DNA of 64,000 bases from Strigops habroptila. Its lineage: Eukaryota > Chordata > Aves > Psittaciformes > Psittacidae. Positions 1 to 64,000 of this stretch are shown here, in pieces. Position 1 is the stretch's first letter. Every line of letters starts with the position of its first letter. The stretch is taken from the NCBI RefSeq assembly GCF_004027225.2, contig NC_044284.2, forward strand, positions 41,278,420 to 41,342,419, read 5' to 3'. The translations under genes were made by a program, and so were the position numbers. The notes under the pieces were generated by a model. It ran no database searches, was not told the DNA's origin, and saw nothing but the letters and a program-made list of their open reading frames with translations.

Positions 1-303
1 GCCTAGCCCTGCCACTGGGACTGTGGCACTGGATCCCAAGGGTCTTTAGAGGTACATCTGCTCAGGGGCTTCCATTCTCCTGGGGGCATGAGCCTCCCAG
101 GTAATTGAATGGAGCTCACCTCGCAGCTAACCAAAATTTACAGCACGAAGAGGCAAAAATACACATTATTCTAGTTTCTTCAGACTAGCCTCTTCCAGGA
201 GAAAGCCGAAAGAGAGCAGTAGCATGACCGCCTGTCTGCTGCCTCCTGCCAGCCCTGCACCCCCAGCATCAGGTACAAGCAGAAGCAGACTCTCGGCACT
301 CAC
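1..303 (-). other. Intronic sequence of the ADAMTSL2-like gene
   Basis: The exon above ends at a GTGAGT donor at 303-298, so this stretch is the start of the next intron. I see no further TSP1 or PLAC coding sequence in it. Confidence 0.7.
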
Positions 304-459
304 CGGGCCCCAATCGGACGCAGTCCAGCGGCGGTCGCAGGGTGGGCCTGTGCACGCCTTCTCGCTGCTGGGCTTCTGGGACTCATCACAGAGGGGTGCT
401 TCGACTGAGCAGCGCACCTCCCGCTTCGTCATCCCCTGCGTGCCACACCGGGCTGAACA
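304..459 (-). CDS. ADAMTSL2-like exon 14: fourth TSP1 repeat, last exon in window
   Basis: 156 nt, GCAG acceptor and GTGAGT donor, phase 0. It begins with [17 protein letters not shown], has [17 protein letters not shown] and ends at a splice donor, so the gene continues. CSARC has Arg where O-fucosylation needs Ser or Thr, so this repeat is probably not fucosylated. Confidence 0.94.
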
Positions 460-3400
460 CTGCAATGGCCATACACAGTCAGCCCTAGGGCTCAGAAGCA
501 GAGACTAAGGGGAATGAGCAAAGGTGAGGGAGGCAGCTATGCCTCCTCCTGTTTCCTTCTGCTGCACTAGGAGAGAGGGGAAAGGCACCAACAGGGACAG
601 GAAAAGGTGGGTCCATCTCTATCTCTGCTGCTTATTTAATTTGGGTCCTAGAGTTCCAGCGCTCCAAGATGCTGATGCCTGGAGTGCTGCTGTTCAAAGT
701 CACTAGTCCACTGGCCCACTCCCAAGCAGACTGTGGAGAGTTAATCAAAAGAATTTTAATTTTAGCTTCTCTGTGTCTCCATGCTACTGTTTCCCCATTT
801 GCTCTTAGAATCATAGAATCGTTTAGATCCTCTGGAAGAGGGAGGTGAAGCCTCTTGCTTGCAGGGCTTTAATTTGGTCCACATCCTGCTTGAAAAGTGA
901 CCTTAGAAAAAATGTTTTGCAATGGCTTTTGTCTGCTGAGCAGCGCCAGAACAGGGTAGCCATGCACAAAGGCAGTCCTTGCTTCCCCAGGAAGCCAAGG
1001 GCTTCCTTAGCACCCAACATCAACCAGCCACCTCCCTCCAGGCCCCAGCCCAGACCTGGCTGCTTACCTCTGGAAGCAAAGCTCTCCTGCTGCTTACCTA
1101 CCTCAGACCACTCGGAGAGCTCCCACTGGGGCCCACAGGCCTTGTTCTTGCAGGCTTTCCTCTCCATGGGCCTGGCCAGCCCAGCTGACTCACAGAGGTC
1201 ATCATAAACAGAGCTGTCAAAGCCTGGAGCCAACATCTTCCAGCAGCGCACAGTGCGGTACTGATAGCCCTCACCACAGGTTCTGGAGCACTCGCTCCAC
1301 CGGCTGGTCTCCCACCTCCACGAGCAGTCCCCAAGAAAGCAAGCACAAAGGAAAACCCAGGTAAGGGAGACAAGGGACACGGGGTGGCTGGGGAGTGCCT
1401 GCACATCTGGGACTCCCTCACCCAGTAGCTGCTGCTATGAACCTGCCCATCACACATATGTCTGTGTTAAGGCAATGTTGGTCTTGAACGTCAACTTGCC
1501 CTTAGCAGGCAATTTAGTCAGCAAATTCCTTCCCTCTTTTTGCTTACAAAGCGATACCTACTAATTTATGAGTATCTTCCAGCCCAGAAATGGCTGTATA
1601 CTTTGAGCGTGTTGTCCCTGTGGACAGCTGATATCACGTTGACTCACCTAGGCTGGCAATCTCTCCCTGTGCAAAATTCGTGAGTAGGTTCTGGTCGGGT
1701 TAGGGCATCACAGTATGTTTCATCCACTTCCACTCCATCATACCGGACACACATCGCATAAGAGGCGCTGATACCTGCTGGGCAATCAAGACATTTTCTT
1801 GGTTACACTCCATCAGATTAAAAGCCTCCACTCACCATGATTAAATCACTGCATCTGAAATGTTACCTGTCATTTTAAAAAATACCAGTATTCTCTCCAT
1901 CGACAGCCAAAAAGGACTTCACATGATCAGTCACTTGAAGCCAAACCTACCTGAAGTGCATGTGGAGCTGCAGGGGGCATAAGCTGAGACTTTCCACCTA
2001 TACATGTCAGCCAAGCTGATGTCATCATGGCCCACGGGGCTCACATCAAACTCATTGCTGTGGAAAAAGGAGGCAGTATGAGCTAAAAATTAAGAATTGC
2101 CACAAAAACAATATAGTGAAATTCCTCCTCACTGTCTCTGAAGATGGGAAGAAACCTAGTGTTTCTGCTGTCCACCTCCCCCACCTTGGGAAGATGGACC
2201 ACTGATGAACAGAATGTAAAGCCTTGATCCACCTCCTGAATTCAACTAGCAAGGCAGTGGATCAACATCACTCTGAGAGGAGGCAACATTCACAGTGAGT
2301 CTTGTGTATATTATGGTCTTTTGACCACACGGGTGCCCTCAGCCTCAGTTCATACTATCACCTTGAGAGGTATAACACTAGGTTGGAAAGTGGAGCTCAA
2401 GCATGGTCCTTCTTAGTTATCATATAATTTGGTGTGGAGAATTCACATGTGGCTTGCCAGAAATGTTTAGAAGTTGGTCCTCATTCTCCTGCCAAGAATG
2501 GGGAGTCATATTTACTGATGTTACACAAGCTTCAAGAAGCTTATGTGCTCAGAGGAATGGAACAGAAGGGGCATGATGTGGTGGTAAACATGTGACATGC
2601 TATAGACTCATAGCCTACTTTACAACCACGTCAGTGTTGGCTTCACAGGTCCTTCAGCGTGCATTGAAATGGATCCCTTAGAGGCAGGGGACCTGAAATA
2701 AGTTCTGGGAGCAATATGTCAGGCCAGTTGTGACAATCAGTCTTTGGAGGACACACCACTGGTCAAGCATCTACAGCAGCTGCCATGGACAGACACTGGT
2801 GAATGGGGACATCAAGGACAGCAGTGGGACTACCAGAGGATTGGCGTGGCCTTCCCTCCCCAGCTAACTGTGCTTTTGTTTTGCTCAGGAAATCAAGTGC
2901 CACCTTTCAGTGCCAGGGGCTTGCAGAGGCTTTGCTTGGCTGATGTCCATGGTTGGGCTGGCACCTAGCAGAGGGCTCTCCACAGATGCCATCATGCTGT
3001 AGTTGGCTGCTTTCCCCTGACTCCCAGCAAATGCATCCAACTTCAAGTCTTCAAGTGAGTTCTTACGGGCCGGCAGTTTGTGGAGGCCCTGTGGCCACCG
3101 AGCAGCTGTCTCGGCCCATAGTCCTGCTGTGGAGTTCCTTGGGGCCAGCCTGGCTGCCAGGTGCTGCAACTCCCTACAGAAGGCAGTATTGTGCGGGTCT
3201 CGGTGACACAGGCGCCTGAAGAGACGAAGCCTGGAGGATGCTATGTGGCTGTTCTCTGGGAGCTCGGATCTCCTCATGCTGTAGGGTACAGCTGTGCTGA
3301 TAGAAATCTGATTGAACCTAAGAGCTGGAAAAAAAATACAGGCATGCTTGAGCTATATTGAATGGCTTATACTTCAGCATGTGGTATTTAGCAAGACAAA

Positions 3401-6400
3401 AAACATTCATTATTTGGCCTCAAAATCACAAATTGCCACCAGGGTGCACCAACAGGCCTTAACTGCCCTGAGCAGCTTCACATGCACTCTGCCCATTGCT
3501 CAGGAGCTCCACTTTAGCTCAGGCCTGGGCCTTCATTTCTGGTGTTCTTTCTTCCTAAACTGTTGTTTGGCTTTCCTAGATTGACCTCAGATTGGACTTC
3601 TCCCCTTATTTTTCACCTGATGATCCCTGGACTGTTGCTAGGATCTGCTCCTGTCCCTCCCTGCTTGCCAAGCTCAGGTGCTGTGGGACTGCTCTGCCTG
3701 AGAGGGCACTGACTGATCTCTGCTGTGGTCACCCTCTCCCAGCTCCCCTTCCCTAACAGAGCTATTAGCCCTTGCTGCTCCCTGACAGTCTCCACCCCAC
3801 TATCAAGCGTCATTCCCTCCTGTCCACCCTGATGGTAAAGCCACCTTAGATTTCAAGAAGACCAGTGTGGGATGTCCCCTTCCAATGAACAAATTGGGAG
3901 AGAAGGAAAGACAAAGTAACCAACCCAACTCTCTTTCTCCACCAACTGCTGCTGCTTCCTCCTTCTCTTCCTCTCCTGCTGTGTTTGTGTGATAGATCTG
4001 TCTTATCTGGAAGTCATACTTCTTCTCTTCACCTTGTTCCCAGCCCCAGTCTCGAGCCTGACTGGTGGAGTTGGTCTGGAAGAAGTGTGGGTGACCAAAG
4101 CCTAAATCTTCATGCCCTTCTCTTAGAGGAAGCTGTTCACTGGTGTAATCTGGTGACAGGGTGAGCCATGTCGCATTGAAGTCCTGGGCAGCTCTGGAGT
4201 TGGCTGGAATGGGATAGTTCTGGTTGGTCTCTGGTAGGTGGTAGAGAGGTCTGTCTATATCAGGGGCTGCAGTTTGGAGAGGTGGTATCCGTGGTACAGT
4301 GTAGTCGTAAGTTATGTGTGGCATTTTCCCATTAAAGTTGTAGTACTGGAGGAAATGGAGAAAGAAAACAAAACTCTCTTTATTTTAAGAGCATGTATTT
4401 CCCAGAGAACTCCTCTAGCTACATCCATCTTGGGAAGGATGTTAAAAGAAAGTAGTATCCTCATAAATCCAAGAGAAGCACACACAGCCAAAACAATATA
4501 TGGCTTCCTCAGCCACCTATGAGTTTGGCTTGGGAACCAGGTTAATATTCCCTTTGTCTGAGGGAGGCTCACAATTTTGGTATAGACAAGACAGGAAAGC
4601 TTAAAACCAGTTCCTCACATACCATGGCATTCAGAGACTGGTTAGTGGGTCCATGAGCTATGATATACTCCAGTCCATCTGAGTTCAGGCTCAAGGGCCG
4701 CCGGTACTTGAAGACTGTGCCAGCTACCCTGAAGTTCTGAGGGTTGTCAATGGCAGAGTTGCCATTGAAGAAGAAATGTCCAGATTCATCTGCAAGTGCT
4801 TCAAAGAGAGAAAATGAGTAAATGTGATATTCCATGCAGAACACTGGGGCTGCACTGGTACTGAAGAGAGCAAACAGCTCAAGATCAAGAAAAATGCAAT
4901 AGAAAAAGAACCACAAGTCTTCCAGCATCCATATTCCACATCAGGTCAGCAATGTTCAATGCCTGGTGCTTTCATTTCCCTCTCCAACAAGAGCACAAAT
5001 GTCTTCACAACAGGGACAGTCCACAGGGAGCTCAGTTTCCAAATGTCCCTCCTGCCACTGGTTGCTGGAGATGTAACTTTGATTTATGGATAGATGAAGT
5101 GCCCCTACGCTACCCTGGAGGAAATGCTCACAGATAGCTCTCTCACAGGACCAATGGGAGCACACAGAGCCCTCCTCCCACCTCCCAGGCAGCTGAACTG
5201 GGATCTCCACATCCATCTGGTTTCTCTGCTTACCTAGGATGTTTTCTGTTTTCCTGCGCTCAATGATAAGGATGTCTGTGGCACCGGCTGGAATGTTGGT
5301 GATGAACACATAACCTGAGGAACAGAATAAAGTGTTAGGAAACCTTGAGGACAAAATAAAAAGGTCTGTGTAGGAAACACAGCTCGTGGGACAAGTGTCT
5401 ATGTCAGAGGACAACACTGCCCTTCAGGGGCAGGATGCTAAAGACATGAATGCATGTTGCGCAAGTCTGTGAGCTTTAATCCCAACTTCCCTCTGAAGTT
5501 CCATTACAAATCACTGTTACTGGTCTCTAAGGCTCAGCCTGAGCTCTGCTGGGTCTGGAGTCAGGAAGGAGCTGCACAAGTATGACAGTCTGGCTTTAAT
5601 GTGTGGATGAACATGCTCTCACACTCTTTCTGGCAAGAGCAGAGAAAAAGCCTACTAGTGATCAGGGCTGATGCTGAAGAGAGGATGGAAAAAAACATAA
5701 GTCCCCTCAGCAACTGACTCAACAGAATTTGTCTCAGGAGTAGCATAAAAATTGACCTTTAAAGGGAGAGGAAATAAGGCGGCTCTTAAAAGTTGTGTGG
5801 TTTGGCAGCTTGTTTTTCCTGCTAGAAATACAGGTCTTGTCCATTCTGTAAGATTTTATGAGGACTGGAATTGGAGGCCAAATCCGTACCTGTACTGCTG
5901 GAGGGGTTAGCGCCATTAACCCTGCTCTGGAAAGGGGCCTGAATGCTTTCCTAGTCTGTAGGGAGTGATGCAGGCTAGTGAAACATCAACAGTGTGAAAT
6001 GTTCCAAAACACTCTCAAACACCAGTTAATTAACTACCAATGAGCATACCACAGTCTTTTCCTTCTGTGGGTGGAAGAATGGGCCAGGAGGTTGCAAGAG
6101 ATGAATCGCAGCCCAGTTTCAGGGGGACTTCTCCTCAGCTGTGCCAGCCATAGGACTGGTTAAAGCAGGAGAATTGCAGGCTGAAACAAACACTGTGACC
6201 CTCATCCTAAGAGCTTAAGTTTCAAATGAATACGTAGCACAAATGAAAGAAGATCTCTTCACATTATCTCAGGTGGGCAAGATGCCAAAATCAATAGGAA
6301 CAAATAGATCCCCAGCTGCTTCCTATTGTAAAGAGATGAAGGGAAACCCTACCAACCTAATATATAGCACATCAAACCCATCTCCTCTGGTGATTAAGTG

Positions 6401-9400
6401 AAAAGGACAAAATATAGGCATTTAAGCAGGCATGGCACTCTTCAGCTCTTCCATCAAGCAGCTGGGAAACTCCTACCCTCATCCAAGCCAGTCACCCTTC
6501 ATGCCCGGTGGTGCTAAAAAGTAGCAGGTGAAGTCTCCGGACTGTGGTAGTAGGGAGTACCTATCTGTGAGACTGCCTTTCGGAAGCTGCCCGAGACACG
6601 GTGGCAAGTGCTGCCGTCCCCTCCACACACCCTGCATCTGTCCATTGTCCGGGGTGAGTACAGGCTCCCATCGCACCCAACTGGCTGCAAAGAATAAAAC
6701 GAGAGGGTTTCTTGGGGTCAGCATATCTCCACAGGTCAGGGTCTTTTCAAGGAAATGCTACCATGCTCTTTTGGTGAGGTTGTGGGGGTGGGTGATGTAG
6801 GTTAGCTTGGAGTGGAGTAATGAATCCCACAGCAGCAGAAATTCACCCAGGCATGCGCTTAACACACTCCTGATTTCTATACTAATTCCTCCCAGAGCCT
6901 CACCTCACATTTCCCATTGATGCAGACCCCTTGATAGGTCCTGTCCTTGCAGGAGGTACCATCCTGTGCTTGGACCATCAGCTGCCTCTCTCCACTCTGG
7001 GTGGTGCATTGGAGGTCACACGGCTTATTGGAGATACTGGTGTAGTCATCTGAAGGGACAGAGGCAGAAAGTCACCAGGCAGATCAAGGTACTCAGAGAC
7101 GGGCAGCGAGAAAGGGGACTTTCCTCTTACTCATACTGATGTCAGCTTGGATGTTCTTGCTGTTTGAGATGAGACCCCAAGTCTACGGATTTTGTAGTAT
7201 TAAAGTGGGCATGGTATGGGACTGCAGCTGGGAACCATGCCTAGCAGAAATACTTCTTGCTGGCAAGCCCTTTTCCTTGTCATATCCTCTCCCCTTTGCA
7301 ATGCCCTGTGCCAAACATGGGACTCTGCATCAGCAGGTCCCAGGCCACACGTAAATACAAAAGAGCAAGCAAGACCTGTAAGAGGGGTACTGACTGTCTG
7401 GGGCTGTGGTCAGCTACACCCCATTCAGCTCAGAAACTGAAGCCAGAGGTGCAGCTATGTGCCCCTGGCAGCTAATGGAAAAACAGGTGGGTCCAGAAAG
7501 AGGGTAATATCTGTGGTGAGCTCAATCTGGGCCTCAAGGCACAAATGGCAACCCATGTGAAGCAATCTGTCCCACCTGTGCAGGAAATGGGTGGGCATCC
7601 TGTTCAGAGCAACCCACCACCAACCCGGTACAAAGCATGCTGGGTGACAGAGGCAGCCAAAATTGTAGAAGGCACAAAGAGCGTGAACACCCACTCTGCC
7701 AAGATGACTGCTGGTTAGCCAAGACAGCTCAGAGAAGCCTGTATCCTGTCTGCCCACCAGTGCTTGCTGATGTAGGATCCAAAACAGGAGCAATGTGGTG
7801 AGAGAGGAGGCCTGGCTGGGTGGAGCAGTTCTGTGAAAAGACAGGGAACGATTTCTCCAAAGCAGAGAGCATAGGGAAGCACTTCCAGACCAGCCAGGAG
7901 CATCCATCCCTTTTCCCCTGGGACCTTCCCCTTCTCCTGTGCCTGAGAAGATCCTGTGGGTGTTTTGTCTCCCTTGATCCTTTGAGTGAAGCTGTGAAAA
8001 CCCACCTGGATAGAGGGGCATCCAGTGGTAGTAACGCTTCCCAAAGGCTTTGGCATTGAAACTGGAGCACTGCTGCTGTTTGAAGCTTGCTGTGTTGGCT
8101 GGGCAGGGCTATGGAGGGAATAAATGTGATCAAAAGCTCCCTATGTCACAGCCATGGTTGTGACAGCTGCTTGTCCCTGTTGCATCCCTGGAGGATGAAA
8201 ATGCCCTATCCACCCTGGAAGGAAACAGTGATGGACTGTGAGGTGCCATAATACAGGCAGAAAGGCCAGGCCTCTGTTGCCAAGGGCCCTTCAGACAGCT
8301 CTGTTTAACAGTCCTGCAAAAATTACTTCCAGAAAAAAAAACAAACCATACTGGAAAATCTTTATGCATCCCCCCATCTCACAACAAATACGTTTTTATA
8401 TCCTTTTCCCCCACCTCTCAGTCCCAGAGAGTAGATAGAGCCCACCTCCCACATCTTCAAAGGCACACTGTCACCCACCCCAGGAGTGGATCACACCTCT
8501 TGTCTGCACTCCTTTGATGGACCAGTCACACTCTGAGTGCTGCTACTCTTGCAGTTCTCCGAATTGCACATTCCCCAGTGAGGACCAGTCACTACTGGAA
8601 GTTGTTCTTACCTGCTGCTGGCACAGTTGGTAATGCTTGGCTTGACCAACACATATGGTACTGTTTGTTGCCTGGGGTATCTGTAGCCTGCAAACCAGAA
8701 AGAAAATGAGCTGGAGGTCTGTGAAGTACTGAGGTAGTGATGAGGTAGTGATAACTGAGGATGACAGAGAAGTCAGGCCTGACTTAAGGGGGAGAAGCAA
8801 GGCAGGTATTTTATCAGAGGAAAGCTTTCTGGATCTAGACTAGCCAACATCTCTGAAGCACATTTTCTGTGCTTTTAGGTGAACTGTGATTTTAGACTAC
8901 TCTCATTTTGGGACAGGTTGAGCAGACGGGGAACAACTCCAGTATCACCACCTCTGTGTCTCTTGACCTCTGAGCTCCAAAAGGGTTGATGTGACAAAAG
9001 GACAACAGACTCTGATGATGAATCACTCCCACAGAAGCACACAGGATTTGCAGTGACCAGGGAAGCTGGTCTCAGGATTCACTGTGCAGAAGGCAGAGAC
9101 AGAACCTCTCATGGGGACTGGCCACGTTAAAAGATTAGCAGATGATGGAGCAAAACCACAGGAATTTCTCAACACTTCAGCTCTGGCCAGCAAGTGTTAT
9201 CCAGGGGACACCGGAGTCCTTGACTGATGCAAAGGCAAAAAAATTCTTGAAAGCTGGGAAGATGTATGGAGAATGGCCGAGACCACAGATAAAGGCAGTG
9301 TGGTGTGTGTGAACAGCAGTAGCAGACAATGCGTTAACAGTACTGGGAACTTAGGGTGCACTGTGTAATGAAGACCCTATAGGCATACTCAGGCTGGACT

Positions 9401-12400
9401 GGCTGGAGGCACTGCAGCTGTCCCTCCAGAACAATGCTTTACGTGATGTAGGCAAAGCCTAAATTTACACCAACCAGCTTGAAAACTGCCATCCTTTCCA
9501 GCTGAAGTAGAGGCTGCCTACAGACTCAGAAATCATTTTGTGGGCATACCTGACTCACACTTAAGCCATTCGTCTTAAAGCTGAAGAAACCTTTTGGCTG
9601 TCTTTTATGTTGAGGGGTGGGGGTTTTTTGTTTGTTTGTTTTAATCTGACTCCATCCCTAGAGTAAAATGCCACAGCAAAGCCCTCCCCAATTGTGGAGT
9701 CAAGGATAGAGCACATGCCAAATGGACAGAAAAATCTTTCTTTTGTCAGCAGGCAAAGGGCAAACAGGCTGCTCTGGCTGTCGGGGGTATGGGACAGCCC
9801 CAGGCTCTTTCCCACCCTTTGTTTCTCACTCTTCTCCCATGATGGCCAGTGTGCTGGGGACAAGCAATGGCAGAGACACTGGCAAGCCCAGTTAGCAGAG
9901 AGGCTACATCCAGATGGAAGGTACTGCAGCACATCTGGACCTCACCATGCTTCCACACAGCCCACATAAAATAAGTCTTCTGCTGAAGGAAGGAGAGCAG
10001 GCTGGGGACCCTAGCTTGAGCTTCCTCCACTCAGGAGTGCATTCATGCAGAAGGGAAAGGGGCAGAGTGTGGGGTGGGCAGCCCCTGTGAGCTTGCTGTG
10101 CTGCTCCTCATTAACATCACAGGAACCTGGAGCAGCAGGTTAGTGAGGTGCTGCAGGAATAGGAGAGCTTGGTGGCAAGGTGACTCAGAGGGTACAGCAG
10201 GAGTTTGGGCAGCTGAAGTTCCCCAGTACTCCCCACTCCCACAAACCCAGTCCAACTGATACCAGGACTGTAGCAGCTGTAGGGGACAAATGGAGATGCT
10301 GTCATGTGTCAGCCAGATATATCACAGAGGGAAATAAACTTGCAAGCTCCACAGGGAATAAAGAGGGGAAATTGCTGAGATGTGGCTGAGCTAACTGCTG
10401 TCAGGAGTAAATCAAGTCCCCATAAGGCGTCTGGGAATATGTATCCACATTCTTAGCACAAGAACTGCCTACAAATCAGGGTTAGATTGGTCAGACCAAC
10501 CACAGTAAGCAAAGGGAAGTGGAATAGAGCTAGCTTTCTTCAGCCCACAACCCTATCAAATCTCCCACAGACTCCGAGAGGGGATCAACCCCTTGCTCTC
10601 TATCAGATGAACCAGGCTGAGTGGGTGACACATTTCGAGGGCCTGTGGCCTGCCCCACTGCAGCATGCTTCTCCCTTGCCAGCCCTCCCCACCACTGCCT
10701 GCTCACCACCTACCCCACAGGCTACAGCCACCTTCCTTTCCAAGAGACCACCGATGAAGATGGAACAGCTGACCCCACAAACTCAGGAGGTTCAGCCCCA
10801 AAACATAGGTCAGGGGCATCCCATTTCCCTCTGCCACTTCAGACCTGGCCAAGGGTTCGGGCTGGGACACAACTCACCTCTGTTGCAAGCAGTGCCTCTC
10901 CCGGGACATCACACCTCCTCCGCAGGACCGGGAGCAGGTGGACCAGGAGCTCCACTCTCCCCACCATTTGGTGACTTCTTCATCCCAGAGGCCAGCTCCA
11001 TCTGCTGCCTCACTACTGTCCTGACAGAAACAGAGCATGGTTAGGTGGAGAACCTGGCTCCTCACCACCCCAAACAGAGAAGGGCCTTGCAAAGGCAGAT
11101 CCCCCAGGGACCATGTCACCTGGATGCCTTCTAAATGGGCAGCACTGGGACAACCATGGCAGGATCAAAGTCCCTGTGAGCCACACCAGGCTCATGCATC
11201 TCAAAATTCAAGTTTCCCTCCAAGATTGAGTTATGGGAAGGAGAATGCCTCTGGGATCTCATGCCATGCTGTAGAGAAGGACTGTTGGGCTGGTTATATG
11301 TGATAGTAATGCCAGCTGCAGCCTGACTCCACAGCATCACTCCCAGCCTGGATCAGACAGAACAGGAGATCACAGCTCATGCTGCCTGCCTGGGTCTGAT
11401 GCAAGGTCAGGAGAGAAGAGGAAGAGCTACGGTGCTTGGCCATGCAGATGCCTGCCTGCAGGGAAGGTGGGGGTACACATCTATCACTCACTGGAGCTGC
11501 ATTTCAACAAATAAACTTCTCTGTGATTCAATCAGTTCAGACCCAAGCTCCTCTCTCTCCAGCCTTCACAAGTCATTTTCAAGAGTGCTTCAGAACCTGA
11601 GTCTCCTGCAATTGCTGTTGTTCCCTTTCCCCATGCACCCCACTATTCTCAGAGGATTACTCTGTCTCCCAGCATGCCTTGCTGGGGCTGAGCCTTTAAC
11701 TTTGGCAAACCTGAGCAGTCCTGGCCCTGACATGGTCATTGCAGCAGGCTGCTATTGGCTGTGCCTTCACAATTCCCAGCAGGTAAGAGATTCTGTGCTT
11801 TAGCTTTAGGTTTGGTTTTTTTCCTTAGAATATTTTCCTGTTTAGTGTCTGTCTGATGGCCTAAAAGCTCCCAAGGACTTTGGCAAACTAGCCTGTGCAG
11901 GAACTAATTTGCTGTTTATTGAAATACAGCTGCGAGTAGTGTTAAAGGCAGCAATGAGTTTAACACAGGATAGTGACTAGAAGGGATTTATCCAGTTGAA
12001 AATACCAACAATGTCTGAGTATTAGTAGAAGAAAATAAATAATATGTGTGTGTGAAGTCTGCTATGTTGAAGCTCAGGGAAGTTGTATCAGTGCTACTAT
12101 TGGCAAAACATACCAGTCTGTGGCAGTGGCCAATAGTCCTGTTTCAAAGAACCAGTCTGCAAAGCGTAACGGATGGATGTGAAAGAAAACTCAGCAGGGT
12201 TTGCTCATCGCTAAACGCGCTCTGTATGCTATTTTGGTTGAGTTTCTCTTGGCTTTATGCACTTCCATAGTGTAACGCAGCCAAAGTGTTCTTCATCTTG
12301 AAGTGTAATTCCTGCCTGAAAACTTGTTGTTTTTACAGCATCTGCCAACAGGACATCCTCTGGGCAGAGGAGATGCAGCTGGTTTATGCAAATGTTTTTA

Positions 12401-15400
12401 AGTTGTAACTTAGAGTGGCTGAAATATGCATTCTTCTGGGTGATAACCAGAAATGTTGAAAGTAACCTTCTCTGCGGCAGAAAAGCACCATAACACCCAA
12501 TGCTTTACTCTCTAGTAATTACAATAGTTAATTTTGAAAACAATATAGCACAACTCTTTGCTGTACTTAGATGTTCCGGCTGGAGTTGACTTGCCTGACA
12601 GGGACCAAATGCTGTTGTCAGCAGCTGAGTTGCTCAAGAGAAAAATGAAACTTACAGGAAACAGACATGTTTTCAAAAATACCTTTTCCCTCTTCTTCCA
12701 AATGATCATCTCAATCTATTTCCTATGAGAATTTTTGTCTGACTGTATATTATCAGACTGTAAATGGTAATGCTGACTATGTTGCTTCCACACTTACAAA
12801 TGAAAGAAACCAAAGGTCTCTTATTTTTGTCTAAAATCTTTCCCTGACCTTTTCTATGCTTCTTTGTGATAAGCATCTCAAGGCCTGTAGAGAAAGAGCT
12901 CTTCGCAACTGTTGGGATGGAGAATGCCAATGATTTACCTGGTGTCTGTGCAGAGAGCTCAGCACAATACAGATTCTCCCACAGTGGGGGTAATAATCAA
13001 AGCTTGTGTCTTACCACTTCACTAAATAGTAACAGGAGGCACACGGACTGTCTGGGGAGAAGGCATGTGGACAAAAAGCTGCAATACTTACACAGCTTTT
13101 CCCCAGGTGGCAATAAAAATCTGTGTCACTCTAACCAGCAAGATAGTCCTGCTCCACAGATCTTACAATCCAAATAGGTGAGACAAGGCAGAAAGGAAAC
13201 AGAAGAAGGAAAGTTAGATGGGCTGTTCTACTGACCTATCCCTAGATATGAAAAAGACTTTATATGTGGAGTGGTGTATTTTTTCTGGGTTACTGCTCTT
13301 GGGTATTTTGCTTGGATGCAAGGAGACTTCGCATGTTTGGGGAAGATCAGCATCTCTGCCTTTGTGTGCCTCTTTCTTATGGTTAGAGTAAGATATGTTT
13401 CTCTCCACACTGTGATTTTCAGGAACGACAGGAGCCCAAATGAAGATTTATTGAAGGATGCTAGGCAAAACCTTTTTTAAAAAAATAAAATGTGTTTCCC
13501 TATATCCATAAGCCCTGTTCCTGTTTCCTCATTGCACTGGAGGAATCAATCACTTTTCAAGCAGATTGATTTGGCTCTCAGGTTTTCCACGACCAAGTTC
13601 CCTTGCCGGTCTTTGCCTAGGAATGTTTATTTTCTTGTGTAAGTAAGGACAATGCTGAGCTGTCCCCTTGACCAGTAAGACTTACAGCATGACTGCACCA
13701 GAGTCCTAGGCCTGCTGACGTACAGGGGGAACTCCAGGTACTCAGAGCTGGAACAGCTGGTTCCAATCTCTGCTGAATTTATTATACTGTCAGAAATAAA
13801 TTTGCACTAACCGTGACACACAAATGGTTCTTGTTTTTCATTAGTGATACTTGCATTTTCCAAATTTTCAGATAATCAATTAAAGACTGTGGGAAAGACT
13901 CCAGATTAGATTAGCTCCTAGTTTTAGTTTCCCAAGCTTCTCTGCAAATCCCAAGAGTTACCTTCTGGCCAAGTGAATTCCTCTCCCCCACCCCCTCCTT
14001 GTAGGAGAAATCAAAGGGGCTTTAAAACAACTCTTCTGCATTCTCCTGGTTGTAGGAGATGCTGGAACTGCTCTAATTTGCACTCTGCAAATCACAGAAA
14101 TGGAGCAGGCTAGAAACAATGGAGCAGGAGATGCACAAAGGTCCAGTCTTTATAAGGCTGGTTCTGTCTGGGCTTGGATGAGGGCTCTGCCTAAAGGAGG
14201 TGAGAGGGTCAGGTGTGATTCCTTAGGAGATGAGGAATATAAGCCTAGAATTTACATCTGTAGAAAAGACAGACTGTATTCCAGTTCAGCCAGGTGCTCT
14301 CCGCAAGAATTTCCCCTCAGGCATTTGTGGCTTGGCACCCGGTGATTATATAGCTGCAGTTCTTCCTCTCTGAGGTTAACCAAGTTATTTTTGTGCTTCT
14401 GCACCTACACGGGAGGCCACGCAATTGAGTGGGTGAGAGTTGCCCCCCTGTCCCCTTGTTGGGGGAAACACATCTTTGAACCCCAGCTTGCAGAGAACTT
14501 TCTGACAACAAAATATCTGTCTCCAGATTTGCCAATATCAATGGCAGAAACATCATTCTCTCAGCCAGCACCACTGAAAGCTTTTTCTGTCTAACCGAAG
14601 ACCCAGCAGCTGCTTCCCCTCTCCTCCCTGCCAAACAAAGGCTGACACAAACAAAATGCTTCAGGCCTGCAAAGAAGGGTGGGCTTGGGCTGACATCCTA
14701 TGAGATTCCCAGGCGGTCTTTCTGAAGAGCTGAAAGGGATAAAATAAATTCTCCACTGACTCCCTGTCATGCTCTGGATCAGCTCTAAGCTATGCTGGGT
14801 TTCCCAGAAACCTGGGAAAAACTGCAATTACTGTGTCAGTGGCCCAGTCTCCTGTGTTGCTTATTGTTGTGCCTAATCTTGAGATTCGTTAGAGCCTGGG
14901 TCCTGGAAAAATGCTGGCTGGGAAGAGAGACCACAAACATGCCTGTCTAGTTCACTTAACAGAAGAGCTTGCGGGGGAAGCTCTCCCACTGCAGCCTGGC
15001 ATGCCTTAAGGGCTGGCCCACCCCTGAGGGGCACAGTAGCTGTTATGAACTGTTCTGCTCAGCCTTGTCTGAGCTTATAAGACTACTAGACTACTAGTAC
15101 TAGTACTGAGCTATAAGAGTGCTAGACTACTACCAGCTGAAAATGAAATAAATTCTTCACAGACTTCTTCTGAGGCTATTAACTGCATGTCCTCTACCAA
15201 AAATTTCCACAATCCCTTTACTTAAGGGCTTCTCTCTACAGCAAACCACACACACTACTTACTGAAATACTAAGTGGCTTCAGATGTCTTAATGCCTGGA
15301 ATGGATGTCAGATTATTATCTGAAAATGAATGACCATGTTCAACTCCCCTTGTTTGAGTTCCCCATGTCATTCTCTGACTAAAGCTGTGGTGAAAGACTC

Positions 15401-17762
15401 TACCACAGCCCTGAAAAAAACCAACAATAGCATTTGCAATTATGCCTTAATGTTTTACAAAAGAACTGGTGTTTGTGTAAAGCTGTTTCTAATCCTGTCA
15501 TGGTTTTATCCTATTTGGGTAGGCTAAATAGTTTTATGAGAGATTCACTGTTGGAAGCAGACACAAAACCCAATTTTCCTTAGGAAAGTTGAAACAAGAT
15601 ATTTGAAGTATCTTCTATGAGGGGAAGGTATCCTGAGGTAAAATAAGCAATGCAGAATAATTTTTAGGGGATCAGGAAGAACGTTAATCTGGGAAAAGAT
15701 GGTAGCTTGCTAAAGATGTGATATTGCAGCAGATAAGTAACAGAAATCTGGACACATAATGAGGTGCAGATGAGAAGCAAATTAGAAAACCAGTGAACAG
15801 AAGCCAGTGGAGAACTATCAAGTACTGTTCGTAACCCTGTTGTGACAGAAATTTCACAGGTAAATGCTGCACATCATTACAAAATACTTGAGCTAAGTCA
15901 GTTAGGTCCTTCATTTCAAGTGGGATAACGCACTTATTCTGGGGCAAGCTGGTAAAAAAGAAGGAAATCTGTGAAGGAGAAGAAGGGAATAACAGACGGT
16001 GTGTATGAGACGCATCTCATTGTCAGTTTTTTCAGAGGCACTGAATGCAATTAGCCCCATGTAGGAAGGAATTTGCTTACCCCATCTATGGATTTAGGCT
16101 TTCTATGACACTTTTTGTACAATCGTCTTGTATAAAGAAAACAGGGCAGCAAGAGGAACTGTAGGTTAATCCCCTAATGACTATTTTGTGCACTGTCTTG
16201 CACTGGAGATACCAATCAATACTAGGAACGCTTGGCATCTGCCAAACTAACTTCCACCATGCAGTCCTTGATCAGAGTGCTCTGCGGGATTCTCCTGGAG
16301 TAAGGGAGTCCTCAGGGCGGACCTGGCAACAGTACTGGTGTGTGTTTGTCTTGCGGAGAGCTCAGCAGCCCCAGATGCCCTCAGCTTAGCTACTGTACAA
16401 ACACAGCTGCTGGGCGCAGGGAGAATCACCAGCAGCCAAGGCTTTTGTACACATGATGATGGAGGAGTCCATCCAGGTCACTCTTAAATGAAGCACTTCA
16501 CATCTGTTTAACTTGACCCAGCTTGCTCTGCCTGAAGTTTCTCTCTGACTTAGCCCTATAGTTAAGGGGTAAACAGAATGGGCAGTGGATGTGTGTGAAG
16601 GTAAAAACAAAGTGGAAATGAGACACTTGAGCTGTAAAATTAAGACAACCCCAGACCAGGAGATGCTTCTGCTTTTCAAACCTCAGTTATCTGCAGTAAA
16701 GTTGGTGTCTGGTCTTCTCTGCGTTTAAAATAGCTCATGTGAGACTGCTTCACCCCAATGGAGCCTGCGTTGTGGGGGTGGGAAACCCTCTTTCCCCTTC
16801 TGCAGAGCAGAATCCCTTTAGCAGCAAAGAAATCCGGCCGGGTTCCCCTTGGGGAAACAGGAGCGCTGAGCCAGAATGCACGCAGTGACCCGTGAAGACA
16901 GGGGCACAGCCGGTGCCCCGTGAAGCTGTGATTTCTGCCTCCCCACCACAGTAACAGGGGCAGTTCTCCCAGGCTGGGCCTCGGGGAGGAGAAGGGGACT
17001 AGCAAAGGGGTTCTGGTGTGTTGCTGTGGAAAAAAGTGCTGTGAGGATGGCCAGGCTGAGGAAGTCCTTTATGGACAAGAGCAGAGATGAGGGGAGCGTG
17101 GGGTTTCAATGCCCGGACATGCACCCCAGTTAGCAGAGAAAGCTGCTGCCTGAACCCATGCCTGGGGTGGCAGGGGAGACAGGGAGGATGAAAGTCTGTT
17201 TTCAGCCCTAAACTGGAGCCAGCCCGCTGCTAGAGATAAGCATGGGGGGGAGCCTCGGGCAAACTCCCCACCAGGGACAGACCCTGCTCCCCCATGGTCC
17301 TCCTGGTGACGCTGGGAAGCTTCCTCAGGCATCCTTACCCCCCGACGGCCTTTTATAGTGCCAGGCCGCTGGGCAATGAGCAAAGCGTCTGGTCCTTGGG
17401 GTAAATTTGGGGGAGACACAACAAAACCACCTCCTCAAGCACTTCAAGGCTGAGGGAGGGCAGCGGGGGAACCTTCAAGTCCAGGCTATTCCTTGCAGGA
17501 ACCAGGAACCTGCGGGGAAGGGCGACGACCCGCCGCTCCCGTAAGGCGACCGCCCGCTCCCTGCCCCGCGCAGGCCCCGCCAGCTCGGAGCGCCCCTCCT
17601 GGCCCCGACCCCGCGGCGGCTCCCTGATGGGAGGGAAGGAAGGAGGGGGCGAAGGGAGGCTCCGCCGCCGCGGGCCCACCCGCCGCCGCTTACCTTAGCA
17701 CCGAGGGGGGCGGCGGCGGCGCTGAGAAGGAGGAGGAGGAGGCGGCGGGGAGCGGCGGCCAT
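304..17762 (-). CDS. ADAMTSL2-like secreted ADAMTS-like glycoprotein (3' part outside window)
   Basis: Fourteen coding exons on the minus strand join without a frame break: 17694-17762, 10878-11020, 8612-8687, 8006-8108, 6904-7049, 6561-6684, 5234-5314, 4623-4789, 3943-4345, 2904-3324, 1951-2057, 1648-1774, 1102-1315 and 304-459. Domain order is signal peptide (residues 1-23), TSP1 repeat (about 33-75), cysteine-rich module (about 76-220), spacer (about 221-315), long low-complexity linker (about 316-590), then three TSP1 repeats (about 590-779). There is no metalloprotease or disintegrin domain, which defines ADAMTS-like proteins. Of the family members I know, ADAMTSL2 fits best ([54 protein letters not shown]). 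ADAMTSL2 is an extracellular-matrix protein linked to microfibrils and TGF-beta control; that role is inferred here. Human ADAMTSL2 has further TSP1 repeats and a PLAC domain, which should lie left of position 1. Introns not listed separately hold nothing I recognise. THSD4 is the main alternative and fits less well. Confidence 0.9.
800..905 (-). repeat. Possible decayed CR1 3' end fragment
   Basis: The stretch begins AGAATCATAGAATCGTTTAG, the reverse complement of the terminal ATTCTATGATTCT motif of avian CR1 LINEs. Similarity fades after about 20 bases, so it is either very old or a chance tail. Confidence 0.35.
1102..1315 (-). CDS. ADAMTSL2-like exon 13: third TSP1 repeat
   Basis: 214 nt, GGAG acceptor and GTAGGT donor, ending in phase 0 after WSE. 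It encodes [40 protein letters not shown] and [17 protein letters not shown] is an O-fucosylation consensus. Confidence 0.95.
1648..1774 (-). CDS. ADAMTSL2-like exon 12: second TSP1 repeat, continued
   Basis: 127 nt, GCAG acceptor and GTGAGT donor, ending in phase 2. It encodes [20 protein letters not shown], then [10 protein letters not shown] and CQPR. This block is nearly ADAMTSL2-specific and is the best evidence for the paralogue assignment. Confidence 0.94.
1951..2057 (-). CDS. ADAMTSL2-like exon 11: start of second TSP1 repeat
   Basis: 107 nt, CACAG acceptor and GTAGGT donor. It encodes [12 protein letters not shown], then [20 protein letters not shown]. Human ADAMTSL2 has a close ADMYRWK motif at the same place, where the linker meets the C-terminal TSP1 array. 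It ends in phase 1. Confidence 0.92.
2904..3324 (-). CDS. ADAMTSL2-like exon 10: linker with a basic two-cysteine segment
   Basis: 421 nt, starting after a strong polypyrimidine tract and CCAG and ending at GAAAG before GTGGCA in phase 2. The next exon's first base then makes Ser before NEFDVSPVG. It encodes [20 protein letters not shown], then [11 protein letters not shown], then a low-complexity tail with two sequons. I do not recognise the RLRLFRRLC...FCREL segment as a named domain. Confidence 0.78.
3943..4345 (-). CDS. ADAMTSL2-like exon 9: end of spacer and acidic linker
   Basis: It starts after TCCAG with [18 protein letters not shown], the last spacer strands. It then becomes a Pro/Asn/Glu-rich linker with two N-glycosylation sequons (NAT, NST) and an acidic [10 protein letters not shown] tail. 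The 3' boundary is uncertain because no donor is strong. GTGGAG (exon end 3943) and GTTGGT (exon end 3925) both leave phase 1, which the next exon needs. Confidence 0.8.
4623..4789 (-). CDS. ADAMTSL2-like exon 8: spacer, second part
   Basis: 167 nt, CAG acceptor and GTATGT donor, ending in phase 0. It encodes [26 protein letters not shown] and the GPTNQSLN sequon, all typical spacer beta-strand motifs. Confidence 0.94.
5234..5314 (-). CDS. ADAMTSL2-like exon 7: spacer, first part
   Basis: 81 nt, CAG acceptor and GTAAGC donor, phase 1 at both ends. It encodes [19 protein letters not shown], the IPAGA-x-x-I-x-I-x-E motif that opens the ADAMTS spacer. Confidence 0.94.
   Translation of the reverse strand, partial: VMCSSPTFQPVPQTSLSLSAGKQKTS
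6561..6684 (-). CDS. ADAMTSL2-like exon 6: end of cysteine-rich module
   Basis: 124 nt, CAG acceptor and GTACTC donor. It encodes [20 protein letters not shown] and GGDGSTC, the GCDG...C-x-V-C-GGDGS-x-C signature of the family. It ends in phase 1. Confidence 0.94.
6904..7049 (-). CDS. ADAMTSL2-like exon 5: cysteine-rich module
   Basis: 146 nt, CAG acceptor and GTGAGG donor. It encodes KPCDLQCTT, then [13 protein letters not shown] and GVCINGKCE, a highly recognisable ADAMTS/ADAMTS-like core. It ends in phase 0. Confidence 0.95.
8006..8108 (-). CDS. ADAMTSL2-like exon 4: start of cysteine-rich module
   Basis: 103 nt, TAG acceptor and GTGGGT donor. It encodes [20 protein letters not shown] and then HWMPLYP, the usual start of the ADAMTS-type cysteine-rich module. 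It ends in phase 1, splitting the first Asp codon of [10 protein letters not shown]. Confidence 0.9.
8612..8687 (-). CDS. ADAMTSL2-like exon 3: end of first TSP1 repeat
   Basis: 76 nt, CAG acceptor and GTAAGA donor. The first base completes the Arg codon of HCLQQR. It encodes an N-glycosylation sequon (NST) and YQLCQQQ, which closes the first TSP1 repeat. It ends in phase 0. Confidence 0.88.
8688..10877 (-). other. Intron 2 of the ADAMTSL2-like gene
   Basis: 2.2 kb between exons 3 and 2. It has a GT-rich patch near 9605-9645. No coding exon, RNA gene or clear transposable element was recognised. Confidence 0.75.
10878..11020 (-). CDS. ADAMTSL2-like exon 2: first TSP1 repeat
   Basis: The 143-nt exon has a CAG acceptor and a GTGAGT donor and ends in phase 2. 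It carries [19 protein letters not shown]. The W-x-x-W tryptophans are typical C-mannosylation sites, and CSRSC fits the C-x-x-S/T-C O-fucosylation consensus. In secreted ADAMTS-like proteins both modifications help folding and export. Confidence 0.93.
11021..17693 (-). other. Intron 1 of the ADAMTSL2-like gene
   Basis: 6.7 kb between the signal-peptide exon and the first TSP1 exon, both ends in phase 0. I found only AT-rich unique sequence and a small CTAGTA-rich direct repeat near 15,079-15,135. Intragenic enhancers may be present, but motif reading alone cannot show them. Confidence 0.7.
15079..15135. repeat. Degenerate GACTACTA / ACTAGT tandem repeat
   Basis: GACTACTAGACTACTAGTAC is followed by ACTAGTACTGAGC and then another TAGACTACTACC copy. 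It is a short, imperfect array inside intron 1 with no evident function. Confidence 0.5.
17694..17762 (-). CDS. ADAMTSL2-like exon 1: signal peptide
   Basis: It encodes [20 protein letters not shown] followed by GAK, a typical signal peptide with two arginines, a leucine run and an alanine-rich end. The ATG has G at -3 and G at +4. The exon is 69 nt and ends at a phase-0 GTAAGC donor, which matches the phase-0 acceptor of the next exon 6.7 kb away. Confidence 0.88.
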
Positions 17763-17766
17763 GCCG

Positions 17767-17767
<1 letters not shown>

Positions 17768-17831
<64 letters not shown>
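17768..17831 (-). repeat. (CAG)21 microsatellite in the 5' UTR
   Basis: On the minus strand there are 21 uninterrupted CAG triplets, ending six bases before the ATG of the ADAMTSL2-like gene. They are preceded by about four CGG-type triplets. The CAG frame is in phase with the signal peptide (Gln run, Arg, Gly, Met). Read upstream, that frame has no ATG nearby; the first candidate is a GTG at 17876. The run is therefore probably untranslated. Confidence 0.95.
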
Positions 17832-17833
<2 letters not shown>

Positions 17834-18480
17834 GCCGCCGCCGCGGAGGAGACGGCAAGGCGGCGCGGCGGCCCACCAGCGGCGGTGGCAGGAGCAGCCG
17901 CCGCTGGAGCGCGGGCCGGCATGGCTGACGGAGTTAATGACTTTACAACCTGCCGGGTGGCGGGCGGCGACCCGCGGCGCGGCCGCTCGGCGGGGGGGCA
18001 GGGGGCCGGGCGCTTCTCAGGCCCCGCCGCCCCGGGGTTCGGTCCCGCGTCCCGCCTGCGAGCTTGCGGGGCCGGGGCCTTCAGGAGGGCGGGCAGCCTG
18101 GGCCTGCCCCCTCGTACCGCCCTGCCCGCGGCCGGTCCCAGCGACCGGCCCCGCACGAATTTCTCTCGCCGCTTTCTGCGGCTCCTTCGTAGCCCCGCAG
18201 CCTCCCCGGGCAGCGGCGGGATGCAGCGAGCGTCCCTGCCGGGCCTCGGCCACCCGCGCTGCGCCCTGCCCCGCGCACACCCCGCGCTCCCAAGAGAAGT
18301 CCTCCCTCCGCTTGTTTCCTCCTGCACAAAAAACATTTGCTCTACCCAGTGCCTATTTCCTGCCCCTTCTGGGCAACCTGTGTTTCTTGGTGCATCCCTT
18401 TCGGCCCTGCTGGGGCTGAAGGGCAGCGTGTGCTCCGTGCCGGGAAGCAGGGAAACCACAGCGTACACGGAGAGCTCCTC

Positions 18481-21400
18481 TTTCTGGCGCCCCAAATGAA
18501 TTGTGCCTTGTGGGTAGCGAGCCTGATGACCTGGCCCATACTAAAAGAGGATTTAGTTGCCTAGAGGCCTCCAGATCTCCACCACGGTTTGTTGAGTCAT
18601 GAACTAAAGCCCAGCTTAAGCCTCACATGAAAGTTGTTCGGTTTGTGCATCCTGACATTTGGCAGTAACTGCAAAAAGCACAGTGCGAAATCAGACCATT
18701 CGAACCTACTCCAGCAGTCTGCTCTCTGCTTGAGGTCTTCTCAGGAGATGCAGTGGCACCTCAGAAGCCCCCATAAGCTCTCTGAGACCTTCCAGGCTAA
18801 AGAAATCTGTCTCCAGGTGCTGCTTTCAGGCTGGAACACTCATAGCCAACTGTGTAACTTAAAAGGAATGAATTTACTTGCCCTTCTTTCTGGATCCCTC
18901 TTTGCTGTGTTTGTGATCAGAAGGCAGCCCTTGGTGAGATGCTGTGAGTCTCCAGCTGCTGCAAACCATGGACAGAGGCTGTGCAAAAATGGCATTAGGT
19001 GTCCCTGACCTGGGGCAGGCACCTGGGCAGCAGCAGTTCCTGCCTGCCAGATGTGCTGTAGTTAGTGTAAGGAAGGTGATCCGATCTCTCCACACCTCTC
19101 CCCCACCAAGGGTTTCAGCCTCAAGTTGGAGGAAGGGGAGAGGAATGATGAAGCGGTGTCAGCAGGGGGGAGCGACTGGGAGCTCCGGTCAAAGCTGTTT
19201 GCAGGCAGGCAGGGGGCAAGGGAAGGAGGGGGGCAATCTGCTTCTGGCCCATCCAGAGAAAATGAGAGTGAGGAGCACTGACAATAACATGATTGCACCA
19301 TGAGCTGCTTTCTACAAATGGGGAGGGAGCTTCAGAGTCAATTCTTGGCTTTCCTGCCCTGCTTCAGCCCTGTGTAATGTTCCTCTGGACCCAGCTCCTG
19401 CACTGCAGATAAGCAATGCTGTGGGGAGACACAAAGGTGGGGGAGAGGCTGTGCTGAAGAAGAAAAGTGTGTCTGGCTCCAGCTGAGTGAGGAAGTCAGC
19501 AGTGTGGGTCTCACGTGAGTTATGGTATGTCTGATGTTCTACAGCCCCTCTCAAAACCAGTGTGTGAGCAGGAGCCCTGGGAGGCAGAAACAGGCTGAGT
19601 GCTCTTCAGTGCAAAGACAATTTGAGAAGGGGGATCTGCATGTGAGGCACTAAGGGAGCGAGATGGGGCCTGCAATGCTCTCCCCTCCAGGGCCCCTCTG
19701 TGCCCCCTCTCCTGACCTTTCTTGCTAGTCTGGCTTGCATCCCTTAAGCACAACTCCCGAGCCTCTTCTGCTCACAGGGGTGGTGCAAGTGCAGTGTGAA
19801 AGGCAGCAAGACACTGTTAAAATGCTGCTTGCTATTTTACATCCTGAGTTTAAGCAGTGTGGTTGTTTTATTCAGAGCACATTTTGAATAATCGCAATCT
19901 ATGTGGGAGCAAGGGTATAGGAGATAAAGTTTCCCTCTTAGTCTTGAGAACCCACTCCCCGCTAACCAATGTATGGAAGGGTTTGATAGTGCTATTGAAC
20001 TGATTAAAACACTTAAAACTTTGCTAATAAAACCGTCACCAGCCACCACAACCAGCTTCCAGCCTTGTAATTGTTTCTAATCCACCTCTCTCATTTTGTA
20101 TTTTTTTTCCCTATGGTCTTTATTTAGATCATAAAGTAAATTTGCCACTTTCTAACTGGGCCAGCTGGTTCTGCTGTATTATGTACATGAGCAGGCTGAG
20201 CTCTGCATGTGCAGCAGGTCTTGCATTCAGCTTTACCATTAAAAAGGTCTTTTCCTCTGTTGCTTTCCAGTCTCATGTGCCCTGTTAACAGAAAGTAGGT
20301 CTGTATTACCACCAGGGAATGTTTAAAGTATTTATGAGGTTGAGGATCTCCCCTTTATTAGCATCCAAGAGGAGAGCCATATAGTTTCATCCTAACAGCC
20401 TCTCCATAACCAGAATTGAGCTGGGGCCAGAGAGTGTGTTTCACTGTAGGTGCCAGCCACATTTGGACATGTGGGCTGCTTGTGGGGAACTGATCTGTGC
20501 TCATCTCCTGCCCTCTGGAAGTTGCCTAGGGTTATTTCAACCTCTTGTTTCATTGAATTGGGTTTCATCAGCCAACTGTTTCTCCAAAAAGCTTCCAAAC
20601 ACAGTCAGGAGAGGAATCAAGGTATATTGCCTCTGGAAAAGAGGACCAGTGTTTGTGGCTCCTGTTGCAGCAGTTCGTGCAGGACTGGAGTATACCATCC
20701 TCTAACATTACCTGACGGGATTTATGCTGCTCACAACTCACTTGCAGATGTCAAGATGGCAGCTATCTTCCCACGGAGAAAGTTCTTGGATCATAATTAT
20801 AGAGGTTGTGAGTTCAGAAAAATGCATGTGAGAGATGGGCCTGAAGTGTAAAGGTATTTGGACCTCTTTATTTCCCTGAGTGTGTTTTCCTCCCATTGAC
20901 CAAGCTGCTGTCTTTGACAGCAGTCTTGCAGAACATTGCACTGCGGTTTTAGTCCATCCCTCTGGCCGAACAGCCCCAGTAACTCAGTTGGCTTTACCTG
21001 GTGTTTGCCCCAGCACAGATGCCCCTTCCTCGGCCTTGGAACAGAAACAACTGGACTTTGCCGTCCCTGTGTGGAAGAACCTGTGTGGTGCAAGGCACAA
21101 GCTTGACACAAGCTCTGACCAGGGAAATGGCTGGTCCTTCTTTCTTCTGGTTCTGACCAGCTCTAAGAGTTCAGGTCTGTTAACATAGAAAAAACAGTGG
21201 CTTCATTCAGCTTAAGCTGTAATTGGGGGAAGAGGCCAGGTCTACTCTTCTGTAGAGATCACCACGACCTGAAACTGCTTCCCGGAGATGTTTGAGTGGT
21301 CCCTAGGTTGCTGGGGTAGAGGCTGAAGCAGACCTCAAACAATGTGTGGTGTGGGGAGGCTGTTTCCATCCCATGTATTGAACTACACTGCTCCTTCTGC

Positions 21401-24283
21401 TCAGGCTCCGAGATGATCCTCACCTCTCGAGTGCCCTCACGAGGGATCTACAGAGCCCTCTCTCGGCCTGCGCAGAATTGCACACTCCAGCCAAAGCGGG
21501 GAGAGGCCAGCGGGAGGTCTGCTCATGGCTTTGTCCCCTCCCTGTGCAGGCAATACTCTTGCAAGCTGTATTCTTCAAGCCTTTTCACTGCAGGCTCTTA
21601 GATCCGCATCCCAGGGCTCTTGGACCCGCGTCCCGCAGGCTGAGGCTAAGCTCCTTTGTGCAGTTCATTGTACGGCTGCTTCCCCTGCGCGTGTGAAGAA
21701 GGGAAATAAAAAAAGTGTTAAGCTCCCAGTATATGCAACTCTCTCTTACAATGGAGGTTTTGTAGGCCTAAAAGTGACCCCCGAGGAAACAGCCCTCTGG
21801 CAGCAGAGCCTGCACATGCATGGAGCTGCAAGAGAGTTAAGCTGTGGGTGAGCTTCTGGAGGTTAAAGCTCAAAAGGAGAGATGTGGCTCAGCTGGGTTC
21901 ACTACCTGTCTCTTTATGTCCTGCCTGCTTCCAGTTATAGTCTGTGCTGGTGCAAAGGGGCAGAAAGAGATGTGGCATGATGTGCCTGTTGCAGGGACAG
22001 GGATGCTGCACGCAGAGCAGGGTGGCACACCAAACCCAAGCAGTGCCGGCTAGGCCACTCTCCTTTGAATGCTGGGATGATGAGTTTATGTCCTATCACA
22101 AGGCAGCGGCACACTCACACATATTATCAGTGCTCATTTTGTGGTGGTGCAGTCCAGACTGGCCTTCTAGAACTGGTTTTGCCCCTCAGTTGAGGTGTAA
22201 TTTTCAAGGTGATTTTTAGGGTTGTTGAGCACCCTGTGGCAGCACATCCTTCCCTACAGAACTACTGCTGCAGAGAGCAGTGCTAAAAAAAAAAAAGGAA
22301 GAAGAGTTGGGGAGTGGAATGCTTTGTTTAATAGGCCAAGTAGAATAAGATTTTGTTTGGTTGTTAGCTCTTGGGTTTTTTTTTAGATGAGGAAAAATAA
22401 TTTTGGTTTTAGCATTGATGTAGCAGCGGGCAACTGATAAGCTCCAGCCAAACCCATGGCCTTGCTGTGCTTGAGTGATGTGTGTATGTGCAGGAAGAGA
22501 TGTTCCCAAAGAGATTATGAACTAGGCCTGGGAGGAATAACTTACCAGTGATGCTGCAGAGCTGGACTGTGTCCTGCTTCATTCTGGTCTTCTGCTGACC
22601 TGTCACAGGTCAGTTGGAGAGCTGATGGGAAGGGGGAGCTTTAGTTCCTCCGGAGTAGCCATGGGTGTATCTGCTCTTTGTATGTGCCCCATGACCTCTG
22701 TGTCACCCGGCAGGCACCACTCCCACTCCCAGTTCAATCTGTTTTTTGGAGCAGGTATGAGGATGATGATGCTGTTTACTAACACAGATCATGCTGAGCA
22801 CACCATATAGATGCTAGTGCATCCTTCTGCCTGGAGACACTCTTGGAGCTGCTTCAGCCAGTCCCTTTGCACTCACTTTCAAATTTATGTGCAAGACTGA
22901 AAAAGCAGCCTGGGTTTGTCATCCAGCAATCACTTGACCTGGTGACACCAGACTTTCATCTGAATCTTTGGGCTAGGACCAAATCTTGTACTCTTGCATC
23001 AGACAACAAGAGACAAGTGATGTTTACTTTTGGAAATCGATCACTTGAACATCTATGTGAAAATAGATGCCAACATTATGAGTATTTAGGTTGCCAGGGC
23101 CTGGACAGGGACTGAAGAAAATCCAGAATAATAGGGTAAATCCTCTTTTGTTCAGCCTTTTCTCTATCTAGGCCAGAGCTGGGCAAAATAATTCACAACA
23201 AATGTAAAAATTTGTGTGTGCTGACATGGTGTGACATTGGGTGGAACCGATCTGATCAAGGGTGTTGAAATCAGAAATATTTGCATTCTGTGTTTCTAAA
23301 ATATTTCAGTTGTCCATGGATTTTAGTTTAATTATTATCATTAAGCATTACGCAAACCTCAGTATGTTCCAGTCTGGGTTGAATTCAGCAGCTGCTTGAG
23401 GGTTTGTTTTTAGTTTTGCATTAGTTGAAAAGGCTGCAAATGTTTGCGCCAAACAACTGAGAAAAAGGTTGTTTGGGGTTTTTCCAGAAAAAGCTAATAT
23501 TCAATTTGTTTGCACAACTATAGCCCTGACCTAAATAAAACTGTCTAACACCATGTTCCTTTTTCCTTAATGAACTGCAAGTAACTAGTGGAGGGAAAAA
23601 AAAAAAAAAGCAAAGCACCCAAAAAAACCCAACAAAAATGACCACCAAAAAAGCAAGCAAGCAAACCAACCAACTAACCACAAAATCAGAATACGAACGG
23701 TAAGACTCCAGTCTCGCTTTGAAAACTTCTGGTTTCTTTCACGATCTCATTATTTATTTTTAAATAGAAGTCTTGTTTCAGAAGCAAGCAGATATTTTGT
23801 CTTTAAAAGGTCATAAAAACATCTCTAATAAGACCAGCTCGGGTGGGTGAAGCTTACAGCGATGTGCCCAAGCAGTGTGAATTTGGCCTTGCATACCTTG
23901 GCTATGCATTACAAACACAGTGCATAAAACTGAGAGTGAGATAACATTAAAATACAGACTTCCCTCAAGATATTGACATAACATGATTAATGCTCTGCTG
24001 GCTCTTACATCAACGCCCATACTGAACCTTGCAGAGCAGAAACAGTATTTTCCGTTACCAAAGTAGTGTTTAGCAATGAAAAGGAGGAAGAGGAGGAAGC
24101 AACCCGTATCTTGTACAAAACCATGCTCTGGGCTGCCCTGCTCATGCTGAGCTCCAGCAGGTAACTCACATCAAGCCCAGTGTTTGTCATGGTTAAAACT
24201 CTTTGGTTGTGTCTTCATGTCCCCAGCCAACAAAGTTGTCTGTTCTTTGACATGAACATGAACAAACAACCCCCTCCTCTTCC
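18481..24283. other. Intergenic region
   Basis: 5.8 kb between the ADAMTSL2-like promoter and the 3' end of TOR1AIP2. It has several A- or T-rich runs (for example 22,286-22,297 and 23,596-23,609) and an A/C-skewed stretch near 23,596-23,684. No exon with family resemblance was found. FAM163A, the human neighbour of TOR1AIP2, was not found here. Confidence 0.6.
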
Positions 24284-24289
24284 TTTATT
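24284..24289 (-). terminator. TOR1AIP2: Candidate poly(A) signal of TOR1AIP2
   Basis: TTTATT on the plus strand reads AATAAA on the minus strand, about 1.7 kb downstream of the stop codon. I saw no closer minus-strand AATAAA. Assignment depends on position only. Confidence 0.4.
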
Positions 24290-25960
24290 TTGTCCCATCC
24301 TCCAAGTTAGTGGCCACAAATCTCCTAAGACAGGTTAAGGCAAGCAGCAGGAGGAAAGAAGAGACAGGCTGTGGTTTAAGGCACAGGATTGTACCTCAGC
24401 TGACCCATCAGTGGGGCACATCAGCAAGGCACCATTGGCAGGAGACCTGGACAGCACCAGGGTCCAGTTGCTGTAAGGAGCACTCACATGTGCTGCTTGT
24501 AAAAACACCGTAGTGTTCTCAGTTTGTGTCCTGTTCGAATACAGAGCCTGGCTCTGCAGGGCCTCAGTCTGTGCTGCTTATATGGAAACAAGCCATGCTC
24601 TGCTACAGCTGCTCCTTCGCTGGCAGACAGCACTGTAGGCATGAGGGTCTGACACCCGGGGCAGGTTGTTGTGTTGTTATAAATGCTGCAACCTGCACCT
24701 ACCCCCAAGGTGTTCCCTAAGTTGGCTGCTCTGTCCCAGAGCACCTGCAGAAGTGCAGTGTGCAGGGGCAGCACAGCATCTCCAGGACTCGGATTTCTCT
24801 TCCTGGTGTGTAGAAGAGGAGGCACAGTAAGAAACCAACCTGCTTTGTTGGGGATTTTTAGTGTTAACATGAGAGATTTTGTCTTTACCAGCTAATCCCA
24901 GCTCTGCTCCTAGTTGCTTTAGCATATGCTAGAGCACCAGCTACCTGTCAGGGAGACAAATGTACCCTTGGAGGGCAAAGACCTGGAATGCTACCCTACA
25001 TGGTTTGAAATAACTATCAATGCTAATGTCTGCATTTGTCAATAAAGGTTAGCTGGGGAGGGACAGGCTTCCTGTCCTCACACAGATCAGAGACTCGAGT
25101 GAATAGCAATCAATCTATCATGTAGGACCAAAGCTGATGCATGAGCCCAAAGAGATAGTCATAGTCTTGTGGCAGCAAAGGGATCAAGAGTGGACTTTTT
25201 TTAAAAGAGGTAGCATTAAGTTGAACTGTGTTACTCATTCTTTTACCTGTGCAATCAGAGCAACAGTGAGGTGGTTTCTGTTTCACTCCTCTCTGAAATT
25301 TCTTGTAATTGATGTTTAGGGGATTTCTGAATTGCAGGCTTGTTTGAACATCCTATATTTAGGATCTGGTCTTTGCTGGGTGTAAGTCGGTGCAAGTGTG
25401 ACCCTATCAGGACTGACTGGTCAGACCCCTGACTAGCAAACGAGTTTTCTTTTTGAAGTATGCCTTCAAAATTTTGGGCTTTGGGGAATTTGACGTTCCT
25501 GCGTTTCAGCAGCACTCTGCAAAGAGAGAGAAGCCTTCTAGATAAAGTACATTGTAAGACTAATGTACATAACATTAGCAAACTAAGGGGCAGGGAGAAA
25601 TGAAAGAGATACTGAAGTATCCTTCTGGCATACTATTTGTGTACGTTTTTTGTCTATCTTCTGATAGAAACACTACCTGCAAAGTCCTGTTTTCCCTCCT
25701 GCCTCCCCACACAGCAATGTTCTCCTGTGCAATTAGCAGTCTAAAATACCCACTCTTCCCATCTGCCAGAACGAAGTATGCAATCTGTCACCTCCAGGAC
25801 TCAACTGGCAAATGGCCTGGATCAACTTGTACCTGTCAAACTCTTTCCAGGAAGATGCGAGAAACAAATTGAAGAGAAATAGCACTGTTTGTGTATGCCT
25901 GCATCAGAGGTGACAGGACTGTCCTTCCAACCCTTCTTGGGGCTCTGGCAGTCTCTGCCC

Positions 25961-26727
25961 CTAGGGTTTGGTGTGGACATGGCAGCCCTCCTTCTCAATG
26001 GTCTGCACTGGGTAGATCGGTAGGACAAGGTGGGAGATGCGACTCCACAGCCCACTAAGCTTGTCAGAGTCCATGTGGTCGTGGGAGCTGGGGGTCCTGG
26101 TGTCGATGAACTTGGCCCAAAGGAAGTCACGGACACTCTCTTCCAACTGTTGGAGGCTGATGTGGGTCTCCAGCGTCTCCTCCTCCAGCAGCACAGTCAG
26201 CAGCAGGGCCACATCCTTGAAAGCAGCACTTTCGTGGTCACAGTACTTGTAGAAGATGAGGGTGGCCCCTGCTGGCAGCAGCTCAAAGCGGTGGATCACT
26301 GCAGCACGGCTCCTAGCCTGGAAAGCTGAGCTCAGCTCCGTGTCCACCTCCAGCTTGGCCTGGTCACTCTGGAGCCTGGATTTACACATGCCATCAATCT
26401 GGACCGTGCCGCCATGCAGGGCAGCCGAGTAGGTGTCAGCCACATGAGTGCTAAGGCATCGCAAGGTCTGCTCGCCCGTGCGGGCGGCCGTGAAGATAAT
26501 GATGGCTGGCTGCGTGTGGTGAGATACATTGAGGTGCTTCTGCAGGAACTTGCGCCCGCGAAGCCAGAGGTGGGGACTCTGCCCCGGAAACCTGTCCTGT
26601 AGCTGGCTGAACTGGGACAGGAATGCCTCCACCGTGGGGTTCTTGGGGGCTTGCTGAGAACTGGAGGTTGGGTTGCCGAAGCAGAGTAGGCAGAGACCAA
26701 GCAATACAAGGCTCGCGGTGATAAGCC
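25961..26727 (-). CDS. TOR1AIP2: TOR1AIP2 last exon: membrane helix and luminal torsin-activating domain
   Basis: 767 nt, CAG acceptor. It starts with [19 protein letters not shown] (membrane helix) and continues with [40 protein letters not shown] and [17 protein letters not shown]. The TAG stop is at 25961-25963. The long open frame and strong family match make this the most secure exon of the gene. Confidence 0.97.
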
Positions 26728-29700
26728 CTGTTCAACAGGGGAGAGACCCGAGATGGGGAACAGAAGTTAGTCCCAAGTGACCCGCAGTGATATGCTAGAA
26801 CGTAGCTATGAAGGCTCTTTTTTACCCTCTTAGACCTTTTCCCCCTACACTAGGAAAATGTTTCAGATTAACATGTTCTCTGGGGACCCAGGAATGAAGA
26901 TGCTGCTCCGTCCATGTTGTGAGACCCTGCTCCTACCCACCAGATGGGGGGGCTACAGCTCCAGAGATGGAGGCAAGACCACAGCTTTGTTGTAGTGGTG
27001 CAGAATTTCCTGAGGAAATTGCAGCTGGCCACAAGCTTTCTTCTCTTTCCCTCTCTCTGTTTGCTTTAAGGTTTGTGGCTGTTGACAGTGCCTATCTCCA
27101 CATAGTGACATGGTTTAGTGGTGGACTTGGCAGTCCTTGGGTAAAGGTTGGACTTGATGATCTTAAAGGACTTCTCCAACTTAATTGATTCTATAATTCT
27201 ATATAGAGGTGTCTGACCTAGCTAAAGTATTGTGTTCTCTGCCTTCCTCCTAGCTGTGCTGGGTGAACAAAGACTTCTGCCCCAAAAAAGGCAGCTAGGT
27301 CCAGACACAACTTCTTGTGTCCCTCTCCATGGCAAAGCAGGGTCTCCTTCTACAAGGAGAAATATGTGGTCCAGATCAGCATCATAGTTCCTGCCTGGTG
27401 CCCTGTGACACAGAGGGTGACTGGGAAGGAAACCATCAGCACAGTAGCATCAGACCTCCCAGGGCATGCCAGGGTACTCCCAGCATGCTGAATACGATAT
27501 GCCTGCTTTTGAGTATGCAGAACTGGATGAAAACTGCTACTATAGACTCAAACTGAACCTATTTTTAAGGGATGTTCTTTCCCTCAAACCCTCAGAAAAG
27601 GCTGTGAAAGGTCCCAAGAGAGAGGAATTATTAAATGTGCTTCATTACTTGTTCCTGGAGGATCAGGGCCTTCCGGTCGATGAGTAACATGCAAGGGAAG
27701 CTTCTTTTCCTCACCTTTCAGGAAGAGAGACTTTTTGGCCTTCTCCTGGTCTGTGTTTTGGGTGGTGACATTCTGCAAGCAGGACTGAGCCTCTGGCTTT
27801 GGGGATGTGTGCCCTACAGTAAGAAAAAGAAATGTGCCACTCACTATTGAGGGAACAGGTAAATTGAGCTGTAATAAGAAAAGCAACAGAGCTGCCAGGA
27901 GCTCCCAGCTGAGGGAAAGTGTTAAAAGTCAATACTGCTTTGCATTAATGCTGCTTTGAGTCTTGACACTCTCTGCTTTTTGGGTAGGGGGAGGAGAAAG
28001 ATGATGCAGAGTGCAGTGTGGTTTCATGCCTTTCGAAGCAGGACAGTAGCCAAAGGAGAGAGAAAGAGAGAAGACAGTTAATTTCTTATACCTTCTTTCA
28101 TGCTTGACTCCGGAAAACTGACAATGGGCACTAGAGATTTCACCTTGTAATTTTTCTAATGCCTATGCAAAGTGTAGGCATGTGAATGGTGAAAGAGCAG
28201 CAGTGTGCAGCCACCAGCTCACCTTTCATCCCACGTCTGCTCCTTAACATGCCTTGGGATCTGTTTTCCCATGTTTCTTGCTCCATGTTGTCTTCTGGCT
28301 CCTGATCTAGGAGAGGGGCACTGGTGCTCTTCTCTGGCAAGAGGCCCTTTGTGACATCTTCTGTGGCAGTCACAACCAAATGTGTCACTTTACTGTCAGA
28401 GCTTAGTGACTTGCTTTTTGATGAAGCATCTTCCTCTGCTATGTAGGAGCTTTCACATTGCCTGCTTGTCTCCTGGTCCTCCCGTGTTTCCTGCTGGATG
28501 GGGCTGTCTCCTTTGCTGTCCATATTATCATGGGCCAACCTGGCTATGGGGAATAAAATTTGCAGACCTATGCTTAAGTCAAGTCTCTTCCAGCACAAGA
28601 ACCAACAATACCCTCCTGCATTTTTGGAAATGCATTTTATGATTCTGTATAGAGGTGAACACAAGCAGGGCAGTGAACACAGCACTTTAGCTGGGTCAGA
28701 CACCTCTATATAGACTCATAAATGCATTTATGCATTTTTGGAAATGCTGGATGGGGAGAGACTCACCTTCATCCAAGTCATCTTTTTCCTGGTATCTTTC
28801 TGAGACACCATCTCCTGTCTTCCCAGATTCTTCCAGTGATATTTCAGTTTCATGATGAACCTCCTCCTCTACTGTGCGGCCAGCTAAATCGGACAGTGTC
28901 GTCTCTCCTCCATCAGCAGTCAGTGATTTACAAACTGAAGAGTCCTCCTCTGGTTTGCAGGAGGTCTCAGGCCACCTGCTTGCCACTTGGTGCTCAAGTG
29001 TTTCTTGGGTGGGCTCTTCGTGCTCAAGTGTTTCTTGGGTGGGCTCTTGGTGCACAGGATGCTCTGCTGTGCTCTGCACCTCATCCTGGACTGTCCCTGC
29101 TGTTGGGATCAGAGTTCAGAAGCTCAGCTAGCCATACAGGAATCAAGAATACCCTGTGCTTTACCACCACCCTGTAAAATTCCTAGTTCTTGCATTTCAG
29201 AAACATCTACCCCCAGCAAGACGGGGGAGAGACTAGGTGACCAAAAGTGAGAAAACTCATGAGTTGAGATCGGGACAGCTGAGTAAGTAAAGGAAAGGAG
29301 GAGAAACCACACGTGATGCAAAGGCAATCGCTCACTACCTCCTGTAAGTGGACTGATGCCAGGCCACTCTCTGAGCAATGTCCAGCCTGAACCCAATCTT
29401 CTCTCCTTTTATTTCCTGTACACTGTTTTTTGTATAATGTATGCAATAATCCATTGCCCACCTTGGGTCCCCACCCAATCTTCTACCCACTCCAGATTAT
29501 TTGCTTGGTGCAGGGAGAGGAGGGGGGAAGAAAAAGCCTTGATGCCGTGCCAGCACAGCAATCGCTGAAAGACTGCTGTGTTATCAACACTATTTTTTTT
29601 TTAACCACAAATCCAAAACACAGCACTGTACAGGCTGCTGTGAGCAAAGTTAACTCAATCCCAGTCTATGTCCCATGCTGGAGCAAGCAATTATTTTATT

Positions 29701-30811
29701 ACATGGTAGGATATGTTACCACATCTTCCACAGATAGGGGTTTTCCTAGGTTGGCAAATTAAGGTGATGGATTTGAAGAATTTCTAAGGTTGTTGTTGAG
29801 GACTGGCCAGAACAGTTATGCCAAAGCACTTCAAGCATCTGTCTGAATTGTAAATTTCAGCTCTGCTCATGCTCCTTCTCTGCTTCTGTTCTGGAGCTGC
29901 TCTCCCAAAGAGCTATGGTAACATATAATTGAAAACAAACAGTGGAGCATAATTCAATAGAGAAATTCTCAGGCTGAATGTGTAACATATTCTGAATCTT
30001 ACAAAACCAAACAGTGCAGCTCAAATTTCAGGCAGTTTGTGGAAAATTGCTTATGAATGATCAAGCACTACAATGACAGAAATGATTATGCTAAAATTAG
30101 AATAAAGACTGATAAAAATGGCAAGGAAATCCCCACTAATTTGAAAATGGAGAAAAAACTGCACTTGTCACGTCAGAACATGCTGTCCTTTGGAGCATGA
30201 CTTTCACATTCCTTGTTGCTGATTATTATGGGAAAACTTCTAATCACTTAGGACAGATCTGAACTAGCTATAGCATCACAGTATCACTGAAATACTCATA
30301 TGTAGTAGTCATAACAAGGCACATGGAGAATGTAAGTACATGGTAGAAACTGAAACAGGAGGAACCTCGAGGTATCCTGCTGTTCAAGCTGGGCACAAAC
30401 AGTACTCCTTGACGTGCCTCCTCCAGAGGTTTTCCATCCATAGGTGGTGGAAAACTGGCCTATTATTTAAGCATCTGTAGATGGGAAGCACTGGGATGCA
30501 GGGAAGAAAGCTCTCCAGGCTGTAGCTGCATCTTTAGCTTTTCTTGTGCTGCCATCCTGGACACAGAGTCTAAACCTGTTGCAGACTGGAATCCAAAACT
30601 GAACTAACTTGTTAATCTTTCACCCTTCAAAAAAAGATAGCAACTTGCCTTTCTTGGTCTGGAAAAGAGAGGATTCTTTCTATTATTTTTATTTTGTTTA
30701 GGTTTCCCATATCACTGTTGAAATCTTCTTGCAAAGGGATTTTCCTAGTAAATGGAGTAAGCATATGGCTGACTTACCTCCAGACAGATCCACACTTGGA
30801 TTCTCTTCCAT
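25961..30811 (-). CDS. TOR1AIP2: TOR1AIP2 (LULL1), ER-membrane torsin activator
   Basis: Five coding exons on the minus strand: 30778-30811, 28767-29099, 28223-28543, 27715-27813 and 25961-26727. They total 1,554 nt and 517 residues. All junctions are phase 1. Residues 1-263 form an acidic, low-complexity cytosolic tail. A hydrophobic helix follows at about 264-280, then the luminal AAA+-like domain. LULL1 lacks ATPase motifs and stimulates torsin ATPase with an arginine finger. That residue is visible as Arg492 in [14 protein letters not shown] (Arg449 in human). The YCDHE cysteine and a C-terminal cysteine match the conserved disulfide pair. The start codon has A at -3 and G at +4, and [11 protein letters not shown] resembles a human N-terminal ENDPSVNS motif. 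The bird protein is longer than human LULL1 (470 aa) and has four extra residues after the terminal cysteine region. It is head-to-head with TOR1AIP1. Confidence 0.96.
27103..27205 (+). repeat. CR1-type LINE 3' end fragment
   Basis: TGGTTTAGTGGTGGACTTGG, then GGTTGGACTTGATGATCTTA, CTCCAAC and a terminal ATTCTATAATTCTAT match the 3' end of avian CR1 elements. It is 5'-truncated, as is usual for CR1, and lies in the last intron of TOR1AIP2, opposite in strand to the gene. It is the clearest sign that the host is a bird or other sauropsid. Confidence 0.85.
27715..27813 (-). CDS. TOR1AIP2: TOR1AIP2 exon 4: juxtamembrane cytosolic segment
   Basis: 99 nt, TGTAG acceptor and GTGAGG donor, phase 1 at both ends. 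It encodes [20 protein letters not shown] and ends with a Lys-rich KAKKSLFLK. The basic end just before the membrane helix fits the positive-inside rule. Confidence 0.85.
28223..28543 (-). CDS. TOR1AIP2: TOR1AIP2 exon 3: acidic cytosolic tail
   Basis: 321 nt, CATAG acceptor and GTGAGC donor, phase 1 at both ends. It encodes [20 protein letters not shown], further acidic sequence, and MLRSRRGMK. It is low complexity, with no known domain. Confidence 0.88.
28629..28728. repeat. Imperfect inverted repeat
   Basis: The arm 28629-28657 (ending ATTCTGTATAGAGGTG) pairs with 28701-28728 (starting CACCTCTATATAGACTCAT) across a loop of about 43 nt, with few mismatches. A GCATTTTTGGAAATGC word also occurs directly repeated at 28618-28633 and 28732-28747. 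It lies between TOR1AIP2 exons 3 and 2, next to the exon 2 donor. Confidence 0.7.
28767..29099 (-). CDS. TOR1AIP2: TOR1AIP2 exon 2: acidic cytosolic tail with duplicated decapeptide
   Basis: 333 nt, phase 1 at both ends, GTGAGT donor. It is rich in Glu, Thr and Ser and includes two adjacent EPTQETLEH(E/Q) units. The acceptor reads AACAGCAG, so it could be used at 29,099 or 29,096 without changing frame. Confidence 0.88.
28991..29050 (-). repeat. TOR1AIP2: 30-bp coding tandem duplication in TOR1AIP2
   Basis: Two 30-bp units (28991-29020 and 29021-29050) differ at one base. Each adds ten residues, EPTQETLEH plus E or Q, to the cytosolic tail. Confidence 0.95.
29100..30777 (-). other. TOR1AIP2 intron 1 (coding)
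   Basis: 1.7 kb, AT-rich, with a T run at 29,592-29,601. Nothing coding or repetitive was recognised. Confidence 0.7.
30778..30811 (-). CDS. TOR1AIP2: TOR1AIP2 first coding exon
   Basis: 34 coding nt encode [11 protein letters not shown] plus one base, ending at a GTAAGT donor in phase 1. It is too short to find by ORF length. It is supported by a strong start context (GAAAATGG), phase match to the next exon, and similarity to the N-terminal region of human TOR1AIP2. A non-coding part extends upstream, with a candidate acceptor near 30,844. Confidence 0.75.
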
Positions 30812-31909
30812 TTTCTTTCTTTCCTGGAGCTCTGGCTTCTGCACCGTTTGGTTTCACTTTCTCCATTGGTCATAAGGAGACGTATCTCCCCGCTGTTTGA
30901 GTGGCTGACCAAATCCTACCCTCCTCACAAACACCATCCTGTCTAGGTCTCAGGAGTTGCTATTAAATGCCCATAAACCTGATAACCAGAAACATAGGAG
31001 CAGTGATTCATGGTGAAGAAGGAGGCTACTCCCTCCACGATTACCAAGGTGGTGTGAAAATGGATGGATACTGCTGATAAACACGAACCTTTAGCCCAAG
31101 AGCTATTAGCTGTTTTGCCTCCCAGCAGGCTGCTGTCCTGGGGCAAGCCAGTGGAGAAAGGCACCGGTTTCTCATCCGTGTGGACTCGGATGGACTCATG
31201 TGCTCGGAGATGGCAGGCCTGGAGCCCGGGGCTTGGCAGGCTGCCGCATGTGCTTTTGGACACATGGTATCCCACGGCCAGGTTGACACAGAGCAGTGAG
31301 CCTGCTGCACCTTACCTTCCTGCCTCTGGCATGCCAGAATAGGAGACAGTGGTGCTGGAAGGTGAAGCCGCTGGCAGAAACACTGCCTGGCCTATGCGCA
31401 GCAGTGTTACCCCCCCACACCCGGCCTCAGCAGTGCCCTAGCTGGGTGCTGTGAACATGGACTCTCAGCCTGACTCTCCTACATCCCCCAGAAATATTTC
31501 CCCCTCTGCTAAAGCACTTTGGGACCGGATGGCCATGCCGGCCTGCTAGTGCAACCTCAGAAAGTGGATGGCTTTCGCAAGAGCAATGCCTGCCTGTGGA
31601 AAACTAGGCAGCATGGAAAACTCCTGAGAAACTTTCCCCACTGGGAGTGGTTTGTGCGGATTTCCATACAGAAATCTCAAGCCCAGCCTTCTCAGCGGCC
31701 GTTCTAGTATAGGGGGGCACCTTCTCCCAGCCGCACTGTCTCTGCAAATGAGTTTTCTTGCTAAACACCAGATTTGGGAGGTGGGGTGGGAGGGTGTAAA
31801 ACTGCTGCTCCTTCCCGCCCGGCTCTCGTCCCTCCCTTCCCTGTGCTGCTCCCTCTGGCAGAAGGAGGAAGTCAGAGGAACAAAGTGGTTTGCAGAGTCA
31901 GATGCTTAC

Positions 31910-32180
31910 CCGGGCAGGTTCGGAGCTGCTCAGGGCGGCGAAGTGAAGCGGAGAGGCGGCAGGAAGAGGCCAGCCCTGGCCCCGCCGCTTGCCCTTCCCA
32001 GAGGCCCTTCGGCTCCCCTGGTGGCCGGACAGCCCGGGCACTCGACACGCACCCTTAGTCCTCCACTGTCAACGTGACAGTGAACTCTGCCCTTCCCCGG
32101 GTGCCGGCAGGCTGCTGGGAGGTGTAGTTTTCCTTCCCTCCTCCTCGCCAAAGGCGGGCGGCTTTTCCCCAGTGAACAGC
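31910..32180 (-). promoter_or_regulatory. TOR1AIP2: TOR1AIP2 promoter and 5' UTR exon
   Basis: A local CpG-rich block. On the minus strand CCCGG is followed by GTAAGC (donor at 31,909-31,908), which fits the end of a non-coding first exon joined to the 30.8-kb exon. It holds a ZNF143-type site at 32,114-32,128. The transcription start is not resolved. The intron 30,845-31,909 holds nothing recognised. Confidence 0.55.
32114..32128 (-). promoter_or_regulatory. ZNF143/THAP11-type site (ACTACANNTCCCA)
   Basis: The minus strand reads ACTACACCTCCCAGC, matching the core ACTACANNTCCCAG consensus of ZNF143/THAP11-bound vertebrate promoters. It lies in the TOR1AIP2 CpG-rich block. Confidence 0.65.
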
Positions 32181-34740
32181 AGTCGTTCTCGAGAGCGTTC
32201 AGGAAACCGTAACTTCTTTTCTTTGGCTGTATTTCTGAATGTGATCGTGCGCAGCCTCCTTCAGGCAAACTGGATGACCGGCAGCTTCCTGCATTAAGTA
32301 ACAGGGTTGCAGATTTAAACTAAATGACAGTGAGGAGGGGACTGTTTTGAGAGTTGATTTATGAAGATTAAAAGTACCACAAAAAAAAAAAGAAAAAAAG
32401 CCAAGCAAGTAGCCAGCAAACCCCAGGCTCTGGAAATGTCTCACTGTGCAAGTGCAGGGAGGCTGGGGAGCCGCGGGCTGTGAAAAGGAATGTCTTTAGC
32501 ATCAGCCTGGAGGGTGAGGGGTGGGGAGCCCCCAGTGCTCTCTGTCCAGCATGTTCCAGAGATTGCAATGGGGGAAGGTTGGAGAGAGTGTGTGTAGCTG
32601 CTCCTGGCCTCATTTGGGCGATGGTTTTCCAAAAAGTGATGATCTGATTTGCTGTGCCCACACAGGGGACAAGTATGTTTCAACCTCTTCCCTGTTCCCC
32701 CATGCCCAGGACACATTTCATAGGAAGCAGTGGCATGGAGCAGGGCATGCCAGGGGAAAGGCACAAGGAGCAGCAGTACAGAGATGGCAACTCCCACTGG
32801 GGATGCTAAAGCCAAAAAGGGCTACTTGTGCCCCTGGGACAGGACCAGGCAGAGTGTGCCCTGCTCCATCTCTCTCTTCCCAGGCCTCCATGAGCTGACC
32901 CCTGCCCTATGGCCATCTTTGTGACCATCCCTTGGCTATATTGTAACTGCACAGTTATGAAACACATGTCACACTACACAAGGGGTGACCATGTGCACAG
33001 GTATCAGTACCGATGCTGGTCATATCAGGAAGGTGAGGCATGTGTGGGCACAGCATGCGTGGTGACTGCAGGATTGCACCTTCTCTCCAGCAGCACAGAA
33101 AGGCAACAGCTTCCTCTGAGACCCACACAGCCACCCTGCTGCTGGCGGCCATCCCCTCTCTCCCTGGCAGATCTAGCACATTCCTTTATCGTCGCCAACC
33201 TCCCGCTGGGTGCAGGAGAGGCTGTAAAACCAAGAGAAAGGCAAAGCAGGGAGGAAAAAGCCTGAGAGGCTCACGTATGGAGGCGAAGATCTCCCAAGGA
33301 CCCTGCTCTTGGTTGCTGTCCATCTCATGTCTGGCCAACAGCACATTTGACTTGATCTGCTTCTAACCATAAGTAAGAAATAGTCAATGTGGCCAAAGCA
33401 GATGGGAGCTGCAGGTGTCAAGGGCATCATGAAAATCAAAGTATTTTATATCCCTCTGTCCTTACAACCAGCAAGTCTTTTTACCATGGGAGGCAATTGG
33501 GAGTGGACAGAGGGAGGACCCTCACCGCAGAAGCATAAGGATGATGAAAGCAGTGGTGGAACGCCAGCATAACAGGTGAAAGAGGTGAGTGTGTGACAAA
33601 GTCGAGAGGTAGCTTCATCCTGTCTAGGATCAGAATCCAAAAAGCTGTTTGGCAGAATTAACTGGTAGGTCTAGGATATGAAGTTACCCACCATAACAAA
33701 ACTCTTACAAAAAGGCATGTTGACATTATGTTATGCTGCTTTTCTTCCTTTAGCATCCACAAAGTCATGGGATGAGATATATAATCATAACTTAACAGTC
33801 TTTTTTAACTCAAGTTTGAGAGAGGATTTTATTTAAATAGGAAGAACATTTTCTCTCAATCTGCAGGAGAATCAACAGTGACCAGGTGAATTATGAAGGA
33901 CATGCTATGTAAATATTTACACAAGGTAATCGTTTAGAAACTTCATTTAAAAACTTGTGAATAAATTGATACTAGCAGCTGTAGTTCCACGCTCGGTCAG
34001 GAATCATAAGCCAGCCACCAGCAGGTCATCTTCTACTTGGTTTGAACTGCATGGACAGTTCAGCTGTTCTTTGAAACCTCCTGATGCGGTATTTGTTACA
34101 TCCTCTTTCATTTTTCCTTTAGAAAACATTGCTCAATGTCTGTGTTCTGCTTTTACATCTTAAAAAAATCACAACATGTACTCTCTTGCTGGTACAGAAG
34201 GAGGTATGTGTAATGTATATTGCAAATACTCACTTGCTTCTAAATGAACCTGGAATATTTATGGTGCAATAGTATAGCATTAAAATCTTTTTTTTAAATA
34301 CACATACAGACAAGACAGTCGCAGAAGTAAAGACTGAATGGCACTTCCCTTACCCAGCCTTTGTATTCTGAGCACACAGAACACCTAACCCATTTACAAC
34401 CCTGCAAAACAACTAACATCAAACATGAGCATACATATTTTAGAGCATTGGAGATAAAGATACTGCCATTACAGATGACTATCATCTGCCTTGATCCTGG
34501 GTTTTGGGGGGTTTTTTAGGACGTAAAACCCTTTGGGATTTGTAAAAGGGCCTCTGTTTGCTTAGCAGCTTGTTTAGGAACTGGGCCTAAACTGTTCGCT
34601 GCCCCGGTAACCATCTGTGCAACAGTTACAGAACACGCCTGTCCCCTGTTGAAGGACGGGAAAACCGCCCGTTTAACCAGGCACACACCGGTGCGCAACA
34701 GTTTCAAGCACAACGCCTGTGCGTGCTCCGTGACAGTAAC
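32181..34740. other. Spacer between divergent TOR1AIP2 and TOR1AIP1 promoters
   Basis: About 2.6 kb of AT-rich sequence, with an A run at 32,380-32,398. No exon recognised. The distance is larger than usual for a shared bidirectional promoter (under 1 kb), so the two genes probably have separate core promoters. Confidence 0.6.
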
Positions 34741-35930
34741 CTGCGGCCGTACAGCCCGGGCACTTCCCACACGGAGCAGCCAGCGCTGCTTCGCACCGCC
34801 GCCGTCCCTCCGGCGGCCCCCGCCGCAGGCCCCGCTGCAGGGCCCGGCCCACCCGCCCGCGCTGCCACACGGGAGGCCGCGCCCGGGACCTCGCGGACGG
34901 TCACCCCAGCCTGGGGGGGCCCCGCGGCTGCTCGCGGCCCTGCCCGCCCCGACCCCTCAGGTGGGGACAGCGAAGCCACCCGCCGCTGCCGCCGCGCCTC
35001 GCCCCGCCCTGGCCGGCCGCCAGCGGGCCGAGGCCGCCGGGAAGGCTCCGGTCGGGCCCGGTCTCCCGTCACGGGCCGCCCCCGCGGGGCCCCGCGGGCC
35101 TGGGGGAGGCCGCGGCCGAGGGGCCGGCTCGGCGCGCCGGGCGCTCCCTCATTTTTTTCACTGGAGGGCAGCCTCGGCGCAGCCGGGCCACGGGACGGCC
35201 GCTCCCGCCGCACGGCCTCCCTCGGCTTCCTCCCGCGGCGGCGGCCGCAGGCCCCGGCGGCGGCCCCGCTACCGTGGGCAGGCGGGTCACGGTTGCGGGT
35301 GAGGGAGGGTGTGTGCGTGCAGCGGCGGCGCGGGTCAGCAGCGCAGGCCATGGCGGGCCTGCCGCTGTACCACGTGACTCCGCGGCGCCCCCTCCGCGCG
35401 CCGGGCGGTGAGGCGGCGGAAGCGCCGGGGTCTGGGCCCGCCCCGCGGCGCGTCCGGCGGGAAGTGAGGTTCGCGGAGCCGCCCCTGGCGCGGGAGCGCG
35501 GTAGCTTCGGTCCCGCGCGGCGCGGAGAGGCGGCGGCGGCGGCGGCGGGCGGCCGGGGCGCGGGGCGGCGGGGACGGCGGCGCCGCGGGGCGGCAGCGGC
35601 GGGCAGGATGGTGGGGGGCAGCGACGGGCAGGCCCCGCCGGACGCCACCGAGCTGAAGCGCAGGCGGAAGAGCCCCCGGTTGGCGGCGGCGCGGCCGGAG
35701 GAGGCCGAGGTGGAAGCCGTGGCCGAGCCCGGCCCCGGAGGGGCGCTGGAGGGTGAGCGCAGCGCCCTGACGGTGGATCCCATGGTTGAAGCGTGGTGGG
35801 GCGGGCGGGCGGGCTCGTTCTCTGCTTCCCCGCGGTCGCCTTGCCTGGGGGACAGGGGTAGCGCGGGGGGATGTTGAGGCGGGGGGTGCCCTCCCGGGCA
35901 GCCCCGTCGGAAACGCTGGGGCGTCCCAGT
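34740..35930 (+). promoter_or_regulatory. TOR1AIP1: CpG-island promoter of TOR1AIP1
   Basis: A dense CpG island spans the upstream region and the first coding exon. Long open frames on both strands here (up to about 380 codons) result from stop-poor GC-rich sequence. Only the frame from 35,350 resembles a protein. A CACGTGAC E-box (35,371-35,378) lies just inside the coding sequence. Confidence 0.75.
35350..35752 (+). CDS. TOR1AIP1: TOR1AIP1 exon 1: nucleoplasmic N-terminus
   Basis: 403 coding nt with a GTGAGC donor. [16 protein letters not shown] starts it, followed by REVRFAEPP, an Ala/Gly/Arg-rich stretch coded by GGC-type triplets, and an internal Met at residue 87 (35,608). [11 protein letters not shown] is a likely nuclear-localisation or lamina-contact patch. 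Confidence 0.88.
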
Positions 35931-38900
35931 GAGTCTGAAAGGGGTGTTTGGTGCTCCTGGAAGGCTGTCAGGCTGGGGTCCGGTGGGCTTGAACTGAGCT
36001 GCCCGGGCTTGCCGCGCCCCTCACCTGCTTTTCGTTTCAGGAGACGAGCATCACTTTGGGATTCCAGACTCCTTGACTCGACCCCCTATTAAAGCATGTA
36101 GATTGCCAGGTAGGTTTTAACTTTGAGAGGTTACCGTGGATGCTGCTTGCAAAGTGCTGAAATGCCCAAGACTGGAGGAAATTGAGTTTATTGGGTTTTG
36201 GCTCCTTTGCGGGTTTTACGATGATTCTGGCATACAGGTGAAGAAATCCCTCTGTGGCTTGTATGACAAATGTGAGAGATGCGGAGTGCTTATTGCTCTT
36301 CCAGAAGGATTGGTGCATGTAGAGCATGCTGAAGCCCTTAGGTGGCTGTTTTACCTAGTGCATCACCTGGAGTAGTATTTTTGCCACAGCATTAAAATAG
36401 GGAATAACTTATTTTACTAACACTGCTTGGTTTGTAAAGGCTGAATTTAAATTAAGTATCTTCAGTTGCAAAAACAGATCAGTGCAAGATTCTGCTTGGT
36501 ACACTGAGCAACGTTGCTTATGAGGAAGTGAATAATTTGGGCTTTCCTGGCCTTTCTGTGAAATACCAAGCACATACCAGTACTTGCTCTTGGACACTGG
36601 GCTGGACAAGCTGTTGGGTTAGCTCTGTGTGGTACCTTGTTTCTTTAGCTGATGAAAACTGTATCCTAATTCAGAGAGATGTTAACTTTGTGTAATACAG
36701 TCACATGTCTTTAGCCTGTCATTCCCTCAGAAAACTGCAAGCAAATTGTCTGTACTTCCCTTTTAGTCTGTTGGTGAATTTTGGATTGGACTATGTACGT
36801 TATTAGTATGGGGCAATTTTCAGATGGATAAGGGCTGTCACCAAGCTCTTGTTACAACTGCAGGGCATGGCCTTGGTTATGTGGCGCTGTCCTTAAAAAA
36901 GGTTGCCAATATTATGCTTCAGAAGCAGAATTTGCAGGAGGTGTGGAAAAATCTTGAGTGAGGAAGAGCAGGGTTATGAGTATTTCTTTGGGAAAGTACA
37001 AAGGTTTACCTGGAAAAAAGCTGTGGGAAGCTGTTACTCCCAAATACTAACGTGTAGTATTTTAAATGTGGCTGGGCTACTTTGGGAAGTACAGAGGAGT
37101 GTTGTGGGTTTTTTTTAAGTAGGCGTCTCTAAAAATGAGACTGGGGGAGAAATGTCCTCCCCCCACCTCCCCAAACTCTTAACAGTGGTATTTCATTATA
37201 GTCACAACAGGCATAAAAGTATGATGTTAAGAGACCCTAATAATTTATATAGGAATGAAAATGTAATTTCCCCCCTCACAGTCCTGTAGCTGTACAGTAT
37301 TGGCTTTTTCTGCAGAGTTTAGGGGAATGCAGGGTCTGTGAGGCAGCATGACAGGCAGGGTAGATTTTTATAAGGACATAATTGTCATGCTCCCCTGTGC
37401 AGAGTGGAAGCAAAACCACAACTAGAGAAACTGGTTTCTGGCTTCTGCTTAGAGGTTTTGAATATAGATTAGGAAACTTGCTTCTAGAACTAAAAAGTTA
37501 GAAAAGCCTACAAACCCTGCCCTGAATCAGGCATCTTCTAGATCAACAAGCTAAAGATACATATACTCGCAATCTCCCTTTAAGTTGTCTTAAAATATGC
37601 AAGTAGGGTGTACAACTGTATGAGTTAAAGGCAGGCGCTAGGTGGTTTTGGCATTCGAGTTTATGCTATCGTTGTTATGGATACATTCCAGCAAGTGTGT
37701 TGCGGGCTTATCTCTGTTGAAAAAGATTTAACCCATAGGGATAGATATGTACTAGACTTAAAAGAACAAGTTCTGTTATGTTGAAATAGTGGCTTTATAT
37801 TTTGGTTTATAAACCTGTAGTTTATGAACTCACAGATTTCTAATCCCTTTGATTAAAAATGGGTATAGTAAGAAGACCACTCTCTCTTGGCGGGTGACTG
37901 GGCAGTAGGTGGCTGACTAGCAGATTTAAGGTGGATTGGGAAATCCTCACCAGCTGGGAGTCAGGAATGATCCTTTGGGTAGGAGGCTTAATGCCTTGTA
38001 AGGAAAGAACAGGCATGTCTGGACTGGAATTTATGTATATTTCTAGGAAAGTTAAACTTCATAAAGGGGAAGCATACTTTTCTCTGTAGGGGATGCCATG
38101 TGTGCTGTCTGCTTGCACTAATACTCTTACTGTTGGTGGTAACTACTGTTACAGAAGGTGCTGATTCACAAGCTGTCTTCATGTGAGAAATGAAGTCATG
38201 TATTTAAATCTTACCTTTTTACGACAACTTTTAAGAACACTTTGAGAGACATAGGATACTGATTGATGCAGCAAAGGGAATATTAATTAGGAAGTATGGA
38301 CTGCACGAGTAGCCCTCTTTAGATTCATACACCTTTCTGGTCTTGTGATTACTAGCTACTGCTACTAGTGAGATTTTCCTTGCAAAACCTCAGTACATAG
38401 TGAAATATTATGGGTATGTTGTTTGGCATTCCTGAAGATCAAGTAATTTGGTGAGTATCTTCATTCGTAGCTTGGTGGGAAATCAGTCACTTAACAACTT
38501 AAAATACTTTTGAAAATACAGTATCCCACTCACTATGTGCAAATACTTTACTATTGTACCTATGACTTAATATCTTTGTTTAAAACTTTCAGTTTTCTTG
38601 CTTGTTTATATTTGTGGTTTGTTTTGGTTTGGTGGGTTTTCCTCCTTTTTATGCTTCGTTTACACTGGCATGCTAAAGCTGCCAGAACATATTAGAAAAA
38701 GGCTATGTTTCTTGAAGTAAAATTAATAAACACTAGGTGGCAAGCTATGTGTTGCTCTCACACATGTGGTAAAAGAGCAACAGAAATACATTAAAGTGTG
38801 GGAGAACCCAGTACTGTTAAAAGAAAAAAAGGGCCTGGTATGGATGTTACAGAGAAAAAGTTTTACTAGTTGTTTTCTTCCCTTTGCTGTTTCCTCTACT

Positions 38901-41900
38901 TATGCCCTTCAGCGTGATCATTGTGTCATGGTCTCTGTTCGACAGCTGTATTACAGCTTCCATTCCATACCCTGAACTATTTCCCCACACCTTGAATCTG
39001 GGCAACTACGTGGTTGCACTTTATCCTTTCAAACCTCTTCTCCTGATGTTCTGCTTTTGACTGGCTTTCCAGCCCTGACCTTTGCTCTGTGACTCCTGCC
39101 ATCTTACAGGGCTTTATTCTTTGTAGTTAATTAACTACATTAACTTAGTTAGCATTAACTAAGTTTAGTTTCAGCATCTGAATGGCTGTGAAATTTGGCA
39201 AACAATATAAAGGTGTTGGTTTAGATTCTTCCCAGCTACATGAGGGGATTAAATTATAGGTCCCCTAGATCGCTGTTATGGTTAATGAGAAAGAGAGAGA
39301 AGGAGACCCAACTAAAGGATGGCTTGGACTACATAAAAAGGGGCCTTATGTTCTATATTTGCTTCTCTCTCTTTGTCCCTCTGCCCAATGCTGTGGAAGA
39401 GCACAATTAATTGTTTGTAAGTTGTTTGCCCAAAGCTATGGGAAAAATTCTCTTTATACCCATGCTTGTATATTTACTAGTTTACGCTGAATCCCTTTAG
39501 ATTAAGGCATTTCTTGGCTCTCAGCATTTGGTGTCTTCACGTCTGGCTTGCTTTCAACTATTTTTAAGCCAAGGGCTCCTAAAAAATAAAAAATAAAGAA
39601 ATAAAAAGGGAGGGGGGAAACCCCAACCCTGTGGTGGTGTAGTGAATTCAAATTTACCATAAGCTTTTCAAGTCTTAGTTGCCTTTAGTTACATTTTAAG
39701 TAGGTAACTCTTGGGAGATCACAACTTGAAAATCACTTGATTTAGATCATGTATATTCTGAAACTGTGTCTTGGTCCTTTGAGTTTTGTGATGTTAGGAG
39801 CACAAATGATAGTGCACCTATATCAATCTTCTTTTTATATTTTCTTTTTTTGCCTCCTGACAGGCACTCCTTCAATTTACTTTCCTCAAGAGAATCCAAC
39901 AAAGGAAAAAGCAAAGGCTTATGACAGTAATGAACCAGAGATACCAGCAGGGCATCAACCAAACCTTTATACACCCTTAAAAGGTAACAACTTTATCAAA
40001 ACTGATAGTTTTATCAGTATCTTTTCCATGATGTAACAAGTGGTTGCTTAAATGTGCTAAAATGACATACTTTCAGTTCTGTTATGGAAAGGGGGAGTTG
40101 TTGAGTTTAAATCTGAATGGATGAAGAAGTTTTTTAAAAAAAAAAAAGATGACATGGTGTACTCCTGCCCATGAGTCAAATTAAAACTGATTATAGTATG
40201 ATAGTCATCTGCTTAGGTGTAAAATCTGAAAGTTCAAGAAAGCTCAGTTTTATACCTCGATAAATATATAGCTGTCTGGTTTTTAAAAAGCAAAACAAAA
40301 AGATGGGTAATGTCATACCTCCTTCAAAAACTGTTACGAGAGTGGATCTTTAATTACCTTGGGCAAAGTAAAATAAATCTATTCTTTTTTAAAAAAGATG
40401 AGTTACTTCTGACTTTAGCCGGGAGAAACGGGGTATACCAAGTGATTTCAAAGTGAGGGAGTGCTTTTTCTGTTCACTGCTCAAGAGATTTTTCTTTGTG
40501 CGTTTCACAGAAGCAATAGGGAAATACAGTGAAGAAGAAAATAAGGGATACTTTTTAGCCCAGCAGAAAGTGGTTATGTTGCTACAGGTGATTTGAATAC
40601 CACCTCTATATGTACGCTGTGTAAGGGTTTTATAGGAGAGCTGGTAACTGGTAAGAGTGAGGTAATGGCTTGCATTCATTTGGTCAGTAACAGTCCTAAT
40701 CACAGAGTGTTTAAGGGAGAGCACTGACAGCAATTGTGAGCGCAGACCGACAAAACAGACATGAACCGGGCAGCTGAGATGAGCACAAGAAGACATCTGT
40801 GTCAGCCCACTGTTTCCCAGTAGCACACACACGCATTTTGCTCAGGCAGCTAAGAACATGCCTGTGTTTGCTGTAATCCCCCCCAGGTCTGATAGCAGTG
40901 TTGTTAAGGTGGTAGCTTTACAGTGTTTATTTTTGGTTTTCTCTCCTGCTGAACAGTTCTGGTTTCAGAAGTGACAAATCCAATACCCTCCGTTAGCAAT
41001 CAGTTAACACTGCTAATTTCCCAGCCTTTGCATTTTATCATTATAGCATCATTACTTTTTTGAAGAAAACCCAAGAAGGATAATTTTGTGTCACATAGGG
41101 AAAAGCAGGATGAAGGACCAACTTAAGCCTTTTTTCTTAGACAATAGTACCTTTCTCCGTCTACAGAGGGTTCCAAGAGGCTGTCATATGGTGCAGTCTT
41201 GGTTTGGCCGCACAGTGTGTACTTCTTCCTTAATAACCTTTGAAGATTTCACAGAAAGAGCTAAAAGCATGTATTGCTTGTCTGTTTTACTCTGACCTCT
41301 GATGTGATAACCAAGTTCTTTCATTTGTACTTTGTTTTCAGAAAGAAAGGCTGACTTCCTTGAGAAGAAACAAGAGCACTGTTCAACAATATCAGAGAGT
41401 AAGTTGAGAAGTCTTTCCCTGTAATTAAGTGAAAAGTACAGAATTCTTTTCCTTTCCTCTGCTTATGGTTTTTCTTGTGCCCTGGGGGATGCTGTCTGGG
41501 AAGGTAGAGAGGGACCCAGGAGGCAGATCCAAATGGAAGCTGGAGAAGGCAGCACATTCCAGAGCTAGAGCCCTTCTGTGAGATGATTCAACTTGCTGAC
41601 CACAGAAAATGACCCACTTTCTTTTTTTTCTTTTTTTTTTTTTCTGTTTTGTCTCGTTGCTTGTTTCTATCCTGAACAAATATAGATAAACAAAGTCTTG
41701 TAAATTAGAATTCAATGTGGAGAACCTGGGGGGCTGTTGGGGTTTTGTTTTTTGAAAACCACAGTGCCTTCCAGAAGAGAAGCTCATCCTGTGGTAGCTG
41801 CATATGTGTGAAATGTCTTTGAAATATGGGTTGTTGCAGGGAGTTCTTGCTAGTCTGGTACTTTTTCTTTCCTGTGCCAGAGGTGATAGATGCTGCAGGA

Positions 41901-44900
41901 GCGACCAGTTGTGTGTCTGGTGAAGAACTTTGGAAAATCACTTGAAACTCTGAAAGCTCAAAGGTATCTGCAGATGTTAGGCAAGACAAATAATTTGCTT
42001 GGCCCTCATGCAAATTGGGTTGTAAATAAGGCAAGATCCTTCAATAGGACAGGATCTGGTTTTAGACTGTTTATTGAAATATTTTTTCCTTGAGGGTATG
42101 AACCACAGCTGTCTCCTAAATATGAAACCTCGTCTCTGCAAATAGGGCTACATTGTGAAATCTTACAGAATTGAGATGACTCTGATCTGTTAACTATTAG
42201 AAGACCTATATGTTTAGCCGGTTATAAGCTCTATGTCTGTACCCTACCAGGGTATGGCATTTAAATTACAGAGTAGTGTAGCTCATTAAGCCAGTTAAGC
42301 TCAGGCTTAAACCAGAGCTGCTTTTACCTCTTTCTGCAATTACATTTATATAGAAACAAGGTTATAGAATTTATTTTAGTACTCTTGAAGCAATTACTGC
42401 AGGGTGTGTGTGTGTTCAATTTATTCTCAATAGTAATGACAGTATCCTGATTTGGTTATATATTATTAAAGAGCCTTCAGCTTTGAACCAGAAATTCTTG
42501 TGTCTCTTTTAATTAACTGAGTAAATTCAGGCAACCTGCTGACCAATAATTGCATATATTCATACTGGTCTCTTGGGAAAGTTGTTCATAACACTTTTAT
42601 GGATAATGTCTCGTGTACTTTGCTGTCTGAGCCCATTTAAATGAATGGACCAAAAGTATATTTTGAAGTTGAAAGCTTGCATTTTGCTTTAAAACCACAA
42701 TTTATCCCAAGAATCTGACTACTGATAAAGCAGGCCTCTGACCCAAGCTCGATGGAGCTGGGGGGGGAGGGGATATGAGACTATGCCTTTAGCATACTGC
42801 TTTGCTCTTGCTACTTATATCTTGTGTTATGTTGGTTTTCCAAATATGTATTAATTGACCTTCCATTTTTCTGTCCCTTAAATTCTTGAGCAAAATCAGG
42901 AAACTTGGGACATGAGATCCTTATCAAGAAAATGACGGGTTATTAAACCTCTGCCATTTTGTCATCTTGTACTTCAAATGCCCACATCTTTATTTGCATA
43001 ACTTTTCAAGAGTTAAAAATCTTTGGGGGTGACTTGTGATAGGTTGGGTAGTTGTGCTTTTTACGTAAGTTTGCAAAGATGGCTTAAGAACTGACATTTG
43101 GCAAATAGCATAGATGGAGAGTTGGTCTGCCAGTTGAATGGGACTTCTCAGGCTAATAATAGCGGTGGACATGTAATTTTTCTTGTACAAGACTAGTCTT
43201 GCTTAAGAACAGGAAGGTGAATGATGCAGAAGAGAACAAAAAGCCCCGTACTCAATACAGCCCTACCCGGGATGAGGTCACAGCCTTGCCTTTGCTCCTA
43301 GTTACTCGGACTGCATTCGCTTCAACAAAGTGCTATGCAAGGGTGCTTTGTTAACCCTCCTGTAAGCCTCGTGGAATTTTGTATGTAAAAGTGTAACTAA
43401 GAACAGCTTCTTGTTGAAAATAATGCAGTTTAATGATTTCAACTCCATGCTGGATTTCCCACTGGAATATTTGTTATAACTGTTGTTTTAGTATTTTTCT
43501 CATGTTCCTTTCTTAATCTCTTAACAGGCAGAAGTAGATTTCGAGATCAGTCCAGTATAGGGAAGCATTCACTGCCTTCAGCCAAAAGTAAGACTTTTGT
43601 TTCACTTCTCTTTCATGCTTGTGTTACATTTAACCATTTTCATGCCTGTCTAAGTACTTTAATTCCTGGTAGCTGATGTTAAACTGAGGGTCTTTGCCAG
43701 AGCCGATGACTTGCTTGCTAGAGCATGTGTTTTCAGCATGAAGGAAAGGTGTTGTATAATAGGTAACACTTCCACCTGAATTTAAGGTCTTCCATCTGTA
43801 GTGTTTACAAGATTTGCTGCAAGATTAAGACTGAGGTAGGCCTAGTGATGTTCTTATTTAACAGTTGTTGTGTTGCTGTCCTGATGGAAGTTAGGATATA
43901 AAAAAGTAGCGTAAAGTATACACTTCTTTTTTGTTTCCAGGGGAGGCTGGTATACTTCATCACTAAGTGAAAGAGGAGAAATAACATAGAAACAATTCTG
44001 GTGTTGCCAGGTTTTGTATAGGGCTTTTTCTGCAGAGCCTAAACATAGAACTGTTTTAAGCTCTTAGTTTGGATTTGATTAAATAGAATGAAGTATTGAT
44101 AAACTTTCAGAAGAGCTCCTTTTTCAGAAGAATGTCCGATTTCTTAGTCTATCTGGAAATGTGTTAATAAAAATGTCCCTTTTTTAATGCTGTCACTTCA
44201 CTAAGTTGCTAAAGAAGTTCCTTTTTTTTTTGTTTTTTTTTGGGTTTTTTTAAGTAGAACATCGTTATGCTCTTCAACTACTGTACCAGTGGCTTGAGAG
44301 TGGAATGATAAGTTCACGGAATTCTACTGTTCCCTCTTACTTCCTTCTCACTTGTTGACTTTTGTTTCCTTTGAAAACATTGTTTTCTTCCTGTTTGCTC
44401 CTCCTTTCTGCAGGTGATGGTGAATCTGGAAGTGGATTTCACAAGAGCTGGACTTTGTTACTGGTTCTGTTAATTTGTGTCCCATTGCTTTATGTCCTAT
44501 GGAGTGGAATGCCAAGTCTTCTAGATACAACTTTGTCAAGTAGAGATACTCAAATTCTGCAAGCATTTCGGGCCCAGATGAATAAACTAAAAAATACTTA
44601 CCAAAGTCAGGACCCCAGCCTGTGGAAAAGGACCCATGTGTTCCTTGAGAAACATCTTAATGCTTCCCATCTGCATTTGGAGCCAGCCATCTTACTGTTC
44701 ACAGCTGGCCAAGAAGCTGAGAAAGCACTGAGATGCCTAAGTAATGAGATTGCCAATGCTTTTGCCTTCTCCCAGAATGCTACTACAATCAAAATTAATG
44801 GGGCAGACAAAGCCATATTGGATAGTGACATTGTCAAGCTGGAGGTAGATAAAGAGCTCAGCTCTGGCTTCAGTGAAGGTAAGAAGGTAGCAGTGGTGCA

Positions 44901-45216
44901 TCGTTTTGAGTTACTGCCTGCAGGCTCCACCTTAATCTTTTACAAGTACTGTGACCATGAAAATGCAGCATTTAAGGATGTGGCTCTTCTGCTGACAGTT
45001 CTCCTGGATGAGCAGTCACTGAGAAAGAGCCTCACCTTGCAAGAAGTTGAGGAGAAAGTCCGGGATTTCCTCTGGGCAAAGTTTACCAGTTCGGATGTTC
45101 CTAGGTCTTACAATAGCATGGACACGGATAAGCTGAGTGGACTTTGGAGCCGTATATCTCATCTTGTGTTGCCTGTTTGGCCTGAAAAAGGCCTTCCTGT
45201 GGAGGGGTGCGCATAG
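35350..45216 (+). CDS. TOR1AIP1: TOR1AIP1 (LAP1), inner-nuclear-membrane torsin activator
   Basis: Six coding exons: 35350-35752, 36041-36109, 39864-39983, 41342-41398, 43528-43587 and 44414-45216. They total 1,512 nt and 503 residues. All junctions are phase 1. Residues 1-248 are the nucleoplasmic tail (basic, Arg- and Ala-rich at first, then short acidic/basic exons). A membrane helix follows at about 249-268 ([18 protein letters not shown]). Residues 269-503 form the perinuclear-space domain. LAP1 binds lamins and emerin on the nuclear side and activates torsinA in the lumen. The arginine finger is Arg483 in [14 protein letters not shown] (Arg563 in human), and the YCDHE and C-terminal cysteines are present. 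The start at 35,350 is chosen because [10 protein letters not shown] and [10 protein letters not shown] match the human N-terminus (VTPRAPIRE, RREVRFSDEPP). It is shorter than human LAP1B (583 aa), mainly in the nucleoplasmic tail. Confidence 0.96.
36041..36109 (+). CDS. TOR1AIP1: TOR1AIP1 exon 2
   Basis: 69 nt, TTTCAG acceptor and GTAGGT donor, phase 1 at both ends. It encodes [20 protein letters not shown]. No domain, but frame and splice sites fit the chain. Confidence 0.8.
36110..39863 (+). other. TOR1AIP1 intron 2
   Basis: 3.8 kb of AT-rich sequence. A near-palindromic TTAACTACATTAACTTAGTT stretch lies near 39,128. No exon or RNA gene was recognised. Confidence 0.65.
39864..39983 (+). 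CDS. TOR1AIP1: TOR1AIP1 exon 3
   Basis: 120 nt, GACAG acceptor and GTAACA donor, phase 1 at both ends. It encodes [20 protein letters not shown] and PNLYTPLK. It is part of the nucleoplasmic tail. Confidence 0.82.
41342..41398 (+). CDS. TOR1AIP1: TOR1AIP1 exon 4
   Basis: 57 nt, TTTTCAG acceptor and a perfect GTAAGT donor, phase 1 at both ends. It encodes [19 protein letters not shown], a short charged segment. Confidence 0.8.
43528..43587 (+). CDS. TOR1AIP1: TOR1AIP1 exon 5
   Basis: 60 nt, AACAG acceptor and GTAAGA donor, phase 1 at both ends. It encodes [20 protein letters not shown], a basic Ser/Arg segment with likely phosphosites. Confidence 0.8.
44414..45216 (+). CDS. TOR1AIP1: TOR1AIP1 last exon: membrane helix and luminal domain
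   Basis: CTGCAG acceptor, then [14 protein letters not shown], the membrane helix, [40 protein letters not shown] and [17 protein letters not shown]. The TAG stop is at 45214-45216. It parallels the last exon of TOR1AIP2 in phase and content. Confidence 0.97.
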
Positions 45217-46990
45217 AAGTTGTTGGAGAGGACTCGGGAAAGGAGGAACACACAAAACGTAGGTTGCAATGGCTGAACAGAGAAGAACTTACTGTGGCTG
45301 CTGAGCTCAGGCAGCATATAGTCTTTTCTGTGCAGAGAAATTCCACCAACTGGCAGGGCTATTTCTGCGAAAGTAACTGGGGCTTCTTTATATCAGCTGC
45401 AGAATGTAAGCAAAGAATTTGCTGGGTTTTCGTAAGTTGTGCTCAGTGACTTATGCAGGCTTGGTGTCCTTGAACAGGAAGTAAGTGTCCATTAGTGCAG
45501 AACCACCCATCTCTTCCTGAAGCTCCCTTGGTGCACTGCTGGCTTATTTTCTGGCAGTGCATAAAGCTGGTGTTGCATATGACAAGGTAAGAAGATGCAA
45601 AAACATCACCTTCAACTGCCAGAATTGCTTACTTTTCTTCTAACTTAAGAAAAAACAGAAACTAAAATTAATGATAGTGTTGTGAGTCTAAGCTCCAGCT
45701 TTTTCTTTATCCATCTGATCACAACATAATGTCAGCTGTCTCTGGCAACTTCTTGAAATGGCAAAATTTCTTGAAACATTTGTGACTTGTAGAGAACCTT
45801 TCAGCAAGCACTTCTTCCTTAAGTAAGCCTGCCCCAAACAGTTCTAGAGAGTGAGAAAAGCTGAAGTACGAGGATTGCTTAACCTTAGTAGTACTGATGT
45901 CAGTTAAATAATCCCTCAGCACCTCTCTGCCTCGCTGCTTCCAGGAATTCTTGCTCCTTGTCAAAGTTCTGCAAGTCTTAAAATTTGGGGGGAAATGATG
46001 AAATGTCAGCCATGTGTATTTAATATCCCCTTTCCAAACAAAAGTTTAGGAAGACATAGATTATTTCTCATTTAATAAGATAATTATTTTTGCATCAAGA
46101 GAATTTATTTATTTGTGATACTTGGTACCCTAGAAAAATAACCTTTCTTCATGTGTCTGTGTATAACCTGCTGCTTGCTGTATAAGCTTCTAGCGAAGAA
46201 CAGATCTGCAATGCATGTTTTTAAAATACATATTTTTTTTAGTGTGCCTTGTGCCAAGAATTCTTCACACCAGACTAAAACCACGTACTTGTTTCTATTG
46301 TAAGTATTTGGGGGGGGAGGGGGAGAAGAGAGAATCGCAGCACTTCCATTTCATTGCTGTTACTGTATGCTCTTAAACTATTGGTCCGTGTACATTTGGT
46401 TTTATTGTGTATGAAGGAATGTGTGAAGACTGCTCTCTAATAGGATATTTTCTTGTAACAGCTAGGAGATTAGTGGCTCCTGGACCCATCCTTTATTCAC
46501 AAGCCCCTTGAGTTGTCCTGTTGCAAAAAGTCCTTCTTAAACAGGAAAACCTCCTGAGGTGCTGGAGCTTCTGGGTTCTTTGTGCAAGGAAAGGTTTGGG
46601 ATGTGAAGTGGAATGAATCAAAATCACTGTAAACATATAAAAGAACACAATTTGAGAGACACAGAGATAGTCACACCAGAGGTGGATTTATTGTAACTAC
46701 TGAGAGTCAGCAATGGGTAGTGCTTTTTGTTTTAATGGTAAGAAATATAAACGGTAAGAAGACATGGAAGTGCTGCTGTTCCGGATGTTTAAGAATAGCT
46801 CAGGAAGGAAAAGATGGCATTTACATTTTGGACATTTCACTGGACAAATGTTTTGGGTTTTGTTGGGTTTTGGTTTTGTTTTTAAATAAAACGACTGTGA
46901 CTTATTTCCAGGTGTGTCCTGATAGCGTGTTTGTATATTATGTAAACTAGTTCAGCAATCATGAAAAATAAATATACTTGTTTGTTTCAT
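45217..46990 (+). other. TOR1AIP1: TOR1AIP1 3' UTR
   Basis: About 1.8 kb of non-coding sequence runs from the stop codon to two AATAAA signals. A G-rich run lies at 46,310-46,323. Confidence 0.65.
46885..46972 (+). terminator. TOR1AIP1: Poly(A) signals of TOR1AIP1
   Basis: AATAAA at 46,885-46,890 and at 46,967-46,972, the second followed by TG/T-rich sequence (CTTGTTTGTTTC), a usual downstream element. The second is the better candidate. Confidence 0.6.
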
Positions 46991-49900
46991 AAGCTGTTTT
47001 AAGATTTGTCGATTCAACTGTAAGTGGTCAGACTGTGTTTTACATGTTTTACGTGTGGTTTTTTACATCTTTTGCATGTTTAAGATTGTTCCTTTTACCT
47101 TGCATCAAATACAGATGCCTAATCTACCTTTGCAACCTTTTGCAAAATTAAGAACTTCTAAGAAACTTGAGTGCAGTGGTAGATACTGGGATGCAGCTGC
47201 ATGTATTTGATCAGTAACACAGCTTTTCTCTAACAAGGATAATTTACGGAACTTGTAATAGCTCTGAATTGTCTTTTACTTGTTGTTCTTGTACTAATTC
47301 CTCAGTTCTGATTTCAGCTGGAACTAATGATAAGATATGGTTCACTTGTTTCATTAGTCCGATACAAGAGTCAGCTGCTGACAAAAGGGATGACATCATT
47401 CTTGTTCCACTCCTAGCTGCATGTTCCTGTACCGCTGCTGTTGCAAGCTGGTGCACTGTGAACTGATTGGAGGGACAGGACAGCCTTGCTAAAAACTGCC
47501 TTAGTAAAAAAGTGTATAATGAGCAGAATTGGCAACCACAAAAAAAAGACTAAGTTGTGATGCAAAGGAGATTCCATGTTCTCATACAAAGAAAACATAT
47601 GTAATCTGGGTTATTTTCTGTTTCTAAAATTGCTCCCACCCCCTAATTATGAGGTATTAAAGAGCTATGTTCCTCAGTTTCAAGACAAGATAGGAAGGTG
47701 CCTGGAAACTAAAGACTTAATGTTCTACTTAATATTGTGCTAGACAAAGGAGAAACACTTTTTCTGAGGTGTATATCCAACTATATGGTGTGCTGCTGAG
47801 TCTGGAAGAATAAAACCCAGTGGCCCCTTCTGGAGGAGGGGAAGGGCTCAGGATTAGGCTGTTACTGCTCCTGTAGTAGTACGTCCTTTTTGTAGCTGTT
47901 AGTGGCTTTGTCCTTAAAAGGCTTGCATTAACTATCTACAGGTACTTAATGCAGATCTCATTAACTCCTCCTCAGCCAGAGGTGAAGAGTAATGTCTGTC
48001 TGTTGCTCACAGGCAGCTGATCACTATCCTCCTTGTACAATTATTTCATTGCCTGCAGCAAACACAGCCATTCAATGTTTTCCAAACTGTAAAATTATAA
48101 AATACTTTGGCTTCTACTAGAGAAATCTCACTTCTGAAGTTGAACTGTCCCTAACTGTCAGCAGATAAGCAAATTAAATTGTCTGTGACAGGAAGAATGT
48201 GCTTATATACAGCAGACACCAGGTCTGGCCTAGGGACTGAAGGGGATGTTTCTTGTTCTGTGGGCTTATAGCTAACAAACTTTGCTCTGTGGGCAGAACT
48301 CGATCTTCGAGAAGCTGAACCAGCTGCACACCAATTTGCAGACAAAATTTCCACTGCTGTGCAAAGTGAACTGGAATATGAAAACTAATCCTTGGGTTGC
48401 GAGCAAACGGACACCTATGGATGGAGAGAGTCCCCTTGCAGATAGCCAGCCAGGCAGAAGGTGGAGTGTGGCCACTCTTCTGCTCCTGCTTTTGCCTTGG
48501 AACACCTGGAGGATGGCAATACCTGCCTTGCCTTCGACAGTGGATGTTGCTAAAGGGACCTACAATAATGCACTGCCCCATCTGTTGTTACCTTCCCTCT
48601 CACACCCTGCTCTGAGTCATGTTGCGCTGAGCAGTGGAGTTTTGAGCTTGCTAAGCAGGTTTGTTAAAAGGACTAATTTTCCCCCCATTTTTTCACACCA
48701 ACAAAAGCGTTTTTTTCATTTTTCACAAATTAAAAATCATGGTTTTCGTATCTTTTTTTTCTTGAAAAATGTATTTGTTTTGAATTAATAATTGATTCAG
48801 CTCAAACCGAGTGCAAAAGGCAAGATGAGCTCCATGCTAAGGTAAGCATAAATGTGTTTGCTGTACAGAATGCAGCTATATGCATGCACCATCTGCAGTG
48901 CAATTGCCAGTGTGCTGTATTTGGGAAAAAGAATCTGGTTTTGGAGGTGTATAAAGATATATGAACAACAGGACCCTACAGTACAGCTAGAAAACTATGA
49001 GAAGAAACCTGAAGTGATCCCTTTATCTTATAAGACAAATTCACACAGAGAACAATTTTTCATTCGTTGTTTCTGCTGCAAAATTGAAGGAGTATGGAGA
49101 AGTGGGGTGGGGGAGTTGTCCAGCAGTCCTCACAGCTGTCCTGTTTTACTGTCAGCTCCTGACAGTTGGATTTATAATTGAATTCCTGGACAACCTCATT
49201 CCATGTCCGACAGGTGGAAGCACCCTTCCCCAGATTCCTGCGTGGCTCTTGGGAGCGATGTCAGTCAAGGAAAGAGGGGAGGGAGTCTGGGGGGCTCCAG
49301 CCGATCTTTCAGCTGCAATAGCCAGCTGCCCTTCTAATTTTAGAAGGGGTGTGCAAGAGTAGTATGGAGTGGAAAACTTTTCAAACCTCTCTCTTAAAGC
49401 TGCAATAACCAAGTTAGCATCAGATGAGATTGTGTCTCTGCTTTTAATTTACTGTATGTCCCCATCCACTGCTTGCAGTGCTTGGGCAGTGCTTGCTGCG
49501 CTGATCTCTGTTGCAGAGCAGTTTAGCGAGAGTTCATCAAACTGGAGCGCGTTCAATTCTTCCTCTTCTCTCAGCTCTGGCTGTTTGCAGGTAAACAGTT
49601 TATTTCTAATCTTGGAGAATTTCACAAGATTATTACATTTTGCTTAAGAATGTGTTTCTCTTTCTGCGTGATGTTTGCCTGTCAGAGCTTTCCGTTCATT
49701 GGTGGGGCATCTTTGGAAAAACAAAGTTTTACAATTAAGTTCCACTGGCAGATACAGAGAATAAATGGAAGCAATATAGAAGCAAAATAGGTAGACAAAC
49801 AATGCCTTTTAATTTTATTTGACTGACCGAAAACAATTTTAATGTTTGAAAAAATCCTAATGTGATGCCTTATTTGCTTGAAGATGAAAAGAAGCATGAA

Positions 49901-51400
49901 ACTAGATTAGTGCTTCCTAGCAGAAAAGAGAAGCTATGTTTAAAAGCATAATTAAAGAGGTAGTGTATTACAAAAGTGCTGAATAAACAGGCTGTCAATC
50001 CAGCAATATGAAGCAGTAAATTTAAGCAAACACCAGGTGATGATGGGGAATGTAGTAATTTAATTTGCCCTAGTCGGTGATCAGGGCTTCCAATCACTGG
50101 TAATATTGTTTTCATTGACTGAAATTGTCATTGTTGTTATTTATTACAGTCTTCTGCATTTGGAGGGAGCAGGTTTGTTCTTTGAGGATTTGGGAGGGAA
50201 TTAGGCACTGCTTACCACTTTTCCCATCGGAGCTGTGCTTGTCTTTCGGTGTTCACATTTGTTAGGTGTTTTTTTTTCCCTCACCTGGCAAAACAAAATT
50301 GTTTTCAAAGGCTTAACCACTGACATCTCAAGCTTACCCCTTGTTTCAAAGGAGGTTTGCTTACGCTGGAAAATATACTCTCTAATTAGTGTATGTAAAA
50401 GAGCCAAATTAAGGTTAAATGTGTATCCTGTAATTGTGATGTGATTAAGTTCTGCATTGCCTAAGCTTCACAGCTGTAATCTGGTCTCTCAGTGTTCAGG
50501 ATGCTTTTGTATGGTATTCCCATATTTGAACGACTTACATGCAAAATGTTGACCATTCACAAGATGACAGGCTATGTAAAAATAGCTTGATCCTTTTTGG
50601 TTAAGAAAAAAAAAGGGGGGGTGGGGAAAAGCTCCAGTAGTTGTAGTGATCCTTTAGTGGTTGGGGTAGGTAACTCTCCACCCCCATGCTCGCCCAAGAA
50701 CTTTGGCATCTGTAGTCAATCATCCTAATGTCTGAAAACCAGACTGTGGTGAAGTTGTAGACAAGCCCCGAAGGAGACATTCCCAAAATAACTGCAGGAA
50801 GAATTTCTTTTTTACTATTCTAATAAGTTTCCTTCTTCAGTGGAAATAATTTTGTTATAGCTGGATAACATCTTGGACCTATTTTTGAAATGTGGGTGGC
50901 TTTAATGCATCTTTGGGGTGGTATCTATGCAATAGAAGATAGCATACTACCCAACACTTCCGGGTTTGTAATGACTTGTTAAAAGCGAAGTTAAGCCAGT
51001 GGCACTCCGTCATCTCTGTGAAGTTTTGCAAATGTTGTTTATTTAAACTTAAATTTGGCAACCGGGAGACTGTAATCAGAGCTGCTTTCATTTTGCAACA
51101 AAAAAAAATTGAATTATTTTTATAAGGATGACTTAGCTATGAATACAAATGACTAAAAAGTGGTGCCCTAGTTTCGGCTGGAGCTGCTTCAGGAATGCCA
51201 GCATCAGCGTTAGCACCGCGCTGCATCAGTGGTTTAATAAACATTGCGAAGTCCTGTTCTTTCATCAAAACCGAGAGCTTTGCCACCTCTTATTTTTACA
51301 CGATTTGCATGTGGACCGAACGGGCCAGTCCAGCCTGCACAACCGCGCGGGGAAAACCCAAACAACGGCTTTGAGGAAAATACTGGTGAACGACGTTTTT
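46991..51400. other. Intergenic region between TOR1AIP1 and CEP350
   Basis: 4.4 kb, AT-rich. I looked on both strands for exon-like blocks with family resemblance and saw none. No clear transposable element. Confidence 0.6.
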
Positions 51401-51821
51401 ATGAGGCTCAGGGACGGCCTGGCGCCCGCGGAAGCGTGAGAGCTGCGGCATCCCCGGGCCCGCGGGGCGACAGGAGGCCGCCTGGCCGTCCCGAGGTCGG
51501 GAGCCGCCGGCGCCACCTCGCCCGGGGCCAGGCGTGCCGCTGCGTGGGCTGCCCGGCCTCCATGAAAGGTGCGCTCTGCCGGCGCCGCCCTCAGCCCTTC
51601 CCGCCGCCCTGACTGCGCTTGCGGCACCGCGCTCCGCTCCTCGCCGAAGCCCAGCTTCAGCAAGGTAGCCGGGCTGTGGGGCGGCCCCGCGGCCCGCTGC
51701 GGCGGTGGGGCACGGTAGGGAGGCGACGCCGCACCCAACATGGCCGCTGGCGGGGATGAGGCGGGGAGGGGGACGCGTGCGGCGGGACACTGCCATGTTG
51801 GGAAGGTCCGTGACGGGCTGG

Positions 51822-51831
51822 TTCTCGCGAG
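51822..51831. promoter_or_regulatory. TCTCGCGAGA palindrome (BANP-type site)
   Basis: An exact 10-base TCTCGCGAGA palindrome. This element is known from CpG-island promoters of housekeeping genes and is bound by BANP when unmethylated. It lies about 250 bp upstream of the first-exon donor of CEP350. Confidence 0.85.
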
Positions 51832-51949
51832 ACTTGGCCGGTCGCTCCCGCCCTGCCCCGCGCCGCCGCTCTCACCGCCGCCGACGCTCCGTGTCAGTCG
51901 TTGGCCGGTAATGGCGGCGGGCTGGCGCCGCTGACGGGGCTGCGCGCCG

Positions 51950-52076
51950 GCGGGCAGCGGAGCCAAGCTCAGGGCACCGCCAGCTCTCGCCGCCCTTCTC
52001 TCTTCTTCTTCTGCGGGATGTACCGGGACCTGCTCCTGGGGCAGCGGGCGTCGATCGCCGCCGCCGCCGCGACCAG
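51950..52076 (+). other. CEP350: CEP350 non-coding first exon (5' end approximate)
   Basis: ACCAG followed by GTAAGG at 52,077 is a strong donor inside the CpG island. It is the likely end of exon 1. The start site cannot be read from sequence. It includes an upstream ATG at 52,018 (see findings). Confidence 0.65.
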
Positions 52077-55000
52077 GTAAGGAGGCGCCGGGAGCGGCCC
52101 GTGCCGCCGCCCCAGGCCGCGCTCGGCCCGGCGCCGCTGGCGGCTGCTGTCCCGCTAGGGGCCGGGACACCGAGCGAGGTGGAGCTGGGGCGGGGCCGGC
52201 GGCGGGGGCCGGGTTCGGCAGCTCGCGGGGCTCGGCGGGACCGGGTTGCCGGCTGTCATTTGGGTCGGTCTTCGCTGGTGCTGCCGCCGGGCCCCGACGG
52301 CCTCTGCCGTACTCGTCTTACCCGTTAAGTCTCTCATTTCCTTCGCTTAGTTTTAATTTGTTTTCTGCTGCTTATTGTATCGGGGTAGCGGAGGAGGGGA
52401 GAGGGCAGGGGAGCTCTAGTTTCTCTGTTGTCTTTTTGCCTTGTATGGGGAAGCCGTCGAAACGGGGTGTTTTTGCGAAGCCGTGCTGGCTCCGGCCCTC
52501 TGTCCGCCTCCCGAGCGGCTCCCCAGCCCGGCCGGCGCCGCTGCCCTCGGAAACCGGCCCGCCGTGCTGGTCAGGCTTGCGACGGTGCTTTTAAAGTTTA
52601 AATGCACACTCTGCTAGGGCCTGTGCTGTGTGTGGGCTTCCGGCTCTGGCTCTGGGGCTTCCCGGGCTGGGGAAGAGGACCGGGATCGCTTGGTGTCTGC
52701 CCGCTGAAAGTGCTTCTTACATCCCTGGGTAACATCTGCCCCAAGTGTTTTCCGACTTCATTGGTGCCATTCATTGTGGCTGTTGTTGGCATAGAGGTTT
52801 TTATACTAGTGTGACTGTGGCTTTTCTTTTGTGCATGCAGTTTTCCATGATACAGTGCCTGCTGTTGATGTAGTTTTTCTGGAATCCTTTTCTGCCTTTG
52901 GATATAAGCTGTATCTCATCAACCAAGCATCTCCTGGCTCATGGTGTCATATGTGTATGTAGAGGTTTATGTCAAATAGCTTCACTGTGTAAACGAATGA
53001 TCCAGTGTCTTGTAATTGAAAATTTATTACTTCGCTGGTCAGTTCTGTATTTTTGTCATCTTAAGCTGCTTCACAGCACTACAGAGTCTACAGCCTGGAA
53101 AACTCATTCAAGAGTCTACAGTGACCAAAAGTGTTGTACTTGTGGGACAAACGCATGTGGAGCTGTAGGCGGTTTGGCGCCTGTTTGTTGTTTTGCACGT
53201 GAGCTCAAAATGTTCTGTCAGGCTGTCTGCAGGGGCAGGTGAAGTCATGTGAACTGCTTGCTCTTTTGTACAGTTCTGGTTGCTACAACAGTCTCATTAG
53301 GTAATGCTTTAGATAATTAAATGCAACTGAGGGTGTGGCCACGCGAATGCTGTAAACTGTTGAAGGCTTTAGTTTCTATGAGTGACGCTACCTTAAACAA
53401 AGGTATGCTGCATCCACTGAATAGAGCAACTTAATTTATGTAGTAATGACACATTTCTACAAGGGGCCAGGGTACCGTGGAAAATCATATTGCTGACTGG
53501 TGTAGATCTTCTGGTAGACTGCCTAGGCTAGGTGTGGCGGTAACTGAAAGAACGCGATTTTAAAGCTATAAAATGTTTTGTTTTCATGGGTTTGTTTTAC
53601 TAAGCTTACCAAGCTTTGGTGCATAGCTTAAGTTTGCCACAGTAACACTGGGAAGACTTTACAGATGTAACCGTCCCAGTGTGGATGGTGTCTTTCGTGT
53701 CTTGAAGTAACTTTATCAGCAGTTTGTGCCACCGTAGTAAAAGCATCGCTTAAATGTAGTAATTCTACGGTTTAGATTCTCCTACATCTACCCCAAAGGT
53801 TTTGGTGTCTTGGGTACAATGAACTTTATGCATCTCCTTGCACCACTTTACCAGCCATACTGCTGATTTCTGCTAAGAAAGTTATGTTGTATGAGACACA
53901 CCCGTGGATAAAGTCACTAGTGTGATCAGTCTCATTGACTTCAGTGTGCCCAGATGAGACTGTAGTCCTATTAATGTCTTTAAAGCTAGGCATGTGTTTG
54001 AAGTCAGGAGTGTTAGTGCGCATAGCACTAGATCTATTTTATATTATTTTGTCTGTGGCAGTTGGGTGAAGCTACACAGCATAACGTGAGCAAGCATGAT
54101 GTTCTACTGTTGCTTCTCTTCCCCCACTTTGGCAGTTCTGCCATTGCCCGTGCAGCAACTTGATTCCATTTGATAATCTGATAGAAAACTGAGCCAACAA
54201 AGGAGGAAAAGGTGAATAATTTTCTGCTGGGTTAGTGAGTTGAACTGGCTTGTGGTACAGTCAGATGAGCACTGCATCTGTCACAAAGGAGTGGCAAGAT
54301 TGCTAGGGAAGGTAGGGAGGAATATATGCATTCCTTCCTCAGTGTCGACTTGCTATATCTGCTCAAGTCTGCCTTGGAAATGAACATCAGGAGTGTGACT
54401 TTTTGTCAGTACAGCAGCACTGTTTGAACTGTGCTGCTGATATACTTAAACTAATATAATTCACGCTATTCAAACCAATATAAGTTGTGGTAATATGAGA
54501 CAGGTATAGTGGCATAATAATGATAATAGAAGGGTTTTGGTAGCTGAGTGCAGAGAGAAAACTTTCCTACTACAGTTAATATATTAGGCATGTGGCTGCA
54601 TCAGAATGTCTGAGTGTAATATTTATCCATAGGTGTAAGTGCTTGGAAGATACATGTGTATCATTGTGCTAATGATATAATAGCCTTTAATGGACTACTC
54701 GATTGAGAATAAAATTACTTGTATGCGTAAGTCTGAAACCTTTGCCAATATACTGGAGAAAGAAGAGAGCAAATAAATTAACTAATCAATTATACTGGGT
54801 CAATTGAAGCTTCCTGAAAGCTAACAGAAATTCTGTCTGTGTTTTAGCTTCATAAGAACACTCCTCACTGATTGCAGAATTTCACACTAAGTCTGATCCA
54901 TGGCGAAAGAGCGTAAAAGTTTAAAGAACAGTTACATTTTTCTCCAATATTTTCCAGTCATGTTAACATGATGTGTCATGTTTGCTAATAGCAAAATACA

Positions 55001-55535
55001 TCATGTGGAATTGTCTGAAACAGGAAAGTTTGGATTTAGGGTTTGGGCACTTTCTTGTGGGATGCTTTTAATGGGATGGAATTATTCAAACTTGAGAAAA
55101 TGTTACTGCTATTTTTAGCTAGTTCAAGAAAAAGTCTTCTCAGCAGAGTCCTGGTATCAGTCTTTATAATGCCACATCAGAGACAGAGCTGGTGGTCACT
55201 GTTCAGCTTGTCACAGGGTTTGGTTTGGTTTTCTTTTTGATGTCTCCTGTTGTTACTGAGACATTTTTCAGACACTGCTTCTGAATGCGGTTTCAAAGCA
55301 AAGGCATCAAACTTGAGAAAGTGGCATTTGAAACAAATTCCTTGAAGTTTTCATGCACTTTGTTCTGTTTTGAAAGAAAATAGTGACCAGTCTGCAGTTG
55401 ACAGCTGCAAATGAAGTTGCTGCTGTGGTCATAGGTCCTTGGCATTGTTCAGCATTTGAAAGCTGTTGTCTTAGACTCTCAAAATTGGCAGATCTGGTTC
55501 TTGTACTTGGCTGGGAGGTTTGCCCGTAACTTCTA

Positions 55536-55560
55536 AGAATCATAGAATCATAAAATTGCT
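55536..55560 (-). repeat. Possible short CR1 tail
   Basis: AGAATCATAGAATCATAAAA matches the reverse complement of the CR1 terminal repeat (ATTCTATGATTCT). It is too short to classify. Confidence 0.4.
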
Positions 55561-57328
55561 CACAGTGGAGTGTTCTTTGCGAGATGAGAATTTGAGCTTA
55601 TTCTGCTGAATGGATTTATTATGGACTGCAAGAATTGAAATCTTCTGATGTGTGATTTCTAGTAACTGGAGGTGGAACGAGTGAACTTTTGTTTTGAAGG
55701 CCAAGGAAACAAATGCAGGAGTATTTTGTTTGTTCCTGAAACTAAGGTGTGTTGCCTATTTTCTGTCATAAATGCAAAGATCTTTGAAGTCAAAAGAAAA
55801 TACAGAACTTCTGAATGGATAGGCAAACCCTTGTATGCATCTGCTTAATAAATGGGTGCATTCTCTGTGCCTTTGTACTCTCTTCACGAACAATGAATCA
55901 AGTTAAACTAGCTGTCACAACATTCATTTCAATAGATTTCCTCAAAGTACCTTCTAGCATGTGATGCAGCAGAGCAAGACGTTCAATGCTTTTTACTTTC
56001 AGTAAAACAGCTAATCCACCTTTTTAGTGGCTTTTTTTCATCACTTTTACATCACTTGTGATGAAGCAGAGACACTTTTGCAAGATGCCATGACTTCTCG
56101 TAGCAGAAAGGCATTGTAAATGTCCATTCTGAGCATACAGTGGGAGAGAATCAGATTGAGAAATGTTTCATTTATAGAACAAACTTCACTATAGTGTATA
56201 TCCAAATTTAGTTTCTGACTGATGCCAGGGATTTCATCTTAGAGCTCATGAAACGTTCATATTTTTCAACTATATTTTCTGACATTTGATGGATGTATGA
56301 CTGCGGATGTCATTTATCTTTCTGGTTAACAGTTAGATGTGGTGACATGTGCTTTGAAATTCTTTCCTGCTTTTCTGTCTGCAAGTGTGTGGCGTATCAT
56401 GGTTGCTCTCTTATTTTTTTCTTATTTTTTTCTTTTTTTTCTACCTTAATATCCCTAAAAACTTTTTTACTTTTTTCTAGCTTAAGACATATCAAAATTT
56501 ATCAGTACATTTATTTTACTTTTGAGGCTTTTTTAGTGTAATTATTATTTTCCAAAGTCATAATGATTGAAATGTGAGGAGTTCTGGTATATTTACTGTT
56601 TGCATTACAAGACAAAACACTGAATGTTATCTAAAGCTTTACTCATCCAGAGCAGCTAACATTCGCAAGCTCCTTGGACATTGTTGGTATTTGTTACTTC
56701 TAGCTTTTTCTTGCATCAGCTTTACATAATTGTGTCCATTGTAATTACATGCAGCCTTGCTCTTGGGATGCAGTGCAGTCTGAACCAGTAGAATATTTCT
56801 AAGGCAAGTATTTCTAGCAGCCAGTCAGATTAAATACCAGCAAAACTATCTATAAAGGCACTCTGAATAGTTTGATCCCACTGACTCTTTATCTCTGCAC
56901 CCCTTAAAAATCATAAGAAGAAAAATCCCCAGCTTTGTAGCAGAAATAATTTTAGAGGAACAAAGCGAAGATTATGGACTCAAGATAATATGGTGGAGAA
57001 GTGTTAAGATGAAGTTTGGGTCCATGAAGTGTTACGCAGTTGGAGTTGTACTTGGATTTTGAACATTAACTCCCTTTCAGAACTTTTGTCCCCCAAATAC
57101 GTTTAATTTGGAGGCTTATTATATAAATGAGTATTGAAAGAAGGTGGGGGGAGGACCCGCCTGGTTCTGCAGAGTCGGCTATAGGTGCTGGAGATGTGGC
57201 ATTTGTTTTGACAAATGCGTCATGATTTGTTTGTTGCACTGGAACTTGTCCTCAGTCCTGAGGAAGGTCAGTAAATTATCTGCATCTTGCTTTGAGAGGC
57301 AAAGTTTTCTCAAAATATCTTGAGCTCC

Positions 57329-57420
57329 CCCCCCCCCCCCAAAAAAAAGAGGTATGACTTTTGTATCAAAAAAACATTTTAAAAGCCCATAAACATATAT
57401 GTGTGTGTGTGTGTATATAT
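57329..57420. repeat. Homopolymer and dinucleotide microsatellites
   Basis: About 14 C followed by 8 A (57,329-57,350), then 50 bp later ATATATGTGTGTGTGTGTGT running into TATATA. Ordinary slippage-prone sequence. Confidence 0.85.
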
Positions 57421-60341
57421 GAAAGTCTTAGAACAATGTATTATGGATATTTTTAGCTCTCTTTTAAATGGGATAATGGAATTCGGTAAAAGCTTGAATT
57501 CCAGAAAAATGAGTAGGTAAAGGTATTTCTATTCCACACTCAAGCATATAATCATAAACTGCATTCTGTGGTATTTGAGGAGACATGGAAAGTGTTTCTG
57601 GGATCTTTACATAGAAATTCCATCACTTTCTGTGGGGTGGCTCAGAAAAATAGTTTGCTTGACCCAGTCTGATTGTGTCTGTTCACCTACGTATGTCTGT
57701 TACTGCCAGTAACGCAGAAGTGTAGCAGCACAGACAGGCGCTCCAGAGGGTCTTTAAGGATTCAGAAGTCAACTTTCAATTATTTGTACATAGAAACTTA
57801 TAATATTTTTATAAACAGGGAAAAAACCATCCCTATAACCTTTTATATGTCTCTGTGTCTATCTCCCCATGGACAAGTTGTCTGCGCAGTGCGAGGCATA
57901 GGTGCAGTGGGACACACTGGAGCAGGGTGTGTAGGCTCTGGCTTCTGTGTTGTCCTTGAGCTCCAGTGGTATCTCCACTGGTAAGAAGGCGGTGATGGGA
58001 ATTGTTCTTGTTTTCTCCAGTCCCACTCACTCTCCTTTAGGTAAAGGCAGTAGCAGCTTCAACCATTTGCTTTTGAGGAACGCTACAGATTATGACATGC
58101 CACAGTATCTAGTATAGGACTGGGACTGATCTGGCTGTTCCCCAATGTTTCCATCCTTCTCATTCTGCTTGCAGGGAGATTGTAGTTTATGTTACGACAT
58201 AGCTAAAACTAGTAAAGCAAAAGAACCCAAAAAAGCTACTTCTAGTCTTTACCAGATTACCAGTCCACTTTGCTTTATCACATAATCCCATAGACTTTCT
58301 GCCTGAATAAGGCAAGAAAGACCAAGGCATAAAGAAATGAAAAGATGGCTTCTTTTATTGGCACTGCTGCCTTAGTGTAGCTCAAACTGTGTGAAGTGCT
58401 GGCCCCTGTACCGTATACCCAGTTTGTAGCAAAACCCACTACTTTGGGGATTAAACAGTTAAGGGTATCACATAGAAGTCAATAATTTGTTGCTTTCCCT
58501 ACTTCTCACAAAGCTTCATGTTTTCTTTTGTGGTATCCCTTTCATTTGGTATCCCTTCTGTTTTTATAGGAAATGAAGTCTTGAGGAATACTGTTCCCTT
58601 TGCATACTGGGGTTTTTTTGCATAACCACTAAATGTCAATGAAAACAGTGGGTGATCTCTTGCTCACATTCTCTGCCTTCTTTGCATCTGTATGATTCAG
58701 CTTCCTCCTGTTTCCTTGCTTCAGTGCTGTGCCATGACTTCTGAGTTTCCTCTTTCCTTTTCTTACAGAGGCTGTGCTACTAAGAAAAAAAATCATACTG
58801 AGGATACTTGGAAAAACTTTACAATTGGACCGATGTACCAGTTTCTTTTCTTCCTTTTTGCCGCTTTCTATGCCAGTTCTTGGAAAATTCATTCCATTTC
58901 TCTCCTTCGTGTCTTTCTCCATTCTTTTTTTATATCCTGCTTGTCTCACCACTTTTCTTTCTCTTCTTAGCAGCCCTGTTTTTCATGTCTTCACATTTTT
59001 GTGTACCTTTGCTAAGCATATTCTACCTTCCTATCTCCCATTCCTTTTAAAATGCTGTCCTCTTAACTAAGTTGACTTAGTTATTTTATCTGTTGTACCT
59101 TCAATACCATCCTTGGTATGCTTATTAGTAAATGTAGTACTAGTTTCTCATCTTTTTTATTTGGCAGTGGTTTTCTCTTTGTTTCCTTTTCCTCCTCTCT
59201 GGTGTCTTATGTGCTTTCTGATGTGTCAGTTCTCTTCCATGTCTTCCCATAGGAATGGTGTTTGTAGAAAGGAGTGGTGTCATGTCCTGTGTCTAGTACC
59301 TGACTAAGTTCTCCTGCCTATACCAGTAATTCTGATGATACGAATAAATTTCAAGCAATAACATGAAGAGTAATACTTAATCCCTTAAGAAATGGTTGCT
59401 TTTCTGGAAGTTCTCTTAAGCTAAATTTACATATCGAGTAGGTTTTGTTATGTTTGTGTTTGGGCAAGAAGCATAATGGTATGTTACGACATTTTCAGTG
59501 GCTCTCAAAATTGGTTCTTTATAAAAAAATTCCCCATTTTTTTTAATATTTGTTTTTCTACATTTCTAGCACAACAGCTCTTTGCTCCAGTGATGGAGAT
59601 CAATTAGGTGATTTCCAGGGCAGGGCAGTGTTATGATTTACAGCATGAATGATGTGAGGCACAAAGCTGCGTTTGTGCACGAATGAGCTCTGCAGCACCT
59701 GTCCTAGAAGCAGAATCTTCTAACCACTTGGCTCACTGCCCGTAACTAGATACTTAGAAAACAAAACACCCCCTACTTCTTTCTACTTCTGTGTTATTGT
59801 GGATGTCACTGTGTGTATGTGTATTTTTCTGTACCTATATATTTAAGCTCACTTACCTTTTCCACAGTCTTTTGAACATTTATTTAGATTCTTTAAAGAA
59901 AGTCACAACTAAAGGTCTTTTGAAGACCTGTGCTGTTGTTATTGATAGTCTTGGAGCATAACAAAAGTTTTGTGGAGTAAGCTGCTGGCCTAAATACAAG
60001 CTGTATAACTGAATGTGAGGACCAAGCTTCACTGCTGGTCACTGTGAGTGTCCTTGAAACCATATATGATAAAAATCCTTATCACAAAATATACAGGCAA
60101 TGATCTGTTTCAGTAAGTGTACATAGTGTTAATTTTGTGGGATGTTTGATCACTTTTTATCAGAAGAATGACCTGTATATTTGAATGCCCTTTTTATGTG
60201 GCACACTATGTAGGGAAGTGAAAGTAAAAGGAAGTTTCAGAAATGAAGAGAAGAGAGAGGAAAATGTGCCTTTATGACTCTTTCAGAAGTCTAGAACTTC
60301 CTGTGTGAAATAATGGTCACCTAATTTTTTCTTTTCCGTAG

Positions 60342-60405
60342 TGGAAACCTCAGTCTGTTATGAAGACAGCTCAGTAAGCACATGCCACCCCACAGGAGGT
60401 CCTTG
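60342..60405 (+). other. Candidate alternative 5' UTR exon of CEP350
   Basis: A long polypyrimidine tract with CCGTAG acceptor, 64 nt, then CTTG with a GTGAGA donor. Its frame is closed by stops and it lies upstream of the start codon, so it would be non-coding. Only splice-site shape supports it. Confidence 0.35.
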
Positions 60406-61266
60406 GTGAGAGGGTAGTGACAGTACTTGCTAATCAGAGTTCTTGTTGGCTCTATGAACCCCTCTTAGGTTTCTTATACTTACTATTTTTCTTATATAGC
60501 ACTTCTTTCAAGTCTGTTACAACTTTGTGTGCGACAGCCCATCCTTTGCAGTGAAACTAATGAGAAATAATTAGTTGCATAAATTACCTGCCTTTTCTTT
60601 TTAAAATTACCTTTCCTGATTGCGTAGTTTTTATGTTTTCTCCTTCATAAAAAAATTCCTTTGGTGATAGTGGCTGCCTGGTTTGTTACTCAGAGTTCAC
60701 GCTCTTTTAGATTGCCTCTGAAGTTCACAGGAAAACCGTGGCAGCTCCATGTCTTGTCTTTTTTTCCTGGCTGTAGTGTCCTGCTGCGCAATTCTCTTCT
60801 GCCTGTTCCTTTAACAGATAGAGATGACACATTCATCTGTTATTGGCAGAATTGGGTATTTTGTAGGTTCAATCCATATAGTGCTGTCTTTGTTACTCCT
60901 CCATGTGCAGTATTTCAGAATGGTCATCTTCAGACTTACTGGAATACTTATTACTGTGATCTAAATTGCATGACCTCTGGGTTTCCTTTTATCAAGTTCA
61001 CTCTTCTTTGCAATATACAAGAACAAGGCAAAACCCTCGTTATCCACAGAATTACATGGTTTCTGAAAAAGTGCAAGCTGTAAACTCATTTGTGATTTCA
61101 TGCTAATAATTCTGGTGTTGTTCGTGATCTGAGTTTGAAACCATATGAGGTGAAAATTCATCATAGTGATCAAGGTTATGTTCTCTTTAGCATAAGATAC
61201 ATTTGTTCTTGCTTTATACCTCTGATTCTTGCATAACTTTTTTTTTTTTTTTGTAGATAAATTGAC

Positions 61267-61342
61267 ATGATGTGGAGCAACAAGTCAAAAGAGGTGCCTC
61301 TACAAAATCTGAGGCATAACCAAACCAAGGATTCTGCCAGAG
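61267..61342 (+). CDS. CEP350: CEP350 first coding exon
   Basis: The exon starts at 61,257 after a 14-T tract and GTAG, with ten untranslated bases before ATGATG. The coding part is 76 nt and ends in phase 1 at a GTAGAG donor. Confidence 0.9.
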
Positions 61343-64000
61343 GTAGAGATTTTCTCTGTTTTATTGCCTTGTTTTGGAAGATGTTCTATCATAAAAAACA
61401 TGTTGTTTGAAACTTTGGGGAGTTCTTATAGAAAGTATTCTCTTGTCTCAATTTGGAAGCAAAGACCATGTGTTATATGGCTTCCTTTTTGCAGAGATAG
61501 TAGTTTCATATTCTGATCAGCAGAGTTATTTGCTGATCTGCATTAGGAATTGCCAGGCTATCATATGGTTGCCAAGATGGCACAGAGACAGATTTTTTTT
61601 TTTTTAGTACTGTAGAGGAGGAGCAGTGCAGGAACAGAAACTGAACCGTGGGCTCTTGAAAGAAGTGAAGAAGAGGCTGAGAGGCAGTAGCTTTTAACTC
61701 TTGCTCAGTTCCAAAGTGGTGAAGAGCTAGGGACACTTGAGTAGCAGCAGTACATCTCAACTAGGATGACTGTTTGCTTTCTACTGTCATGTAATTACAG
61801 TACATCCCTGGGAGGAAGAAAGCTCTAGTCTGTAGAGCTCTGAGTTGCATGTTAAGTCTGTGGTTCAAGATTAGTCTTACAATCTCCACTATGACAAAAC
61901 TGGACTCCAGAAGCTATTTTGAAAGTAGAGGCAGATTATTATTTTTTCTGTAAGAAGACATTATTGCTGATTGTTTTCTGTGATATGCTCAGTTTCTGTT
62001 AAAATTATGTACTTTGTGAAACTGAGGTGTTCTATAGACATGAAGCACCATCTCTCGAAGTCAGAGTGAAGTTGTTTCTATGCTACTTCCTTACAGCAGC
62101 ACAAAGGAAGAGGGTTATCTTACCTGAAATTAAATTGGCAGCTTTTCAACTCTAAGGAAAATATTTATTTATTTATTTATTTAAAAACCCACTCTGACCC
62201 TACTACTCTTCATGGTTCTGACACACATTAAGGTTTTGGATATTGTGTTGTGTAAACCATTACATTAGAAGAAAACCATGAGAATCCAAAAGAAGAGAGG
62301 AACTGAAAAAGTAAATACTTTTAGAGGAAAATACTACTGTATCCTACTGACCTAGTTTGTGCAAAGAGCAAGTGCTATCTGTTTAGATTAAAAGTCTGAA
62401 GTTGATTAGTGCCTCCTGCTTGTTCCTTGCAAACATTGCTTCTACTTTGTTTGTAGGGTGTACAGTTCAAAATTCACATGTTCAAAGCTTGTTGTTGAGT
62501 AGAGTCTTTCAGTGATGATGTATGCATGCTTAATTTACTGAAGAAGAAAACGGAAGGGAAAAAAGGTAGTTAAACTATAGTGTAATGGAAAAATGCAAGA
62601 TATTTGCATTGGTGTAGATAACCAGTTTTTATTTTGTCTTCTAAATAACTTCTATAATGTGTGGTAGATTCGATTTCAAGTGTAATAATACATTCAACCT
62701 AACGTAGTGAACTCATTAACATTACATACTCATTTTACATTACATACTTTATTGCTCTGGTAAGATGAGTCTTGACTGATAACAGCCTCTCATAGAGGAG
62801 ATTGACAGGCTGGAATTGAGTCATTAAAAGAATTTGATTAGTGAGCCCATGAAAATTGTTTTGAAGCAACATTTTATTCATCGTTTCCATGTACTAATGT
62901 ATTTCTTTCTTTTTCTTTCCTGCTCTGTAAGATCTAACTGCAGCATGGACTACTTTTTCTCAGACTAAGGCTGCTGTAAGTACTGATTTTCTTTTGTGCC
63001 TTTTTTTTTTCTTTGTTCTTACTCCTTTTCAAATCAGTTAATGGCTACAAAACTTTTAACTAAGGTATTGTTTTGTTCAGTGATTGTTAAACAGTTTAAA
63101 ATAAGGCAAGCAGTTGGAGTACATGCATGTTGGCCATTGTTGTATCTTGGAAACAGTTTTCCATGTGCAGCAGAAGAAATGTTTGCCACAGCAAGCTCAG
63201 TCTTGAGTGTAGTAACACATGCTGAGTCTTGAGTTTAGTATTACCTTTCGATTTAAGAAAGTGGTGACTTCTGAAAACTTGGAAAAAATAGCTCTCCCCT
63301 GCTTACTGGTCAGAAACTGGGACAACACCAGTGTATTACATTTCCCATCTTTGAGCATTGGAATTGCTGTCTTTCTGCGAGAACTTAACTAGTTTCTGAA
63401 ACCTGGCTTCAGTGAAGCCAGACAGCTTGGTTTTTCATGGAATTCAGCTCTTTCACGTAGCCTTGTCCCTCTCTCTTTTTTAATAGCTTAGCATCTGTGT
63501 GGGGTTTTACATGTGGAATCTTGTATCATGCTTGATTTTGAAAAGAATATTACAGAATTTTTTCCAAGTGAGATTAATATTTCATTCAGGCCAAGCATAA
63601 GACTCTGCATGGCATGTTATTATTGATTTTTTAATTTTAATTTTTTCACAACAGCCTAGTTATGGAAACAAAAATATGCAACAAGACCTAATTTAGATAA
63701 TCCTTTTAAACAAAACTTAATAATCTGATGTAGTTTCTGGCCATAAGGCTGTGCAGTTTTGCAGTATCAGCCGTGTGAAGTTGCTTTTGCCTGTGGCTTT
63801 ATTCTTTATGAAAATGAGGAAAAATTTGTCACATTAGAGGAATAAAACCCTGTAGCCTAAAACCTGAAAACATTCAAATTTGCATTATCTTCACATTCTA
63901 GCTACGTCATATAGAGAACAAATTGGAAATAGCTCCCACCAGCACGGCTGTATTTGATTCTGTCATGGATGCCAAGAAGCCCTCTGCTAGTGCTAGCAGG
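61267..64000 (+). CDS. CEP350: CEP350, N-terminal part (truncated by window end)
   Basis: Three coding exons: 61267-61342, 62932-62975 and 63902-64000 and beyond. They give 73 residues. The N-terminus reads MMWSNKSKEVPLQNLRHNQT, then DLTAAWTTFSQTKAA and LRHIENKLEIAPTSTAVFDS. These match human CEP350 (SKSKEVPLPNPRN..., SQTKAALRHIENKLEVAPTST). CEP350 is a very large centrosome and centriole scaffold (over 3,000 residues in human) that anchors microtubules and recruits FOP/CEP43. Its coiled coils and CAP-Gly domain lie right of the window. The start is set at the first of two adjacent ATGs, which has G at -3; the second is equally possible. It lies downstream of TOR1AIP1 on the same strand, as in human. 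Confidence 0.96.
61343..63901 (+). other. CEP350 introns 2 and 3
   Basis: Introns 61343-62931 and 62976-63901. A (TTTA)n run lies at 62,162-62,184 and T runs near 61,592 and 63,001. Nothing else was recognised. Confidence 0.7.
62932..62975 (+). CDS. CEP350: CEP350 second coding exon
   Basis: 44 nt, TGTAAG acceptor and GTAAGT donor, ending in phase 0. It encodes DLTAAWTTFSQTKAA, close to the human ITTSWDALSQTKAA. Confidence 0.93.
63902..64000 (+). CDS. CEP350: CEP350 third coding exon (runs off window)
   Basis: TTCTAG acceptor, open to the window edge in phase 0. It encodes LRHIENKLEIAPTSTAVFDS, VMDAKK and PSASASR. Confidence 0.95.

Follow-up and report, generated by a model that had tools for sequence, protein, structure and literature searches.

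The window, a stretch of 64,000 bp of the Strigops habroptila genome (contig C8), carries on its reverse strand, from 17762 to 304, exons 1–14 of an intact ADAMTSL2-type gene with 18 exons and 985 residues. The ATG of exon 1 starts at 17762 and exon 14 finishes at 304, in exact agreement with the range 304..17762 that a first-pass annotation of this DNA had given for the part inside the window. With 14 of the 18 exons located there, exons 15–18 lie to the left of the window, at -88 to -2938 (G000:C8:41278331-41275481). The exon joins were picked by splice signals, reading frame, and similarity, and the model is a prediction. All 17 introns have GT-AG borders, and the exons, once joined, read without interruption through 985 codons to the stop. 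A pseudogene was considered and rejected, because the frame is open across 18 exons and every splice signal is present. The predicted exons are:

17694..17762, reverse strand: exon 1, ATG followed by a hydrophobic leader (leader assigned by eye)
10878..11020, reverse strand: exon 2, start of thrombospondin repeat (TSR) 1 (gene model and Pfam)
8612..8687, reverse strand: exon 3, remainder of TSR1 (gene model; TSR borders by eye)
8006..8108, reverse strand: exon 4, start of the cysteine-rich module (gene model and Pfam)
6904..7049, reverse strand: exon 5, cysteine-rich module with the residues matching human A165 and D167 (gene model, residue comparison)
6561..6684, reverse strand: exon 6, end of the cysteine-rich module with the residue matching R221 (gene model, residue comparison)
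5234..5314, reverse strand: exon 7, spacer (gene model and Pfam)
4623..4798, reverse strand: exon 8, spacer (gene model and Pfam)
3943..4345, reverse strand: exon 9, last part of the spacer, then the first half of the variable insert (gene model, residue comparison)
2904..3324, reverse strand: exon 10, remaining half of the variable insert, carrying two cysteines absent from the ADAMTSL2 on contig C16 (gene model, residue comparison)
1951..2057, reverse strand: exon 11, start of TSR2 (gene model; TSR number by eye)
1648..1774, reverse strand: exon 12, remainder of TSR2 (gene model; TSR number by eye)
1102..1315, reverse strand: exon 13, TSR3, 79% identical to the C16 gene across 75 residues (gene model and comparison)
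304..459, reverse strand: exon 14, TSR4 (gene model)
-88 to -2938 (outside the window), reverse strand: exons 15–18, TSR5–7, PLAC, and stop (gene model)

Domain Organization

Pfam recognized TSP1_ADAMTS in six stretches of the predicted protein (192.1 bits), the spacer (84.8 bits; cut-off 23.6), CR_3 (31.0 bits; cut-off 21), and PLAC (40.1 bits; cut-off 26.4). The order TSR1, cysteine-rich module, spacer, insert, further TSRs, and PLAC is the layout of the ADAMTSL2 group; the number of seven TSRs is a count made by reading the exons, where Pfam gives six TSP1_ADAMTS stretches. No metalloprotease, peptidase, or disintegrin family was among the Pfam matches in the 985 residues, and the leader exon is followed directly by TSR1. 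An ADAMTS protease was ruled out as the identity of the gene, since Pfam finds no catalytic domain. A search of solved structures returned 10 distinct sequences, all of them ADAMTS13, ADAMTS5, or thrombospondin-1, and a pattern search of the contigs for relatives gave 25 matches, none of which was a relative.

A Second ADAMTSL2-Type Gene in the Same Genome

The S. habroptila genome contains another ADAMTSL2-type gene on contig C16 (G000:C16:261267-283953). In a genome-wide six-frame search with the window gene, for which 46 of 201 first-look candidates were scored, 17 of the 48 matches were to the gene itself, 11 fell in the C16 gene, and 20 elsewhere; the best match reached 132.9 bits in C16:261-284 kb versus 56.9 bits elsewhere, which makes the C16 gene the closest relative among the scored candidates. 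The match between the two genes is far beyond chance. Their intron phases agree in all 17 exons compared (2–18), and the lengths of these exons are equal in 14 of 17 cases. The C16 protein is 78% identical to human ADAMTSL2 and the window protein 49–50% identical to both, with a provisional human sequence checked at four published residues. Of 13 disease positions tried on this provisional human sequence, 10 fit; the misfits are 42, 93, and 641, positions that are themselves unsourced. Judged by its sequence, the C16 gene is the ADAMTSL2 orthologue, and a separate ADAMTSL2 does exist in this genome. Pfam domains, matches to the C16 gene, and shared intron phases likewise bear out the first-pass annotation's description of the window gene as ADAMTSL2-type, and the gene is not a protease.

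The conservation between the two copies is uneven along the protein. The window protein retains 58 of the 59 cysteines of the C16 protein, and at five further, unsourced disease positions four residues are retained and R113 is replaced by K. All four of the published sites of geleophysic dysplasia or Musladin-Lueke syndrome mutations (human R61, A165, D167, and R221; PMC10972594, PMC13269634, PMC2941456) are kept in both copies. The variable insert encoded by exons 9 and 10 is 22% identical between them, and the window protein has 6 N-glycosylation motifs versus 11 in the C16 protein.

Genomic Neighborhood

FAM163A faces the window gene tail to tail, and FAM163B does the same with the C16 gene, the stop-to-stop gaps being 3,257 and 3,233 bp, respectively. 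Both neighbors were identified as FAM163 by Pfam (224.8 bits for C8 and 226.9 bits for C16). Measured against provisional human sequences, the C8 FAM163 gene reaches 69% identity with FAM163A and 49% with FAM163B, and the C16 FAM163 gene 81% with FAM163B and 48% with FAM163A. The ADAMTSL2 plus FAM163 block postulated at the outset was thus found twice. A six-frame comparison of the surroundings (144 kb of C8 against 140 kb of C16, E 1e-4) gave 45 matches, of which 32 were between the ADAMTSL2-type genes (in the sense or another frame), 4 between the FAM163 genes, 5 between TSR exons and an ADAMTS-type gene, 2 in a LINE-like frame, and 2 repeat-like. Within these stretches no gene pair beyond ADAMTSL2 and FAM163 was common to both contigs, and the shared order and orientation of the block extend to FAM163 as the one neighbor.

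The window gene had also been placed in a TOR1AIP2-TOR1AIP1-CEP350 block. Two open frames with LAP1_C, at 26731-25967 on the reverse and 44362-45213 on the forward strand, confirm the TOR1AIP part, and in human and mouse, too, FAM163A neighbors TOR1AIP1 and TOR1AIP2 (PMC6168733). The CEP350 part was not recovered in the three open frames tried on that side, two of which matched no family and one an unrelated family below the cut-off.

Origin of the Duplication

We consider it probable, at roughly 0.85, that the window gene is a second ADAMTSL2-type gene, which would have arisen by duplication, before the bird–mammal split, of a block in which ADAMTSL2 and FAM163 stood tail to tail. The duplication of the block is probably this old because each ADAMTSL2-type gene faces a FAM163 gene tail to tail, and the FAM163 split predates that of birds and mammals because one gene groups with human A and the other with human B (provisional human sequences). 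The site patterns in the domains also support this date, since with the provisional human sequence 213 sites unite C16 and human, 20 unite C8 and C16, and 12 point the other way. A rooted tree of the part from TSR1 to the spacer agrees, placing the C8 gene outside C16 plus human with a support of 88/79; the human sequence is again provisional, and two of the four outgroup rows are without the spacer.

The pair would stem from a whole-genome duplication. Human 1q25 and 9q33-34 are paralogous with many gene pairs, such as ABL1/ABL2, LHX3/LHX4, and QSOX1/QSOX2. This paralogy counts against a smaller event, the ancient segmental duplication of a few genes early in vertebrate history, which we regard as rather unlikely, despite ADAMTSL2 and FAM163 being the sole pair found common to the compared stretches, and which would leave the identity and function of the window gene unchanged.

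Considerably less probable is an ADAMTSL2 copy restricted to birds or sauropsids, which evolved fast after landing beside FAM163A. The tree leaves a topology with the two copies as sisters unrejected (p-AU 0.13), and the excess of 20 over 12 domain sites has the sign expected for such a copy, but it is non-significant (p 0.22), and the counts for the same two patterns in the insert are 20 and 21. Moreover, the arrangement with FAM163A mirrors that of ADAMTSL2 and FAM163B at a nearly equal gap, so that a later insertion would need the matching place and orientation, and the sorting of the FAM163 pair dates the split too early for it. A recent bird-only copy is unlikely, given the FAM163 block and the 213 sites uniting C16 and human ADAMTSL2, although the tree by itself does not reject such a copy. 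The first-pass annotation's interpretation of the window gene is, in sum, partly supported.

It is most improbable that the window gene belongs to the THSD4 (ADAMTSL6) or ADAMTSL4 group and only resembles ADAMTSL2: PLAC is common to all three (PMC8667168), and matches elsewhere in the genome outscore the single-exon matches to C16 for exon 6 (49.7 versus 40.0 bits) and TSR5–6 (56.9 versus 55.4 bits), owing to the greater length they span, but 11 exon matches lie in one C16 gene, the intron phases and most exon lengths are shared with it, and none of the other genomic places scored (46 of 201 candidates) comes near it overall.

Proposed Function and Significance

Defects in ADAMTSL2 underlie geleophysic dysplasia and Musladin-Lueke syndrome, by a mechanism that is debated. 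The function of ADAMTSL2 is described in PMC8667168 and PMC10850197. The window-gene product would be a secreted, non-enzymatic regulator of microfibrils or TGF-β; its secretion, microfibril binding, effect on TGF-β, and expression are all presumed from its resemblance to ADAMTSL2. The variable insert is the likeliest site of altered function, and the partners of the protein may differ from those of ADAMTSL2 because of the smaller number of N-glycosylation motifs and the very different insert. The two copies offer a natural comparison of conserved domains with an almost wholly changed insert.

A second ADAMTSL2 is absent from the family list of a 2024 review, which counts seven members, ADAMTSL1-6 and papilin (PMC10850197), and of the four linked genes given in a synteny legend for human 1q25.2-25.3 and mouse 1G3, none is an ADAMTSL (PMC6168733). 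Such published lists suggest that the FAM163A-side copy may have been lost in mammals. More speculatively, and rather doubtfully, vertebrates might have begun with two ADAMTSL2 genes sharing the control of microfibrils and TGF-β, both of which are still used in birds and perhaps fishes, with the FAM163A-side copy lost in the lineage of mammals. If so, mammals alone would rely on one ADAMTSL2, and its failure would hence leave them open to geleophysic dysplasia. For the transfer of results from bird, and perhaps fish, embryos to mammals, it should first be asked which ADAMTSL2 copy acts.

Comparison with Known ADAMTSL Genes

Chicken chromosome 8 presumably carries the 1q25 genes. A chicken gene named ADAMTSL2L, "ADAMTS like 2-like," is already annotated on this chromosome (PMC11432379); it resembles the window gene in name and chromosome, and from these it is probably the orthologue. 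In the literature searched we found no account of the origin of the bird gene or of the FAM163 block. Separately, an intron SNP of chicken ADAMTSL2L was associated with avian influenza survival (P = 2.1e-7; threshold 8.5e-7) and was lost after imputation, when none of the 26 significant SNPs overlapped with the earlier ones (PMC11432379); nothing is drawn from this association here.

In fish, too, several genes of the ADAMTSL2 type have been reported, namely zebrafish ADAMTSL2a, b, and c, reported in a 2007 study (PMC1867822), and adamtsl7 (PMC5951578, PMC9950062), one of which could be the orthologue of the window gene. THSD4/ADAMTSL6 and ADAMTSL4 are, like the window gene, non-enzymatic with a terminal PLAC, and both bind fibrillin (PMC8667168, PMC10850197), but one review places them in a clade separate from ADAMTSL2 (PMC8667168). 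The closest known system is ADAMTSL2 itself (9q34.2 in human, C16 here), with which the window gene shares the domains without a protease, the intron phases, the cysteines, and a FAM163 neighbor, and from which it differs by an identity of 50%, a diverged insert with two added cysteines, fewer N-glycosylation motifs, and its position in the TOR1AIP block.

Structure of the ADAMTSL2-type gene

The window spans C8:41278420–41342419. The gene lies on the minus strand, with exons 1–14 running from position 17762 down to 304 of the window and exons 15–18 to the left of it, ending at C8:41275481 (C8 and C16 denote contigs of this genome). Once joined, its coding sequence comprises 2,958 bases, or 985 codons plus stop, and all 17 introns are GT-AG; the exon joins were chosen by us on splice signals, frame and similarity, those of exons 9 and 10 being the least certain. 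The gene reported in the first-pass annotation is real and was accurately seen. Pfam recognized TSP1_ADAMTS (six stretches), TSP_1, spacer, CR_3 and PLAC in the 985-residue protein, and no protease domain, while reading of the exons by eye gave seven thrombospondin-type repeats (TSRs). The gene shares the layout of ADAMTSL2: TSR1, Cys-rich module, spacer, long insert, six TSRs and PLAC.

Just upstream of the start codon, window positions 17768–17832 hold 21.7 perfect units of a GCT repeat, which reads CAG in the sense direction and lies in a frame still open farther upstream. Variation in its length could affect translation of the gene.

Relatives in the same genome and in the literature

The whole genome (1.15 Gb, 89 contigs) was searched in six frames with this gene as query; 46 of 201 first-look candidates were scored, giving 48 matches: 17 to the gene itself, 11 to one gene at C16:261–284 kb and 20 to other places. 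Among the scored candidates, the top C16 match reached 132.9 bits, compared with 56.9 bits elsewhere. Two stretches count against an ADAMTSL2 reading, since they score higher elsewhere than on C16, namely exon 6 (49.7 versus 40.0 bits) and TSR5–6 (56.9 versus 55.4 bits), although in both cases the match elsewhere spans a longer stretch. The C16 gene, modelled over exons 2–18 (928 residues), has equal intron phases in 17/17 and equal lengths in 14/17 exons, the lengths differing only in exons 9, 10 and 11.

About 60 kb before the C16 gene, at C16:195–205 kb (locus L032), lie TSR exons of an ADAMTS-type gene, for which ADAMTS13 is a fitting identification. A canine haplotype is described as holding both ADAMTS13 and ADAMTSL2 (PMC2941456).

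In chicken, ADAMTSL2L (“ADAMTS like 2-like”) is annotated on chromosome 8 (PMC11432379) and, judged by name and chromosome, is most probably the orthologue of the window gene. An intron SNP of ADAMTSL2L (chromosome 8:6,100,203, Galgal5) was associated with avian-influenza survival, exceeding the genome-wide threshold only before imputation (PMC11432379). Three zebrafish orthologues of human ADAMTSL2 were counted in a 2007 study (PMC1867822), and a 2024 review lists seven family members, ADAMTSL1–6 and papilin (PMC10850197). The window gene is a further ADAMTSL2-type gene, and the chicken annotation probably includes it already. Among the literature matches listed for ADAMTSL2 phylogeny, chicken paralogues, ohnologues and loss, which cover few subscription journals, no account of the bird gene's origin or of a FAM163 block appeared.

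Identity of the two copies

A provisional human ADAMTSL2 sequence of 951 residues served as reference. Of 13 disease positions tried on it, ten fit and three (42, 93 and 641), which come from no cited source, do not. Four published residues are correctly placed, namely R61 and A165 (PMC10972594), D167 (PMC13269634) and R221, the dog mutation (PMC2941456).

Identity to this provisional sequence is 77.7% (716/921) for the C16 gene and 48.7% (455/935) for the window gene, and the two bird genes are 49.8% identical (457/917). At conserved-domain sites, C16 and the provisional human sequence agree against the window gene 213 times, the window gene and C16 20 times, and the window gene and human 12 times, the last two counts not differing significantly (p 0.22); the corresponding figures for the insert of exons 9–10 are 81, 20 and 21. 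A small tree of the TSR1–spacer part was rooted with four ADAMTS-type loci from the same genome, of which two have no spacer; in it C16 and human group together with the window gene outside (support 88/79; alternatives not rejected, p-AU 0.13). Judged from these identities, site patterns and tree, the C16 gene is the orthologue of ADAMTSL2 and the window gene an old paralogue.

The TOR1AIP and FAM163 neighbourhood

The following features flank the gene:

window 26731–25967, minus strand: LAP1_C open frame, nearly the whole domain in one frame, fitting the TOR1AIP type
window 44362–45213, plus strand: LAP1_C open frame, nearly the whole domain in one frame, fitting the TOR1AIP type
C8:41271069–41272220, plus strand: FAM163 exons, C8 copy

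The first-pass annotation had placed the gene in a TOR1AIP2–TOR1AIP1–CEP350 block. Its TOR1AIP part is borne out by the two LAP1_C genes, which lie on opposite strands and fit TOR1AIP2 and TOR1AIP1; from the gene order we take the minus-strand frame to be TOR1AIP2 and the plus-strand frame TOR1AIP1. CEP350 was not confirmed, the three open frames farther right of the pair yielding no useful family.

The window gene and C8 FAM163 stand tail to tail, 3,257 bp from stop codon to stop codon, and the C16 ADAMTSL2 gene and its FAM163 likewise, with 3,233 bp between. Both FAM163 genes were identified by Pfam (C8 224.8 bits, C16 226.9 bits). Against provisional human sequences, C8 FAM163 is 68.6% identical to FAM163A and 49.3% to FAM163B, whereas C16 FAM163 is 47.7% identical to FAM163A and 80.6% to FAM163B; the provisional FAM163B sequence has 166 residues, in agreement with its published length (PMC6168733). 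FAM163A adjoins TOR1AIP1, TOR1AIP2, TDRD5 and NPHS2 in human (1q25.2–25.3) and mouse (1G3) (PMC6168733).

When 3,826 open frames taken from the 144 kb surrounding the window gene were compared against 140 kb of C16 (E 1e-4), 45 matches resulted, of which 32 belong to the ADAMTSL2-type pair (17 sense, 15 antisense or in another frame) and four to the FAM163 pair. Because the remainder are TSR exons matching the ADAMTS13 candidate with which the C16 stretch begins (five), a LINE-like frame (two) and a repeat-like stretch (two), these are the only gene pairs common to both, and no further one was found within the stretches compared. About 32 kb beyond the window gene, at C8:41240103–41243036 on the minus strand (locus L034), long open frames resemble LINE reverse transcriptase; we take them to be CR1-like.

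Human and mouse have both FAM163 genes, and these sort with the two found here, so the ADAMTSL2+FAM163 block was most likely doubled before the bird–mammal split. This sorting is the strongest argument for an early doubling and is independent of the ADAMTSL2 tree. The proposal that the window gene is an old block duplicate is well supported, the same tail-to-tail pairing occurring on C8 and C16. Its putative origin by whole-genome duplication and the putative absence of an orthologue from mammals are both plausible.

Predicted function

ADAMTSL2 is secreted, has no enzymatic activity, and binds fibrillin-1, fibrillin-2 and LTBP1. Microfibrils are disturbed when it is lost, and several studies saw TGF-beta signalling rise as well, although in one study two disease variants did not raise it (PMC8667168, PMC10850197, PMC10972594). 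The window gene keeps 58 of the 59 cysteines of the C16 gene and the residues at R61, A165, D167 and R221. Two WxxW motifs are found in each bird gene, and a relaxed pattern finds six O-fucosylation motifs in the window gene, five in C16 and six in the provisional human sequence. At five further putative disease positions, the window gene keeps four, R113 being replaced by K. Given these retained features, its folded parts have very probably stayed intact, and its secretion probably follows the route used by ADAMTSL2. The insert is only 22% identical to that of C16 and carries two additional cysteines; over its full length the protein has 6 N-glycosylation motifs versus 11 in C16. The protein would be expected to act on microfibrils much as ADAMTSL2 does, but with a different partner or in a different tissue.
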